DNA of 64,000 nt. Source: Chondrosia reniformis (lineage: Eukaryota > Porifera > Demospongiae > Chondrillida > Chondrillidae). Each line of letters begins with the position of its first letter. Position 1 is the stretch's first letter. The notes under the pieces were generated by a model. It ran no database searches. It worked only from the letters and a program-made list of their open reading frames with translations, and was not told the DNA's origin. The DNA lies in assembly GCA_947172415.1 (NCBI GenBank), contig OX359190.1:4650001-4714000 (forward strand), given 5' to 3'. Position numbers and translations under genes: made by a program. Below are positions 1 to 64,000 of this stretch, in pieces.

Positions 1-141
1 TAACCTCGGAAAAGGGACTCTTTAATGCGGTGAGTATAACGTCGAGGGTTTTTTGGGCGAGCCAATGACGACATGGTATAGGTACTCTAGATTCACTTCA
101 AATTTCGCTGTAAATGTCGCTCGTTCCATTTCAGGAACAAA

Positions 142-3100
142 ATGGCCAACACAGCCGCCTTGACAAAGCATAGGTATGCTACTACCCTTATCAGTCCATC
201 TATTTGATGGCTTTTACGTGTACTTATCGTGGATTCATTTTTATAGGCTTCTATTTTCTTTTGCTAACCTTCGCAATATTGGACGTTTAAATCTCTGGAA
301 TAAAATGATGGTAGGTTTTGCATTAACATTTATACGTATGTTTTTCTTGCCAACGTGTTTAACATGAATACGAATCACAGTACATATTTAACATACTGCA
401 CATTCAAATAAGATTTTGAAGTTGAAATGTTTACTTACTTAAGTATTCTCTTCATGCTAGAGTTCTGTTGGTCAGACTGAAGAGGAGGTGAGTATATTGC
501 GCATTTTGTGTAGTGTATGATGTTACCCATTTAAGCTTACTGAACAATCGTTCCCCATCATTAAACATTTCAAAAAAGCGAAATTTGGGTGATCCAAACC
601 ACAGGTCTTCTTAAAGCAAGACTACTTAAAGTTTAAAATATCAGTAGGTGATTAAGATATACAGCAAAGTAAGATGAAACAGTTATCAGTGGACCTTCCT
701 CAGTTAAAGCAAAAAACAGTTGTTAAAATAGGTTGGTTCCCTATTAGGATATCAGATGTTTTGTCAATTCAGCTGAGGAAGGTCTGATCATTGAACCCTG
801 ATATCATCTGATTGTTTTGTGTTAACTGAGGTCAATATACAGTTGTAATTGTGTACATATTATATTCTGTAACTCCTTGTCCCTTAGGGTTGTGTTGTGT
901 TGTTTTTCAATTCTGTATAATTAAATATTTGACTTTTAACCTTTACCTTGTGGTTTTCAAATAGGAGGTGTTATTTGAGACCAGAAACCATGTTGGCATC
1001 ATCACTTTGAACAGACCAAAAGCCCTAAATGCACTAAATCTTCATATGATCAGGCAGACCCTTCCTATGCTAAGAGTAAGTTACCAAGTTACTTGTGGAA
1101 CCTGTCTGTACGTATAACATTTCAGTGTCTAAAATAACTTGTCATGAAAACATTGGTCTAGCTGATGGAGAAAGGGAGAAAAGAAGCCTAATTGTATCCT
1201 CATCCAAAGCTCTGTAGGTTTGCCTTAAGTCATCAGTCTAAGAATATTTTAGTCTATACTCTTTATGTTTTAGCTTCATAGGCAGGGTAACCTTGGAATA
1301 GATTATTCATCTACAATGAGTAGACTTGTTTAGCTTTCCAAGCAGATATTGCATTGTAACCAGTAAACCTTTAGTACATCTTTTTAGATCATTCCAAAAA
1401 TGTTCTATTTCGGTAGTTTGTATTTTTCAATATATGTGCATCGAATTATGCAATATATTGGTTTGTAAATTCATGTAATATGTCATAAATACATTTACGA
1501 GAATACAACACATGTAATAAACTCTTGGAGGATATAAAGTGTTAGTAGTATTGTGATTTCTGTGTCTGATGAATGCCACCTATCCAACTTCCAATTATTA
1601 GTGGAATTCCATAATTGTATCTTTAGCATAAGAAAGGTCACATACCCCCATGTTCAGTATCCATGGGAACTATAGATTGTACCTGTTGATCTGTTAAAGT
1701 TATTAATTCTTAATATCCAGGAAAGTGTTGCATGTAAATATGTTTCTGTGTACTTCATGGGATGTTGTTTATGTTTGCAGCGCTGGGAGGAAGACCCTGA
1801 GATAGGTATGATAGTAATGAAGGGCGCAGGTGGAAAGGCTTTCTGTGCAGGAGGTGACATACTAGGTCAGTGGGAACTAGATTTTCTGAATATAGGTGAT
1901 TGCAATATTCAAAGGTTTAATGATGAATAGGCATGCCATTTTAGTATAGTAAATGTACAGCAGGTTATGGCTTTTGGTTTTGTTTGACATGTATTGTCAT
2001 TGATGTGATGTGTGGGGCTTTTTCTACTAGGAATGATTAGAAACTGTAAAAGGCATAGTACATAAATGATATTAATTCAGACCTCTAGTTGCTGTACAAT
2101 TGCTTCAAGGAAGGAACTAAACAATGTTGTTAGTCCAAAGGTCATGTGGCTGGCAAAGCATCCTGTTAGTCTAGCAGCTAGCCCCTATATTTCCTCTTCC
2201 TGTAATGAGTGATATGGGCTAGCCTAGCACCCTTGTTTGATCAGTTTGTTTCATTTACACTTTGTTTCACTGTTTACTATTTGGAGGCCGAGTGAATGGA
2301 TATTTTCTTTCACTATACTTGAATTCAAATATGTGAGATTTTACTGAATATTTGTATAAGAATGGTTAAAATATTCTTTTCCTGGAAATACTTTTACTTT
2401 TTGCAATTCAAGTGAGCATATTTATTATTCGTACTGTCACAGTTCCAAATACCCTTTTTCATGAAAGATCATGAAAAAGGGTATTGTAAACTTAACAGTA
2501 TGTACTATAGCAACTACTTAAGGTAGTACCCAGTGTTAGGCTGTGTAAGTGTCTGTTGACTTTTATGTTTGCCAGCTGTCACTAAAGCAGCAAGATCTGG
2601 TGACTCCTTGGCCCAGGACTTCTTCAAGGAAGAATATCTTTTAGACTATAACATTAGTGAGTTGATATTTGAAATGACAGTGTTGTTTGTGTATATAAGT
2701 TACAGTCAGTGTACATAAACCTGTTTTTTATTTAAGTGTTCATTTTATTTGGCATTCTCATAGTGCAGTGATAGTTGATTAAACAAACTATTGTGACCTT
2801 TCTGCAGTAAATTCACAGGGGTATCAAATTTTTCAACTGCATTTCATATTAAGCTGTTGTTGTATAATTTTGATCTTCACCAGGTAAGGGACTTGCTATT
2901 TAATATAAATACTGTACATGAATGATCTAAAACACGCCATAATCCAAAGACATGGTTACCCTGCCTATGAAGAAGCTATGAAAACCTAAGGAGAATAGAC
3001 TAAAACACAATTATTCTTAGACTAATGACTTAGGCAAACCTATTGAGCTTTGGAAGAGGATACAGTTTGGCTTCTTTTCTTCACTAGGATCAGACAGCTA

Positions 3101-6100
3101 TTTCTGGGAATTCCACCCTTCATTTAGTGATGCTAGGAGTGTTTGTTTTCTTCATGATTTATTTGAGTATTTCATATTTTTATTGTTGACTCTTAAGTTG
3201 TTAGTACTGCAGTGTCCCAATTTTAGAGGCTTCACTACAGCTTTAATATTGAGTTAGCATTACCACAGAATGCAGTGCTGTAAGCTATATTAGGTGCTTA
3301 ATCTACACTTCCTGCTAGCTAAGATGTTGTCAAGACTACTCTGGGTGAGGATGGTATTACCCTTGCAGTCATATGACCTGGGCTTCTGTAAACAATCAAA
3401 AGATAACAATTAATGTTCAACAAGGTTAAGCCAATGGGGAATATTTAAAATGGCATTTTTGAGCCAGTTCATTTCACTGGATTTCATTTTTGGATAGATG
3501 TCATTGGGTCAAATTACAGATATTTAGTCACTCCAGAGATGAGTAAGATATCTCAAAGCGAAGCCCAAAAGCACCTGGTAGGAGGAGTTACAATACCAAT
3601 AATACATTTAGGTTACACATTTGTGGCATGCCTTACAAAGGGGTATGGTCAGTAAAACAACCCAGCCATAAAGAATTATAGGATCACCTCCAAAATAGAA
3701 TTGTTTGTGGCTGTGTAGGTGCACAAGGGGATGTACTCATATTTATAAAACTACAAGGATGTCTACATGACATGAGCTGACTGATTGATTACTGATTTAG
3801 ATAGGTACATTTAGGTTAGTACAGACCAATGTTGACTTCAATAATGCCAGCACTGGTTTGGATGGGAGAGAGTATGAATTTGGTTTATATGTAGTGTTAT
3901 ATCTGCCATTTTCAAGTAATTTCCCATTAAAGCTTGTTGGCCCTAGATAGGCAATTGTTCTTATTTCTAAGTTTTTATATTCTTTGAAGTCCTGTCTACA
4001 CATTATCTACACTATGTATACCCTGGCAGTACTCTTGGCTGAAATCTACAGAAGTGTGTAAACAACTTGTAGCGAAATTTCATATTGCAAATGATTTGCT
4101 AATTGATAATGTATGGCTGTCTTGTAATAATGTTATGTTCAAGGTTCAGTTCTAGGTAGCTTGTATCCTGTATTGATGTGTGAATGTCATTAACATTTAT
4201 TTAGCTTTTATTCTTTCAGTATGCATTATAAACAGTTTGGTATCATTTCTCACATACTGAATGACATATCATTACCACTAAACTTTGGATATTACCCCCA
4301 CCCACTCATGTCCCCTGAGGAGCAAAATGAGCTAATGGGCAGAACCAAAATTGGCTTGCTGGGAACTAGAGTCTCCCCCTAGACACTCAAAAAGATGGTC
4401 AAACCATAGACAGCTGTTTTGTCCTTATTAGGAGACTCATCAGTATGTCAATGCTCTTAGATCAGCTTCTAATCTTAAAGTTCCCCTATTTTTTCCATAC
4501 TGAATAACCTTTAGTCACTCCATAGTTACGTATGTTCAACAGTGTGTAAATGCACTGTAGGTAGGTATGTATATATAAAAGCCTTTGACCTGGCCCTGGA
4601 TATGCCACACGCTGCAGCCTGCATAATGGGATCTCCTGTGGGACCTATTACTCTGGTGCATTAGACATGGAGGTTTAAACATGTCTCTTAAGTCCAACTG
4701 CTCCCATATGGCTTCTGTTTGTACATTTCCCAAGCCTATGAAACCTGCACATGAATGAATCCTGCACATGAATGAATCCCTTTCCTTTTTCATTATGATA
4801 GACTTAACCAGATCAAGCTCACATGGTCAGTATAAGATTTAATCATACTCTGTACAATTACCACACCTAGCACTGAGGCCTTTGTGTATAATAGCATAAC
4901 CAAATTTGTTATGAAGATCGATGTTTAACAGTCTAAAATATGGTCATTCATAAGTTTATCAGTGACAAACAGTTTTGGTTGGTTTGTAAGGTTGTATGGT
5001 GTTTATTACATGGGCTCTAGCATCATTAGTTCTAAAGTCAAGTTAAAGTAGTCCCTTACCAGGTAGTTTATCCCTGGATATATTCCAACACATATATTTT
5101 AAATGTATTTCTTGCCAAAGGTCTGAAGTAGGAGTTAACTAGGAATCTAAATTCCTCACTGCGAGATGAGTCATTTCTAATATGCTGGCCTTTAGCATTT
5201 TCTCACAATACATTCTAAAAAGATATATTGAATGATTCTCTGTATGTACATAGGAGGATACGGAAAACTGAGTTTACCCTTTCACATTTGATTTTAGGGT
5301 ATTTATCATCAAATAAAATTGCCAACTTGCAAATTTAATGGTAATGCAGCTTTGTTGCCCTGTAGGATTTATGTATAGTGTGACTGATAGTCACTAGCTT
5401 GTTCTATTGTTAGTATGCTTCGATCAATATATTCATTCAACTAATATTTGATGTCCTGTACTATAAAACACCCACTATTAGTGTATATATTGTGACTTTG
5501 GTATATTCAATTTTTAGCCATATTTTAAATGCGGTTACTTAAATTGTTGGATCCTATGCTTGCCTTTTCCAAACATGACATGATAAATATTTGTACTGAA
5601 TACACTGACTGGAAAGCATTTATAATATGTATACCCAAGGTTTGAACAAACTAACAGGGACTTGCTATAGTAATCCTTGAAATAAGAGAGAACTAAATAG
5701 GAAATTGGCCATTACTGCTAAGTATAAGCTCTAACATAGGTATATATGTTTACAAGGATTCACATAAGATCAAGATAGATCGAGTAGAGACAAAGACTCC
5801 CAGGATCACTGATGAGCCTGGAATCGCCAGAAACAGCTTTCTGGCCCAGTGGAGAAGATGATAAAAGTAGATGAAAGAAAGGAAAAGAAGAAAGAAAGAC
5901 TCCTGTATCTTCATCCAAAGCTTTCTTCAGGTTTAGTTCCCGTATAGGCTTTTTTACAGAATAGGCATAGCATGTAGGAAAATAGTATATTAGATTTTTA
6001 ATGTTTAGAAATTTACAGTACTTATATACATATTTTTGCTTTTTCTTAGGTAAATTGCAGAAGCCCTATGTTGCAATGATTGATGGCATCACTATGGGAG

Positions 6101-9100
6101 GAGTAAGTGGTAACTAGTACACTAACAATGCTGGGCTTGTTTGAAGTTTTAATTCTACCATTATAGCACATTATACAATTAATTTGTCTCCTTCTTGTGT
6201 GCTGCCCATGTTTCAAAGTTATCATCATTTCTTTCAAAGGTGTCATCTCTTTTTATTTATTTATATACATAATGTTGCAACCATGCATTAAACATATAGT
6301 ATAGTCTTTAATATAATATAGTCCTTTAAATTAAAAATTTGCAAACAATGTAGTTCTTTTACTTGGTCAAATTGAAATTAAGGATTGAAAACATTGTAGT
6401 CAATGTGATTGTCCTTGACATATACATATATTATATATACATATATATACTAGATTACCTTAGTATTTTGTAACTTGTACTGTATATATACAGTGCAAGT
6501 TACAATATACTAAGGTAATCTAATATAAATAAATAAATATATATATATAATAAAGAAGTTAGTGCAGTTGCAAACTGTTGCTGTAAGCATTAGGTGATGG
6601 CTTTCATAATTTAAAACTTTAAAGTAAGATTTCCTTTATAACAATATACGTAGATTTATAGCAGTTTTAAAAGTTCTATTGTTATAAAGGAAATGGCTAT
6701 CTTCTCTGGATTATCGGGAAGTTAACATAAACAGAAAATGTTATCTACTGCATAAATTTGATGATTTAACAAAAGCCGATTTGAAATTATGTGTACAGTG
6801 CAACTTCGATTATCCGAACCTCGTTTATCCGAACCCTCGTTTATCCGAATGAGCCCAGGGCATTTGCCATTTTAGTGTTACATCATCTATTGATGATGTA
6901 ATACTTAAAGTTGAAGTTTACACATGTAAAATGGCCTGTAGAGCCTTGAAGTGTAAACGAGTTGTGTTGTCGATCGAAGACAAGCTAAGATGTTTGAAAA
7001 GTATTCATTGACGGTAATTGCGGATAAATATGGAGTTGGAAAGAGCATAATAGTAATCCTTATTTGTGCTTTACATGTAATGCATAACATATTTATGTTA
7101 TTATAATCAATAGTAGAACAAGTTCTGTTTCACTTCAGTTATCCGACCTTTTCAATTATCCGAACACTTGATTCAATTCAACTGACCACAGGGGTTCGGA
7201 TAAGTGAGGTTGCACTGTATTATGTGTGTATTACAGGGAGTTGGTTTGTCAGTTCATGGATGGTTTAGAGTGGCCACAGAGAAGACGGTATTTGCAATGC
7301 CAGAGACTGCTATAGGTTAGTGTTGTGTTGTTCTGCATTAGCATTTATACTAATACCTTTGTGGATGATCTAGTATTTCCTCACCATCTGACTCTAACTT
7401 CTGAGGAGCATAATGAGCAAAGGGTGGAATCAGAATATGCTTGGTGGGAACCGTAGTCTCTTCCTTATCCCCTGACCTAGTAATGTAGCCAAAGTTGTGT
7501 CAATGAGGTTATGCTACCTTGTTATCTACTCGTGATAATTATAATATCTGCAAAAGTAGGGGACTTTAAGGTCTAGAGCCAATAAGGGAATATCTCCACT
7601 CATTAGCTCATTGCTTTCCTCTGTAGACATTGGTAGATGGAGGTGAATCCAGAGTCCAATGATGATGGCAAAGTTGTATGTATGTTTCATGTTAATTACA
7701 GTCAAATACATAAATACCACTTTCTTGTATTATGTACTCAACCTGTAATCTGCCACAATTGGTTCAGGTATTTTTGTAGATTAAACATTGTTGGCAGATT
7801 ATATAATACAAATTAAGCCAGTTTATCACCTGATGATGTCATACATCAAAGACACCCCCAGGGCAGTAAATCGTTTACCACCCTACGATCAGGGCAGTAA
7901 ATCATAAGTGCCCCCTAACACCTTCCTTTTTTGGACTTTGAGCGGGAAGGCAAGGGCAGTAACTCAGACAATGTTTCTCATAACAACCTCCTTATATGGC
8001 ATTTATCACAATCTTTATGCCAGAAAGATCTTCTTGTTGATTGTGCATCGTTGCTTGTACAGGTACAGCAATCTGGAATGTACAATTGTTGAAAGTGCAC
8101 CCACTAAAACTTGGTATATTAGGTACTGGTAAAGGCTGCACATTATTTGGTGGTTCTTCTCAATGTCCAGTTGCTTTCTACTTTCCAGTGCCTTACACAC
8201 TTGGATCTCCTGTAGTGCACTAGTTCTCTTGTACTGCCTCATGCCATCTGTTGAACGGTGGCCACTTCCTTCCATCATGAGCTTGTCAGGAACATTAGCT
8301 GCAAACATTTTAGTCACACCATAAGTGCGCAGGCTGTGGCTTATAACAGGCTTATCCAGGTTGCCTTTTATAGCCATCATTTTCATCATATCAGACAGTT
8401 TATTTCTTCCCAGAGGAACTGTAGTAAACCATGGAGCAATTGAATCTTATGGACCTATAATCTTTGGTCTTACATAGAAAATGTCCTTTTTTGCTTCATC
8501 TGGCAATTTAAATATGTATTTATCCATCAACAAAACATGGCATCTTTCAATATCAGCACTTTCTTACTGGTGAACAACTTTGTTGGCCTGACTCAGTTGC
8601 TTAAGACCTCCACTCTATTCTTGGACCTGCCGCATTCAGTGCAAGTATAGTGAACAAGCTGCTTATATTCAATGGTAACTGCTTCTCTGCTGAATTGAGA
8701 GAATTCTAACTCACTATGTTCCACGCCTCCTCTTAGTCAAACATTTTGACCATTTAAGAAAAATATGAAGTTTAAAAGTCCTTGAGGGGTATCAGGATTC
8801 AGTACTCCACTGGTCCAGAGTTTTCCTCCTCACTGTCAGTAAGCACTTGGGTTTTCTTGACTGAGCAGTGCAGCTTCCGATAGAGGGAATCCAAAAGAGT
8901 CCTGAGTGGCACAAAGTCATTGTCGTACATGAAGTTGATCATTGATTTATTTTGAAAGCGTATGTACCTTTGAATACCTAAGAGGTAATGCTGAATAGTT
9001 TTAGGAGGGTAGTGTTCACCATCTTTCTTCCTGACTTCGATACTCAACTTAGATAGCCACTTACACAGCTGAATTGTATCACCGCTAAGGAGAATGTTAT

Positions 9101-12100
9101 GTGGAACCTGTTTTGAAGGGAAGCAGGAATTACGTTCGCCAAAGCTAGCTATCATACTGCTTCCTTTTTATCAATATACAGTATGTATTTTAATTGGTGA
9201 CAGCCAACCTTGGAGGGTCTGATTATTCTAGCATCCTAAGGTTGCAAGTGGCTTGTAGTATTAGGAGGTACGTAATGCAATTTGGCACACTGCAGTGACC
9301 CATCTGGAAAGTGGCTAGCAACATTGCTCATCAATAACAGAACTGGCCAGGACATTTTTTTCTTTGCTCTATGTGTCCGTAAAATTGGAGTACCACACTG
9401 AAATAGATAACTAATAATCTAGGCTCTATGGTTTGTTTGGTATGTGTTATATAAGTATGTAAGTGCCAACATTAATTCTTGAAGCACCTTAGTTTTGCGC
9501 TCTTCCCAATATCTAATGGCTTGATCTTGTTAGATCCATTTTTATTTCGACATAGGCTACAGTTATCCTGTCTATTGATTCTGTTTTGTGCCCCTGTGAT
9601 ATAGTTTTACTTGGAGGCATCCTGAAAACAAGCCAGTTTCATCTACATAATAAACATCACTAGGTCATATGCACTGATGATATTTTGGTCTGTGTGCATC
9701 CAAAATATCACTGGTGTCCACAGAAGATGCTTCTCCATGAAATAGACTTAGAGAGGTACTGTGCCTACTCTTGAAACGACTAAGCCAACTTACTGTGGCA
9801 ACAAAGTCTGGGTAATGCAGCTTTTCAGCCAAGAATTTTCCGTTAAAATCAAATCATTTACATTCCTACAACCAAGTGCTTCTTCCACTGATGCTGGCGG
9901 TGTGTGTCTCTGTTGAATTCCAGTCAGACTTACTCTTTAGAATGTCCCCAGGTTTTCTTGGTAGTTTTTAAGCTCTTAACTTGTGTAAAGCGCTCAGCGA
10001 TCTGGTTTTCATATTCTTCTTGAAGTCACATATTTCCTTCTTTTTTCTAATCAATAAATCACTCCTTGATTGTTTGAAGCTATCATGTAAAAAAATCTAG
10101 CAAATCCTGAAGTACGTACTAAAGTGTTAACACAAACAGCTACATACGTAGGTGAAATGGAAATAAATTATGTAGGAAAGATGAAAAGTTACTGTTACAG
10201 TACAGGAAATGACATAAAAATATATATGATTGACAGAACTACAAGTAAACTATTATATATAGCTTCTTAAATTAGACTAAATTCAATTAACCGGATGCAC
10301 TGTTATTCAGAGATCTTCCGAATCCGAGTACTTCTCACTTTCGCTTTCAGCTAGGCCTTCAGTATACTCTTCTATATCACTCTTTGGTGTGTCTTGTTAT
10401 AGAGACACGAGCAGGCATGTACAATTTGATTGATGAGACGAGCCTAATTAAGTGGAACTACTTCATTGAAAATGCTAAAGTTGTAAAGCCTTTCAATTTC
10501 CCTTTCTACATGAATTTGTAATGATGCAATCTTTTGGCCTTACCGAACTTCTTCAGGATGTAGTTGTATTCTGTCCTCCATGAAAGGTGGCAGATTAAGT
10601 TCAATGTTGAGCTCCTTCAACAAATCCCTTATGGTAAATCCCCTGTCAGTCATTACAGAAATACCAGGTTTGCCTTCAAATTTTCTGGTTGCTTGTACAC
10701 CAAGTGGAGCCATAGATCTCTACTGTGTTGGTTGGATCCATTTCCGACATCTAGTTGCGGTATTGTGGTGTTTGTACTAGCTCCAAGTGGAAGACTGCAT
10801 GCGAATCTAATGATGTCTGTATGAAATTTTGCCTTTGTCAATAATAGCATAGGTTATTATAGGATACTTTTCACGGAGTATGGTGAAGTACCCATTACTT
10901 GTTCCACTGAGGGTGGCCAATCTAGCTACTACAAGTGATGATACAAAAACAAAGGTAAGTTGTTAAGTATCAAGACTCAAAGCTTGCTGATATTCAAAAT
11001 CTAAAGGCAAGGTCTTCATCCTTTAGATGGTGCCTAAGCTTAACTAGTAATAGAAATAGCTGATTCTAATTTACAAGAGTAGTGCCTTTGACGATATTTT
11101 TCTCTTGAACCCTGGTAATTCAATTTGTGCACAAGAGGTCCCAGAATCTCAAAGAAAGCAAGGAAAATTGCAAAAGAAGTAAACCCAGTGTAGAAACAGA
11201 AGAGGTGGTCATCATGCTGAACTTGCTCAATTGTGAAGTGCTGTGGCTTGTTGGGGCTAGCTTTAAGATGATCATTCTCTGCCTTGAGATATTTGTTTCT
11301 AGCTTGTGGGGCAGTGTTCAGCAGTATCTCAGTGCTATGTGATGGACTCCCCCTTGACTACAACTGTGAAGAAGAGGCATTGGTGTCTTTGTCTTACTGA
11401 CTCAGACCTTCTTCACTGGAATGCTTTCCTTTTTTGGTGAAGTAAATTGCTTCCTCATGGTCATCCGAGGATCATCCTTTGAAGTTGCCCTTAGGGAAGT
11501 GCTTGCATCACATGCATGAGTTGTCTCTCAGCCGTTCTTTGGCAATCCCCAATGGGACTGACTGCAACTGCCATGCTTGCCACAATTAGAGCAGTGGAAT
11601 GAAACCTAAATCTCCAGAAGCCGGAGATAGTTGCATTGCCACCAGACAAACCAAACATCTATTTTCAATTGCAAAGCAGCCAAGCGCATGGAAACCTTAG
11701 TTGAGGAATTGGCAATTGGCTTACATGTAAAAAGGCTACAATTTCCGAAGACTGTTATATTTTGCAGGAAGTATACAGACTGGGCTGACATTTACATGCA
11801 TTTACACCGCAAAATGGGCAAGGAATTCACTGAACCCACATCCTATCCCAATCTACAACAGTTTAGGCTAGTGGATATGTATACTCTGGTTTCCAAGGTA
11901 TATATGAAAGAGAAAATCATTTCATCCTTTTGCTCAAAAAGGACTCATTTGCATGTGATAATTGCCACCACAGCTTCTGGTACGGGTATAAATTGTCACC
12001 AAGTGAAGTAGATCATTATTTACAAGGAGCTGGAAGAGATGGTTTACCTGCTCAGGCAAGGCTATTATCCAGGACAGCACAAGCATTAAAATAATGCAGT

Positions 12101-15100
12101 GATTGTGTTTTGTAGTCAACACACTAAAAAGAACGGTGAATGTTTTTGTTGATAATTGTCTCCTACAATTACATAGCCAGTCCATTCTGCTCCGTCGTGC
12201 ACATCAGTAGTATGGCTAGCACAACTGGATAATTCTTCATCTTTTTTTCTGCTTCATCCACTGTTTTTTTAGTGTCCCTACCTATTGTAGTTTCATCCTG
12301 ACCTGAAGTCATATTTTTATCCATGTCTAATGGTAAATCCAATGGTTTACATGGTTCAATGTCAATAAATGACTCATTCAATGTAGAAGTGCTATACCCA
12401 GTTGTGGTAGGAATTAATGTAGAATCCTATGTAAACATAATATATATAATTACTGCTAAAGCATACATAATTCACATGCTTGTGTATACCTCAATCAGAG
12501 AGCTTAACTGATTTTACAAAGAATCTCGCCAGCAAACCACATCCTTATCAAATTCATAGTAAGCCTCATCAATTGCATTCAAAGTTCACTGATGAGTTAG
12601 GCATAGCATCAGTGGTTGCAAGCATCTGTATACCTGTGATATAGAGGCAAGCATGCAAGTCAAGTCCACTTGCATATAACATTGCATGTACATGTACATG
12701 TGCAACTCACAAACCTGCTTATTGCATCCATTTTCATAAAGGAGAACTGATATACACTTCTGTAGATAAGCTAAAGCTGTAGTCTTTCTCTTCAGGAGCA
12801 TAAAGGCTATCAGTGACAACAGTGGCTTGTTCTTGTTGGGGCTGATAACCAAGCTGCTAAGGAGGTTCATTATTAGCGGCATGTGCTTGGTCAATTCATC
12901 CCAAATTCTGGTCCAGGAAAAGGTTACTAGGTCCATGCTCTTTCCACCAAAAAAGGAACTTTGATTATTTGATGACATATATTTCATTTTTTTCCTTACT
13001 TCCCTTGAAACAGCTTTATCATCACCTTCCCATGCATTGATGTCTGCCAAAGAGCACAACAGTGGAAAACTGCACCTGACATTACGCCTTACACCTCTCC
13101 TACTCCTTGGAGTTTTAATTATATAGGTCTTGGCCTTTGGTTTATAACTTAAAACCACCTGGATTCAGACAGGATAGAAACTATATTTAACGTATTATTC
13201 ACATATGTATATAATAATATGTAATATATACAGTGCAAGTTACAATATACTAAGGTAATCTATGTAATATAAATATATGTATATATGGAGTAGAGGTGTC
13301 TAGTTGCAATCTCACAACCACTGGTGGGCACTTGGATAATTGTCCATGGTTACTTATCTGTGTGACAGTATCTTTCAATTCAAAACGAAAGACCTTGCTA
13401 GGAGGAGTAGCTACACTCGAAGAAGCGCGCTTTCGGTCTGTAGCGGGACTTAAATCATTCGCAGTTTCTTGTGGAAGCACATCTAAATGATTTATTATAA
13501 TCTTTCTGATGTGCCTCTGTACTTTCAAAAGTCTTTCCAAATCTCTCAACCTAGATCTAACTTTTAATTGTTGCACAGCCAAGCATCATCGATCTTCGTT
13601 TGCTAAAAATCTGCTGTGGTCTTTGAGCAATAGGTCTGTAGCAACTTTTCCAGCAGGTGCCTATCTTCTGTGCAAGATTTGATATGTAACCTTTTTCCTT
13701 TTCTTGTCCTTCTGTACCTCCTTTGAACACAAACAACACATAACAATTTCACTAAACTGTGTCGCTTTAGAATTGATTGCTCGAGGTGAGATTCACACGT
13801 CTAAATGCGTATGCGTTATAAGTGCGTTTATCATCGTCTACCACTTACGGAACACTTCGGGGCCAGAACAAAAATGATATAGGCAATTGACCACACCCTA
13901 TCTCGCCAACCGTATGATGTCATCATAGCAGGTGAGATAGAAGTCTGGGCTATGCGAGACTATATAAGAAACTATAACTAATTGATCAATAAAATCGTAT
14001 TAAATCTGCATCAAGCAGAAAGAGTGTATTGTGTGGCTTATGGATGGAAGAATGGCTATATATGTGTGAACATGGTGTCAGCTTTCCACTGAACAAACCT
14101 AAACTACTGGCACTATGGCTTGCACAAATGAGGCTTGAAACCCCACCACTGAAGGAATACGACAGAATGTGTTTAGAGCATTTTACAGACCTGAAGTATA
14201 TAGAAATGGATATTATTTATTTATTAATTACTAAGTCTCTATGAGAATTAATGAGGCACAAAAATTGATTTATTTTATATACATACCTATTCTGAATTGG
14301 TTCAAATTAAGGCAGTTCTAAGCATACCTCCATGTAGGCAGAGAACTGGGAATTCAGTATATGAAGTAATACAACTAATTTCCGCTGATTTTGTTTGCAG
14401 CTCAACCACTTCTCACCAGCACAAACACTCATGTTCTGTCTGCATAGCTATACAAGTGGTACAAGCACACCAAGAAACTGAGCCTACATGGGACAGAGTT
14501 TCATGTAGTTGCTCATTTACACGTTTCTCTTCATCTTGTTACTCTTCCGTTGTCGTATTGTTTGACAAAGTCGGTTCATATAATAGATCTCTCTGCCTTG
14601 TTAACAATAATCAAAAGGATTCAAGTATGTTTGACTACATCCTAAGTGACTCTATTTCAAACCACTCTGCCTCACTTCAACTGTGAATTATATAGCATAT
14701 ATGCACACTGTAGGTCTATATGTTATGAACTGTACTATTTTATGTTTTCTCTACCAAGGCTTGTTTCCTGATGTTGGTGGCGGGTACTTCCTACCTAGAC
14801 TTCTGGGTCATCTTGGATTGTATCTAGCATTGACAGGTAATTTCAGTGGTTGTTTACAGTTTTAATTTCTGCATGAATTGCCTGCAAACAGATATCTCTA
14901 TTAGACAACCTTTTTAAATGAAAAAAAATAGGGACTTTAAGATCTGTGTCCTCTATTTCTTCATATTTAGTGATATTTAGTGATCAGCCACACTTCGTCT
15001 GTAACCCTTATACGATAAGGAAACCACAAACTCTTTAGGTTTTGGAGTATTCATCAGCAGATAGCCACTCAAACGTCCATTGCCATACTGATGAGTCCTA

Positions 15101-18100
15101 ATAAGGACGAAACAACTGTCTATGGCTCGACTATCTGTTTGAGTGTTTAAGGGGAGACTCTGGTTCCCATCAAGTGAACTTTGGTTTCACCGTTTTGCTC
15201 ATTGCACTCCTAAGGAGACATAATTGGGTGGGGTAAAATCCAGTCAAACTACGTATGAGACAACCTTTCTAAATTATCTTGACTTACATTTCGTGTATCT
15301 CTCTTTTTTGTTATAGTTATAGTTACAGTATCAGAAATTTACACATTGCTTATCAGTGTATGATCTTTTGCTATATATATATATATAAATTTTCCGATCA
15401 AACTATTGTAATACTTCTTCTTATTAGGCTTTAGGTTAAAGGGACGTGATGTACACTCTGCAGGAATTGCTACTCATCTGATTGGACGTGAAATGGTGAG
15501 GTATAAATGATGTGTCGCTTGTATGATCCACTTGTAAATTGTCCACTTTACAATTAAAATGACGACATCCATCCTCTTAAGAGTATGGCTTACTAGACTC
15601 TCCCAGGTAAACACCCAAAGGTGCTGATTGGAAAGGAAGGTCCAACAGCAGCATGGTAGATTAAATAACACTTTTTGACTAATCAGATTTTACTGTTTAG
15701 AATCTGATACAGGGATATTCGTAGACTTTGACAAAAAAGGAGGTAACAGGATGAAATGTTAGGATTGAAACATTCAAAATACCTGTTAAATTAACTTGAG
15801 ATATTCTACACAAGCCAAGCGAACTGAAGGCAAAAGATTATTAATGTGTTGGATACATAATCCCAGCATTTATAAGTTGATTGGCATAGGTAGTAGTGCA
15901 GGACAGGGTTACAATTTCTTTTTGATCAATACTGTATACCGTTAGATATTATACTAATGTCTCTGAATTAATATGTACAAATTTGAACAATTTAAAGCTG
16001 TTTGAGTGTGGTTATATGTACACTCTACATACGTTATTAGAGTCCTCACTATAGAATACGAATAGACTATTATCAGAATGTAATTGTATTCTAAACTTTT
16101 GTAACCTCTGAAGTCCGACATTCTTCACTCCTCATTTAAGTCACATTGTAAAGATTTCACTGTATAAATCTTTTGTTGTATAAATACCAATATTTTACTC
16201 CCAGGAGGAAGCTTTAACTCAGTTTCTACCCTTCCCTTCAAGTATTAAATTTGGTAGTAATGCTAGCAACAGACCTACTATGTTTCTGTAGCTCCAATCA
16301 GTGGAAGATTGTCTCGTTAATGACCTTCCAAGGCAGCCCCATTTGGATGATGTACGAAATCTTTTGGATGAATTTCACAAGAAGGTATACTGTAAATATG
16401 TAGATGTGAGAAATGTAGGATAGTAATTTAATCAAAACCAGTTAAAACCTGTTTTTAATATATACGTATGTATTAGTGAATTAGATTTCCTGCATGATAT
16501 TTTAGGTATTTCTTGATTGATGATAGACTACGTATATACATGTGTATTTAAAGTGCTATGGAATTATTCCTAGAGTTCTTCTGTGGATTCAAAGGACTTC
16601 TGTTTGGCTGACCGACTAGATGCAATCAATAAGTGAGTCTCAATCTCAATAAACAGACTCTTTCACATTCACTTTTATTAAAGAAAGACAGAATGGTAAA
16701 ACTACTATTCATCATATGATGATTATGCTGCTACAAATAGATGCTTTTCTGGAAACGAGGTAGAAGATATTGTAGCAGCTCTACAGGAAGATGGATCACT
16801 ATGGGGCAAAGAGCAAGTTGAGGTTAGTTGGTGTTTATTACTGTCTTGTGATAGTTTACATTGATTTAGCAGCATATAACATAATTTCCAATCAGCTGGG
16901 TTGTGGTATTCTTGTATTGTGTACAACTGTTAGCAGTTGTGCCACTGCTTGCTGGTAATGGTAAAGTCTTTGACATTTTGTGTATGTTATGCCTAGTTTA
17001 GCCACATCAGTTTTAAGAATGTATTACTAAATTTAACCTGGAATTGGTAGGACAGTTAAACTTAATGATTTTTTCTTTTTACAGATATTATCAAAAATGG
17101 TGAGCAACATACGTAAAACTGCTAATCATTCAGAATTCAGAATTATAATTCTAGGTTTATAGTAGTGTAAGTGTTTACAGCCCACGCTATATAACTAGTG
17201 ATCCATAAACATGACCTCACGTACATTAATATTATTACATAAACACCTGTACTAACAATGAGACAATTAAGAAGCAGTTTGTTGGTGTAATATTACAAAT
17301 ACTACTGCACAATAGCTCTCTAATACAGTACAACTCATTTACTATTTCCTATATATATTGTCACATTAAAAAGCCCGATTTCTTGATAATTATGAAAAGT
17401 ACTTATATAAAAGTGAATGGTCTTTATAATAGTATTGTAATTTCCTTCTTTACAGAACTTTCCTATATTTTTGTACACTTAAAATATTAGGGATAAATAT
17501 ATACGTGCGTACATGTAACTCTTTAACCTTAACTATCTTGTTGCAAAGTTTGCAAAACTCTAACTACAGCGTAGCTGACAGAATTATAATAATAACTATA
17601 TACGTATATTACGTAATGTACGTAACACAAAGAGTTTTGCATCATCATTGCAGTTTACGTGCGTTCAGCAATCTGATCGGAAGTGCCGGAAAATCAGATC
17701 CTTGCACATAACTTGAATACAAGTTAGACCAGACCTTACTTTTCAATGCGAAGCGGATGTAAGGTCTGGTTCGCCAGACTAATAATGAAGCTACTACATC
17801 TGCATACACTATGTATCCTCCTGCGTTTGATTAATTAATCTCTATCCTTGCTGTTGTAGTCTCCAACTTCCCTTAAGATAACCCATCGTCAGTTAAAAGA
17901 AGGAGGAAAGTGCCTTCTTGATGACTGCCTAAGAATGGAGTACAGAATGAGTCAAGGATGTATTGTAAGCTTTAGTAGACAGGTCTTCCTTACAGCATTT
18001 TAACAGATTGGTCAGATTAGCAGATACACTGGTGACTTTATCTTTGATATTTAAGATAAAATGAGGGGCATACGGAGTTATATAATGCGCTTATATTTGT

Positions 18101-18863
18101 TTTCCCTTTAGTCTGGACATGACTTCCATGAAGGTGTACGAGCAGGTTAGTAAATTGAATGTACAGTTTTAACTGAATTTTCATAAAGCTGAAGAAATTT
18201 GTGCTGAATTTGTTATTTTGGCAAATTATTAAATTACTAATTAATTTGATTATTGATTTATGTTTCCTGGTTGCCTGGGATTTGTTATATGTGGAAATTT
18301 TAAAAGTTACTTTTGTTTAATCTGCAACTTTGTTCGTATGACTATAAACTAAATATTAATAGAGATGCAGTGGCGTAGGAAGCATATGAAAAGTGGGGAG
18401 GCCATGCACGATAGGGCTGAACTTCAGACACGCGTAAGATTAAAGCAGTGACCCACAGAAATTTTCTCGTTTGAACAAAATGGCGTCTGGCAGCTCGGAT
18501 CAATTCCAATCCGAAAACCGCTTAAAACGTGAACACTATTTATTTAATATAGCATCAAAAAGTTTAAAGGAAGTTATTAGGCTAGTAATTAGTCGAATTG
18601 ATACTTTTTGTGCATGGAATTCAAAAAGTGGGGCTGCTTTGACACCCCTATTCCTATGCCTATGGGAGGGACAGGATGGGTAATAGCCAATTACTAATAA
18701 AAGTATGACTATAACTGGTTATTTCTCATTCTTAGTTCTGATTGACAAAGATAATAAACCTGTTTGGAAACCAGCCAAGTTACATGAAGTGACAGATAAG
18801 ATGGTTGACCAATACTTCACTCCCTTCAAAAGCCAAGACCAGGAGCTAGATTTGGATGACTGA
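142..18863 (+). CDS. HIBCH: 3-hydroxyisobutyryl-CoA hydrolase, 16 exons
   Basis: Hydrolyses 3-hydroxyisobutyryl-CoA in valine breakdown, normally in mitochondria; crotonase fold. Exons: 142-173, 463-487, 965-1075, 1781-1865, 2576-2656, 6050-6102, 7237-7315, 14759-14836, 15428-15495, 16292-16384, 16574-16632, 16741-16822, 17085-17099, 17860-17964, 18112-18145, 18736-18863. All junctions are GT-AG, every phase agrees and the sum is 1128 nt (375 aa; human about 386). Family motifs in order: [27 protein letters not shown] (oxyanion-hole region), [71 protein letters not shown]. The start gives only about 18 residues before the core, so the mitochondrial signal is short or lies in an upstream exon. 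Identity is secure; exons 1 and 2 are less certain. Confidence 0.95.
1150..1295 (+). repeat. Copy of hammerhead-2 repeat family, ribozyme part eroded
   Basis: Lies in HIBCH intron 3. Shares the body of the repeat (GGAGAAAGGGAGAAAAGAAG, then TCCTCATCCAAAGCTCTGTA, then CATAGGCAGGGTAACC) with copies near 2940, 5750, 25330, 34820 and 43570. The core at the left end is degraded to GCTGATGGAG. It forms an inverted pair with the copy at 2940-3142. Confidence 0.6.
2448..2485. repeat. Near-perfect hairpin in HIBCH intron 4
   Basis: Arms AATACCCTTTTTCATGA and TCATGAAAAAGGGTATT enclose AAGA. It is a 17-bp stem with a 4-nt loop; no family recognised. Confidence 0.7.
2940..3142 (-). repeat. Hammerhead-2 repeat, minus orientation, core mutated
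   Basis: The reverse complement carries GAAGGGTGGAATTCCCAGAAA followed by TAGCTGTCTGATCC, the same helix II, GAAA box and GTC site as the best copy at 34871. The CTGATGA box has decayed to CTAAATGA, so self-cleavage is not expected. Confidence 0.6.
4285..4490 (-). repeat. Hammerhead-1 repeat, minus orientation, ribozyme core mutated
   Basis: In HIBCH intron 5. The reverse complement reads helix I ...CATA, CTGATGA, GTCTCC, TAATAA, GGAC, AAAAC, AGCT, GTC, TATGG. The CTGATGA box and cleavage triplet are intact but the obligatory GAAA has become AAAA and helix II has extra bases. Flanks match the copies at 14915-15245 and 42347-42715 (for example the GAACTAGAGTCTCCCC side and the CTTAAAGTTCCCCTAT side). 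Confidence 0.7.
5745..6000 (+). repeat. Hammerhead-2 repeat, near-intact core
   Basis: In HIBCH intron 5, ending 50 bp before exon 6. CTGATGA is at 5809-5815, followed by a CTGG/CCAG stem and AAAC; the cleavage triplet has changed to TTT/TTC. The tail (TCTTCATCCAAAGC, TTTAGTTCCC, TATAGGC, ACAGAATAGGCAT, GTAGGAAAAT) matches 34820-35075 closely. Confidence 0.65.
6451..6523. mobile_element. Palindromic MITE remnant (terminal motif CAGTGCAAGTTACAATATAC)
   Basis: Two inverted copies of a roughly 33-bp terminal sequence, beginning TAGATTACCTTAGTA and ending TACTAAGGTAATCTA, meet around a TATATATA centre. Single arms of the same sequence occur at 13225-13263, 35525-35563 and 51443-51482, so it is a dispersed family. 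Both arms and nothing between suggest a solo palindromic element. Confidence 0.7.
6796..7217 (+). mobile_element. Non-autonomous Tigger/pogo element with psq-HTH remnant
   Basis: Terminal inverted repeats CAGTGCAACTTCGATTATCC and, at the right end, CGGATAAGTGAGGTTGCACTG, flanked by TA at 6794-6795 and 7218-7219, the usual Tc1/mariner-pogo target duplication. Inside, about 6935-7050 (+) reads [14 protein letters not shown]...[10 protein letters not shown], the psq-type helix-turn-helix found at the N terminus of Tigger/CENP-B-like transposases. The DDE catalytic part is absent. It sits 20 bp upstream of HIBCH exon 7, so it has been inserted almost on the acceptor site. Confidence 0.85.
7375..7680. 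repeat. Degenerate hammerhead-1 family fragments
   Basis: Contains CTGAGGAGCATAATGAGCAA, GGTGGGAACCGTAGTCTC and further on GAATCCAGAGTCCAATGATG, all shared with the hammerhead-1 repeats at 4285, 14915, 26700 and 42347. No ribozyme core is left between the blocks. Confidence 0.5.
8190..9155 (-). pseudogene. Crypton-type tyrosine recombinase, broken
   Basis: Tyrosine recombinases of the Crypton group integrate and excise DNA circles. On the minus strand 9155-8799 encodes the N-terminal core-binding part ([20 protein letters not shown] then [16 protein letters not shown]). About 8560-8400 gives [16 protein letters not shown], and 8389-8190 gives the catalytic end: [16 protein letters not shown] (HxxR pair), then [15 protein letters not shown] (second His and the nucleophile Tyr). 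These are the motifs of the DUF3504/Crypton domain in ZMYM- and KIAA1958-like proteins. Stops and frame changes separate the pieces, so it is dead, although the catalytic HxxR, H and Y remain. Lies in HIBCH intron 7, antisense to the host gene. Confidence 0.8.
9580..9870 (-). pseudogene. Tigger/jerky-like DDE_1 transposase fragment
   Basis: The reverse complement near 9830-9765 reads [20 protein letters not shown] followed by SRH, the CENP-B-type HTH signature (xWLxRFKxRH). A short acidic link [17 protein letters not shown] follows, then [11 protein letters not shown] at about 9660-9625, which contains the first catalytic Asp of DDE_1 transposases. In-frame stops occur and the rest of the catalytic domain is not found. 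Probably a separate insertion from the Crypton relic next to it. Confidence 0.7.
10430..10960 (-). pseudogene. DDE_Tnp_4 (THAP-associated) transposase C-terminal fragment
   Basis: The minus strand at about 10650-10440 reads [20 protein letters not shown] then [20 protein letters not shown], then [18 protein letters not shown] and SIFNEVVPL. These match the C-terminal half of DDE_Tnp_4 transposases, where the Asp of TDRGF is catalytic and the IxxxRIHVERxIxRxKxF block follows. At least one in-frame stop (after HPEEVR) breaks it. A THAP fragment at 14029 could be a former partner but is on the other strand and 3.4 kb away. Confidence 0.8.
11631..12110 (+). pseudogene. RecQ-like helicase C-terminal domain, decayed
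   Basis: The 126-codon open frame at 11631-12011 contains [20 protein letters not shown] and [19 protein letters not shown], motifs IV and V of superfamily 2 RecQ-type helicases (usual form ATxAFGMGI). Just past the stop another frame gives [14 protein letters not shown], corresponding to motif VI, where RecQ has an arginine-rich QxxGRAGRD; the arginine finger context is altered. RecQ-like open frames of this sort are abundant in sponge and cnidarian genomes, often inside repeats. Sense strand equals HIBCH, but no splice evidence joins it to that gene. Confidence 0.65.
12500..13742 (-). pseudogene. DUF6589-like transposon-associated protein, N-terminal part
   Basis: Reading on the minus strand from 13742: [20 protein letters not shown] with KSC, a CxxC...HxxxC zinc-finger-like start; then 13582-13290 ([10 protein letters not shown] region); then, after an apparent intron ending with an AG just before 13155, [20 protein letters not shown], followed by [32 protein letters not shown] and [20 protein letters not shown]; last, LMLCLTHQ, a stop, then [12 protein letters not shown] and WRDSL. 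This order resembles the large uncharacterised DUF6589 family of cnidarians and sponges. The stop after LTHQ and the missing C-terminal half mark it as a pseudogene. No function is known for the family. Confidence 0.55.
13225..13263 (+). repeat. Single arm of the CAGTGCAAGTTACAATATAC MITE
   Basis: Identical over more than 30 bp to the right arm at 6490-6523. It lies within the intron of the DUF6589-like relic. Confidence 0.7.
14029..14244 (+). pseudogene. THAP-type zinc finger fragment
   Basis: 71 codons. The segment [20 protein letters not shown] then CLEHFTD resembles the second half of a THAP DNA-binding domain (the FxxFP...W...CxxHF pattern). The first Cys pair would be [12 protein letters not shown] upstream, but spacing is loose. 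No transposase follows on this strand, so it is likely a remnant of a THAP transposon inside HIBCH intron 7. Confidence 0.45.
14915..15245 (+). mobile_element. Hammerhead-1 short repeat, best-preserved copy (retrozyme-like)
   Basis: In HIBCH intron 8. From left: GGGACTTTAAGATCT, GATCAGCCACAC, CGATAAGGAAACCACAAAC, the ribozyme at 15082-15126, TCTGGTTCCCATCAAGTGAA, CTCATTGCACTCCTAAGGAG, and GGGTGGGGTAAAATCCAG. The same block order is found at 42347-42715, and inverted at 4285-4490 and 26700-26850. No protein is encoded, which fits a small non-autonomous retroelement mobilised as RNA. Confidence 0.75.
15082..15126 (+). ncRNA. Type I hammerhead ribozyme, all core positions intact
   Basis: Segments in order: helix I 5' strand GCCATA (15082-15087); core box CTGATGA (15088-15094); helix II GTCC, loop TAATAA, GGAC (15095-15108); core GAAA then C (15109-15113); short helix III closing AC to GT around the loop AACT; cleavage triplet GTC with cut expected after C15120; helix I 3' strand TATGGC (15121-15126), a perfect 6-bp complement of the 5' strand. 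Helix I is the open end, so this is type I with a 2-bp helix III, the form known in Penelope-like elements and animal retrozymes. It would be transcribed in HIBCH pre-mRNA sense. Confidence 0.85.
17085..17099 (+). other. HIBCH: 15-nt HIBCH micro-exon
   Basis: TTTTTACAG, then ATATTATCAAAAATG, then GTGAGC. It encodes ILSKM, which aligns with the conserved segment preceding SPTSLKIT in HIBCH. It keeps phase 0 on both sides, so skipping removes five residues without a frameshift. Confidence 0.85.
18367..18680 (+). repeat. Possible non-autonomous DNA transposon in last HIBCH intron
   Basis: Left end AGTGGCGTAGGAAGC and right end CCTATTCCTATGCCTATGG are approximate inverted repeats in the style of hAT/Tc ends starting CAGTGGCGTAG. 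The 70-codon open frame inside (18471-18683) resembles nothing I know. Confidence 0.35.
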
Positions 18864-18995
18864 ATATATGTCATTGCTCTAAGTACTTGCCAACTAATGA
18901 CCCTCCTAATATAGTCTATATGTACACAGATATATACATACCTCATCCCTATAAACACAACATACATATATACAAATTGAAGATATATATATATA

Positions 18996-19360
18996 TATGT
19001 ATTAGTTATACCATGGCGCTGAGGTATATATGGCTTTTATACGTATGAGTCACGAGGGCGCATAAAATTCATATACACCGAAGCGCCGTGGTATCAGTAT
19101 TTATACTCCGTTGCTTTTTATCGTCGTTTTGGCGGGACTTTCAGGATGGCTCTGCTAGCATCTGGTTCTTTTTGCTTAAATGCTGACGACTTCATAGAAT
19201 GCTCTTGCTCTGACTACTCCAACTGTCCTAAATGTAAGGAGAATTGTTCATCCCCCCAAGAAGAAACGTCTTAGTTAACCGTATTTGGGCAGGGATATAA
19301 CAGGGTTTAAGAAGCCGATGCAGTATATAGCTTCTTAAATCCTGTTATATCACGGTTACG
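18996..19360. mobile_element. Inverted-repeat MITE, copy 1, with a Cys-rich short ORF
   Basis: Begins GTATTAGTTATACCATGGCG; arms near 19010-19045 and 19060-19100 are inverted (ATATATGG...; ...CCGTGGTAT). The copy at 22317-22480 shares both arms and the tail TTTTGGCGGGACTT. A 42-codon frame at 19146-19274 starts in this tail and encodes DDFIECSCSDYSNCPKCKEN, a tight Cys cluster. A second inverted pair (19276-19315 and 19330-19358, AACAGGGTTTAAGAAGC against GCTTCTTAAATCCTGTT) closes it. It lies between the two convergent genes. Confidence 0.55.
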
Positions 19361-19706
19361 AAATTTAAACACAGGCGGTTGCCCCGGCAACGAAGTATAT
19401 ATATATATGTATATCTACATTGTAAATGGACAACTGATGTAGGCCGAACGTTCAGGGTCACATGTAAATGGGAGTCCTCAGACCTTTCCTCATCAAAGTT
19501 ATATTTCAATGACATCAACCTTACCTCCACACATCTGCATGGATACGCATAAAAATGAACCATTCATCCAATGAAACATAACTGAGCAAAATAATCTAAC
19601 CAAGGCTCTTCAGCTTCTATTTCCAGTTGGGTGGATGTAAGATATGTTACTATACTTAAGTAATAATGTAGTTACATATATTGTCAGTATATTAACCAGC
19701 ATTCTA

Positions 19707-22700
19707 CTAAAATCCTCTCTGATTGTACTTCTTTTGAGCTTCTTTCTTCCTGTTGTGGTTGGCAGTAAAAGCTTTGTTTTTCTCTTTCCTATTATGTTGT
19801 CTCAGTTCCTCTTCCTTATGGGAAGAACCCGTCCTTTGGTCATGACTTTTTATTGAAAAAGTAGATGTTGCACCTTTCTTCAAATTCTATAAACAAAGAA
19901 ATTTATGTTAATAATTTTAGTGATAACTGACTTTTCACGAACCATAATCTAAAAATTAGTAAATGCCCAGTGAGTTCAAAAGGTATGCCCTTGCTGAAGA
20001 TTATACACTACAGAGTATAACATGATAATGATTCCTTGTAACTTATCAATTCTTTTGAGACTTTACATTGTCTAAAAATGCAGTTTGAATTAAATCTCAC
20101 AGTCGAATGTTTTGACCAATCAAAAGTGTGTTTATCAGAGAGTACGGTAGTACTCTCTATGTAGGGATGGTACCAGTTGTTTCTTTTTCCCTATAAATTT
20201 GTTTAAGAGCAAAAATCTGAAATCCGAAAACCGCCAAAAAAGGCTATTTGTAGTTAAAAATAGACCAGCCATATGCTATAAACTGGCCTTTAAGGCAAGC
20301 AACCGTGTTCCATTTGCAAATGAACAAACTTTGAAATATCCCATTTTCGTTTTCTTCTTCATCTTCTTTGGCCGCTGTAACTAAAAAAGGAAATCAGCTT
20401 TCGGACTACTTCTTAAGCGAAAATACTCCAAATTTTCCGTGCTGTATTCTTTTGTAGAAGCAAGAGCGATAACATTTATTATTGAGTATGACAGTTTTTG
20501 TGGCCCAAGAGTCAAGGCTTCAACTTCATAATCAGTTGAAGATTGCGAAACTGAAATGGTATTAAATATAAATCTAATTCCTAGCTTATGCTCCATAAAA
20601 GTATAGAAACTAGTGAACAATAAAATTTTCTACAAAAATAGTAGGAGATGTAGGTATGGCACAAAAAGCACAGAAACAAGAAAGGGATGTTACACAGTGA
20701 AGCATTATTCATGCATGATTCATACAACAAGCTTGCTTGTAGGATTCATGCATAAATAATGCTTCACTGTATAACATCCCTTTTTTGTTTCTGTGCTTTT
20801 TATGCCATCCCTACCTCTTCTACTATTTGGTGCCTATATTGTTTTCAGAAGTTATGTTAACGTATGGCTTCCTGTTCGTAACCTTGTATATATATCTGTC
20901 AAAAAATGGTGGACTTTCAGTTGGCTTTCGTTTACAAGCTTAAAATTAGCTTTCTCTTCCTTAGAGTAGAACATTGAAAGAACAAAATGGACTTTAAAGC
21001 CAACCTTACTAATACTATGTAACGTAAAGTATGCGCAGAAAATGTCTGCAAGATATGGTGTTTAATTTAACGGCAATCAAGCAATGACCGGAATCGCTTA
21101 ACCAGATATCTAAGAATCAGCAAGTAGTTCGAGTTTTGAGGGGGTGTCAGGTGCCCCATGAGTTTTTTAAACTTGAAATACTAGTTTTGTAGAAAAAGTT
21201 TATTGTAAGAGTTGTGAGATGTACTGTGCATACATAGAGAGGATATGTAATATAGGATGCTGGTATATGATGAAATATAGTAGTCAGCTATAGATATGTA
21301 TCTATTATATAGATATATATTACTACATAAGAATTTCCTCTCTTGTATAAATTATACAGGATGATTTAACCCTTTAATGACCGTTGACGATATACATCGT
21401 CATGATAATTATATGCACGCAATAACCGTTGACGATATACATCGTCATAGATAGGCGGCAGGCTTTCCCGGCGAATTATTAGCATATGCGCGGCCAAAGC
21501 AAACTCTAACAGGTGTTAAGTGGTCGTCAGACAGTTGCACTTTACGATTAGTGCACACAGGTGGCAGGAACCTTCCCTCCGTGGCGAAAAAAGCCTTCGA
21601 ATTAACCATATACGTACCGTGTGAGTGAAGAGAACTGACCAGGCTCTGAATGCGACCGCATAGGGTTAGGGCTAGGTTTAGTGCCTGGTCCGTTCTCTTC
21701 ACATGATTCGAAAGGCTAAACTTGACGAGAATCCACTTCCTCAGTCGTAAAAACAACCTTACCTTACACGTAGCACTTACGTACTTCACGTGGCCTTCGA
21801 AAAAGTCAGTCATAAGGTATAGGTCCGCCCACGCAATAAGTTGGCGCGGAAAGGGTTAATGTAATGCCCTCAACAGGAACTACATGTACAGTACATAGTT
21901 ATATGAAAGACCAATTTAAACTGCTTTGATAAACCTTATTAATCTCTATATGGCTAATTCATTGAGAACACATTATTAATTGAATAAATGCAAAGGAATA
22001 AATTCTACTGAACCTATGTAACATTGTATTTACCTGAGGTTTTCTAGTGCTGTATCCCTTATGCTGTGACTGTGACCCATGCTTATCATTCTTTCCATGA
22101 CCATCTTTTAAAGGTACACCACCATGCTGGGCTTCAGCTGTATTCTCAACAGTAGTCTTTCCATTGTCCTCATTTCCTCTATGGAGAATAATATACGTAT
22201 ATATAAATATATGTATATGTTATACCCTAAACTTTTATGACAATATGCCCATTTTGTTTTTAGTTCCTTTCTTGGAGCCATATGAATTATTTATATTATT
22301 TATTTATTTATTTATTTATGTATTAGTTATACCACGGCACTGAGGTGTATATGGATTTTATATGTATGAGTCACGAAGGCGCATACGAGTACGAATAAAA
22401 TCCATATACACTGAAGCACCGTGGTATGAGTGATATATACTCCATCGCTTCTTATCGTTATTTTGGCGGGACTTAACTACTATCACCTTACAGTTTAATT
22501 GCTACAAGACAAACTGCAGAGACATAAACTAAATCAGGTTTGTCAGTTCTAGACACCATTTTAAATTGCTAGTGCTATATTTAGCCAAATGCAATGCTAG
22601 AGAACAAATTAGAGATATCTGAAGACAATTGAGTAAAGAGTACAATAATGAAAAAAATTACCAATCAGTTATAGGTGGAAATAATATTTGAACTACGTAT

Positions 22701-25700
22701 ACTGTAGGAGAGTCGAAAGCCAAAAATGCTGGCACCTTTGGATTTAAATGGAAAGATAATTAACCTAAAACACAAATCTCAAACTTCACTAAGAGTAGCC
22801 AATAAGATCATAGGATGGTGACAACTTACAACATGTTTGTACATACGTATACAGCTACACATGCATTAATGAAGTAATTAACAAACATACAAATCAGGCT
22901 GGTCATTGTTGAACAGTTCCTTCACTGATACTATCCCTGTATCATATGTGTCATCATATTCATCCTATACGAAATAAGGTATATATAATACTTCTGTATT
23001 AAAGGCTTTAAGGGGCATACTTAAGATGGTTTTAGTGGAAATGAAATCCTCAACACAAGCATGTACATAAGTATGCATACACTTCTCATAATGTTTTACA
23101 AATTGAATACATCTATGCACGTAGGTTTTAGGAGAATGGTTTTATTTCCTTCTTGTGACTTAAAACAGAGGAACTACAATGTAGCCCTATAGTGGCCAAA
23201 TGAAACAATCAATAAATATCAACAAACATATAGAACCTTAAGTAATAATATTGGAAGCATATTTCTTTAAACCTTCCAACTAGCATACAAACCTCATATT
23301 CATCCACTTCATATTCAAATGCTTCAAGAATTTTATTTCTCGACACAGCTACACCTTCTTTGTCATTCAGAATACTGTCAGGGTTCATCTGCCTACACCA
23401 TATTAGAAACATTAAATAAAAAGAATAGTCTCATGGGTACATACATATGCTACCAACTTGAAGAAGTAAAAATTTAAATCTTAGCAATGCTAGTCATCAC
23501 CTAATGTCTAAGACATCTAAGAGAGTATATATGTGTATTAGTTCATTAAAATACTTTCAGTATGAATACATATGTATTCCACACAGACAAGCCAGTGTGT
23601 ACACTAATAAGTAATCAACATGGCTGACTAAAAAAGATAGACAGATTACACAAAAGCTATTCTTTAAATAAGATATCTTTAAGTATATGTAGCTCATGGT
23701 ACATTCATACAACTCGCAGGACAACAGGAGAAAACTACATGAGGTGGAATGTGTCGTATCTTTGGGATGGTACATCCCCAAGAAAAGTTCAACGCAGTTA
23801 TAAGAAATCCCTATTTTATTATTATGGAATGTGTCGTTAATCTTCTACGTACTTTTTTCCTCGATGTATTTGTGAAGTATTGACGTCTTCACAATGAAAC
23901 ATATCAAATTCATCATGATCATAAATACTATGCCTCTTATCCAACAGAGATGATGTTGTTGCAGCCTGAGTCTGCACAGTTGGAGACTGGTTTCTGCTGG
24001 AAATGAAAAGACGGAATTTTGAGACATTAGCTTGCCCACTTAAAGATAAAAACTACACAAAATGGCAGATATTTAAGAAGAGTCAGTATACAGCCATGAA
24101 TACAACTGTCATGGTAAGCTGCACACAGTCAGTACACACAACTAGTTCATACAACTAGTAACACCAAAGAGGTAGATCAAACGTAAGTGCACAAATATAG
24201 AGTCAAGCAATCAATCTGCCAAATGGACATTTTCTCCTATGCAGGAGGTTGTCCTTACAGCATTGAATCCACAAGCCAGATTTAGTCATGTAGTTATATG
24301 TAATGTTGGGCGGTATAACTGACAGATGGCATGCAGATAATGGAATTCATGGTAATCGATATCGCTGTAATTATAGCTATACCGTTGAACCGGTTAAGTG
24401 GTAAAATCAAGCAAATTGGAGTCCAAAATACCTGAAAAATACGCTTACTGCTTGTGGCTTATTCACGAGTAGAACTTCCACACTAGACTAGCACTAACGA
24501 CTTCAGCCATCTTGTTGTAGTCAAGCTTGCAAGTGGCTCTGGAATTATTCTGCAGGTGCACCAACCACATGTGTCAGAAAGATGGTATCAGTCATTTAAA
24601 TATCTTGATAAATGCAATAATCGTGATTTCACACGCATGATTATCGTGACCGTACTTTACAATACCACCCAACACTATATATATGTATGTAATTACTAAT
24701 GGTATGAAAAAGAAAATATACCTCTATATATGGTATCTGAAATACTTTGCAGTGGTACATGTAAACGATGTGACAATCAAACTGGAAGCTATCTTAATCA
24801 CCATTGATTTGAAAATCAGATAGGGCTCTTTGAAATAAATCCAGGGCTGGTACTTCACACAATGATAAGCAACTGAGCTAATATTCCCACATACGTAAAC
24901 AATGAATACTACTAAAATAATATTTAAGTGTAGCTCAAGCAACAATTATATATAAGCAGCTACAACAACATTCATCTCTTACGACACAGTATTCTCCTGT
25001 TCAGCTTGATCTGTGCCAGTCAGCATTCTCTGCAATCTCAAAGATAGTCTATTCTCAAGTACTGCTGATACTACCAAGGCTGGATCATGAGAACATTCCT
25101 TCAGACATTCTGATATAAAGTGGTCACTCAAATGCGGAAGTATTTCCTTGACTTCGGCAACAATGCTATTGGACCTACAGCTTGACTGAAAACATTGTTT
25201 GCATTTGTAGTTACATAATCAGCAACTACATTAGTATGCAACTACGTACATCCAATTTACTACTGAATTTGACTAGATGAGTTTATGTGTACGTTATGTA
25301 TAAATTTGAGAGTTGGTAAAACAGGTGTTATAATACACATACAGAAGGATTCAGAAAATATCAAGATCAAGAGAAAAGAAAAGTCTCCAGGACCTACGTC
25401 TTCATCCAAAGCTGTCTACAGATTTTAGTTCCCTATAGGCTTTTTTGAATAGTAGGCATGGCATCCAGGAAAATGATTCATTCAAAACATATAACATAGT
25501 GAACAGATATTGCACTACTAATATGCAGTTTAAACAAAAAAGAAGAAAGCAAAGCAATGCACAGAATATACAAATACTGTTTTTCTACTTTTGTGACATG
25601 GATATGAATAAAAAGCAACTTCTTTAATCACTTTGACTTACACAATATTGTAATTGGTTGAAAGGTCTAGGTCTATGACTATATACATACATACATAACA

Positions 25701-28700
25701 TCATAATGACCTTTGTAATGATTAATTGTATAGCTACTTTTCTACTTTAGTTAAGTACTTACAGCAAGTAAATAACGGAAAAATTGTGAACAAAGAGGAT
25801 CAGCTTAATAAAGCAGACAATTGAACTGCATGGGGGATTAGGTCATGAACTCTCCTAAGGCTAATAAACTTAGGTGTTGTAGTCTGTCTCCAATTTATTA
25901 GACATACAGATCTTTTAAGAATCATCTACATCCTTACCAGTGCAGCTCCTATGACTTCATCACTATTTGCTGTTTTTCCATTAACTGATTCCTTGGAAAA
26001 AGCTGTACACTTCACAGGATTCTCACATTTTTGCTGCTCCAAAATGGCTGTCATTGCTTCTGTCAGATATACCCTATTAGCCTCATCACTTACAAATTAT
26101 TTAAGGAAAATCAAAGAAAAATGGCTGACTTGAAAGTAAAAAGTCGAAATGCAATTATTGGACATCATGCAATTGGAACTGGCTAATAACAAAGCAGTCA
26201 AAATGTCTCAAATCTCAAGTATATATTATATATCATACCTATATTGTTACTTCAGCTATATAATTGATATATAAATAATTCTTATGTCTGCAGAATTTTA
26301 GGAGCTGGATTTGCATAAAATTGGTCCAAGAGGTTATTGTTAAAATTATACCTTCCAGATTTCACAGAGTATAGATACACATATAATTCAGTATTTGTCA
26401 GTAGGAGTAGGTGTTAGGCTTTAACTGTATAAACTCCCTCTAAAGTACCCATTAGGTAACACATTGACAATACGGATTGTGTGAGTCATACCTTACCAAG
26501 TCACTGCATGGCATTTGTTGACAAATTCTAAGCTTACTGAAAAGCATGCTTATAACATACATAGGTAAATGGATACATCAGCTGCTTGTTGGCTTCTAGA
26601 ATCAGTTGTACCAAATCAAGAAGATTGTATTGCCTTTGTAATTGACGTATAAAACTACAGGTATCAAAAGAGGTAATAACAAACAACAAGGAAGAAATGT
26701 CATCTCTAGATTGCATCCCACCCACTTGTGCCTCCTGAGGAGCACAATGAGCTAATGTGTAGAAATAAACTACCGAAGTCTCCTATTAGCTATCAAACCA
26801 TAGGCAGCTGTTTCTTCCTTATTAGGACTCATAAGTATGGCATACAGTGGAAGACTAAGTGACTACTCAACTCATCTGTACAGAGCACTGTACACTGTAG
26901 ATTGATTGCTGTAGCAATAAGCTCTATTAAAATAATGAAGGTTATCAAAACACCTAAACCCTCTGGTCCCAATGTGTTCAGATAAGTAACTTTCTACTCA
27001 ACTACAAATATTACGAATCTCTATGTACTAGGGAAAATTTCCAATAGCAGCAATGGCTGATGACCATAATTAGTGTCCACATACATACACTAGCCCTTTA
27101 TATTATATTCATAATTGTCTAATTCAAGGATATCCTCATTACACACTTCTTACTCTGTTCTAGAACTTGCCCACATCCCGTGGTTAGTTAGCCACACGAA
27201 ATGAATGGCTACAACGCACACCCACACAATCAAATTGCTCACTTCTTCTGTAGGCATTACAAATGTCTTTCTACCAGTCAGTGTACTCAGCAGTAACATA
27301 TCATGATCACATTTCAATAATTTAATATAGTAGAAACTTAATATACAGCCAATTAGCATTATACGTACATACATAATGGGTAATAAAATAATGTCAACAG
27401 AAGTGAACTAAAAAATGACAGTCATATCTATGTATACACTCACTTTGCTGATGATAACAAGGTCATACAAATTGCCAGCAAATCTTCACCTTTATATGAC
27501 CTTCATATTAAAAGATGTAGTTTTAGTCAATAAATACAGTTAGTGGATTCATGTAATTGCTATTATTAACATATAAGTGATGCAATTGCTGCTAATGTCC
27601 TTATTAACAGGTCTTATGGATGTAGTGTAGCTACTAAGGTCAACTGTTCATGTAGTCATGTGAACAGAGGTTAGTACAGCATCCACATAATCATGGGTAA
27701 ATTAATACATAATATCTATTCATATACACATGCATGTCCAGAATGAAGAAACTTACTTATTTGAAGATTCTATAAAGCATTTTTGAATCAACAAATGAGC
27801 TAAATTAATCCAATTCTCTTTTGCCTGTCTGAAAGCAGCTTTTTTACTATGTACAAGAATTAATATGAAGGTGGAATTTGAACAAATAAACCAATTACCA
27901 TTGGCAATACTATGTTGTGGTGTATGTTTTGTAAACTGGTCTATTGTGGACTTTCACAAAAATTAGACACTATTCCAAATTTCCAAAATTGGACCATCCA
28001 ATCAGGTTTCACTAAACATTGAACGATTAATTATATAGTCCAGCTTTCGCATCATTGACAATCTTAATATCACACTTGCATGTACATCCAAACATTAAGA
28101 ATATTTAAAATTTAGATATGTCAATCTTAAAGCTTCAAATATAAGATACACATTAGCTGCTTCCCTATCCTGCTGATAAGGAACTACAAGCTTTATTAGA
28201 TTGTGAAAATACCTTTAGGAAGACAAATTACTCATATTTCCATCTTATATATAATATACTGATTAATCTAGGGTAGGACTAAAAAGCTTTTTGAATGGCA
28301 TAGGGTAAATCTGGTTCCCATTGGGTATATTTCAGTCCTAATGGCCTGTTGGCTCATTGTGCTCCTCTAGAACATGAGTAGATAGGGTAGATCCAAAGAG
28401 AGTGATTTTTACTTTTCTTGCTGTTTTTAGCTACAGTGCCTACGAAAGTTAGATCACTGGTATTGATTGATCATAAATCTAATGTAAAATATGACTTAAA
28501 GATTTAGTTTCAATTGTAGATAAACAGAGTGACCTTATCACTTCTCCCCTTTCTGTCAGTAATTGAATATATTTGTGTTTAATCTCCACATATAGTGTAA
28601 GTCTACGAGACCAAATTCTCATGTTAAGAAATTACAAATAAACAAATCTGTACTAAGCTTTAATTAACCACGTAGATTATCACTAGATAAGAAGCTTCAT

Positions 28701-31700
28701 ATGAGTTCTACATGAGCAGGGTATCAGAACATAAAAAGTTATTATATATCTACACTGCTCAAAGAAGGATGACTATGCAGCCATCACGTAAATCCTCCCC
28801 CACAGACTAAATGGTCGCAGAAAGTCTAGGGCAAACAAACCTAGCCTAGCCTAGTTAGTCTATGAGGGAGAAAACAGCCTGAGGAAAAGTGGACTTCTGC
28901 GGGATTTGAACCTGTGACCTTCAGCTTTGTACGCTGCCGCTCTTGAAGTATACACTGAGAATGTATACAGCGATTATCTAGGTATTGTGGTTCTTAGGGA
29001 GGATCTGTAACTCTTCTGCTGGATGGGCTTCTTAGCTCAAAAGGCAGAGCGTCAGCGTACAAAGCTGAAGGTCACAGGTTCAAATCCCGCAGAAGTCCAC
29101 TTTTCCTCAGGCTGTTTTCTCCCACATAGACTAACTAGGCTAGGCTAGGTTTGGTTGCCCTAGACTTTCTGCGACCATTTGGTGTGTGGGGGGAGGATTT
29201 ACGTGATGGCTGCATAGCTCCTTCTTTGAGGAGTGTAGATATATAATAACTTGTAATGTGTAGATAAGAACCGGTTGTACATAATATATCAACAAACATA
29301 AGAATATATTAACATTAACATTACCTAAAAGTGAGTTTCTTTACAAGACTCTGCAGCAAGGGATAAGTGTCTTCATAAAATGATATAAGAATAGGAATAA
29401 CATTGGCTTCACAGAAGGACTGCTGAACAAAGCTGCCAATCTCAATGAAGGTATAAAGGGATGATGCAGTGTCTGACAGAAATAATACATAGTCACAAAT
29501 CTTCTCCTCATCAGGCAATCTATAATTACATAAACAAAATTGATGGCAGTTATATCAAAGTATAAATGTCTGTAGTAAAAGGCTCCTAACATACAAAATT
29601 ATGTGGTCAAATCTTCAAATTTAAAGTACATTAAAATCTCCTTAATTCAAATTCTGATATTTCAAATATAATGCTTAATTCGAACTTTTCTCGATGTACC
29701 ATTTCTAATGTATAGAATTTAGGCTCATTAATTCAAAGTTACAAATTAACATAATTGCAGATAATTAGAATCTCAAAGGTATCTCTTTTTAAAGATTTTG
29801 GCAGGAAAGAAGAGTGTTGCTAAAAAGATAAGAGTATTAGATTGCATTATATAGCAAAAATGTTAGACAAAAAATATAAGGTGTTGAAAGATGTAAATAA
29901 CAGTTTAAAAAATGTGGCTGTAGCAACCAAACTTGGAATACCTTTGAACACCTTATCTGGATGATGCACGAAAGACACCAATTCAGTAGAAATTGATCAG
30001 TAGTCTGCATAAGAAAACACGAATGGGATGTTTCGAAGACATAGAAGAAGCTCTCAAAATCTGGTTTCATGAAGCACAGAAACGTCATCTTCAAATTAAT
30101 GGGCCAATATACTACCCAAGGCCACACAATTAGCAGAAAGGCTTGAGATCGTGGACTTCCAGTACTCTGTAGGATGGCCTAATTGTTTTAAGATTAGGTG
30201 CTGACATACTCAATCCATTTAAGCTTTTTATTGTTTTTGTAACCTTGCAGTGTATTGTAGCAATATGTATATCAAAGTCCTTTTAATTAGAATATCCTGG
30301 ATAATTAGAACATTTTCTCTAGCCAGACCAATTCTGATTAATGAAATTTCACTGTATATTCCGGTAACAAGTATACTATCATACTAGAAATTTAAGTGTA
30401 TACTAAAATACTAGCCACTGCTTAACTGCATAATTTAAATACATATATATAGTTAATTGTCACTTTCAATAGTACATTATTAAACATAGCCATTAAGAGC
30501 TTTTAGATTGAAACTATAAACAATTAAATATTTTCATTGATATCGGAGTTACTAAATTAGAGTATTATTTTAGCTTAATATATGTCATGATAATTACACA
30601 ATCTGCTATAAAGACTTGTAGAGTAAGGATGTTTCACGGATACATACCCATTGATTCCACCCTCAGAGAGAAGAGATATATCCCTTGAGACACTTTGCAA
30701 AACCTAAAGTGCATTAGAAGGCCATCACATGTACAAGAGGCATATTTCTAAAAACCTGCTAGATATCAAATGTTTAGTACACCATTTTAGACTATACCTT
30801 TAATAATGCTGAAATACTGGCTTTTATATCCTTGTAATACCTAATATGTGTGTACAGAAATTACATGTATATATTTATAGGCACCTTAATAATATAGGAA
30901 TACAATAAATCAGAGCAGCTTTAAAGATTATGCAACTATCATCATCAATGGCACAACACAATTCAAGACAGGTGTAGTGCTTGCCTAAACATAATATACG
31001 GCTAAAAGCATGTATACATACTTTCATGACATAATACATATACTAATATACTAATGGCAGCCAAGATCCATGGAGGTGGCACATGTGAGGCAAGTGGCAG
31101 CTAAATCAATATCTAGCTAGATACCTACTCTATTAAATGTACTCGTGCATTAACTCCACTTACAGATTCATACTTGCATAAAATTCAGCCATACTAAAAT
31201 ATTTTGATACAAGAATCACAATTGTTGCTGGTGTTAAAAGGTTTATGAGTATGCCTACTTTATACAGAGTGTATGATTCGCTGTGGACTTAAAATGACAT
31301 CCAAAAACAAATTTTGGAATAATCTTTTTATTAAATGTTCAATAAAATTTCTACTTCCAAAATTAAAGAAGTCAAAATACATTTTTACACTTGCTCCATA
31401 TGCTGCTATATAATCTACTTTAAATAAAACTAAAATAACAACACATGCACTTAAGTAATATGTATTCTGATAAGTAATCTCACTTTGGTTGCTTCTCAAA
31501 CACATTTGCTAACATCTTTGTCAAAAGTTTCTTATTGCCCTGACTGTATAATTGGCAGAGATCTAGCATCTTTGGTATGTCAAACAGATAATTGCTGTAA
31601 ACAACATCTCCAAAGGCATCTCCATGCATGAAACATTCTGATGTTTCCTTATGTGTAGACATTCTCAAGTAGACCAAGAATACTCTCTTATGAACATCTT

Positions 31701-34388
31701 TCTCCAACTGACTGCTCTTTAGTGTAACATTTCTATATATTTGAACATACACAAAATATGCACTAGAAATATTTCCAGTGAAACCTCAAAATAGAGAGTT
31801 TGTACTTCATATAGACATTGCCTATATATAAAATATGGTTGCAAATATTTATGTAATTTCTGGTTTAATCAAGGACTGATAATCACATAATCTCTAAACC
31901 TACCCCAATTTTAACATCTCCAGCATTTTACATTTTGGGCAGGTTTATACAGGTTGTACACATTTATAAAAAAAGTCACTAACACTTTATCTATACACTA
32001 TATATTGCCCCTTGGGACATCTTGAGTGTCAACTAGATGGCTTGGGCTTTATGGTGGCTTACAGTGGAACATGAATGCACGGTAGGTATAGTCACTTGCT
32101 GAATATTACTACTTCAAAATATTCACACTACTTCATTGTAATGTTTTTATAAGACAGGTCACCTGTCTGGGGTTAAGTTTAGGGTGAGGGTGAGGGTGAA
32201 GGCTAGGGTCACCCGTCTGATGCAGCCAAACTATGTCTCAGATTAGGTCTCTAATGTGGCCTCTTAGGTGGCCAGATTATGAAGGTTCCACTGTATGTAA
32301 AAGATCAATGCATTTAGAAGTCTATGTACAACCATTTATAAAGAGTCTATTTGTAAATAGGAATACCATGTACCCAAAAACAGAAATCATTATACACAGA
32401 AAAATAATACTGCACGTTTTCATATTTTCATGAAACAAATTTTCATTTTTGTTTACTTGTAACAATTTTAATTTTAATAAGTACATGCATGTATATACTT
32501 GCACTAATAATCATAACATTTTCTAAGGCATAATTACTGTACAAAATAACATACTATGAATTTCAATACTATTTTCCTTTGAGATAATTTTTGAGTTACA
32601 TTGACATGAATTTTAAGTACATACCGTGGAGCTCTCTGAAGATAGGAGTCCAAAAATATTTGAACAGAGCTGTCATAAACAACCTTCGCATAAAAATAAA
32701 TTATAAAACATACTGTCAAGTATGCATGAGTACATAGATGTAGAATACTTTTCAGTATTTCTGAAGTTTTCTACAGTAAAAATAATTGATAGTGAATGCT
32801 AAATTTGAAAAAAATCAAAATAGCTACATAGGTTTATTTAATTTGTAGCTTTAAACTACAGTAGACTATATTCAAGGTGTTCTAGAACTACCTATTGAGG
32901 TACATAAGTGTACATAAGTCAAGCGTTATTATCAAATTTTAACTTTCTTGCACTTTTAGCTGTAAAGGTGATTTCAAACTTGAGAAATAAACTGCTTTTT
33001 CTAAAAGTATTGAGTAATTAAAAAAATCTTGCCATTTATGTTCATGTCTCTTGCATGATAAACATATTAAAGTATTTCACAAAGATGCTGCAGTTAGTAT
33101 AAAAGTTTTATGTCAAGTTGGAAAAAAAAACTATTTTCATTTGTGTAGACTGTGACTATTCTATCTATAACGAAAACAGCAGAGTTATACACAATTGGAT
33201 TCGGATCTATACAGTACGAACTATAATAGGGTACAATATACAAAGTTAAAATATTAACATCATACGTAGAGTATTTAAAAAGCTATATGAAAGTATATAT
33301 ACCTGATTCCAAAAGTCATCATAACACAGACCTAGTAACCACTTAAGATCACTATTCATCAACTGTAGAGTCTCTACCCACATCGAATCAGCCATGTCAC
33401 CCTCAGTGAATGGTAAAAATGAGGCATTCTTACACCAACAGGGATGCTACATAAAATCACAGAGTAACATACATATTTCTACAGTAGAACACACATATAT
33501 ATGTACATACGTATATCTCAGTATTGATATTACAATAAACAAAACTTCTACATACACATACAAATAATGGTGTTGGGATTTCTTCGTACTGCATCCAAAT
33601 TACGATAAAGGTGGGACCCTAGACTTGAAGAGCATTTGGAGATGCAGTTCATTTTTCTTCTTGAGTTCATGGTCAAACATTATAATCCTGTAGTTCTTCA
33701 GTGTCAAGCCTAGGGTCCCACCTTTATCATAACGTATACAAATACAGTGTCACCTCGATAATCCGCCTATAATTCTGCTAAATGAATTCATTTGTACAGA
33801 AAAAGTATATACATATTCCAGCTACTCAATGGGAAGCCAGTGAATTGAAAAAGAAAATATCATATTTTTCTTCTGTGCAACAAACACAGAATAAATCCTC
33901 ATTCTATTAAACATTAATAACACAAATACCAGTCTTTGGTCTGATACATTCACATTCAGGTACAATATATTTCTCTATAACTAGTGGCCTTTCTGCCAAA
34001 AGTATCATAAAGCATAGAGTGGGGTGGGGGCCTAGGAATCTGGTCTCTAATCAATACCATACCAATTTAATCATGGGATACGGTAAGGTCAAAAATCGCG
34101 GCTTCGAATATATGTCGTGTGTCGTGGAATAAACGACTAAAAAATGAACAATACTATTGAAGTACGGTTATTTGACGGCTAGTCATACTTTAAATGAATA
34201 CAATCAAGGGAATAACAACTGACTATTTCGTTGAGAATATAGTGGAGTGTTTTAAAAAGGTATCTTCCAATATAAATTAAAACGTATACTGTTATGAATA
34301 AACTCACGAGAGCATCCAATCCTTGAATTCTTCCAGTCTTTTGATCCAACGTTTTCCTTCTTCGTAAATTCAATGGTAACGCGGCCAT
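19707..34388 (-). CDS. ASCC2: Activating signal cointegrator 1 complex subunit 2, about 19 exons
   Basis: Ubiquitin-binding subunit of the ASCC complex (with the ASCC3 helicase), used in alkylation repair and in disassembling collided ribosomes. Exons, 5' to 3' on the minus strand: 34388-34308, 33446-33303, 32683-32625, 31732-31484, 30840-30798, 30703-30648, 29519-29325, 27846-27757, [short exon not found], 27489-27444, 26654-26577, 26532-26497, 26088-25938, 25185-24983, 23996-23853, 23392-23293, 22964-22891, 22178-22034, 19886-19707 (stop 19709). Phases agree except for the gap, which needs an exon of 2 mod 3 nt. Marks: MAALPL start, DLKWLLGLCYDDFW, HKRVFLVYLRMSTHKE, CUE domain ILPHLSDHFISECLKECSHD...VLE, DEFDMF, EDEYDDTYD-like DEYDDTYD, FTANHNRKKEAQKK tail. 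About 695 aa (human 757). Confidence 0.93.
20133..20840 (+). mobile_element. Hairpin-ended dispersed element, copy 1
   Basis: Starts TATCAGAGAGTACGGTAGTACTCTCTATGTAGGGATG, a short terminal hairpin, followed by CCCTATAAA and AAAACCGCCAAAAAAGG, and ends in an inverted pair (20640-20690 against 20760-20825; GGCACAAAAAGCACAGAAAC against GTTTCTGTGCTTTTTATGCC) around TTCATGCAT. Copies: 54712-55030 (inverted), 57838-58260, fragments 40845-40880 and 52890-53030. No protein; lies in ASCC2's last intron. Confidence 0.65.
21366..21859. mobile_element. piggyBac-type MITE with TTAA target duplication
   Basis: TTAA at 21366-21369 and 21856-21859 flank ends CCCTTTAATGACC and GCGCGGAAAGGG, the CCC...GGG/TTAA arrangement of piggyBac. 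The left end has a direct repeat of CCGTTGACGATATACATCGT, itself palindromic (GACGATATACATCGTC). The ORF on the minus strand (21813-21445) has no recognisable domain. Confidence 0.7.
22317..22480. mobile_element. Inverted-repeat MITE, copy 2
   Basis: Arms GGTGTATATGGATTTTAT and ATAAAATCCATATACACTG with outer ACCACGGCACTGA and GCACCGTGGTATGA. Same tail TTTTGGCGGGACTT as the copy at 18996-19360. In an ASCC2 intron. Confidence 0.65.
25330..25475 (+). repeat. Hammerhead-2 repeat, ribozyme deleted
   Basis: Shares TCAAGATCAAGAGAAAAG, CTTCATCCAAAGCTGTC, TTTAGTTCCCTATAGGC and GGCATCCAGGAAAATG with 5745-6000 and 34820-35075. The segment that should hold the CTGATGA...GAAA core is missing between AGTCTCCAGGA and CCTACGTCTTC. 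Confidence 0.6.
26700..26850 (-). repeat. Hammerhead-1 repeat, minus orientation, core mutated
   Basis: The reverse complement of 26798-26844 gives GCCATA, CTTATGA, GTCC, TAATAA, GGAA, GAAAC, AGCT, GCC, TATGG. GAAA and helix I are kept, but CTGATGA has one change (G to T), helix II has one mismatch and the cleavage triplet is GCC. Flanks match the family (CCTCCTGAGGAGCACAATGAGCTAATG in two blocks). Confidence 0.65.
28290..28395 (+). repeat. Hammerhead-1 family 3' fragment
   Basis: Contains CTGGTTCCCATTGGGTATA, GTTGGCTCATTGTGCTCC and GAGTAGATAGGGTAGATCC, equivalent to the region downstream of the ribozyme in the full copies. The ribozyme itself is absent. Confidence 0.5.
28739..29250. mobile_element. 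512-bp foldback element containing tRNA-like arms
   Basis: The outer ends TTATTATATATCTACAC and GTGTAGATATATAATAA are inverted and continue for about 200 bp per arm (GCAGCCATCACGTAAATCCTC against GAGGATTTACGTGATGGCTG, then AGAAAGTCTAGGGCAA against the complement). Each arm ends inward in tRNA-derived sequence; the spacer is about 28960-29020. It lies in an ASCC2 intron. Either a foldback transposon that captured a tRNA, or two tRNA-derived SINEs inserted head to head. Confidence 0.75.
29026..29098 (+). tRNA. tRNA-like sequence, probably a pseudo-tRNA
   Basis: Folds as a 73-nt cloverleaf: acceptor GGCTTCT with AGAAGTC (7 pairs, one G-U), D stem GCTC with GAGC, anticodon stem TCAGC with GCTGA around loop GTACAAA (anticodon would be ACA, after the expected T33), variable AGGTC, T loop TTCAAAT. 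The T stem (ACAGG with CCCGC) has two A-C mismatches and ACA is an unusual anticodon, so it is probably SINE-derived. A 5'-damaged inverted copy lies at about 28895-28950. Confidence 0.5.
29627..30356 (+). mobile_element. Tigger/pogo relic
   Basis: TA-flanked ends, with right end ATTTCACTG and a left end beginning CATTAAAATCTCC; imperfect inverted repeats rich in TTAATTCAAA / CTGATTAATGAAATT. Inside (+): KRRVAKK, VLKDVNNSLKNVAVATKLGI then PLNTLSG (psq-type HTH), and further on LAERLEIVDFQYSVGW, the CENP-B-type HTH region. Several frameshifts and no DDE motif. In an ASCC2 intron. Confidence 0.7.
33593..33740. repeat. Inverted repeat with 30-bp arms
   Basis: TTACGATAAAGGTGGGACCC then TAGACTTGA at 33600-33630 pairs with TCAAGCCTA then GGGTCCCACCTTTATCATAA at 33707-33736; spacer about 76 bp. 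Flank resembles a MITE; in ASCC2 intron 1. Confidence 0.6.
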
Positions 34389-34573
34389 TTTAATTCTCGA
34401 ATGGCTGCGTGCGTTATGGTAATCATCGCGACGAACGTAGCTTCTCTAATCCACGAATTTCAAATAAAATGGGTAAGGGTTGAACCGAAAGGGGAGGGGT
34501 TGAACTGGATGGGTGAAATGTATAAAATTAACTGAAAAACAAATTATCCCCACACAGAACGTTGAAGTAACTA

Positions 34574-34661
34574 TCACTTGTGGATGACTATAAAGTCTTT
34601 GTCGATGACCAACATTGTATCAACCAGCTCTCCTCCATTAAAGTCAAAGTTGACATATTTC
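34574..34661 (-). CDS. Terminal exon of an unidentified gene
   Basis: A good acceptor (TTTCTGTTACAG) is followed by 88 nt ending in TGA, encoding KYVNFDFNGGELVDTMLVID then KDFIVIHK. The frame is clean and strongly protein-like, and lies only about 190 bp upstream of the ASCC2 start on the same strand. I do not recognise the protein. The exons at 42016-42292 are on the same strand and may belong to the same gene, in which case a Ty3 element sits in the intervening intron. Confidence 0.5.
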
Positions 34662-34819
34662 CTGTAACAGAAAGGATATTGGGTGAATGAAAGGATGGAT
34701 TATATTTTCTGGAACAAATTATAAAAGCTCACCAATTTAATTATTTCTATCCAAATGAATCGTAACATATCAGTTGAACTTTGGATGATAAATTTGACAT
34801 CCTCAATAGACTGGAATAA

Positions 34820-35075
34820 ATATGCAAGGATTCACAGAAGATCAAGATAAAGAAAAAGACAAAGACTCCCAGGATCACTGATGAAGGGTGGAATTCCCAG
34901 AAACGGCTGTCTGACCCAGTGGAGAAGAAGATGAAAGAAGGGAAAAGAAGGAAGAAAAGACTACTGTATCTTCATCTAAAGCTCTCTTTAGGTTTAGTTC
35001 CCCTATAGGCTCTTTTTACAGAATAGGCATATAGCATGTAGGAAAATGGTATCTTAGATTTTTCATTGGCAGGTG
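34820..35075 (+). mobile_element. Hammerhead-2 repeat, best copy
   Basis: Blocks ACAGAAGATCAAGATAAAG, the ribozyme at 34871-34922, GAGAAGAAGATGAAAGAAGG, TCTTCATCTAAAGCTCTC, TTTAGTTCCCCTATAGGC and GCATGTAGGAAAATGG. Nearly colinear with 5745-6000. Non-coding. Confidence 0.7.
34871..34922 (+). ncRNA. Candidate hammerhead ribozyme, second subtype
   Basis: CTGATGA at 34878-34884; helix II GGG (34886-34888) with CCC (34896-34898) around TGGAATT; GAAAC at 34900-34904; loop GGCT; cleavage triplet GTC at 34909-34911. Helix I pairs TCA/TGA and, past an A-C mismatch, GG/CC. Reservation: the position next to the core in helix II is an A-A mismatch (34885, 34899) rather than the usual G-C, so activity is less certain than for the 15082 motif. 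Confidence 0.6.
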
Positions 35076-35079
35076 TAGT

Positions 35080-35480
35080 GGCTAGTTATGTTAACATTGT
35101 GGCCCACTTTGTGTCTGCTGTTGTGTTACAATTAGAAATGAGAGGGGCATGCAACACTACCTCAGTGGTGTCTTCTATTACTCTCAGATATATAGGGATG
35201 GTTGCAATTTGGATCTGAAGCTGAACAAGACGATCTTGGAAGTATAGAGCAGGGAGTCTTTGAATGGCTGGGGAGAGTGTTTAATTTAAAATTTGGGTGT
35301 TATGTATACCTGAAGTTATCACAGATTGGGGCATATATCAAGTTGGTTCCTTTTGCTAGGCTTTGCCTCAAGATGAAATTGAGCTAGGCATATTTGGAAT
35401 TTTATCTAATTACTATACAACTAGGATTGTCTTAATTTCCCACATACAAACACAATTACATTCCTAAATTCTAACATTCC

Positions 35481-35520
<40 letters not shown>

Positions 35521-36420
35521 TATATTAGATTACCTTAGTATATTGTAACTTGCACTGTATATGCATATATTAGCTGCTGCAGTACAGTGTCTGTGTACCT
35601 ATGTCCATAACATATTTGGAAGTGACATCTTTATTCACGGGCATGTTGCTTAGTAATGATGTAATATCCAAAAATAGTTTTGATTGCAGATCCTCAACAT
35701 AGCTGGTTAAAACTGGTTACTTTCACTGGATGTTATTCTTGTTCATTTGGAGTCTTCAACAAAGTAAGCTCTGTATATATATGTAGATGCTTAGAATTGT
35801 GTGATTTAACAATGCCACAATAGAAAAAATTATTCCGCTATAAAGAGTGAATTTTACGTCTTCATCTACAAAGTGTTGTGTGCACATGTCTATATAGTTG
35901 CATCTTTATCAAATCTTCACTATTTCTACTACTATATTCGTAGGTCCAATGTCAGCTTAAATGTATTTGTCATAAGCAATGATAACAATCACATCGTCAG
36001 CTATTACTATAGCCAGGCCTATATAGGGGTCATGGGCTTTGTTATAATTCACTGGTTAAGTACGTATACCAAAGCGGCTGTTAAAGTAGGGTTGTATTTT
36101 CATGATCTAACTGGATCAAATACATACATATAGAAAGTGTATATATATTGAATTTTGTAAGCAGGTTAATCATTTTTATTATTGATTCAAAAAGTTGAAT
36201 GTAGGTTGTGATAAGTTGCCTATATATGGGTTTACATTTTGAGATCTGTAGATATATAGAGTTATTTCAACGTGCATACTCAAGATTAAAGATTATCTAT
36301 TCTTTGAGTTTACATATTATACTAAATAGGTATTTTTAAATTTTGTTATTTTAGATGCAGGTCTTAATAAACAGCTTGAATATGTCAACTATGTATACCA
36401 AGTTCCCAAACGGTGGTGGG
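35080..36420. other. Intergenic or intronic, no gene seen
   Basis: AT-rich. Contains a (TA)n tract near 35484-35517, a single MITE arm at 35525-35563 matching 6451-6523, and short open frames (35202-35387, 35873-36133) with no recognisable domain. Confidence 0.5.
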
Positions 36421-36430
36421 GTTGGAGAAC

Positions 36431-36800
36431 TAGTAGTGCTGGCAGGAGCTATAGTGTTGGCAGGAGCTCTAGTCCTGGCAGGAACAGCTATAGTGCTGGC
36501 AGGAACAGCTCTAGTGCTGGCAGGAGCAACTCTGGTGCTGGTAGGAGCAGCTCTACTGCTGGTAGAAGCACCTCTACTGCTGGTAGAAGCAACTCTACTG
36601 CTGGTAGAAGCAACTCTACTGCTGGTAAAAGTAGCTCTAGTGCTGGTAGAAGCAACTCTGTTGCTGGTAGAAGCACCTCTACTACTGGTAGAAGCACCTC
36701 TACTGCTGGTAAAAGCAACTCTGTTGCTGGTAGAAGCACCTCTACTGCTTGTAGAAGCAACTCTACTGCTGGTAAAAGTAGCTTTAGTGCTGACTGAAGT
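36431..36800. repeat. 21-bp coding-phase minisatellite, about 17 units
   Basis: Unit CTACTGCTGGTAGAAGCACCT with substitutions. As 21 is divisible by 3, both strands stay open: 36355-36816 (+) reads LLLVEAP/LLLVEAT heptads and 36814-36488 (-) reads LLLPAVE/VLLPAVE heptads. Open frames here are a by-product of the repeat unit; I see no acceptor or known protein. Confidence 0.8.
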
Positions 36801-37241
36801 TCTATTGCTAGCATGACTTGGTTTCCAAAGTTTTCAGTGGTTATTAATTAAGCAAATAACTGTTATATTAATTATGCATCACTTATTTTTCTTATTGGTT
36901 CTTATTATTATTATTTAAATGCATAACAGATGGATGTTTAAAGAAATATGACATATAGTCAAAGCTCGATTATCCGGTTAATTAAGTTATGGGCATCTCC
37001 GTCCAAGGAGCATTTGTTTTCTGTACAAGCATTTTTATCACATGACCTGTGAATTGCGTACTAATATTGTACCACTGTAACACATATATATATACATGAA
37101 GCAACTGGTAACTTCAATACACTCAGCGCTCATAATAATTAGCATGCGTGATTACATTTGCGTAAGTGTCAAAATCATGTGACATTACAGATACGTAAAC
37201 AGTAAGCACACAATACATACGAATATATATACAAAAGCAAG

Positions 37242-40020
37242 TCATAGTTCAATGTTACATACCACAGCACTCCCCAAAGTGAGCGGGGCGAAGGATGTTA
37301 TGACACCAATCTGTCTGGGAAGTAGACACGGCATCCTAAATGATTGGTGCGGCTTGAGACGGTCAAGGGAAATTGTTTGCCGTTGGCTGTTCACCAAGAT
37401 GATAAAAAAATTGTTGGCACGCTTGAAAACCTCGAATGGTCCATTGTAGTGTGGTTGTAGTGATTTGCGTAATGCATCCTTCCGGATAAAGACATGTATA
37501 CAGGTGGATAAGTCTTTACTTACATGCAGCTTGCAGTGCATGTGCGTGATGCACTGTTGGTATAGTTTGAAGTAGTTGCATAATGCGACATAAACAAGAA
37601 ACGTAAGTGTGAGGATCAGAAACAGGGTGGGTGGCAGTGGTGTCAAAGGACTCTCCCGGGTGGCACAACGTGGTGCTGTACACCAATTCAGCAGTGGTGC
37701 AGCACTGGTCCTCTTTAAGGTCTGAACAAATGCCAAGAAGCAGGAGTGGCAGGATGTCAATCCACTGAGTACATGGCACAGTGCTCAGAACAGCCTTGAG
37801 GTGTTGGTGAAAACGTTTCACAGGACCGTTGGCAGACGGATGATATACGATGGTCCGGATACGAGTTGTTCCAAGAAGGTGCAAGAGCTGATGCCACAGG
37901 ACGGACTCGAACTGTGCAGCATGATAGGTGGTGATCGTGGATGGAACACGGAAATGCGCTAACCAGCTAGAGACAAAAACGTAGGCCACTGTAGCTGCAG
38001 TGATGTCTGGCAGCAGAATGGACTCAGGCCAGAGAGTAAAGCGATACACACAGGTAAGTAGACACGAGTATCCCTTACTAGGGGGCATTGGTCCCATAAT
38101 GCGGATGTGATCAAACCTTGCATCTGGTGTTGCAGAAGTACAAGGGGGGTAACTGTGTGTTGATGTACCATGGTTTGTTGATACTGGAAACCAACAGTCT
38201 GGGCCCATTTACAAATGTCAGCATTAATTCCTAGCCATACATAATGATTAGTGATTAGGCATTGAGTGGTGCGGATTCTTGGATGAGACAGGGAATACAG
38301 GGCATTAAATACAGTATAACGTAACAACTCTGGCACAAAGGGGCAGAGTTCCTGTGCTCATGTCACAAAGCGGGGTGGCATTAGCTGTTGGCAAAGGGAC
38401 AGCCAGTAACTGAAGGTAGGATGAGATTGAGAAATTCTGGAGATGTGGGTCATCATTCTGTACTTGAACCATAGCAGTAAAGTCATTTGAAGATGCGGTA
38501 GCAGTGTGGATAGCATCAACTTCCACCTGAGACAAGGCATCTGCAGCAGTGTTTGATGTACCTTTGAGATAATGAAGTCTAGGTACTGGACCTGAAGGGG
38601 CAAATGCTGCTTAGATTGAGTAGCAAGCACAAACGTGGGTGGTTTGTGGTCAGTGATAATGAAAAACTCCATATCCTCGACATAGTGACTAAAGTACCTG
38701 ATTGCCAGGTAGACCACCAGCAGTTCCCAATCAAACGAACTGTACCTGCTTTCAGCCGGAGGCAACTTGCACGAGAGGTAGGCAGGCGGGGACCACACAG
38801 AGTTGATGCATTGCTGCAGAACAGCACCAACAGCGACGTCAGAAGAATCAGTGATCAAACAGGTCGGGGCGTCAGTTTGGGGATGCACAAGAAGAGTGGC
38901 GTCCGCAAGAGCATCCTTGACCGCTGTAAAGGGTGTTTCAGCCTCAGGAGTCCAGGTAAGGTGTTGATCACTTTTGGCGGATCCGGTGAGCAAGGTGTGG
39001 AGCGGCTGGAGTGTATGCACATAGCCCAGGTTGAAATGGTGATAAAAGTTAACAAGTCCTAGGAACTGGCAAAACCTTTGCTGATATGTGGGCTGTGGGA
39101 ACTGACGTACAGCCTCAACCTTTTCCTCTATTGGCCAGATACCTTGCCTGTCCACTTGGTGACCAAGAAACTTTAACGACTCTGCACCTAGCACACACTT
39201 GGCGGGGGTCATGATGATGCCATTGGCATCCAGGAGGTGACAGAGTTTGCATAGATGCTCCAAGTGCTCCTCCTGGGTAGTACTGGCGACAAGGATAACA
39301 TCCAAGTGTGCGCATGAGAATGCTGGTGTATTCATAGACTCCAAATGGCGAGGTGATGGCAGCCTTGGGGATATCCAGGGATTCGATTAGAATCTGATGG
39401 TACGTGCGCACAAGATCAATCTTGGAGAAAACTGTAGTTCCGTGAATGGACTAAGCTAAATCCTGAATGTGAGGAATCGGGTGACGGTCAGGTTTTATGA
39501 TGCAATTGAGGGCACAATAATTTCCACAAGGGTGCCAATTCACCAGGGAATTTCTTGGGGACCATGTGTAGTGGGGATGCCCAACAACTAGTTGATGGCC
39601 GGATGATACCGAGGTCCAGCATGTGGTCGAACTCTCGCTTTGCAACATGCAGAAGGTCTGGGGGCAGGTGACGAGGGCGTGCCGAGACAGGTGGTCTTGT
39701 GTTGCAAATGTTGTGAGTGACAGCATGCTGGGTCCACTGTTTAGTGGCATGAGGACGCAGAATGCTGAGAAATTTGGACAGCACAGCAGCATTGTGGTCT
39801 TCCAAGTCGAGACATGGGAGAGCCGGTCGTGCAGATACTGTCTGGGTAGAAATACAATGTACCTGCAGTTGAGTGATGGTGTTGAAGAGGTGAACTTTTT
39901 GACATCAACAGATGCACAGGTGTCCACCAAAAACTGATGCTGGAGGTACAGTCATGGATATAAAACAGGCGACTATGGAGACGGCCAGCGACACTCATTG
40001 CCACTAGTGGCTGGCCTTAG
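37242..40020 (-). pseudogene. Ty3/gypsy retrotransposon pol, inactive
   Basis: On the minus strand in order: retropepsin (about 39930, FLVDTCASVDV), reverse transcriptase (39850-39280), RNase H (about 38890-38600, CLITDSSDVAVGAVLQQ, then ITDHKPPTFVL), and integrase (38336-37700: zinc-binding HH region, FDHIRIMGPMPP, YHAAQFES, HPSANGPVKRFH). Key sites are lost: the protease DTGA is DTCA; the RT catalytic pair of the YxDD box is changed to LDV; in the integrase the second catalytic Asp is Tyr and the catalytic Glu is Lys. Frameshifts separate the frames. No LTRs found at either end. It lies between unidentified minus-strand exons. Confidence 0.9.
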
Positions 40021-40269
40021 AGTACTTACTTACTTACAGTACGACACTTCTGGGCTCTGGCTCAAAATGTCTTGTGATACCAATAATATGGCAATGGGCT
40101 GGAGGAACATGATGAGGGACATGATGACGGGCGTGGTGAGCTGGGCTGGCATGTAGATGGGGTGGATTCTTAGAGCGATTAAGGGGTGACTCCAGTGCCG
40201 CAACCAAGCATGACAGAGTGTCTGTGAGTTAGCTCATTTCATCGACCGACGGCTCCGTGGTGGCGACAT

Positions 40270-41080
40270 TTATGGTAGAAATTTTGATAGCTTATTTTAT
40301 GCTTATAATTTTACAAGTAAATAAAAAACATTTATAAAAATGACATTAGAAGTAGGAATAGCAGTGTTCACTATACATCTGCAAAAGGTTTCGAAACAAG
40401 ACAGTAAGTATATCATAAGGCTAATCATACAGAAGTTACATATATATTGAAATTTAAGTAACTTAACCATACACTTCTGTGTTTGGGCGCACCATTCCTA
40501 CTTGTTTTGATACTTTTTGCACATGTATTAGTGAACACTGCCCTTCCTATATACTTCTAAATTATTTCTGTAAATGCTTTTATTTACTTGTATTCCCCCT
40601 TTTGCTCGTTAAAATCAATAAAAGAAGAGATAAAAAATGAATTTGGAAATGGGCCTATTCCTGGTTAGCCACTTTTTGAACGCTGTAGAGCGTGTAGAGC
40701 GTCGAAACATGTTTAGGCATTTAGAAAAGGATGCATTAATGGCTAAAAATAACCAAATATAAGCGAAAATCATTTCATTGGTGATTTATGAGGTGTTGCT
40801 TGCTAATACACTATATAGGGCGACCAAGTTTTTTGGCCATTCCTACTTAGAGAGCACTCCCGTACTCTCTGATATATAGCAGTAACAATTGGTATGCAAG
40901 GTATATGATTAATACTCTATTGATTGATATAAAATACAAAAAAGTCGGCGAAGGACTTGCGGTTGTGGTCTTTAGAGTCTAGGTGGCACAATTGTACCTT
41001 ATGGCCGTTAAAGGGATATAGTCAAATTGTAAGACATCGGTTGAGTTGAAGGGAGTACATTCTCATTCCTATAGTCTGCT
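40270..41080. other. No gene seen
   Basis: Non-coding AT-rich sequence. 40845-40880 is a fragment of the hairpin-ended family (AGAGAGCACTCCCGTACTCTCTGATATA). Confidence 0.4.
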
Positions 41081-41109
41081 GATGTAATGAGTATATACCT
41101 ATATATTGA

Positions 41110-41418
41110 GTATTTGTTTCCTGGTAACACAAGATTTGGAAGTTGGCAGAGTAAAGGCGGAGAAAATGCTTTAATGAAAGGAACTAAAAGTAGTATTTTG
41201 TCTTGTAAAAGCCCTACAGAAATGGTTATAACACCAATACGGAAGCAAAGGGGCAGTTTAAAGGTGCATGAAGGTAAGTTGTCATGCTACAAAGTTGTCC
41301 ACGTGGTCGTTGCCCAGGATAATGTCCATTTTCTCTGCTTTTTCAGATCGAGAGGACTTATTGACAAGGAAAATGCCCGTAGTAAATCAAGTTGCCCAAT
41401 TTCATCAGTCTCTGTACA
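41110..41418 (+). CDS. Two exons of an unidentified nuclear-type protein
   Basis: Exon 1 ends at 41273 (GAAG, then GTAAGT) and exon 2 is 41347-41418 (TTTTTCAG before it, GTGCAA after it). They join in phase as SPTEMVITPIRKQRGSLKV then HEDREDLLTRKMPVVNQVAQ then FHQSLY. The upstream part reads NTRFGSWQSKGGENALMKGT. Basic, Ser/Thr-Pro-rich, like nuclear or mitotic proteins, but I cannot name it. Its 5' end is not defined. Confidence 0.4.
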
Positions 41419-41475
41419 GTGCAATGTATATCCCTATATATAGTGTATGTTTAACACATGAACCACTTAAATCAA

Positions 41476-41954
41476 TTAACCCTTTAATGACCATAAGGCA
41501 CTTTTGTGGGTTGGCCCATAAAAGATCACCGTGTTAAATAATCGTAGGACCTTTTAGAAATTTTTGTAAATCGATAGTGTTTATTATATACTAAGCTACG
41601 TCTAAAATATTATAGGTTTCTATCACAGTAGAACTGTGTTGAGAAGAAAAACGCTATATATGGCGGATATATATTATGCAAGCATTATAAAAAAACACAT
41701 AGTTTCCTGAGCATTTTTAAAGTTATATCAAATAAGTAAACATGGCCGTCCAAAAGAGGAAATATTGTCTTGTTCGTTATTTAGTTGTTTGGTGATTATT
41801 GGTTTTAAAAACTTAGGCGAAGGTAGGTTGGAGACAGAAAGTTAAAAATTGATCTAAAAAAGATAAGAAGAGGTAGTTTTAAATTTGCTCTATAAAGTGC
41901 ATTATGGTCCCTAGGGGGGTGCAATTACGAATGTATGCGGTCATTAAAAAGTTA
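41476..41954. mobile_element. Second piggyBac-type MITE relic
   Basis: Left TTAACCCTTTAATGACC is the same end as the element at 21366. The right end, read inverted, is TAACTTTTTAATGACC, a diverged copy. No coding capacity. Confidence 0.5.
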
Positions 41955-42015
41955 TATATAGGCAATATTAGTTAAGTCTGAAAGGAGTGAATGTACTTAT
42001 ACTATGGACACTCAC

Positions 42016-42292
42016 AGTATAGTTATCAACATTCTGTCCTCCATTAGTGAGTAGTACAACCTCCACTGATAGAATAGCCAGTAAGAGTGCTTCAACTGAT
42101 ACATTCTTAATTATAGCAACTACATAACAAACTATACTCACATTCCTGCAACCTGTAAATGCATGATACAATATCTTATGTACTTGAGTACTGGCTGCTG
42201 GAGTACTCATTGGCCATTGACAGAGTAGTGACATCTGATCTAGTAAAGGAGAGGGTGACAGTGCTGTTTGTGATATTAATGGAGTAGGAAAA
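42016..42292 (-). CDS. Two exons of an unidentified minus-strand gene
   Basis: Exon A 42292-42153 (TTTCCCCTGTAG acceptor, donor ACAG/GTTGCA) and exon B 42119-42016 (TTATGTAG acceptor, donor ACT/GTGAGT) join in phase to give PTPLISQTALSPSPLLDQ, MSLLCQWPMSTPAASTQV, HKILYHAFTVAIIKNVSVEA, LLLAILSVEVVLLTNGGQNV, DNYT. The protein looks helical and hydrophobic like part of a large armadillo-type or regulatory protein. It may be upstream exons of the gene ending at 34574. Not recognised. Confidence 0.45.
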
Positions 42293-42346
42293 CTACAGGG
42301 GAAATTTAAGATCTAAAGGCAATCTTAAGGCTTTGATATAATCATA

Positions 42347-42715
42347 TCCAGAGTTCAATGATGATGATATCAATGCTCTAACATCAGTTGTAAATCTTAA
42401 AGTTCCCCTATATTAAAAGATCAGCCACACCTTTGGCTGTACCCCTTATCTGCTTATAAGGAAACCACAAGCAAGCCTTCATTTTGGGAGTACTTGCTAC
42501 CAGACTAGCCACCCTAAACTTCTATCGTATGCCATACTGATGAGTCCTAATAAGGACAGTACAACTGTCTATAGCTTGACTATCTTCTTGAGTGGCTAGG
42601 GGTAGATTCAGGTTCCCATCAAGGGAACTTTGGTTCTAACCTTAAGCTCATTGCACACCTCAGGGGACAAGAGTGGGTAGGAGTAATATCCAGAGTTCAA
42701 TGATGGTGTACTTGA
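42347..42715 (+). mobile_element. Hammerhead-1 repeat bounded by a direct repeat, unit about 347 bp
   Basis: ATCCAGAGTTCAATGATG occurs at both 42350 and 42695, bracketing one complete unit: CTTAAAGTTCCCC, GATCAGCCACACC, the ribozyme region 42531-42575, GGTTCCCATCAAGGGAACT and CTCATTGCACACCTCAGGGG. The ribozyme keeps GCCATA, CTGATGA, GTCC/GGAC and the GTC site, but GAAAC is AGTAC, so it should be inactive. Unit plus start of a second is the tandem layout of retrozymes. Confidence 0.7.
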
Positions 42716-42857
42716 GTGGTTCATGTATAACACATCTGAATTTCTCAGTTACATACAGCTAGCTGTATATGTGATTTCTAAGAAACTATGTCACAATCTG
42801 TAAGGCAGGGGCGTCAAGTTGACAATATGAAAATGAGTGAGATCAGTCAGCAGTGCA

Positions 42858-42954
42858 TAGTCTCGTACCCAGCCCCAACTTCCGCAAAAATGGCTGACGC
42901 CATCTTCTGCGGCGTCAGCCGTTTTTGCGGAAGTTGGGGCTGGGTACGAGACTA
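42858..42954. repeat. 44-bp-arm near-perfect inverted repeat, GC-rich
   Basis: TAGTCTCGTACCCAGCCCCA and onwards is inverted at GGGGCTGGGTACGAGACTA; arms continue through TTCCGCAAAAA.GGCTGACG with one mismatch and a spacer of about 9 bp (ATCTTCTGC). Much more GC-rich than its surroundings. Confidence 0.75.
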
Positions 42955-43429
42955 CAGTGCACATTAAACTACATTGGGGGCGCCGCCATTTTCGTAACTA
43001 AGGATTATGTAATCTTTATGAGTCTCTTCCAGCTTCCGGTTCGCGTTGCCTATCCCGTTATTGTTTGTGTATCTATGCTCTGACTTGGTCTCCATTCGAA
43101 CCGTTGTCGAATTTTCGCATGAACATGTGTTCAGCTACAAGTGACAGCAGATGATAGCGCAACTTTAAAGTCTGGTACCGGGAACATATGAACGAAGACT
43201 GAGTGATTAAGCCTCAGCCACGTTAGCAGCTAATGCGTGAGAACTTTTTCTGTATGAGTGTGAGAGTGAGAAATCTTTCGAATGCGTGTGACTTGACAGG
43301 CCTGGTAAGGGCAAGATTCAAGTAACTAAATAGATGTCTAAAAACAGGTATATATATACTCTATGCAGTTGCAAATGAAAGTATAAAGCATAGGCAATGC
43401 ATGTGCTCTGTGAATATATTTATTAAAAT

Positions 43430-44190
43430 AATGTACAGAATACAGAACAAGAAACCCACTGCTAAGGCAGAAAACTATCTGGCTAATACTCAAACAGTAA
43501 AGAAAATAAAGATTGACAAAAGAGTACATGAAATATCTAATACACCAATCTCCTATATGCTGTGCCTATTCTGTAAAAAGCCCATAGGGGAACTAAAGCT
43601 GGAGAGCTTGGTATATGAAGCTACAGGAGTCTTTCTTTCCTCTTTTTCATCTTCTTCTCCACTGGGTTAGATAGCTATTTCTGGGAATTCCACCCTTCAT
43701 CCAGTGATCCTGGGTGTATACAAACTAAAAAACCCACTGTTCAGGCAGAAGACGATACAGCTAATACTGAAGCAGTAAAGAAAATGAAGATGGACAAAAA
43801 AGTATATGTATGATAATTATGCACATGCTGAAATGTTATTAAACTTTGAAATTGGATATACAGATGGAGAATACCTTTGCTGAGACAGCTGATGATGAAG
43901 CAGCCTTTTCAAGAATATGCAAGACTTTACAAGATCAATTCAGGTTTAAGGAAAAGAATGGAGCATTGATAAGTATACATACACACTTACATTAGTGTTA
44001 TTGTAAGTATACGTACACATATATACCAATAATACACAAAGGTTCTTTGATGGAGAGAAGTTACATTAGAAGGAAAGATATTGAGACTAATCCTAGCCAT
44101 GTGATTGCCATTATTAGCAAATACCACTTCTTTAGTGATACAAAAGAAGTTAGTGGATTGTTAACATCTGCATGTATGTATTATATATTC
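43430..44190 (+). CDS. Exons of an unidentified gene, with a duplicated exon
   Basis: Candidate exons: about 43441-43530 (KKPTAKAENYLANTQTVKKI), 43728-43810 (KKPTVQAEDDTANTEAVKKM, a diverged copy of the previous), 43864 onwards (MENTFAETADDEAAFSRICK then TLQDQF), and 44047-44180 (SHVIAIISKYHFFSDTKEVS then GLLTSA). A hammerhead-2 repeat (43570-43725, minus) lies between the two similar exons. The stop after the second copy and missing splice proof make this uncertain. It may continue the gene at 41110. Confidence 0.35.
43570..43725 (-). repeat. Hammerhead-2 repeat, minus orientation
   Basis: The reverse complement of 43661-43712 keeps GAAGGGTGGAATTCCCAG, AAA and the helix I strand AACCCAGTGG, but CTGATGA carries an extra G (CTGGATGA) and the GTC site is ATC. 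The rest (TATAGGGGAACTAAAGC, inverted) matches the family. Confidence 0.6.
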
Positions 44191-44269
44191 ACCAGGAATA
44201 TGCTGAAAAAATGTAAACAATGGCTAAAAAAGATTACTCTAAGTATATTCATTTGGTACTAGAAACATT

Positions 44270-45420
44270 TAAAACAGTCTCTAGTATGATGTGAAATTCT
44301 GTTTTATTTAAAATTGGATGAAAATGTTATTTATTGACATCACTTGTTGGCATTATCTTCAAATTCATAATTCTTTTTCAATAGCTTAATATTAGGAATG
44401 TCTTTTATGCCTTATGAAAATATCATGCCTTATTGAAGTTTGTAAGTAAACTACACAAAATGGATAGAATATATGAATAGATATATAATACTAAATGTCT
44501 TCTACTAATTGTGGTGTTATTGATAATAGTTGCAGTTCTGACAGAACTGTTTCTTCTTCTGTAAGTATGACATGTGCAACCGCAGCCAAACACAAAATAG
44601 TCGTGAAAAACTATTCGTATATTTACCCCGTATTTCCTCACTTAGCTTTAGATTGGAGATCAAAAACGAAGTTATCCATAAGAACTACAATTACTACAAT
44701 ACTTGACTTTGTTTTAATTTCTTTGTATATAAGTTATTCATAGATCTGAAAATTAAATGTTCATTCAGCAAGAGAAAAATATTTCAGTTCAAAAGGCAGT
44801 AATGTAGACGTCGTTTTGAAGTCGTGATACTGGTCTCAAAATACTTCCACATTAATATCTAATTTTTCACCGCATATACTTTTGAAGTTATGCTTCGTTC
44901 ATGAGACCTGCAATATTTTAGAGATTTTCACAAGTAGTTATATACAAACCCTGCACATGTCGGTAACATAGCAAACTATCAACAGTATACGCAGTAAAAA
45001 TTTACAGCTCTATCCTTTGTAAATGAGCCATTAAATTTTGGGAGCGAAAAACCTTCATTTAGATCACTGCCTTTTCAAAACAACATCAACTGTCATAAAA
45101 CACTCTTGCCCTAGCTTGTGTCACGTAAATGTCACAAGATAATTATGACATTGTTATGATGACGTAACCTATGTTCATGTATATACAGTTTCATTGGCGG
45201 AGCTACTTGTATTTGAAAGGATCCATAGGAGACTATTCAGTCCAAACAATCAACAATGATAGGCGTTACAACAATAATCATGGAGAAAATTAAACATGTG
45301 TCCTTTCTGAATGGATTTATCATAATGAATCACCATCTAAATCACACATCTAGCACATGAGCAACCCACGCATTTCATTATTTGGTGATATTATAAACCC
45401 AAATTCTTTTTCTTTTTCTT
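44270..45420. other. No gene seen
   Basis: AT-rich, only short unrelated open frames (44495-44743 on plus). Confidence 0.4.
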
Positions 45421-45429
45421 TTTCTTCTG

Positions 45430-46385
45430 GAGCAGGTAAGGGTGAATTTGCATGTTATTAAGGCAGACAAGGGGCCTACGAAGGATAGTGCACTTGGAGC
45501 TTTACCTTTTGTAGTAGAAGTCCAACTACAGTGGTGGTGGATACTGGATCACCAGTTAGTATTGTCTCGCTGGAGTACCTACTGCAGGTTCTCGTGAAGA
45601 AGCCACTGCTGGAACGGGAAGATCCGGAGGCTTGGGTAAGGGGAAGGCTTCAGTCAACCACCCTTTCCCTGAGGAACTACAATGGGGGTGAGCTCCCAAT
45701 TGTGAGGCAAATCTGCCTTGCAATGAAGAAAGGGGGACATTCTTCCACAGCTTTGGTGCAGGTAGAGAGAGGAGCCCTGGTAGAATTTCTGTTAGGGACT
45801 GATTTGCAGCCAACATTGGGATATCGTTTGATACAGGAGGAAGAGGATGGAATCCGCAACTTATTGCAGCCGTCTACCTGTTAGGAGCTTACTTCAAAGG
45901 TTGGCTTGATCCAGGCTGCATGTATTCCAGGGCTCTCAGGACGTGGGTCGTACTGAGGGAGTTGTAAACGAACTCCACACTGGGGAGAAGCCACTTAAGC
46001 AATATCCACATCAGATACCTTTTGCATATAGGCAGCAAGTGGAGCAGAAGATCCAGAAGATGTTGAGTCAAGGGGTTATCCAGCCCTCTCACAGCCCTTG
46101 TGCTAGTCCAATAGTTTTGGTTGCTAAGAAAGAAGGAGTACTCGTTTTTGTGTCAAGTATAGGATGTTAAACGCAATAACAGAGATGGATGTGAACCCGT
46201 TGCCACACATTGATGACATGCTTGACTTGCTAAACAAAAACAATTACTTCTCCACGCTTGATCTGGTGTCAGATTACTGGCAGGTGCCAATGGAAAAGAC
46301 TTCACAAGAGAAAACTGCTTTCACAACTCATGTCAAATTTTACGATTATACTGAAACGTGGCTGGTGCATTACATAAACCAATAG
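45430..46385 (+). pseudogene. Second Ty3/gypsy element: protease and 5' half of RT, inverted at the break
   Basis: 45531-45884 encodes a retropepsin (VVDTGSPVSIVS, with LLGTDLQPTLG as the downstream flap/ILG motif). 45943-46340 encodes the RT fingers and palm start (EKPLKQYPHQIPFAYRQQV, SHSPCASPIVLVAKKEG, NPLPHIDDMLDLLNK, FSTLDLVSDYWQVPM, EKTAFTTH) with one frame change near 46150. The next expected RT motif, GLCNAPATFQ, is present but on the opposite strand (46374-46337). So the element was cut and a segment inverted. No integrase seen. Confidence 0.85.
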
Positions 46386-46625
46386 CGTGCGCTACACCTT
46401 CAACTGCTGCTGCTATTTCAAAAGTTGGTATCATCCACGGAGCTGGTACAAAGCTCAAGCCCTTATGAAGAACTGACTGTTCAGCATCTGTTAAGTTCTC
46501 AGAGGATAGGTTGCCTAACCATCTACTTCTGTCCACAGTGCTGAGTGCCTTATCCAATTGTTGCGTTGATCTAGTTTCCAGAAGTCGGTTAAACTTGGCT
46601 ATGTAATGGACTCCTCATTGTCCAG
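46385..46625 (-). pseudogene. Penelope-like element N-terminal fragment
   Basis: The minus strand reads IAKFNRLLETRSTQQL, DKALSTVDRSRWLGNLSS, LTDAEQSVLHKGLSFVPAP and FEIAAAVEGV. The LTxxExxVLxKGLxFxPxP motif with a following (I/V)AxVE is typical of the linker preceding RT in Penelope-like and related elements. It abuts the inverted gypsy segment directly. Penelope-like elements are one of the known carriers of type I hammerheads. Confidence 0.55.
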
Positions 46626-47271
46626 TGTGTGTCGGAGCTTAGTTCTCAGAGTCTCAGTCTTACATTATAGGATAGACTTCTGTAGTGGAATGAACGAATC
46701 CTCTATTGAAGACACTGCCAACGTGCTTTCTCAGCAATTTGGCAGCTGTTCTTCGTTTTGATTGGTGATTGGATTTCGAGGCTGTGCTGGAGGACCTTGG
46801 CCTTGCTGCAACGTAGGTTGAAGATTAGGGGGTTCTTGTGTCTAGCCAGCTTCTGTAGAGTCTTCTAAAAGTCTAGAGCCAAATCATCATATCTCTGTCA
46901 TACTTCAAGTTGAGGTAAGACTGTTACGCTGTCAAGCTTAAAAGTTTTAACATTATAGCTCTATATTCACGTATCCATGAACATATGGGAATCATATAGA
47001 CTCCATCGAAGCAAATATGGGGGCCCAGTAGACCCACGGGTTTCATAGTCGTTGTAGCAAATGGCATGCCATAATTATCATATGATACAAAACTTTGATA
47101 CAATTGTATAAAACAATTCGAAACAAATTTGATATCAGATCTGATTCGTATCTTGTTGACGTAAAAGAATCATTCAATGAACGTATTGAGATTGCATGCC
47201 ATTTCAGTAATCCATTACTCCAAAGTTTACAGTTGACAGTTTCAATAGAAACATTTCAGTAATATACAGTT

Positions 47272-48626
47272 AGATTAAGTGATTAAAACAAGAACAAGTT
47301 AGTAAAAAGTCATGCTGAAACAAAAGTCTTTCTGCAACTACTGCCTGTTCTCTCTCCACTTGTCTCACTCCAGCATCCTCAAGAAAATTGCACCCATTTC
47401 CATAGGTATGTACAAAAGACACATCACCTACAATGTCTGCTGTATCAACAGAGGATAATTCTTGTGACCTCACAAACTTGAGACAGGTCAAAAGTGCATG
47501 TCCTGGCAAGGGTAAAAATGGTGCTACAATTGCTACTGTCTGAGCTTGACAGTCATTGTCTTGTTCTACACAGTACTGAAAAGCCACCAGGAATGTGCCA
47601 TATTGCTCCTATTAGTAAGAAAATCAAGTCAGTCAGCCTAGATACTGATGATTGCTCAGGCAGTTGTACAGAAGTCAGACTGTCATGATACGTCACTTAC
47701 CAAACCCTGATTGTCTTCATACTTGCCAATATTCACAAGCCGTTATTGTTTAGCACTGTATATAGCCCCTCCGTGTAACCATGATAATTGGAAATCAAGG
47801 TGTTGCAGTTAAACATGATTCCTTACTTAAGAAACATCACCACATTGAGACATTGGAACATCTCCAACATGAACAGTTCCTAAGGATGGAATCAATTGAG
47901 TTGATTAGCAAACTGATGTACTAAATACCATGGACAGTATAGCCCGGATAATCCGCCCCCGCTTAATACGCCAAACCACTTAGTCAGCCTGATTTTGTAT
48001 AGAATAAATTCATTTGCATACTAGAAGTATCTATGTAATCTGCCAACCACCAAATTCGCAATCCACCATTATTTTCTTGCCTCCATGGCAAATTTAAAGG
48101 TGTTTTCCACCTTCATAATTCGCAGCTTTCGTAAAGATTTTAATCGTACGATGTAATCTTGGAGATGGCCTCTAAGCGTTTCAAAACTGACTCTAAAATC
48201 GCCCGATTTGTGACTATAAGAGGAAGAATTCGACGGCAATACAGGAGCAAATATCGTTCATCGTTTTATTTAGCTGGTTATAAATAGTATTGCATAATGA
48301 TGATATTTGGCTAATCTGCCAAACTCAATATTTTACCAAAAACGTGCTTGAACGAATTGTGGTGGCTTATCCGGGTTACACTGCATACACTTTGAAACAG
48401 ATAGATAAACTCATATAACATACCCATAAACCTTGCTCACTTGACCTTGTGATGTACAAATAACAGCAGTCCTTGGGCAAAATGTGTTGGCAATGTCACA
48501 GCTAGGAGCCTCTTGATTCCCATACACATAAAACTTCCAAACATTGCTATTAAAAGACTCACATTTATTATTTATACATAACTGATGTAGAAAATTTATA
48601 AGAGAAACCACGCTGGATCTTAGCAA
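47272..48626 (-). CDS. Two exons of an unidentified minus-strand gene
   Basis: Upstream exon 48626-48440 gives NSNVWKFYVYGNQEAPSCDI, ANTFCPRTAVICTSQGQVSK; the donor is either AAG/GTTTAT (phase 0, joins in frame) or GG/GTATGT. Downstream exon from 47610 (TTACTAATAG) reads EQYGTFLVAFQYCVEQDNDC, QAQTVAIVAPFLPLPGHALL, TCLKFVRSQELSSVDTADIV and ends in a stop at 47272. Joined text reads smoothly but no family is recognised. Open frames on the plus strand overlap both exons, so the strand is not certain. Confidence 0.35.
47935..48383. mobile_element. Tigger-type MITE with 5' remnant of a transposase
   Basis: Ends CAGTATAGCCCGGATAA and, inverted, CAGTGTAACCCGGATAAGCC. Internally (+) at about 48163 MASKRFKTDSKIARF is the start of a transposase reading frame that soon breaks. 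Related single ends are at 33745 (CAGTGTCACCTCGATAATCC) and 36958. Confidence 0.7.
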
Positions 48627-48885
48627 AGATTTGCATAAGAAGTTCTCCAGCTGGGTTAAAGAGGCTTACCCCACAGGACTGCCTAATTCCACATGGAGTG
48701 AGGTCTTGCAACAAGATAAGGCAATTAACTACTTAGGAGTGAGCTCAGATGAGTCATGGCCTGTTAAAGAGTTGGCACCACTGCCAATCAGCCAATCAAC
48801 ACAAATTCAGAATTCACCAGAAGTTAAAGTACTGAATGCTGGTTGCATGAATGATCATCAAGAAGGTAGTTCAGTTTAACTCTAA
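48590..48885 (+). CDS. Possible 3' exon of an unidentified plus-strand gene
   Basis: After an AG (TGATGTAG) one frame runs open to TAA at 48877-48879: FIRETTLDLSKDLHKKFSSW, VKEAYPTGLPNSTWSEVLQQ, DKAINYLGVSSDESWPVKEL, APLPISQSTQIQ. Soluble, charged; no family recognised. Could end the gene whose exons lie at 41110-44190. The overlapping minus-strand exon weakens the call. Confidence 0.3.
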
Positions 48886-48996
48886 TATGAACATCAGCAA
48901 TGTATCTTCACCATGCATATTTATTATTACTGTAGTGTACTGTAATAAAATCAATTTTGAATGGCAATAAAATAATAATACTTACAAAATCTTCTG

Positions 48997-49150
48997 ACCA
49001 AGCAGTGATTGGGTTATATCTTCTTTTTGAGCAATGTTCTCAGCATGGGTTCAGCAGCAATTAAAACTTTAAATTCAGCCATAGTGGCCATCTTTTATTT
49101 GTAAATATTATATGTAAGTGTATTTTAAAATGGCCGCTTCAAAGGTTTAT
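48997..49150 (+). repeat. Dispersed repeat, copy 1 of 2
   Basis: GACCAAGCAGTGATTGGGTT, TTGAGCAATGTTCTCAGCA, CAGCAGCAAT, TGGCCATC, TTTTAAAATGGCCGCTTC match 53104-53235 in the same order at roughly 75% identity. Confidence 0.6.
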
Positions 49151-49578
49151 TCATTTAATAGTGCCATTTCGCTGGTAGAATGACTTTCTAATATTATGGT
49201 GATTGTTTAACTCCATAGAGTCTTTAGCAATATCATTTTCTTCAATCTTACCTGACAAATATTAGGAATTTGAAAACAGGCCCGGCAGAGCGGGTCCAGT
49301 TGCTCAGGCCATGTCCGGAGCAATGTTTCAGGAAGGAATGGAGAAAACAGAGAAGTATTTACCTAATTCCGCAGCCTTACTTGAAAGGTTGCTCTTTCAA
49401 ATATAGGTTTAATTGATGGAATCAATGATAGTTTATCCTACCACAAGCATTCTTCAACCGGCCGTGTCTGAGTAACTGTAGCTATCTCCATAGGTAATAG
49501 AAGCAACTATTTATCTATGCTATCTCCCAGGCCTTGCAGAACTGAGAGCCATTTTCGGAAACGATAAAATGGCAGGTG

Positions 49579-49760
49579 CTACTCTCGATGCCAATATTGT
49601 TTACATTACTCTCGATGCCAATATTGTTTACGTGACCCTCGATGCCGATGTTGTTTGTTACTCTGCATGCCGATGTTGTTCAGTTACCCTTGATTCCGAT
49701 GTTGTTTACATTACTTTCGATGCCGATGTTGTTTAGTTATGCTCGATGCCGATGTTACTA
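49579..49760 (+). repeat. 27-bp minisatellite, about 7 units
   Basis: Unit CTCGATGCCGATGTTGTTTA plus CATTACT, with drift between CAATATT and CGATGTT versions. It directly precedes the hAT relic. Confidence 0.8.
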
Positions 49761-49904
49761 AATTCGTTTGAGCACGTGTTCGAAGATGGTATTCTTGAAG
49801 CTAGCGGCGACTACTACCTTACCTGATTTTCCCAATCATCCTTATCACCCCCCTTCCACTTTCAAAATCCCATAGCATGAGTTTGGGAAGAAGCAAGTGG
49901 TTCA

Positions 49905-50790
49905 GCGTTCTTGCCAGTCTGCATGGTTTGGCAAGTAGAAATGGCTTCACTACAACGAAGAAGACGTTTGTTCTGCCATGTGTGTGTGACAGCTTTAAAA
50001 TCCAAAAGGATGGAACTCAAAAGAGGAGACCCAGTCTTCACAAGTACAGGCTTCTGCAATTGGAGAGATGGCACTATCGGGTTGAAGAAGTGTGAAGATT
50101 CCGCTTGCCACAAAGAGGCTTTGTAATTGGTTGTGGTTCTGGCAGCATTCTGCCAGTTTCCCGGACGTTGGTGAGATGCTATCCAAGGAGCATGCAGATC
50201 AGAAGGACAACAGGCAATGCCTACTAAAGGTATCGTCAAATATTAGGTTCTTGGCCCGACAAGGTATTGCACTCAGTGGTGATGCAGATGAGACTGATTC
50301 CAATTTCATTCAGTTACGGAAACTGCGAGGTCTGGATGATCCCAGGATAGAGCCCTGGTTGCAACATAAGACTGACAAGTATGTCTCACATGATGTGAAG
50401 AATGAGTTGCTAAATGTTATGGCCATATCAGTACTCAGAGCTAGAGATAGCTACCAATATAAGTAGATCAACGTTCTTCTGTGTTCTGAGTGATGAATGT
50501 ATATACTGATTCCTCTTACCGAGAATATCTATTAGGTGGATCGATGACCAGCTGGAGCCACATGAAGACTTCATTGGTTTGTACCAGGTTGACAATATTT
50601 GTGCTGACACACTTGTAGCTGTCATCAAGAACACTTTGATTCGGATGAATCTGTCACTTTCGAAATGTAGAGGTCAATGCTATGGCGGTGCAAGTACAAT
50701 GACGGGTGTGAGGAATGGTGTTGCAAACAGAAGAACAAAAGTTGCGAGCAAAGGGAGCAAAAAACATTTTGCTTTGGCCTGACCATCTGA
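49905..50790 (+). pseudogene. hAT-family transposase (ZMYM/DUF4371 type), N-terminal half
   Basis: Plus strand, in order: a TTF-type zinc finger (RRRRLFCHVCVTALKSKRME, DPVFTSTGFCNWRDGTIGLK, KCEDSACHKEA, about 49940-50125), then the DUF4371-like region (SNIRFLARQGIALSGDADET, DSNFIQLRKLRGLDDPRIEP, WLQHKTDKYVSHDVKNELLN; 50190-50460), then, in another frame, WIDDQLEPHEDFIGLYQVDN, ADTLVAVIKNTLIRMNLSLS and KCRGQCYGGASTMTGVRNGV (50530-50730). The latter two carry the first catalytic-region motifs (CxGQxYDGA, where the key Asp is here Gly). At least three frame breaks, a stop at 50466, and no dimerisation domain: inactive. Confidence 0.85.
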
Positions 50791-51440
50791 AAACTGCTTC
50801 CGCCGGGCCTGGAAAATGATAGGTTTTTGGACTAAAACATATATGAGAAGCCCTCCGCTTTGTTGGCCTTATCATATACTCATCATCCCAACTATTTTCA
50901 CACTTTTGTATATTTAATATTATAACGAAGGAGTGAAGAGTCTATTTAAGCTTCCCGAACATTACTATTTTCAAAATAATGTATTTATGTATTAGTGAAG
51001 TTTTTGTTACAAGTAACAAAACCATCAGCTACAATGAGGCATATCCTTTGGGTATCGGACCTCGTGCCAAAGGGAGGGCCATTTGGTGGCCATTAATGTT
51101 GCTGTGACCAACAAGCAGCCATCCATTGCCAAATGTATTAAGATTAATGGTGGCTGGTTCAACTAGTTTAGATGAAAGGTAGCTATACCTCAACTTGGAA
51201 GGCCAGGACCATCGGAAAGGGAAAAAGATGGAATGGAAAGGTGGAATGGGAAGATTTAATTCCCATTGAATCTATAACTTTGACTTAATACCTAAATGAT
51301 ATTTAAGAAAACAAACTATTAAACCTAATCTACCTACGCAAATCTTGAAGAAGAAAATCATAATATAATCCTTTTAGAGGCTGCCTATGGCAGCCCTATA
51401 TTGTTTTCGTAATGTAATATATATATGCCTTCATGTTACA
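50790..51440. other. No gene seen
   Basis: Decayed sequence, possibly part of the hAT element; no frame supports a function. Confidence 0.4.
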
Positions 51441-51442
51441 GA

Positions 51443-51482
51443 TATATACAGTCCAAGTTACAATATACTAAGGTAATCTAAT
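51443..51482 (+). repeat. MITE arm (CAGTCCAAGTTACAATATAC family)
   Basis: One arm matching 6490-6523 with a single G to C difference. Confidence 0.7.
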
Positions 51483-52001
51483 CTAATATAATATAAATAA
51501 TCACACTAAAATATAAAATATAGACACAGGCTCACAAGAAACCCTTTTAACACACAATCAAACACCAGAGGTTAGTTTTGCCTCCAATTATCAAACTAGT
51601 AAATGCAAGGCATTGTGGGGTGAGCCTGAGCAAGTGCCAGTGGTTGTTTCAGTGATTTGTGCCCAATATATGGTACTATCACTTTACCACTCAACCATTT
51701 TCTTTTATCATTCTGATTGCTGTTTAATGTATTAAATAGCCGCTTCCCCAACTAACACACAATAGACAGACAGATAGAAAAATCACCGTTCACCCCAATT
51801 ACTAAGTTAAACATATTTTTATTATATATACATTAATTAAAGTCCTATTTACACATATTTATAACCATGGCAAATATCTGGCTGTGATTATCACTTGACC
51901 AATGAATATAACTTATAACTGGGAACAACATGTAGCATACATATTACCAAATGATACAGTTATTTGGCTGTGATTTGTCAATTTACCTAATTTAAAAATA
52001 T

Positions 52002-52264
52002 TAAGTGTTATTCTGACATTTAGGCCAGACAAAGCTTACCCTTTCAGTATATCGCCGTTTGTTTCAACCATTTAAAAAAAAGAAGCTGACAAAGGCTTAC
52101 TGATTATGTATATGCACGCATATTTTTAAGTTTTAATTTGCATATACTTTATCAGTCGACATATAGTCTGTACATACGTATTTTCAGCCAAAATGAGTGT
52201 TAGATAATGTAAAATTTAGGTTTCTTCTTACATTATGTCAGAAAACCTTTAAAAAATATAAAAC
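52002..52264 (+). repeat. Direct duplication, copy 1 (about 260 bp)
   Basis: AAGTGTTATTCTGACATTTA, GGCCAGACAAAGCTTACCC, ATATCGCCGTTTGTTTCAA, CTTTATCAGTCGACATATAG, TTTTCAGCCAAAATGAGTG, ATTATGTCAGAAAACCTTT are repeated in the same order and orientation at 52637-52884. Confidence 0.85.
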
Positions 52265-52636
52265 AAACTTGGAAAGTAACTAACAAATCTCATGCTCTCC
52301 AAATTCTTCATTTTGTTGAGCAATGATTCCCATCTTGAAATCTTTTCTGATTTCCACGAAGTAGGAAGAACCTGAGCAAGTTGAAGGCAGTATAAAATGG
52401 CCAACTACACCCACAAACTATTATGCAATATGTATTATATTTTACATTATAACAAAATAAGTACAATGTGGATGGGTAACTGGATGGGAACATGTGATAT
52501 GCATATGCTCAATGGGCGTGTAAATGGATCTTAACATTTCCGGTGGCCTAAGTGTCCTTAACATTAGAAACAACCATAGCTTCCCAAACACCACCATTTG
52601 CAAGACATGTAGTGAAGTTAAAAATAAACATATTGA

Positions 52637-52884
52637 TGTTAAGTGTTATTCTGACATTTAGGCCAGACAAAACTTACTCTTTCAGTATGATCGCCGTTTG
52701 TTTCAAACAGTTAAAAAAGGAACTGACAAAGGCTTACTGATTACGTATACACATGCATATTAATTTGCATATACTTTATCAGTCGGCATATAGTCAGTCT
52801 GTACGTACGTATTTTCAGCCAAAACGAGTGTCAGACGATGTAAAATCTAGGTTTCTTCCGACATTATGTCAGAAAACCTTTAAA
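52637..52884 (+). repeat. Direct duplication, copy 2
   Basis: About 90% identical to 52002-52264, with a short deletion near CATATTTTTAAG. Such local direct duplication suggests either element ends (long terminal direct repeats of a ~640-bp unit) or a segmental duplication. Confidence 0.85.
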
Positions 52885-52889
52885 ATATA

Positions 52890-53030
52890 AAACACATCGG
52901 TCTATTTTTAGCTATACATAGCTTTTTTCGGCAATTTTCAGCCTATTTCGGATTTTCGCCCCTATAAAAATGTATAGGGAAAACGAAACAACCGATACCA
53001 TCCTACATACTCTCTGATAATGGTTAAATG
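52890..53030 (-). repeat. Hairpin-ended family fragment
   Basis: TTTTTAGCTATACATAGC, GGGAAAACGAAACAACCG and ACATACTCTCTGATAATGG match the inner and terminal parts of 57838-58260 in inverted orientation. The terminal hairpin is half lost. Confidence 0.55.
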
Positions 53031-53103
53031 TTTTGTTGGACTATACTTAACTTAACATAAACACTTCACATTACTTTGCTACTTCATAGAAACACTACAT
53101 CTG

Positions 53104-53235
53104 ACCAAGCAATGATTATTCGCTGCATTCTGTCTTGAGCAACGTCCTCAGCACGTCCTCAGCAGCAATAAATACATCCGGCGATTGTGGTCATCTTTTC
53201 CGCCATCTTTATTTTTAAGTGTATTATAAAATGGC
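53104..53235 (+). repeat. Dispersed repeat, copy 2 of 2
   Basis: Counterpart of 48997-49150; the end AAAATGGCCGCTTC is identical. Confidence 0.6.
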
Positions 53236-53398
53236 CGCTTCATTTTCATTATATTCTCTTTAACACTATATTCCCATTAAAGTTAATTTTCGTGGTGCAT
53301 TTTTAATGAACTTCGATTATAAATGTCTACATCATGGTAATATTAGGAAAATTAAATAAGTCCTGTGTGCTTTTCCAAAGTAGGTATAAATTTGTGCC

Positions 53399-53585
53399 CA
53401 AATTTCTATGTGCCCTAATTTGGGGCTCTGTCTATGTGCCCTAATTTGGGGCTCTGTCTATGTGCCCTAATTTGGGGCTCTGTCTATGTGCCCAAATTTG
53501 GGGCTCTGTCTATGTGCCCAAATTTGGGGCTCTGTCTATGTATCCAAATTTGGGGCTCTGTCAATGTGCCCAAATTTGGGGCCTT
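53399..53585 (+). repeat. 26-bp minisatellite, about 7 units
   Basis: Unit TCTATGTGCCCTAATTTGGG plus GCTCTG, with CCTAA and CCAAA variants in two blocks. Two further bases away from multiples of three, so no open frame. Confidence 0.85.
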
Positions 53586-53649
53586 AATTTGACAATGTAA
53601 TTACTAAGATTACAAGTCAATCTATATATATACTTATATACCCATGCAG

Positions 53650-54005
53650 GTATACATTGGATCACATCGATTGTCAACTTGCCAGATCCGAAGGGTTAAA
53701 GATCATTCTGGGTTGAGGGAAGATCAGTTAGTGGCTGTAAATACTGTGGAAAAAGAAGGCAAACCAGCAATTGGAAGGGTTTTGAAGGTCCGTGAGATGG
53801 ATGTAGTTGTTCAGTGGATGAAAGGGGGATATTCATCCTCCTGGAAACCCTGGACACTACGAAAAGGAAAGAAGATTGTGCCTTGGGAAGATATACCATA
53901 CCAAAAGAATCAATAATTTTATATGACTTTGAACTGAGTAGTAAGGGATATTTACGTAAGAAAACTGTAGAACACTTAAAAGAAGCATATAGCAACATTC
54001 TTTAA
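53650..54005 (+). pseudogene. C-terminal exon of a chromo-like repeat-associated protein, frameshifted
   Basis: After an acceptor (CCCATGCAG) the frame reads QLVAVNTVEKEGKPAIGRVL, KVREMDVVVQWMKGGYSSSW, KPWTLRKGKKIVPWED; then a shifted frame continues as PKESIILYDFELSSKGYLRK, KTVEHLKEAYSNIL and stops. The layout (IGxVxxVxxxxVxVxWxxGxYxxxWKPW...P..xILLYDFxLxxxGxLxKKT) is a small beta-rich module common at the ends of uncharacterised transposon-derived proteins in cnidarians and sponges. The frame break coincides with a 5-nt duplication, ATACC ATACC, near 53888-53900. Confidence 0.55.
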
Positions 54006-54711
54006 TTATCTATGTTATTGTTATACAATTTCACACTGAAGCATTTATTGTAATTAATCATTTTGCCACTTTTACCTGAAAGTTTTGGGTTCATTACTCA
54101 GTAAAATTACCTTTATCTATTTAATACAAAGATTGAAATTGGTGATTTTGTTAATTTGAAGCACTTTTTCTGATGATTTAAGCAAAGAGGCATTAAAATT
54201 ACTTAAATGTGTTGAATTTCAAAGTATAATTGAAAATATATGCTAAATTTTGAGAAAAAAAAACTTAATCAGAATTTCACAATCCTAATCAGAACATGTT
54301 AATAATAATTAATATATATAATTGCATATGAAGGCAGAGTGAAAAGACCTATTTCCTTTGTATACTGCAAACATATTTTTTCTTCACATACTTGGTAAGG
54401 ATCGTGATTTCCTTTGTCTATAGTTTTTGATTCTTCACACTCGCTTTCTCCTTCCAACACAATATGAGCCTCACTTGTTGATTGCCATCAGAGGAAATGT
54501 CTTCTTCATACGCACTATCACTCATACCTTCACAAACTCTGTCATTCTCCTTCGTTACTTCAAAATAATTAGGCAATTGGAAATGTATGCCAGCACACCT
54601 ATTACTGTCAATTATGCATTAATCAACAACTCCTAAGTCCTAATTGATACACCTGTATATAATTACACTATATATATATATTGTATATTGTAATTTGTAC
54701 TGTAAATAGAG

Positions 54712-55030
54712 AACAATAAAAAATTTCTACAAAAATTGTGAAGATGTAGGGATGGCACAAAAACAAGAAAGGAATTTTATACAGTGAAGTATTAGTTATG
54801 CATGAATCATACAACACCCTTGCTTGTAAGATTCATGCATAGCTAATGCTTCACTGTGTAACATCCAAACAATTCCAGAACAAAGTCCAAAAGCTGATGT
54901 AGTTGTCTAGTTATGGCTGGCGAAGAAGAAGAATATGATAACGAAAATGGGCTCCTTTACCTATGTATAGGGAAAACGAAAAATGCGTCATCCCTACATA
55001 GGGAGTACTACCATACTCCCTGATATATCA
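54712..55030 (-). mobile_element. Hairpin-ended dispersed element, copy 2
   Basis: Opposite orientation to 57838-58260. From left: GAACAATAAAAAATTTCTAC, GAAGATGTAGGGATGGCACA, the TTCATGCAT inverted pair, and GGGAAAACGAAAAATGCGTC, ending in the hairpin AGGGAGTACTACCATACTCCCT and GATATATC. Confidence 0.7.
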
Positions 55031-55288
55031 AATTATATAGTGATCTTTCATATCAAGATTAAAAGAAATATATATTAACAACTACTAGCAAACTATGGAT
55101 TTCTCCACTGCTACTTTTGATGTGAATAAAGGAGTGTGATTTATAATGGCCAATTCACAACCCAATTCAAGGAAAAGACAGCCTCCGAATTCAATATCAA
55201 GCCATAACAGGCAAAAATTTGCTTTTATTAGGAGAGGTGCAAACGTCACCTACCCATTCACTGTCCATTCCTCCTCCTTTTTCCTCAG

Positions 55289-55453
55289 TTCTTCGTAAAC
55301 AAGAAGAAGCCCTATAAATTGTGCATCTATTTCCAGCACTGCACAAGGGCTAACTGTAAATTTGTACACTGGGTTCCTGAGCCCAAAGTAATCCAACCTC
55401 CATTTCCCAAATCCATTCACCCCCAAGATCTGAGCAGAGGTCAGATCAAGTAG
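55289..55453 (+). CDS. Possible terminal exon with a CCCH zinc finger
   Basis: A strong acceptor (TCCTCCTTTTTCCTCAG) precedes a 55-codon frame ending in TAG. It encodes KKKPYKLCIYFQHCTRANCK then FVHWVPEPK: a C-x5-C-x4-C-x3-H CCCH finger as in RNA-binding proteins. Preceding exons are not found; the ATG frame at 55145 (NSRKRQPPNSIS) is a possible one. Could equally be a retroelement Gag finger. No firm identity. Confidence 0.4.
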   Translation, partial: FFVNKKKPYKLCIYFQHCTRANCKFVHWVPEPKVIQPPFPKSIHPQDLSRGQIK

Positions 55454-56939
55454 AGGAACAAGCAAATGAGGAGCCTCATGATCAGCCATTGGATCTTCTA
55501 AGTTTGAAGATCTAGATATATCTATAGACTAAAATAACACTTTGACATTTATTTTTATTATAATTGCTTTCATTACTGTTTATAATTGCTTACTTCATGT
55601 GAACTTGTGAACGTTACATGTATGCAAGATATCAGAACAGGTACATAAACATACGTATAATTATTATTTAGAATGTTGTAATGTGATTGCACAATCACAT
55701 AATGTACTATTTCATCTTCCAATACGACACTAACAAGCCGTGTATGTCACTGCGTACATTTTCTAAATCATGTGACGACAGTTGCAAAAACGTCGCTGCC
55801 TCATTGCAAAAGAAGATCATCGGCTGTGACAAGTCGATGCCAAATATGTAACAGAGTTGGTTTCTCCCTAAGTTGGATGTCACACAATGCACCTTCTCCT
55901 TTTTGGATATTTTCAAATCATGTGTCCAATTATCGCATTAAGTCTTATCTTTTATTTTCTCATTTTAGTTAATTATACGATCATTTGTTTATATGTATAT
56001 ATAATACGAGTTCACACTATTGTAACACTTAATTTATACGTCAATACATAATTTTTGCAAATGGCGGTGTTCAGGAAGTTTTAGTTAACGAAACTTTTCC
56101 ATCGTAATTTATAAAGTTCAGTACACTTAACCTTTTACCGCTTGCGTTTAATTTTTTTCGCAGTAACGTTAAGGCCTAAACACCACTTTAGTGGTGCGAA
56201 CGTTGAAGATCTATTTCCTTGATTTCTCAGAGCAGTTCAAAGCTTCAAGCAGATCATTTCATGACTGATTGAATCCTTATAAAAAGCTGCTGTATGTTAG
56301 CAACCTTTAGGTAAAGTTTGGAAGTATATTACGCCTGTTTTAGATACCTAATATTTCAGCCGAATTCAGTCACTGTACCATACATTAGAATATTTACTTG
56401 CATAAATACCATATACATTGTTACTGACATAAAATCATTTTTCCATAACTCTGCAGCCTCTACAAGTTGCTTTTTTACCAGTAACTACACAATCACTCTC
56501 AAATTAGATCTAAACGACACACAACTTGTACAGTCACTTATATAAAACAATGGCTATTCCACAGTGTAGAAAAACTTCTATCAAAGCAATCTAAACAGAA
56601 TACATCCAGCAAATAACGAAGAAACTATAAAGGAACTCTTTCATAACTTCAATTCGGCCATTTTTACTTCAGTAAACTTTAGTTAATTACTCCGTTTACA
56701 TAGCATTTTTTGGATAACGGCTCCATAAATTACATTTTTTTTATTTGTTTTTATATGGAAAGTACTTAACAGTTTAAACATAAAACTTTTATACATAATA
56801 TAAGAACTACCCTATCGAATCATATATATTTTGTTGTCATTCGCCATGTTTTTCAAGTTGCCATCATATACCCCTATAGCCACTACTAGGTCTTAAAGGG
56901 TTAAGCGTTCTCAATCATTAGGATTAAAAATATATAAGT

Positions 56940-58958
56940 AGTAAAATATAGTTTTCCAATAGCGCTTGGTTTGCCTTAAAATGTGGTAGTAGTTGATAGG
57001 TTGGTCTGACTTGTCCACTTCTCCCATGTACTAATTGTAACTGCAATTGGAATGGGAATCTCAAGAATCTCTGAAGCTCTGGTGGAAGGGTTTCTCTGTT
57101 TTCTGATTATAATTTCACTGGAATGACCAGGATAGGCTGTGGTAGCAATTGTCATGACATTGCTATCCTTCCACCAAATGTAAGTGATGGATAAAACCGC
57201 ATCTTTAATGTAATAACCTTTTACCCTACGAATTTTCTTGCTTTCTAAATCCCTCTTGAGTTCACTGACAACTCTTGGTGCCTCTTTTCTATTTGTACAT
57301 AGTGTTCCTGTACCGAACACATCCACTGCCTTCAGGTTTTGTAGCAGTCATGGACTGGTGTAGAAGTTGCCCAGGAACAGTTGATAAACTTGGTGAAGAA
57401 AAGCCTTCATCAAGTCTTGAACCACATCATAAGCTAAACCATTTTTTGATCTCTGTGTGACATCTCTTCTTCCACAGTACAGGTTGAGGTCATCGGTGTA
57501 TCCAATGATATCCGAAAGTACCCAAAACTTAAATCCCCATTTGGTAGGCTTGTTTCTTATGTATTGTCTGAAGTGAGTTCGAGTTTTAGATTTTACCATC
57601 CTTTCATCGATAGACAATTCACGTGGGGTTGAAATATCTCCAGTGACCTTTCTATGGCGAATTCATAGATAGATAAAACTTTTTTCAGGGGATGGTTACT
57701 TTTTTTTCTAGAGTGACAGCATGGAGGAATGAACTAATTGCTTCAAAACGATGTCTAGTCATAAGTGAATACAGATGAATGAGAATCTACATATACACAC
57801 AAGATGTTGTTATATATAATTGAATTTGTGAGCTAATCAGGGAGTACTACTGTACTCCCTATGTAGGGATGACGCTTTTTTCGTTTTCCCCATACATCAG
57901 TATAAGAGTAAAATCCCTAAATAGTCCGAAAATCGACAAAACAAGGCTATGTATAGCTAAATATACCATATACATACTCTAAATAGACCTTAAAGGCAAG
58001 CGAATATGTAAAGTTTATTATTCGGGACAAATTCCAATTTTCGTCTTCATCTTCTTCGCTCACTATAACTAAAAAAGGAAACAAGCTTTGTCTGAAAGCT
58101 TGTTTCCTTTCCGTTTCCTTCCTACAAGCAAGGTTGTTGTATGATTCATGCATATATAGCTAATGCTTCACTGTGTAACATCCCTTTCTTGTTTCTGTGC
58201 TTTTTGTGCCATCCCTATATCTTCACTATTTTTGTAGAAAACTTTTATTGTTCTGTAGTTCAATATACAACTAATGCACGAAGCTCACCTGGGAGCTGTT
58301 CTTGTCCCATGCTTGTCTGTAGCTCCTAACTGAGCTAATGGTAAGGAGAAGTAGAACGGCAATATACCTCATCATTTCTTCAGGCGTGAGCGTGTAGACC
58401 TTGAAAAACTGGCTTTTTATTTTTATTTCATTTGGCATATTCTGTAGTAGAATTGACGAGGCACTCTACATACATATTATCTATAAAGAGGTGGAAGAAA
58501 TCAATTTCTTCAGCAGTAGATTTATTAAATTCTTCAGGAAACTGTGGACCAACATCTCTCAGAAGCCAGAAGTCCTTCATGTCATGAAAGGAATCGTCCT
58601 CAGTGTCCAAGGACTTGGCATTGTGTGGAATTAGCAAATTACACGTATTACTACCTATATTATGCCTACCTCTGTACTCTTCGAAATGTGCTAGTTCCTC
58701 GTCCACGAGAGGATCCTTTGCCCCTAAATGCATTGCCCCTGCCCCTCAATGATTTCCTCTGCCTACTCCTATTTTGCTAGTCTTAGGTTGACTCAATAAT
58801 ACAGCACCTGAATCACTAATGCTGTCAGTGTCACTTGTTATTTCTTGGTGATGGCCCATGTCTAAATTGAGATCATTGCTAGAAAAATCGCTTAAAATTT
58901 CACTAGCAGACTGCCACTGACTATAACAGTTGCACAATCGTTCTAAAACCTGTACCAA
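56940..58958 (-). pseudogene. piggyBac transposase, first copy, interrupted by a hairpin-ended element
   Basis: Minus strand: 58958-58746 acidic N terminus (SASEILSDFSSN, ITSDTDSISDSG); 58733-58428 (FHDMKDFWLLRDVGPQFPEE, AEEIDFFHLFIDNMYVECLV) start of the DDE_Tnp_1_7 domain; then the 57838-58260 insertion; 57617-57348 (MSIDERMVKSKTRTHFRQYI, KPTKWGFKFWVLSD with the second catalytic region); 57326-56976 (FGTGTLCTNRKEAPRV, YIWWKDSNVMTIATT); and in another frame YMGEVDKSDQ at about 56995, the third catalytic Asp (usual MGGVDxxDQ). The C-terminal zinc finger is missing and frames are broken. Confidence 0.85.
57838..58260 (+). mobile_element. Hairpin-ended dispersed element, copy 3, inside piggyBac
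   Basis: Starts TCAGGGAGTACTACTGTACTCCCT then ATGTAGGGATGACGC; ends GCTTTTTGTGCCATCCCTA, TTTTTGTAGAAAACTTTTAT. It splits the piggyBac transposase frame, so it inserted after that element. The 5' TC and terminal hairpin recall Helentron-type ends, but the 3' CTRR signal is not seen. Confidence 0.7.
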
Positions 58959-59177
58959 TCACTGACACATTCTTAGCACAATGTATACTGCTAAAATTAT
59001 ATGCAAGGCATGCTCTATAATATGAAGAAATATAGATCGGTAACTCGAGAATACAGTAGTCTTCTGGAGGACAAAATGGCTGTCAACACGTGGTGGTGTT
59101 CGAAATATATCTAATGCGACGTCTTTTGGGAATATCGATTCTGCTGCCAAGACTGCAATTCCGACCTTCCTGTTCCT

Positions 59178-60368
59178 CTATGTATTGATCCCTGCCACCA
59201 AATCTTCCACACCAAAGGTTCTTTTCCTTATTGGCCAGATGGCACATTGGAAAGGAGTATCAATCTTGGACAAGAAGTGCTTTATGGTAAGTCTACAGAT
59301 ATCTGGTGTGTTCTTTTGACTAAACCGTTTGAGCGAGTTGTGTGATGTTGAAAGATGGCTAATGTCATTTTGTAGGAATTCCTTTAGTGTTTGCTTTTGT
59401 AGGCCAGGAATTTCTTTGTATAGTACAAATGCATTGATTGTAGCCATATCTAATAAGTAGATTAGCCATAGCCACCATTTCTTTGATTTACGGGAACACG
59501 TATATTCTCCTACTATAATCGAATAGGTCTACCCCACCCATAATGTATTATGCTTCTTTACACTTTCTGGGCAGGTTACTGAATGTCAACTGCCATCTTT
59601 ATTTGTCCTAAGGACATCGGTCATACTGCTATGGTCCGTAATGGTATTAATAAGTGGCACAAGTGTGGTGTATTTCCATACCAGACACTCTATGCCTTCC
59701 TACTCTGTAAAAAGAAATTTGCTTTCCCCCGTTTTAGACTCTTTTTCAGACTCTTTAGATATTTTAGCTGTGAGGGCCACCTTCCCCGGTTAGACCTGGC
59801 AGTTCCTAATGCAAAAGTGCCATTTTGTTTAAGATCAGCAAAAAGTGCAACTGAGGAGAAAAAGTTGGCTGTATAAACATGGTGCCCCCTTGCCAACTAA
59901 TGGATTAATAATAGCCTCGACAACCTTGCATCTAGATTTTCAACAGAGGCCCCTGGCGAAACATCTATGTAAATTTGAAAATTATACGCATAACCATTAA
60001 TATGTGGCTCCTTAAGATGTCCCTCCTTTGGTGGTATAGGGCCTGGTGGACTTATGGAGCTGGGAGATTCCACAACAGTCAAAGACCTGTAACTATTTTC
60101 TGGGGATGCATGAAAGGGAAGTACTAACTGTTGTTATTGAGTTGTTACGCTCTACTTCTCACTCCGGTAGGTTATTCCTGCCTGGATCAGTTGAACTTTT
60201 AGGAGTATAAATTGATACTTCCATTTCATTAAAGATATCACTATCGTCCTTATCTTGTTCCCTCTGCAGGTAATCAGTTGGGTAGGAAACTTCTTCATCC
60301 AGCAGTTCTACATTCGTTTCATCATCGCTGAGCTGCCATTCATCTTCCATCCAAGCCATTGCTTGCAT
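59178..60368 (-). pseudogene. piggyBac transposase, second copy, middle deleted
   Basis: 60368-60159 is an acidic N terminus (MQAMAWMEDEWQLSDDETNV); 60082-59897 a linker; 59896-59690 reads FADLKQNGTFALGTARSNRG, matching the GTxRxNRK part of DDE_Tnp_1_7; 59640-59583 CHLLIPLRTIAVWPMSL; 59447-59178 INAFVLYKEIPG with LKEFLQNDISHL, the end of the domain. The first catalytic third is gone and in-frame stops are common. Confidence 0.75.
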
Positions 60369-60609
60369 AGTTGAAATTTTTTAGGTTGTCATTGTAAAAC
60401 CTGTTATATGTAAAGTCATGCTTGAAATGTTAGCAACAAATTGTGGTGCGCTTGTGAAACTAACCTGCAATAATACGGGAAATGATAGAAACAGTGTAAC
60501 AGTAAGTTAGGCTTGGAAAAACGAAGTTAAACTTTAGTACCACAAATGTGGCCATCGGCGGTCTGCAGGGTTGGCGTTTACACTATAATGTGGCAGGTAA
60601 AAGGTTAAA

Positions 60610-62955
60610 GTACCATGTAACAAGACAGGCAAGGCCTTTGTAAATAACCAGATGGACAAAATACTCCACTGTTTAGCGGCTACCAGGATGACTTCAAAAT
60701 CAAGTATAATTTTCAGTGTATATGGAGGCCATTTTCTGAGAGGAAATCTTATTATGCAATAATAAATTCAGTTAAGAACACTTGGGGGGCTGTTGCCTCT
60801 GCACTTGAAATCGTTCTTTTTAGTTTGAGGACACCCAAATTTATCAAATCTTTTATGCCAAAAATAAGTACATTACCAAACAATTTAATTGCAGTCATGT
60901 TTATATAAATCTTCTTTGCGATCTGTAACCTAATAACGAGAGAAATTGGGGTTAGTTGAAGTCCTTATATTGATGGCCATTTGGTTTTCGATCGGCAAGT
61001 GACCTGGGTCTGTTTGAGAGTTTAAGGGGTACTTCAGCGAAAACAAAAATGTGTATGACGAAAGGAAATGTTTTGAAAAACGTAAAAATGAATGCTCCCT
61101 CGTTGCTGGGCACCATTGAACAATCTAATCTAATCAACAATTAATTTACATTTATACATCAGTAGCCACTATTACCAAATTATTGCAGTGTACAAATCTT
61201 CTGAAAGTGGTCCAGTAATTGAAGTGTAAAGGCCAGCAGCCCTATGAGTTTTTGGGATTTGACTCCTATAGCTGTTTGCAACAATTGTGTATTGACCACA
61301 TAAATTGTTATAATAGATGCTTATAAACATATAATATATTTCTTTTTCTTTCATAACATGAATATTGAAGTACCAAAAAATCTTGAAGTGGCCATTTTAC
61401 AAAAGTATTTGTTTACTAATATATGAAGGCCGACATCACCTGAACACGCACTAAAATGTGGTTTTTAAGGACAGTAGACATCGCGTAATCAGTACTTGCT
61501 GAGAAAATTTCATGAGTCCCAATCGTTATATCGCCATAATATATATTCATGCGGTAATGAAGAGTCATTCCCCTAAGGTAGGTTTGAACCGATTTTGTTT
61601 TACTAATTGACATGTTTACAATTTTGCGCTGATTTATGATTAAAGTTTGTCCTTGGTTAGGAAGGTTTACCTTTTAATTAGTGACCTGAAGAAATGTACT
61701 CCAACATGCATGTATCACTAAATATTTGAAGTGCATATACGCAGCTAATGTTAGAGACCAATCCAATGACATGTGGAACTAGGTGTGGATGTAGTCTCAA
61801 TACTCGTGGGGGTACTACTGGTAAGCTGTAGCTCTACTTGCAAAATGTTGGGGGCTGCATACCAAAAAGCAGCAGGTAGAATCCCTCTTTGAATGCTTTA
61901 CAAGTTTAATAGGAACCATATTTATGATGTCATTGATTTTGTCCATAAAAGTCAGCGAAACCTAACTACTAAGCTCCACAACGAGGATTCGATATCTACC
62001 ATGGCAATTGCCTAGTAAGAAAGAACTGTCTCATGGGAAAGTTGAAAAGTCATTTAAAGAGTGCTAAGTAGCACAATTTGTGTACCGTGAGAATGTACAG
62101 AAAGTACTGAATGAGGAAACTTGCTCATTACATTTGCTCGTAATGAAACTGCTCATTTCACACCTAAAAAGTATGAAACGTGCACTATCCTTAAAATTTA
62201 ATATCATTAATCGTCTTTAATCATTAAATTTAAAAATATTTCATATCATACCTACAAAGGTGCGAAAAATCTGGCAAAATGGCCAAAATTTGGTGATTTT
62301 AGGTTATCCCTGCAAGAAACTAATAAATCTTGATCAACTTGCTCTAAGCGTGTACCTACTGATCAGGTATCTTAAAATTCCTAGCTATTAGCAATAACTG
62401 CATATGATTTATATACCAATATTTGGCCCTTCCATAATGGATAGGACACACACTGTCCTTCACTGGTGAAAGTGCTAATCATTTTTACATATGTTTCAGC
62501 TTTTGACATAAGAAATAAATCCTTCGATGTTGGACTTGGAGATGGTTTGAAAAACAGCCAACTACTGTAGGTATTGTGGCTGTTTGCAACAAATTACCTG
62601 TAGATGGACTGAATCTCTTTTAAACCTCCTACCCTCCCATACATTTAACAATTTTTAACATTTATATCTTTAAACTGCATGCTGTATCTTACTTTATTCT
62701 CAATGAAATGAGATCAATTTTCTATGAAACTTTAGTATAAGAGTAGAAGAGTTGACTGATAATAGTTGCGACTGTGTTGCCAACGGCAACAGATGCGTAG
62801 TCACGATTGAAAATCGATTGCATATTTGAAAAATGGTTGGGTGTATTTAAGAATTTTTGTAACCTTATCTGTTTGATAAACTTTGCCAAATTTGATGTCT
62901 ACTATAGGTACTGGATCTTAGCTTTACATGAAAGAAAGAATTAGAAAAATCTGTT
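60610..62955. other. No gene seen
   Basis: AT-rich with short unrelated frames (60952-61140, 61172-61354, 61416-61613, all minus). No domain, splice chain or repeat family recognised. Confidence 0.5.
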
Positions 62956-63044
62956 AGATTAGAAGGAACTTATGGAGAAAAATAAATGATAACGTACACA
63001 TGTAAAATATTTTTTACTTTTATGAATAAGCATAGTTTTTATCG

Positions 63045-63992
63045 CTAAGAAACACGCCTTTTGTTTTTGTCTTTTGAACCCAGAGGTCTTCCTTGCTTCC
63101 TTAAAGAGTTTTGACTTGTTCCAATAGACAAAAACGTTTGCTTCTTTGAAGCAAACCAGGCGTTGCGACAAATGTCATAGTCTTTGCTGTGCCAATAACC
63201 ATGACAGTTGTTGGTCAGTGTCTGACAAAGGGCAGGTGTAAATGGACAGTCTGTGCATTTACGGGGACATCTTGAACCACAGACTGCACATCTACGCCGA
63301 CCCTTAAATGGTGTAGAGCCATGTCTAATTTGGAAATCTTCCAGGATAACTCCACTGATGATGCTGTTGTGAAGGCCATACTTATCAATTATTCCTAAGA
63401 CTAATGCATCCCTTAAGTTGGAATATTTTTGTCCAGAGTCAAGTTGATCCACTTTAGCAGGATTGTTGCATTTGTGACACTAATTTCAAGGAGATGGTAG
63501 AAAAGTGTGCGCCAATATCTTTTCGTTTGCCTCAAAACCCTGTGATAACTAATAAGTTGAACTGACATATCTACCCCTCCCATATATTTGTTATAATTGT
63601 TAATGGCAGAAGGAAAGCAACTTCAATCATCAAAATCTTCAGAATCTGAAGACATCCAAGGATCAACATTGGCAATGCTAGAATGGTCTTCTGGAAGGGG
63701 TATGAATGACTGAATGAGACTCACTGTTTCTTCTGGTGTGCTACAACTGCCATTCACGCTGCTGCAGTCTTTGTGTAACCCTTCAAAATCGTCTTCACCT
63801 GTTGTAGGAGAATATTAAAGTTGTTTCCCAAAAACTGTCCTCTTCGTCATTATCAGCTTCAGGTTCAGACATATCGACTCCAACATAGCTTGTAAATGAT
63901 TCTTCTAAAGTATCTTACTGTTTGCTCGCTAATTCATTTGATTCAAATAGGCGTAATACCTCTTCTGTATTAAATGCCAAGTGGTGGGCGGC
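63045..63992 (-). pseudogene. Third piggyBac: N terminus and zinc-ribbon C terminus with middle deleted
   Basis: From 63992: MAAHHLAFNTEEVLRLFESN then ELASKQ and a stop, then DTLEESFTSYVGVDMSEPEA, the acidic N terminus. 63452-63045 gives the C-terminal end: GRRRCAVCGSRCPRKCTDCP and FTPALCQTLTNNCHGYWH, the Cys/His zinc ribbon of piggyBac transposases, then GRPLGSKDKNKRR, an AT-hook-like basic tail. Fewer than 600 bp separate them, so the catalytic domain is deleted. The window ends 8 bp beyond the start codon. Confidence 0.8.
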
Positions 63993-64000
63993 CATTTTTT

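Follow-up and report, generated by a model that had tools for sequence, protein, structure and literature searches.

In the sponge Chondrosia reniformis, insertions of a short repeat with a hammerhead ribozyme are commonly built of two head-to-head arms, with outer ends at two preferred positions of the unit, here called alpha and beta. Where both ends can be assigned there is nearly always one of each, often within a single target duplication. The arms of one insertion share sequence variants, and the one-of-each rule recurs in Penelope-like elements of the same genome. The shape of these genomic copies suggests that the repeat, a retrozyme, borrows the Penelope copying machinery, a helper that was already suspected.

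The hammerhead and its repeat family

A sequence-only reading of the window, which is the whole 64-kb stretch of DNA analysed here, had described an intact type I hammerhead (Table 1). It is present as described: helix I (GCCATA/TATGGC), CTGATGA, helix II (GTCC/GGAC) and GAAA are all found, the GTC ends at 15120, and helix III is 2 bp, closed by AACT. The Rfam search proposed in that reading was run and gave a type I match 1 bit above the RF00163 gathering score of 34. Despite this narrow margin, the strong evidence from the family confirms that the window hammerhead is real. There was no second hammerhead place in the window by Rfam search, even at E<=5. An initial pattern search found nothing, the fault lying in a helix III gap that was set too long and not in the motif. 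Of the 32 distinct hammerheads from the fetched loci, 30 have the tetraloop AGCT, the usual form, which makes ACAGCTGT palindromic; AACT has few further cases among the core-pattern matches of the genome. In the minimum-energy secondary structure of this region of the window, helices I and II form together with pairs that are not part of the hammerhead; the centroid fold also has both helices.

The hammerhead core pattern has 309 matches in the genome (152+157) versus 2 (2+0) for the reversed pattern, and five further places in the window match the repeat, none of them with an intact hammerhead. This bears out the earlier claim of a dispersed mobile family rather than a chance match. At least 65 of 73 scored genome candidates match RF00163 at E<=1e-3 and at least 51 are above the cut-off; these are lower bounds, the 73 having been drawn from 11921 at first look and the window copy not being among them. 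Changes on both sides are seen at pairs 1-45, 5-41 and 15-26 among the 32 distinct hammerheads, counted as sequences and not as independent events.

The retrozyme units are 359 and 354 nt long, with a GC content of 0.43 and 0.45. They contain no ORF and no reverse transcriptase (RT) or endonuclease frame, the longest ATG frames being 51 and 40 aa. Four intact cores lie at 359-nt spacing in L070, and arms exceed one unit in other loci as well. Folding predicts strong self-pairing for both putative circles: -110 and -121 kcal/mol, where 50 mononucleotide shuffles of each average -81 and -85. For the type B reference region the gain over shuffles is small (z -1.2), with 24 of 200 shuffles doing equally well.

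Metazoan non-LTR retrozymes, as described in excerpts of Cervera and de la Pena 2020 (PMC7229834), likewise have a type I hammerhead with a weak helix III and a tetraloop, noncoding units of 170-400 nt, tandem copies and target duplications of >4 bp. Elements of this class also cleave themselves, occur as linear and circular RNA and have tertiary contacts of loop 1 with loop 2. The sponge repeat shares with them a type I hammerhead with a conserved core, a unit in the range of about 170-400 nt with GC <50% and without an ORF, dimer-to-multimer tandems and duplications of >4 bp. These sequence features support its assignment to the non-autonomous animal (non-LTR) retrozymes; together with the insertion anatomy they also support the earlier suggestion of this kind of element and of the relevance of Penelope. 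The host here is a sponge and the arms are head to head, whereas the words 'sponge', 'porifera' and 'inverted' each occur 0 times in the main text of PMC7229834. Among the literature matches listed (e.g. the best 20 of 88) no title concerns sponge retrozymes, and the family is likely to be previously undescribed.

The hammerheads of Schistosoma Sm-alpha and of the newt satellite are also of type I and lie within short repeats some 330 nt long, with a palindromic loop suited to dimers. Their sequence differs from that of the sponge retrozyme, and we know of no two-ended insertion anatomy for either. The newt satellite hammerheads are also covered in excerpts of PMC7229834.

Table 1. Features of the window copy, its host gene and the other copies in the window
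Feature	Position	Strand	Detail
Host exon, enoyl-CoA hydratase family	14758..14836	+	PF16113 E 7.3e-9; 1e-17 joined with next exon
Left target-site duplication AGACAACCTTTTTAAAT	14903..14919	+	17 nt, differing from 15258-15274 at one base
Short inverted arm, outer end near beta (unit B 203-228)	14920..14945	-	14923-14945 aligned to unit B
Forward arm, end taken as alpha, last part diverged	14946..15257	+	14978-15243 versus unit B 234..156, 83% identity
Type I hammerhead ribozyme	15082..15126	+	RF00163 35.0 bits, E 4.9e-5; predicted cut after C15120
Right target-site duplication AGACAACCTTTCTAAAT	15258..15274	+	Counterpart of 14903-14919
Second copy, two-armed, alpha + beta outer ends	4261..4501	-	GAAA changed
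Two inverted repeat pieces	7401..7667	.	Matches do not extend over hammerhead
Degenerate copy	26721..26881	-	CTGATGA and GTC lost
Weak remnant, 68-72% identity	28153..28387	+	Hammerhead core degenerate
Two-armed copy, beta + alpha outer ends	42283..42708	+	GAAA changed

Arms, outer ends and target duplications

Insertions were compared at 66 distinct loci, after 11 of 77 had been dropped as duplicates because they were the same places (L023, L029, L031, L032, L038, L026) or had near-identical flanks or structure by eye (L097, L111, L085, L086, L037). The loci were selected by an intact hammerhead or high similarity and are not a random sample. Two head-to-head arms make up 42 of the 66 insertions, and 24 count as one-armed. 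With alpha and beta windows defined after the first loci had been viewed, the 108 outer ends divide into 47 alpha, 41 beta and 20 elsewhere, against a uniform expectation of about 12% within the windows; in the 18 loci fetched after the sites had been noticed, 24 of 31 ends lie within them. Alpha and beta are about 40 nt apart in type A and about 57 nt in type B. The two-armed insertions comprise 25 with alpha and beta, 2 with beta twice, 1 with alpha twice and 14 with an unassigned end, so that fully assigned pairs are of the mixed kind in 25 out of 28 cases (P 1.4e-5 versus one half).

An exact flank repeat of at least 9 nt is present at 29 of the 66 loci, versus 2.1% of 1304 mismatched pairings. 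The two arms are often within a single target duplication of 9-15 nt; by our count of the list, 20 of the 25 alpha-plus-beta loci have a duplication and 5 are without a clear one. In type A, non-consensus bases are shared in 158 of 191 cases between the arms of one insertion versus 395 of 2529 between loci, and in type B in 86 of 279 versus 1084 of 11111. The indication of a common template is weaker in type B, as only 31% of its variants are common to both arms. Raw arm-to-arm identity failed to separate partners from strangers (0.940 versus 0.930, 19 type B loci). The shared variants indicate that both arms were probably copied from one RNA.

Inner stops fall at alpha or beta in 14 of 47 alpha arms and 11 of 41 beta arms, a mild enrichment that is not the main evidence. 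Inner stops also cluster a short way upstream of the hammerhead, probably through selection bias, since the loci were found by their hammerhead. Four single-arm copies of 358-360 nt begin and stop at alpha (L008, L034, L098 and L105). Hairpins between alpha and beta can be drawn in types A and B and in Penelope (z -0.4, -4.3 and -0.3 versus shuffles); only that of type B beats the shuffles, and a conserved hairpin is therefore not claimed.

The window copy fits the two-armed pattern. The whole insertion spans 14920-15257, wider than the 15082-15126 of the sequence-only reading, with the stretch of the forward arm beyond 15243 up to 15257 assigned from the target duplication. Among up to 3000 windows of 36 nt drawn at random, with those close to the insertion site skipped, none equalled the left flank match of this copy. 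The tally has it as one-armed, with one end unassigned, since its short arm and diverged 3' end escaped BLAST. The copy sits in sense orientation in an intron (14837-15427, splice sites by eye) that follows a host exon which we take to be HIBCH-like. The earlier reading had missed the two-armed anatomy, the two preferred ends and the target duplication, the features that tell how the family inserts.

Penelope-like elements and the route of insertion

The genome also contains Penelope-like elements that encode RT and GIY-YIG domains (L073); the retrozyme itself has no ORF with these domains. The Penelope-like elements carry a motif, CTGAGGAAGACCCCCAGGGTCGAAACGT, that was spotted by eye and has no Rfam hammerhead match in 12 Penelope loci at E<=1. 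It is termed hammerhead-like only, in contrast to the canonical, Rfam-recognised hammerhead of the retrozyme. From a table of 15 chosen loci, with ends of <15 nt flank dropped, both kinds of end were found at 5 of 10 Penelope loci. All four simple loci (4/4) have one alpha and one beta end and a tail of about 37 nt, and in the complex fifth a single beta end occurs with 5 alpha ends. Three of the four simple loci have clear duplications of 9-10 nt, and in the complex locus one is found between two of the ends. L047 has both ends, but its left flank is common to L052, which is without a clear duplication.

For rotifers, excerpts of PMC3846280 describe a Penelope with an inverted pLTR, a tail of 31 bp and a duplication of 9 bp. 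The retrozyme resembles the Penelope/Poseidon type (PMC11167929 and the same excerpts) in its inverted arm, partial tandems, hammerhead, tail of 30-40 bp at one end and duplication of about 9 bp; an inverted arm with a tail at one end only is seen in the 25 mixed pairs of the 28 assigned, 20 of them with a target duplication, and the Penelope elements of this genome show the same combination. The Anolis Penelope protein cuts and extends both strands and starts inside the RNA, the sequence between its two start sites becoming the tail (PMC11167929); the paired ends seen here agree with these two sites. On the other side, the same work found the hammerhead unnecessary for insertion and uncut RNA to be the main template. 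Its start sites did not differ between the strands, and a fixed one-of-each rule is thus not reported for Anolis.

Taken together, the retrozyme was quite probably inserted by a Penelope-like protein from two start sites, with the arms primed at alpha and beta. No sequence at alpha or beta that is clearly common to retrozyme and Penelope was found, and the Penelope enzyme is for this reason deduced solely from the anatomy; the role of helper could instead belong to L051, a second Penelope-like element. We infer the enzyme, the order of steps, the circle and the single template, as follows. The hammerhead would probably cut the retrozyme RNA, which may close into a circle as in published retrozymes. 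A Penelope-like protein of the same genome would then cut both target strands about 9-15 nt apart, and each free 3' end would prime reverse transcription at an internal site of the retrozyme RNA, alpha for one and beta for the other. The cDNAs would each cover anything from 30 nt to several units before their ends are joined head to head. The outcome would be two inverted arms, one with its outer end at alpha and one at beta, and a single target duplication.

A more specific version, tentative and at somewhat less than even chance, is that a single circular RNA serves as template for both 3' ends of a staggered break, through a Penelope protein dimer in concerted two-strand priming. The one-of-each rule would follow because no site on a molecule can take two primers. 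This version would include turns that stop at their starting point, and the four single-arm alpha copies may, just as tentatively, be such turns.

Arms that share a 3' end but differ in length, with target duplications, would also suit LINE insertions. A LINE might move the retrozyme by target-primed reverse transcription, the inverted arms arising by L1-like twin priming. The alpha end of type B is an (ATG)n run, and similar runs occur in some LINE tails. Twin priming yields a variable second outer end, however, whereas in both families here the second ends gather mainly at beta, and the Penelope elements of this genome behave likewise, so that a LINE is an unlikely agent. Marginally less likely is an ordinary animal retrozyme of unknown helper whose resemblance to Penelope is convergence or coincidence. 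The lack of a common end sequence suits this, but preferred ends, spacing, the one-of-each rule, inverted arms and duplications all agree with Penelope. Self-priming (snap-back) of the cDNA, with an antisense template, was earlier proposed for rotifer Penelope in excerpts of PMC3846280, and would account for the head-to-head order and for the 5 of 25 arm junctions that join the same unit position within 5 nt. The other 20 join different positions and the outer ends, which should be equal, are dominated by alpha with beta, making snap-back improbable. A non-autonomous, MITE-like DNA transposon that carries the hammerhead by chance would share the inverted arms and target duplications, but is very improbable given that terminal inverted repeats are lacking (alpha and beta ends have 5 and 8 identities of 20, ungapped), that arm lengths and junctions vary and that arms reach several tandem units.

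The helper of animal retrozymes

Animal retrozymes are widespread in number and give rise to circular RNA, but their inserting enzyme is an open question in the literature; according to excerpts of a review, no motif in their repeats reveals the helper (PMC7761336). Penelope had only been proposed as a candidate, in excerpts of PMC7229834. Retrozyme insertions whose ends obey a two-site rule like that of Penelope make the helper question directly testable, by sequence in any animal genome and by an in vitro Penelope assay that has been published. The pairing of one alpha with one beta end, together with the variants common to both arms, is also relevant to the working of Penelope itself, in the sense of two strands primed on one RNA rather than snap-back self-priming.

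Hammerhead retrozymes of the sponge genome

The hammerhead in the window is a member of a dispersed family, as the sequence-only reading had claimed, with the core pattern CTGAYGAGN{8,16}YGAAACN{2,8}GTC matched 309 times in the genome versus 2 for the reversed pattern. The genome searched has 117,379,552 bases in 15 contigs (C1 to C15), with COX1 on C15; the published genome description gives 117.37 Mb with a scaffold N50 of 8,459,200, in 14 chromosomes plus the mitochondrial genome (PMC12181767). At least 65 of 73 scored candidates match RF00163, at least 51 of them exceeding the cut-off. The complete type I motif proposed in the window has all of its parts present, and the Rfam check suggested for it gives a score above the cut-off (Table). 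No second hammerhead place was found in the Rfam search of the whole window, even at E<=5. Only 1 of 200 shuffles folds as well as the 91 nt at 15060-15150 (z -3.3), which is owed partly to an outer helix past helix I; the matching type B reference region is not better in the same way (z -1.2).

The 32 distinct hammerheads compared come from fetched loci chosen for the core. In these, GC or AT predominates at pair 1-45 and TA or CG at pair 5-41, TA or CG forms pair 15-26, and helix II is paired in 127 of 128 cells. Most pair changes divide the two families, type A and type B, and therefore represent few events. The palindrome ACAGCTGT, which would suit dimers, is the usual helix III, whereas the window copy, which is type B, has AACT in the helix III loop. 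Two array copies served as reference units, numbered from CTGATGA as position 0: unit A (359 nt, locus L070, where four intact cores have 359-nt spacing) and unit B (354 nt, locus L022). By the features tested, the sponge element is a retrozyme family.

Anatomy of the insertions

After duplicates were dropped, the 77 mapped loci became 66 (18 of type A, 48 of type B), and 42 of these are two-armed, having two stretches of retrozyme head to head. The 108 outer ends, scored in windows fixed only once the first loci had been seen, fall at two preferred unit positions, alpha (47) and beta (41), or elsewhere (20). Median alpha and beta positions are 184 and 224 in type A, and 172 and 228.5 in type B. 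Alpha is paired with beta in 25 of the 42 two-armed insertions, beta with beta in two (L011, L100) and alpha with alpha in one (L072); in the other 14 an end falls beyond the windows. Among 18 loci fetched later, 24 of 31 ends are within these windows, with seven alpha+beta, one beta+beta and five part-assigned pairs.

Exact flank repeats of at least 9 nt are present at 29 of 66 loci versus 2.1% of 1304 mismatched pairings, and by our own count at 20 of the 25 alpha+beta loci (the exceptions are L007, L018, L021, L084 and L104; the repeat of L022, one of the 20, is low-complexity). Where present, one duplication encloses both arms, which therefore entered together. In type A, 158 of 191 non-consensus bases recur in the partner arm (395 of 2529 between loci); in type B the figures are 86 of 279 and 1084 of 11111. 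One template therefore often served both arms, or they were later homogenised. At 20 of 25 arm junctions the unit positions that meet are different, which argues against snap-back. Four single-arm copies have the length of one unit (358-360 nt), alpha to alpha, as one turn around a circle would give. An inner stop at unit position 298 is common to three type B copies (L005, L006, L027).

Penelope elements and the mode of insertion

GIY-YIG matches were found in at least 38 places (150 scored out of 382 candidates), and RVT_1 and GIY-YIG share one frame at two Penelope loci, L073 and L050. Directly past the Penelope ORF is a hammerhead-like motif and then an element end, either alpha at ...CCATCCCAAAGAT or beta about 37 nt further on. 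Both kinds of end occur at 5 of 10 Penelope loci, four simple and one complex; in the latter, the beta end has AGTTATTAC in common with the alpha end located at 3936485. The Penelope at L074/L076 (C12:806169-808632) went into a type A retrozyme at the beta end of that retrozyme, the 10-nt target duplication AAAGGGAGTT being retrozyme sequence. Locus L051 (C2:5829689) has a roughly 711-aa open frame whose first part gives the only Pfam match, GIY-YIG, followed by RT-like sequence identified by eye, an order that we take to be permuted and Naiad-like. By eye, L051 is within an AT-rich array resembling that beside the L070 retrozyme 4-mer, and CTAGTTGTATGTA-like repeat arrays often flank Penelope (L050, L055, L061) and retrozyme (L034, L036) loci.

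Judged by anatomy, the retrozyme appears to insert in a manner like that of Penelope. Since the retrozyme lacks an ORF, it does not count as a Penelope element itself. We infer a circle, self-cleavage and an inserting enzyme for the sponge retrozyme. The Penelope protein of Anolis cuts the two strands and extends them, starting within the RNA at two sites bounding the tail (PMC11167929), and rotifer Penelope has an inverted pLTR, tail and duplication (PMC3846280). Animal retrozymes are already known, with Penelope proposed as a possible mover (PMC7229834); a curation guide states that they may depend on Penelope (PMC8969392), and a review that the repeats show no helper-revealing motif (PMC7761336). 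Among the matches listed from the retrozyme and hammerhead literature, including that which concerns sponges or Penelope, most of them judged from the listing, there is no report of two-ended retrozyme insertions; in PMC4918200 and PMC7761336 'sponge' appears solely where a title about microRNA sponges is cited.

The window copy and its host gene

The end table scores the window copy as one-armed with its end unassigned; inspected closely, it agrees with the two-armed alpha/beta anatomy with a duplication. The five miRNA-like long hairpins of the window are probably fold-back elements. The Rfam alignment of the tRNA-Cys has mismatched pairs.

Table. Features of the window and Penelope loci with both kinds of end
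Feature	Position	Strand	Detail
Type I hammerhead, complete	15082-15126	+	RF00163 35.0 bits, cut-off 34, E 4.9e-5
Left target duplication	14903-14919		AGACAACCTTTTTAAAT
Inverted piece of window copy	14920-14945		outer end near beta
Forward arm of window copy	ends 15257	+	
Right target duplication	15258-15274		AGACAACCTTTCTAAAT
Host-gene intron with retrozyme copy	14837-15427 as read	element sense	PF16113 gene
Second window copy	4261-4501		one alpha, one beta end
Further window copy	42283-42708		one alpha, one beta end
Long hairpin	6444-6529		Rfam miRNA family below cut-off
Long hairpin	19281-19366		Rfam miRNA family below cut-off
Long hairpin	20681-20781		Rfam miRNA family below cut-off
Long hairpin	33589-33741		Rfam miRNA family below cut-off
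Long hairpin	42862-42950		Rfam miRNA family below cut-off
tRNA-Cys gene	29025-29100		anticodon ACA, ARAGORN
Simple Penelope locus	C12:806169/808632		duplication AAAGGGAGTT
Simple Penelope locus	C6:4372500/4375628		duplication TATATGTCC
Simple Penelope locus	C9:2894000/2895390		duplication GACTTGTTA
Simple Penelope locus	C6:4102645/4103386		without clear duplication
Complex Penelope locus	C6:3932339-3937185		1 beta, 5 alpha ends

The window copy is inside an intron of an enoyl-CoA hydratase family gene. Its intact hammerhead lies in sense orientation within this metabolic gene, whose pre-mRNA it could cut if it is active.
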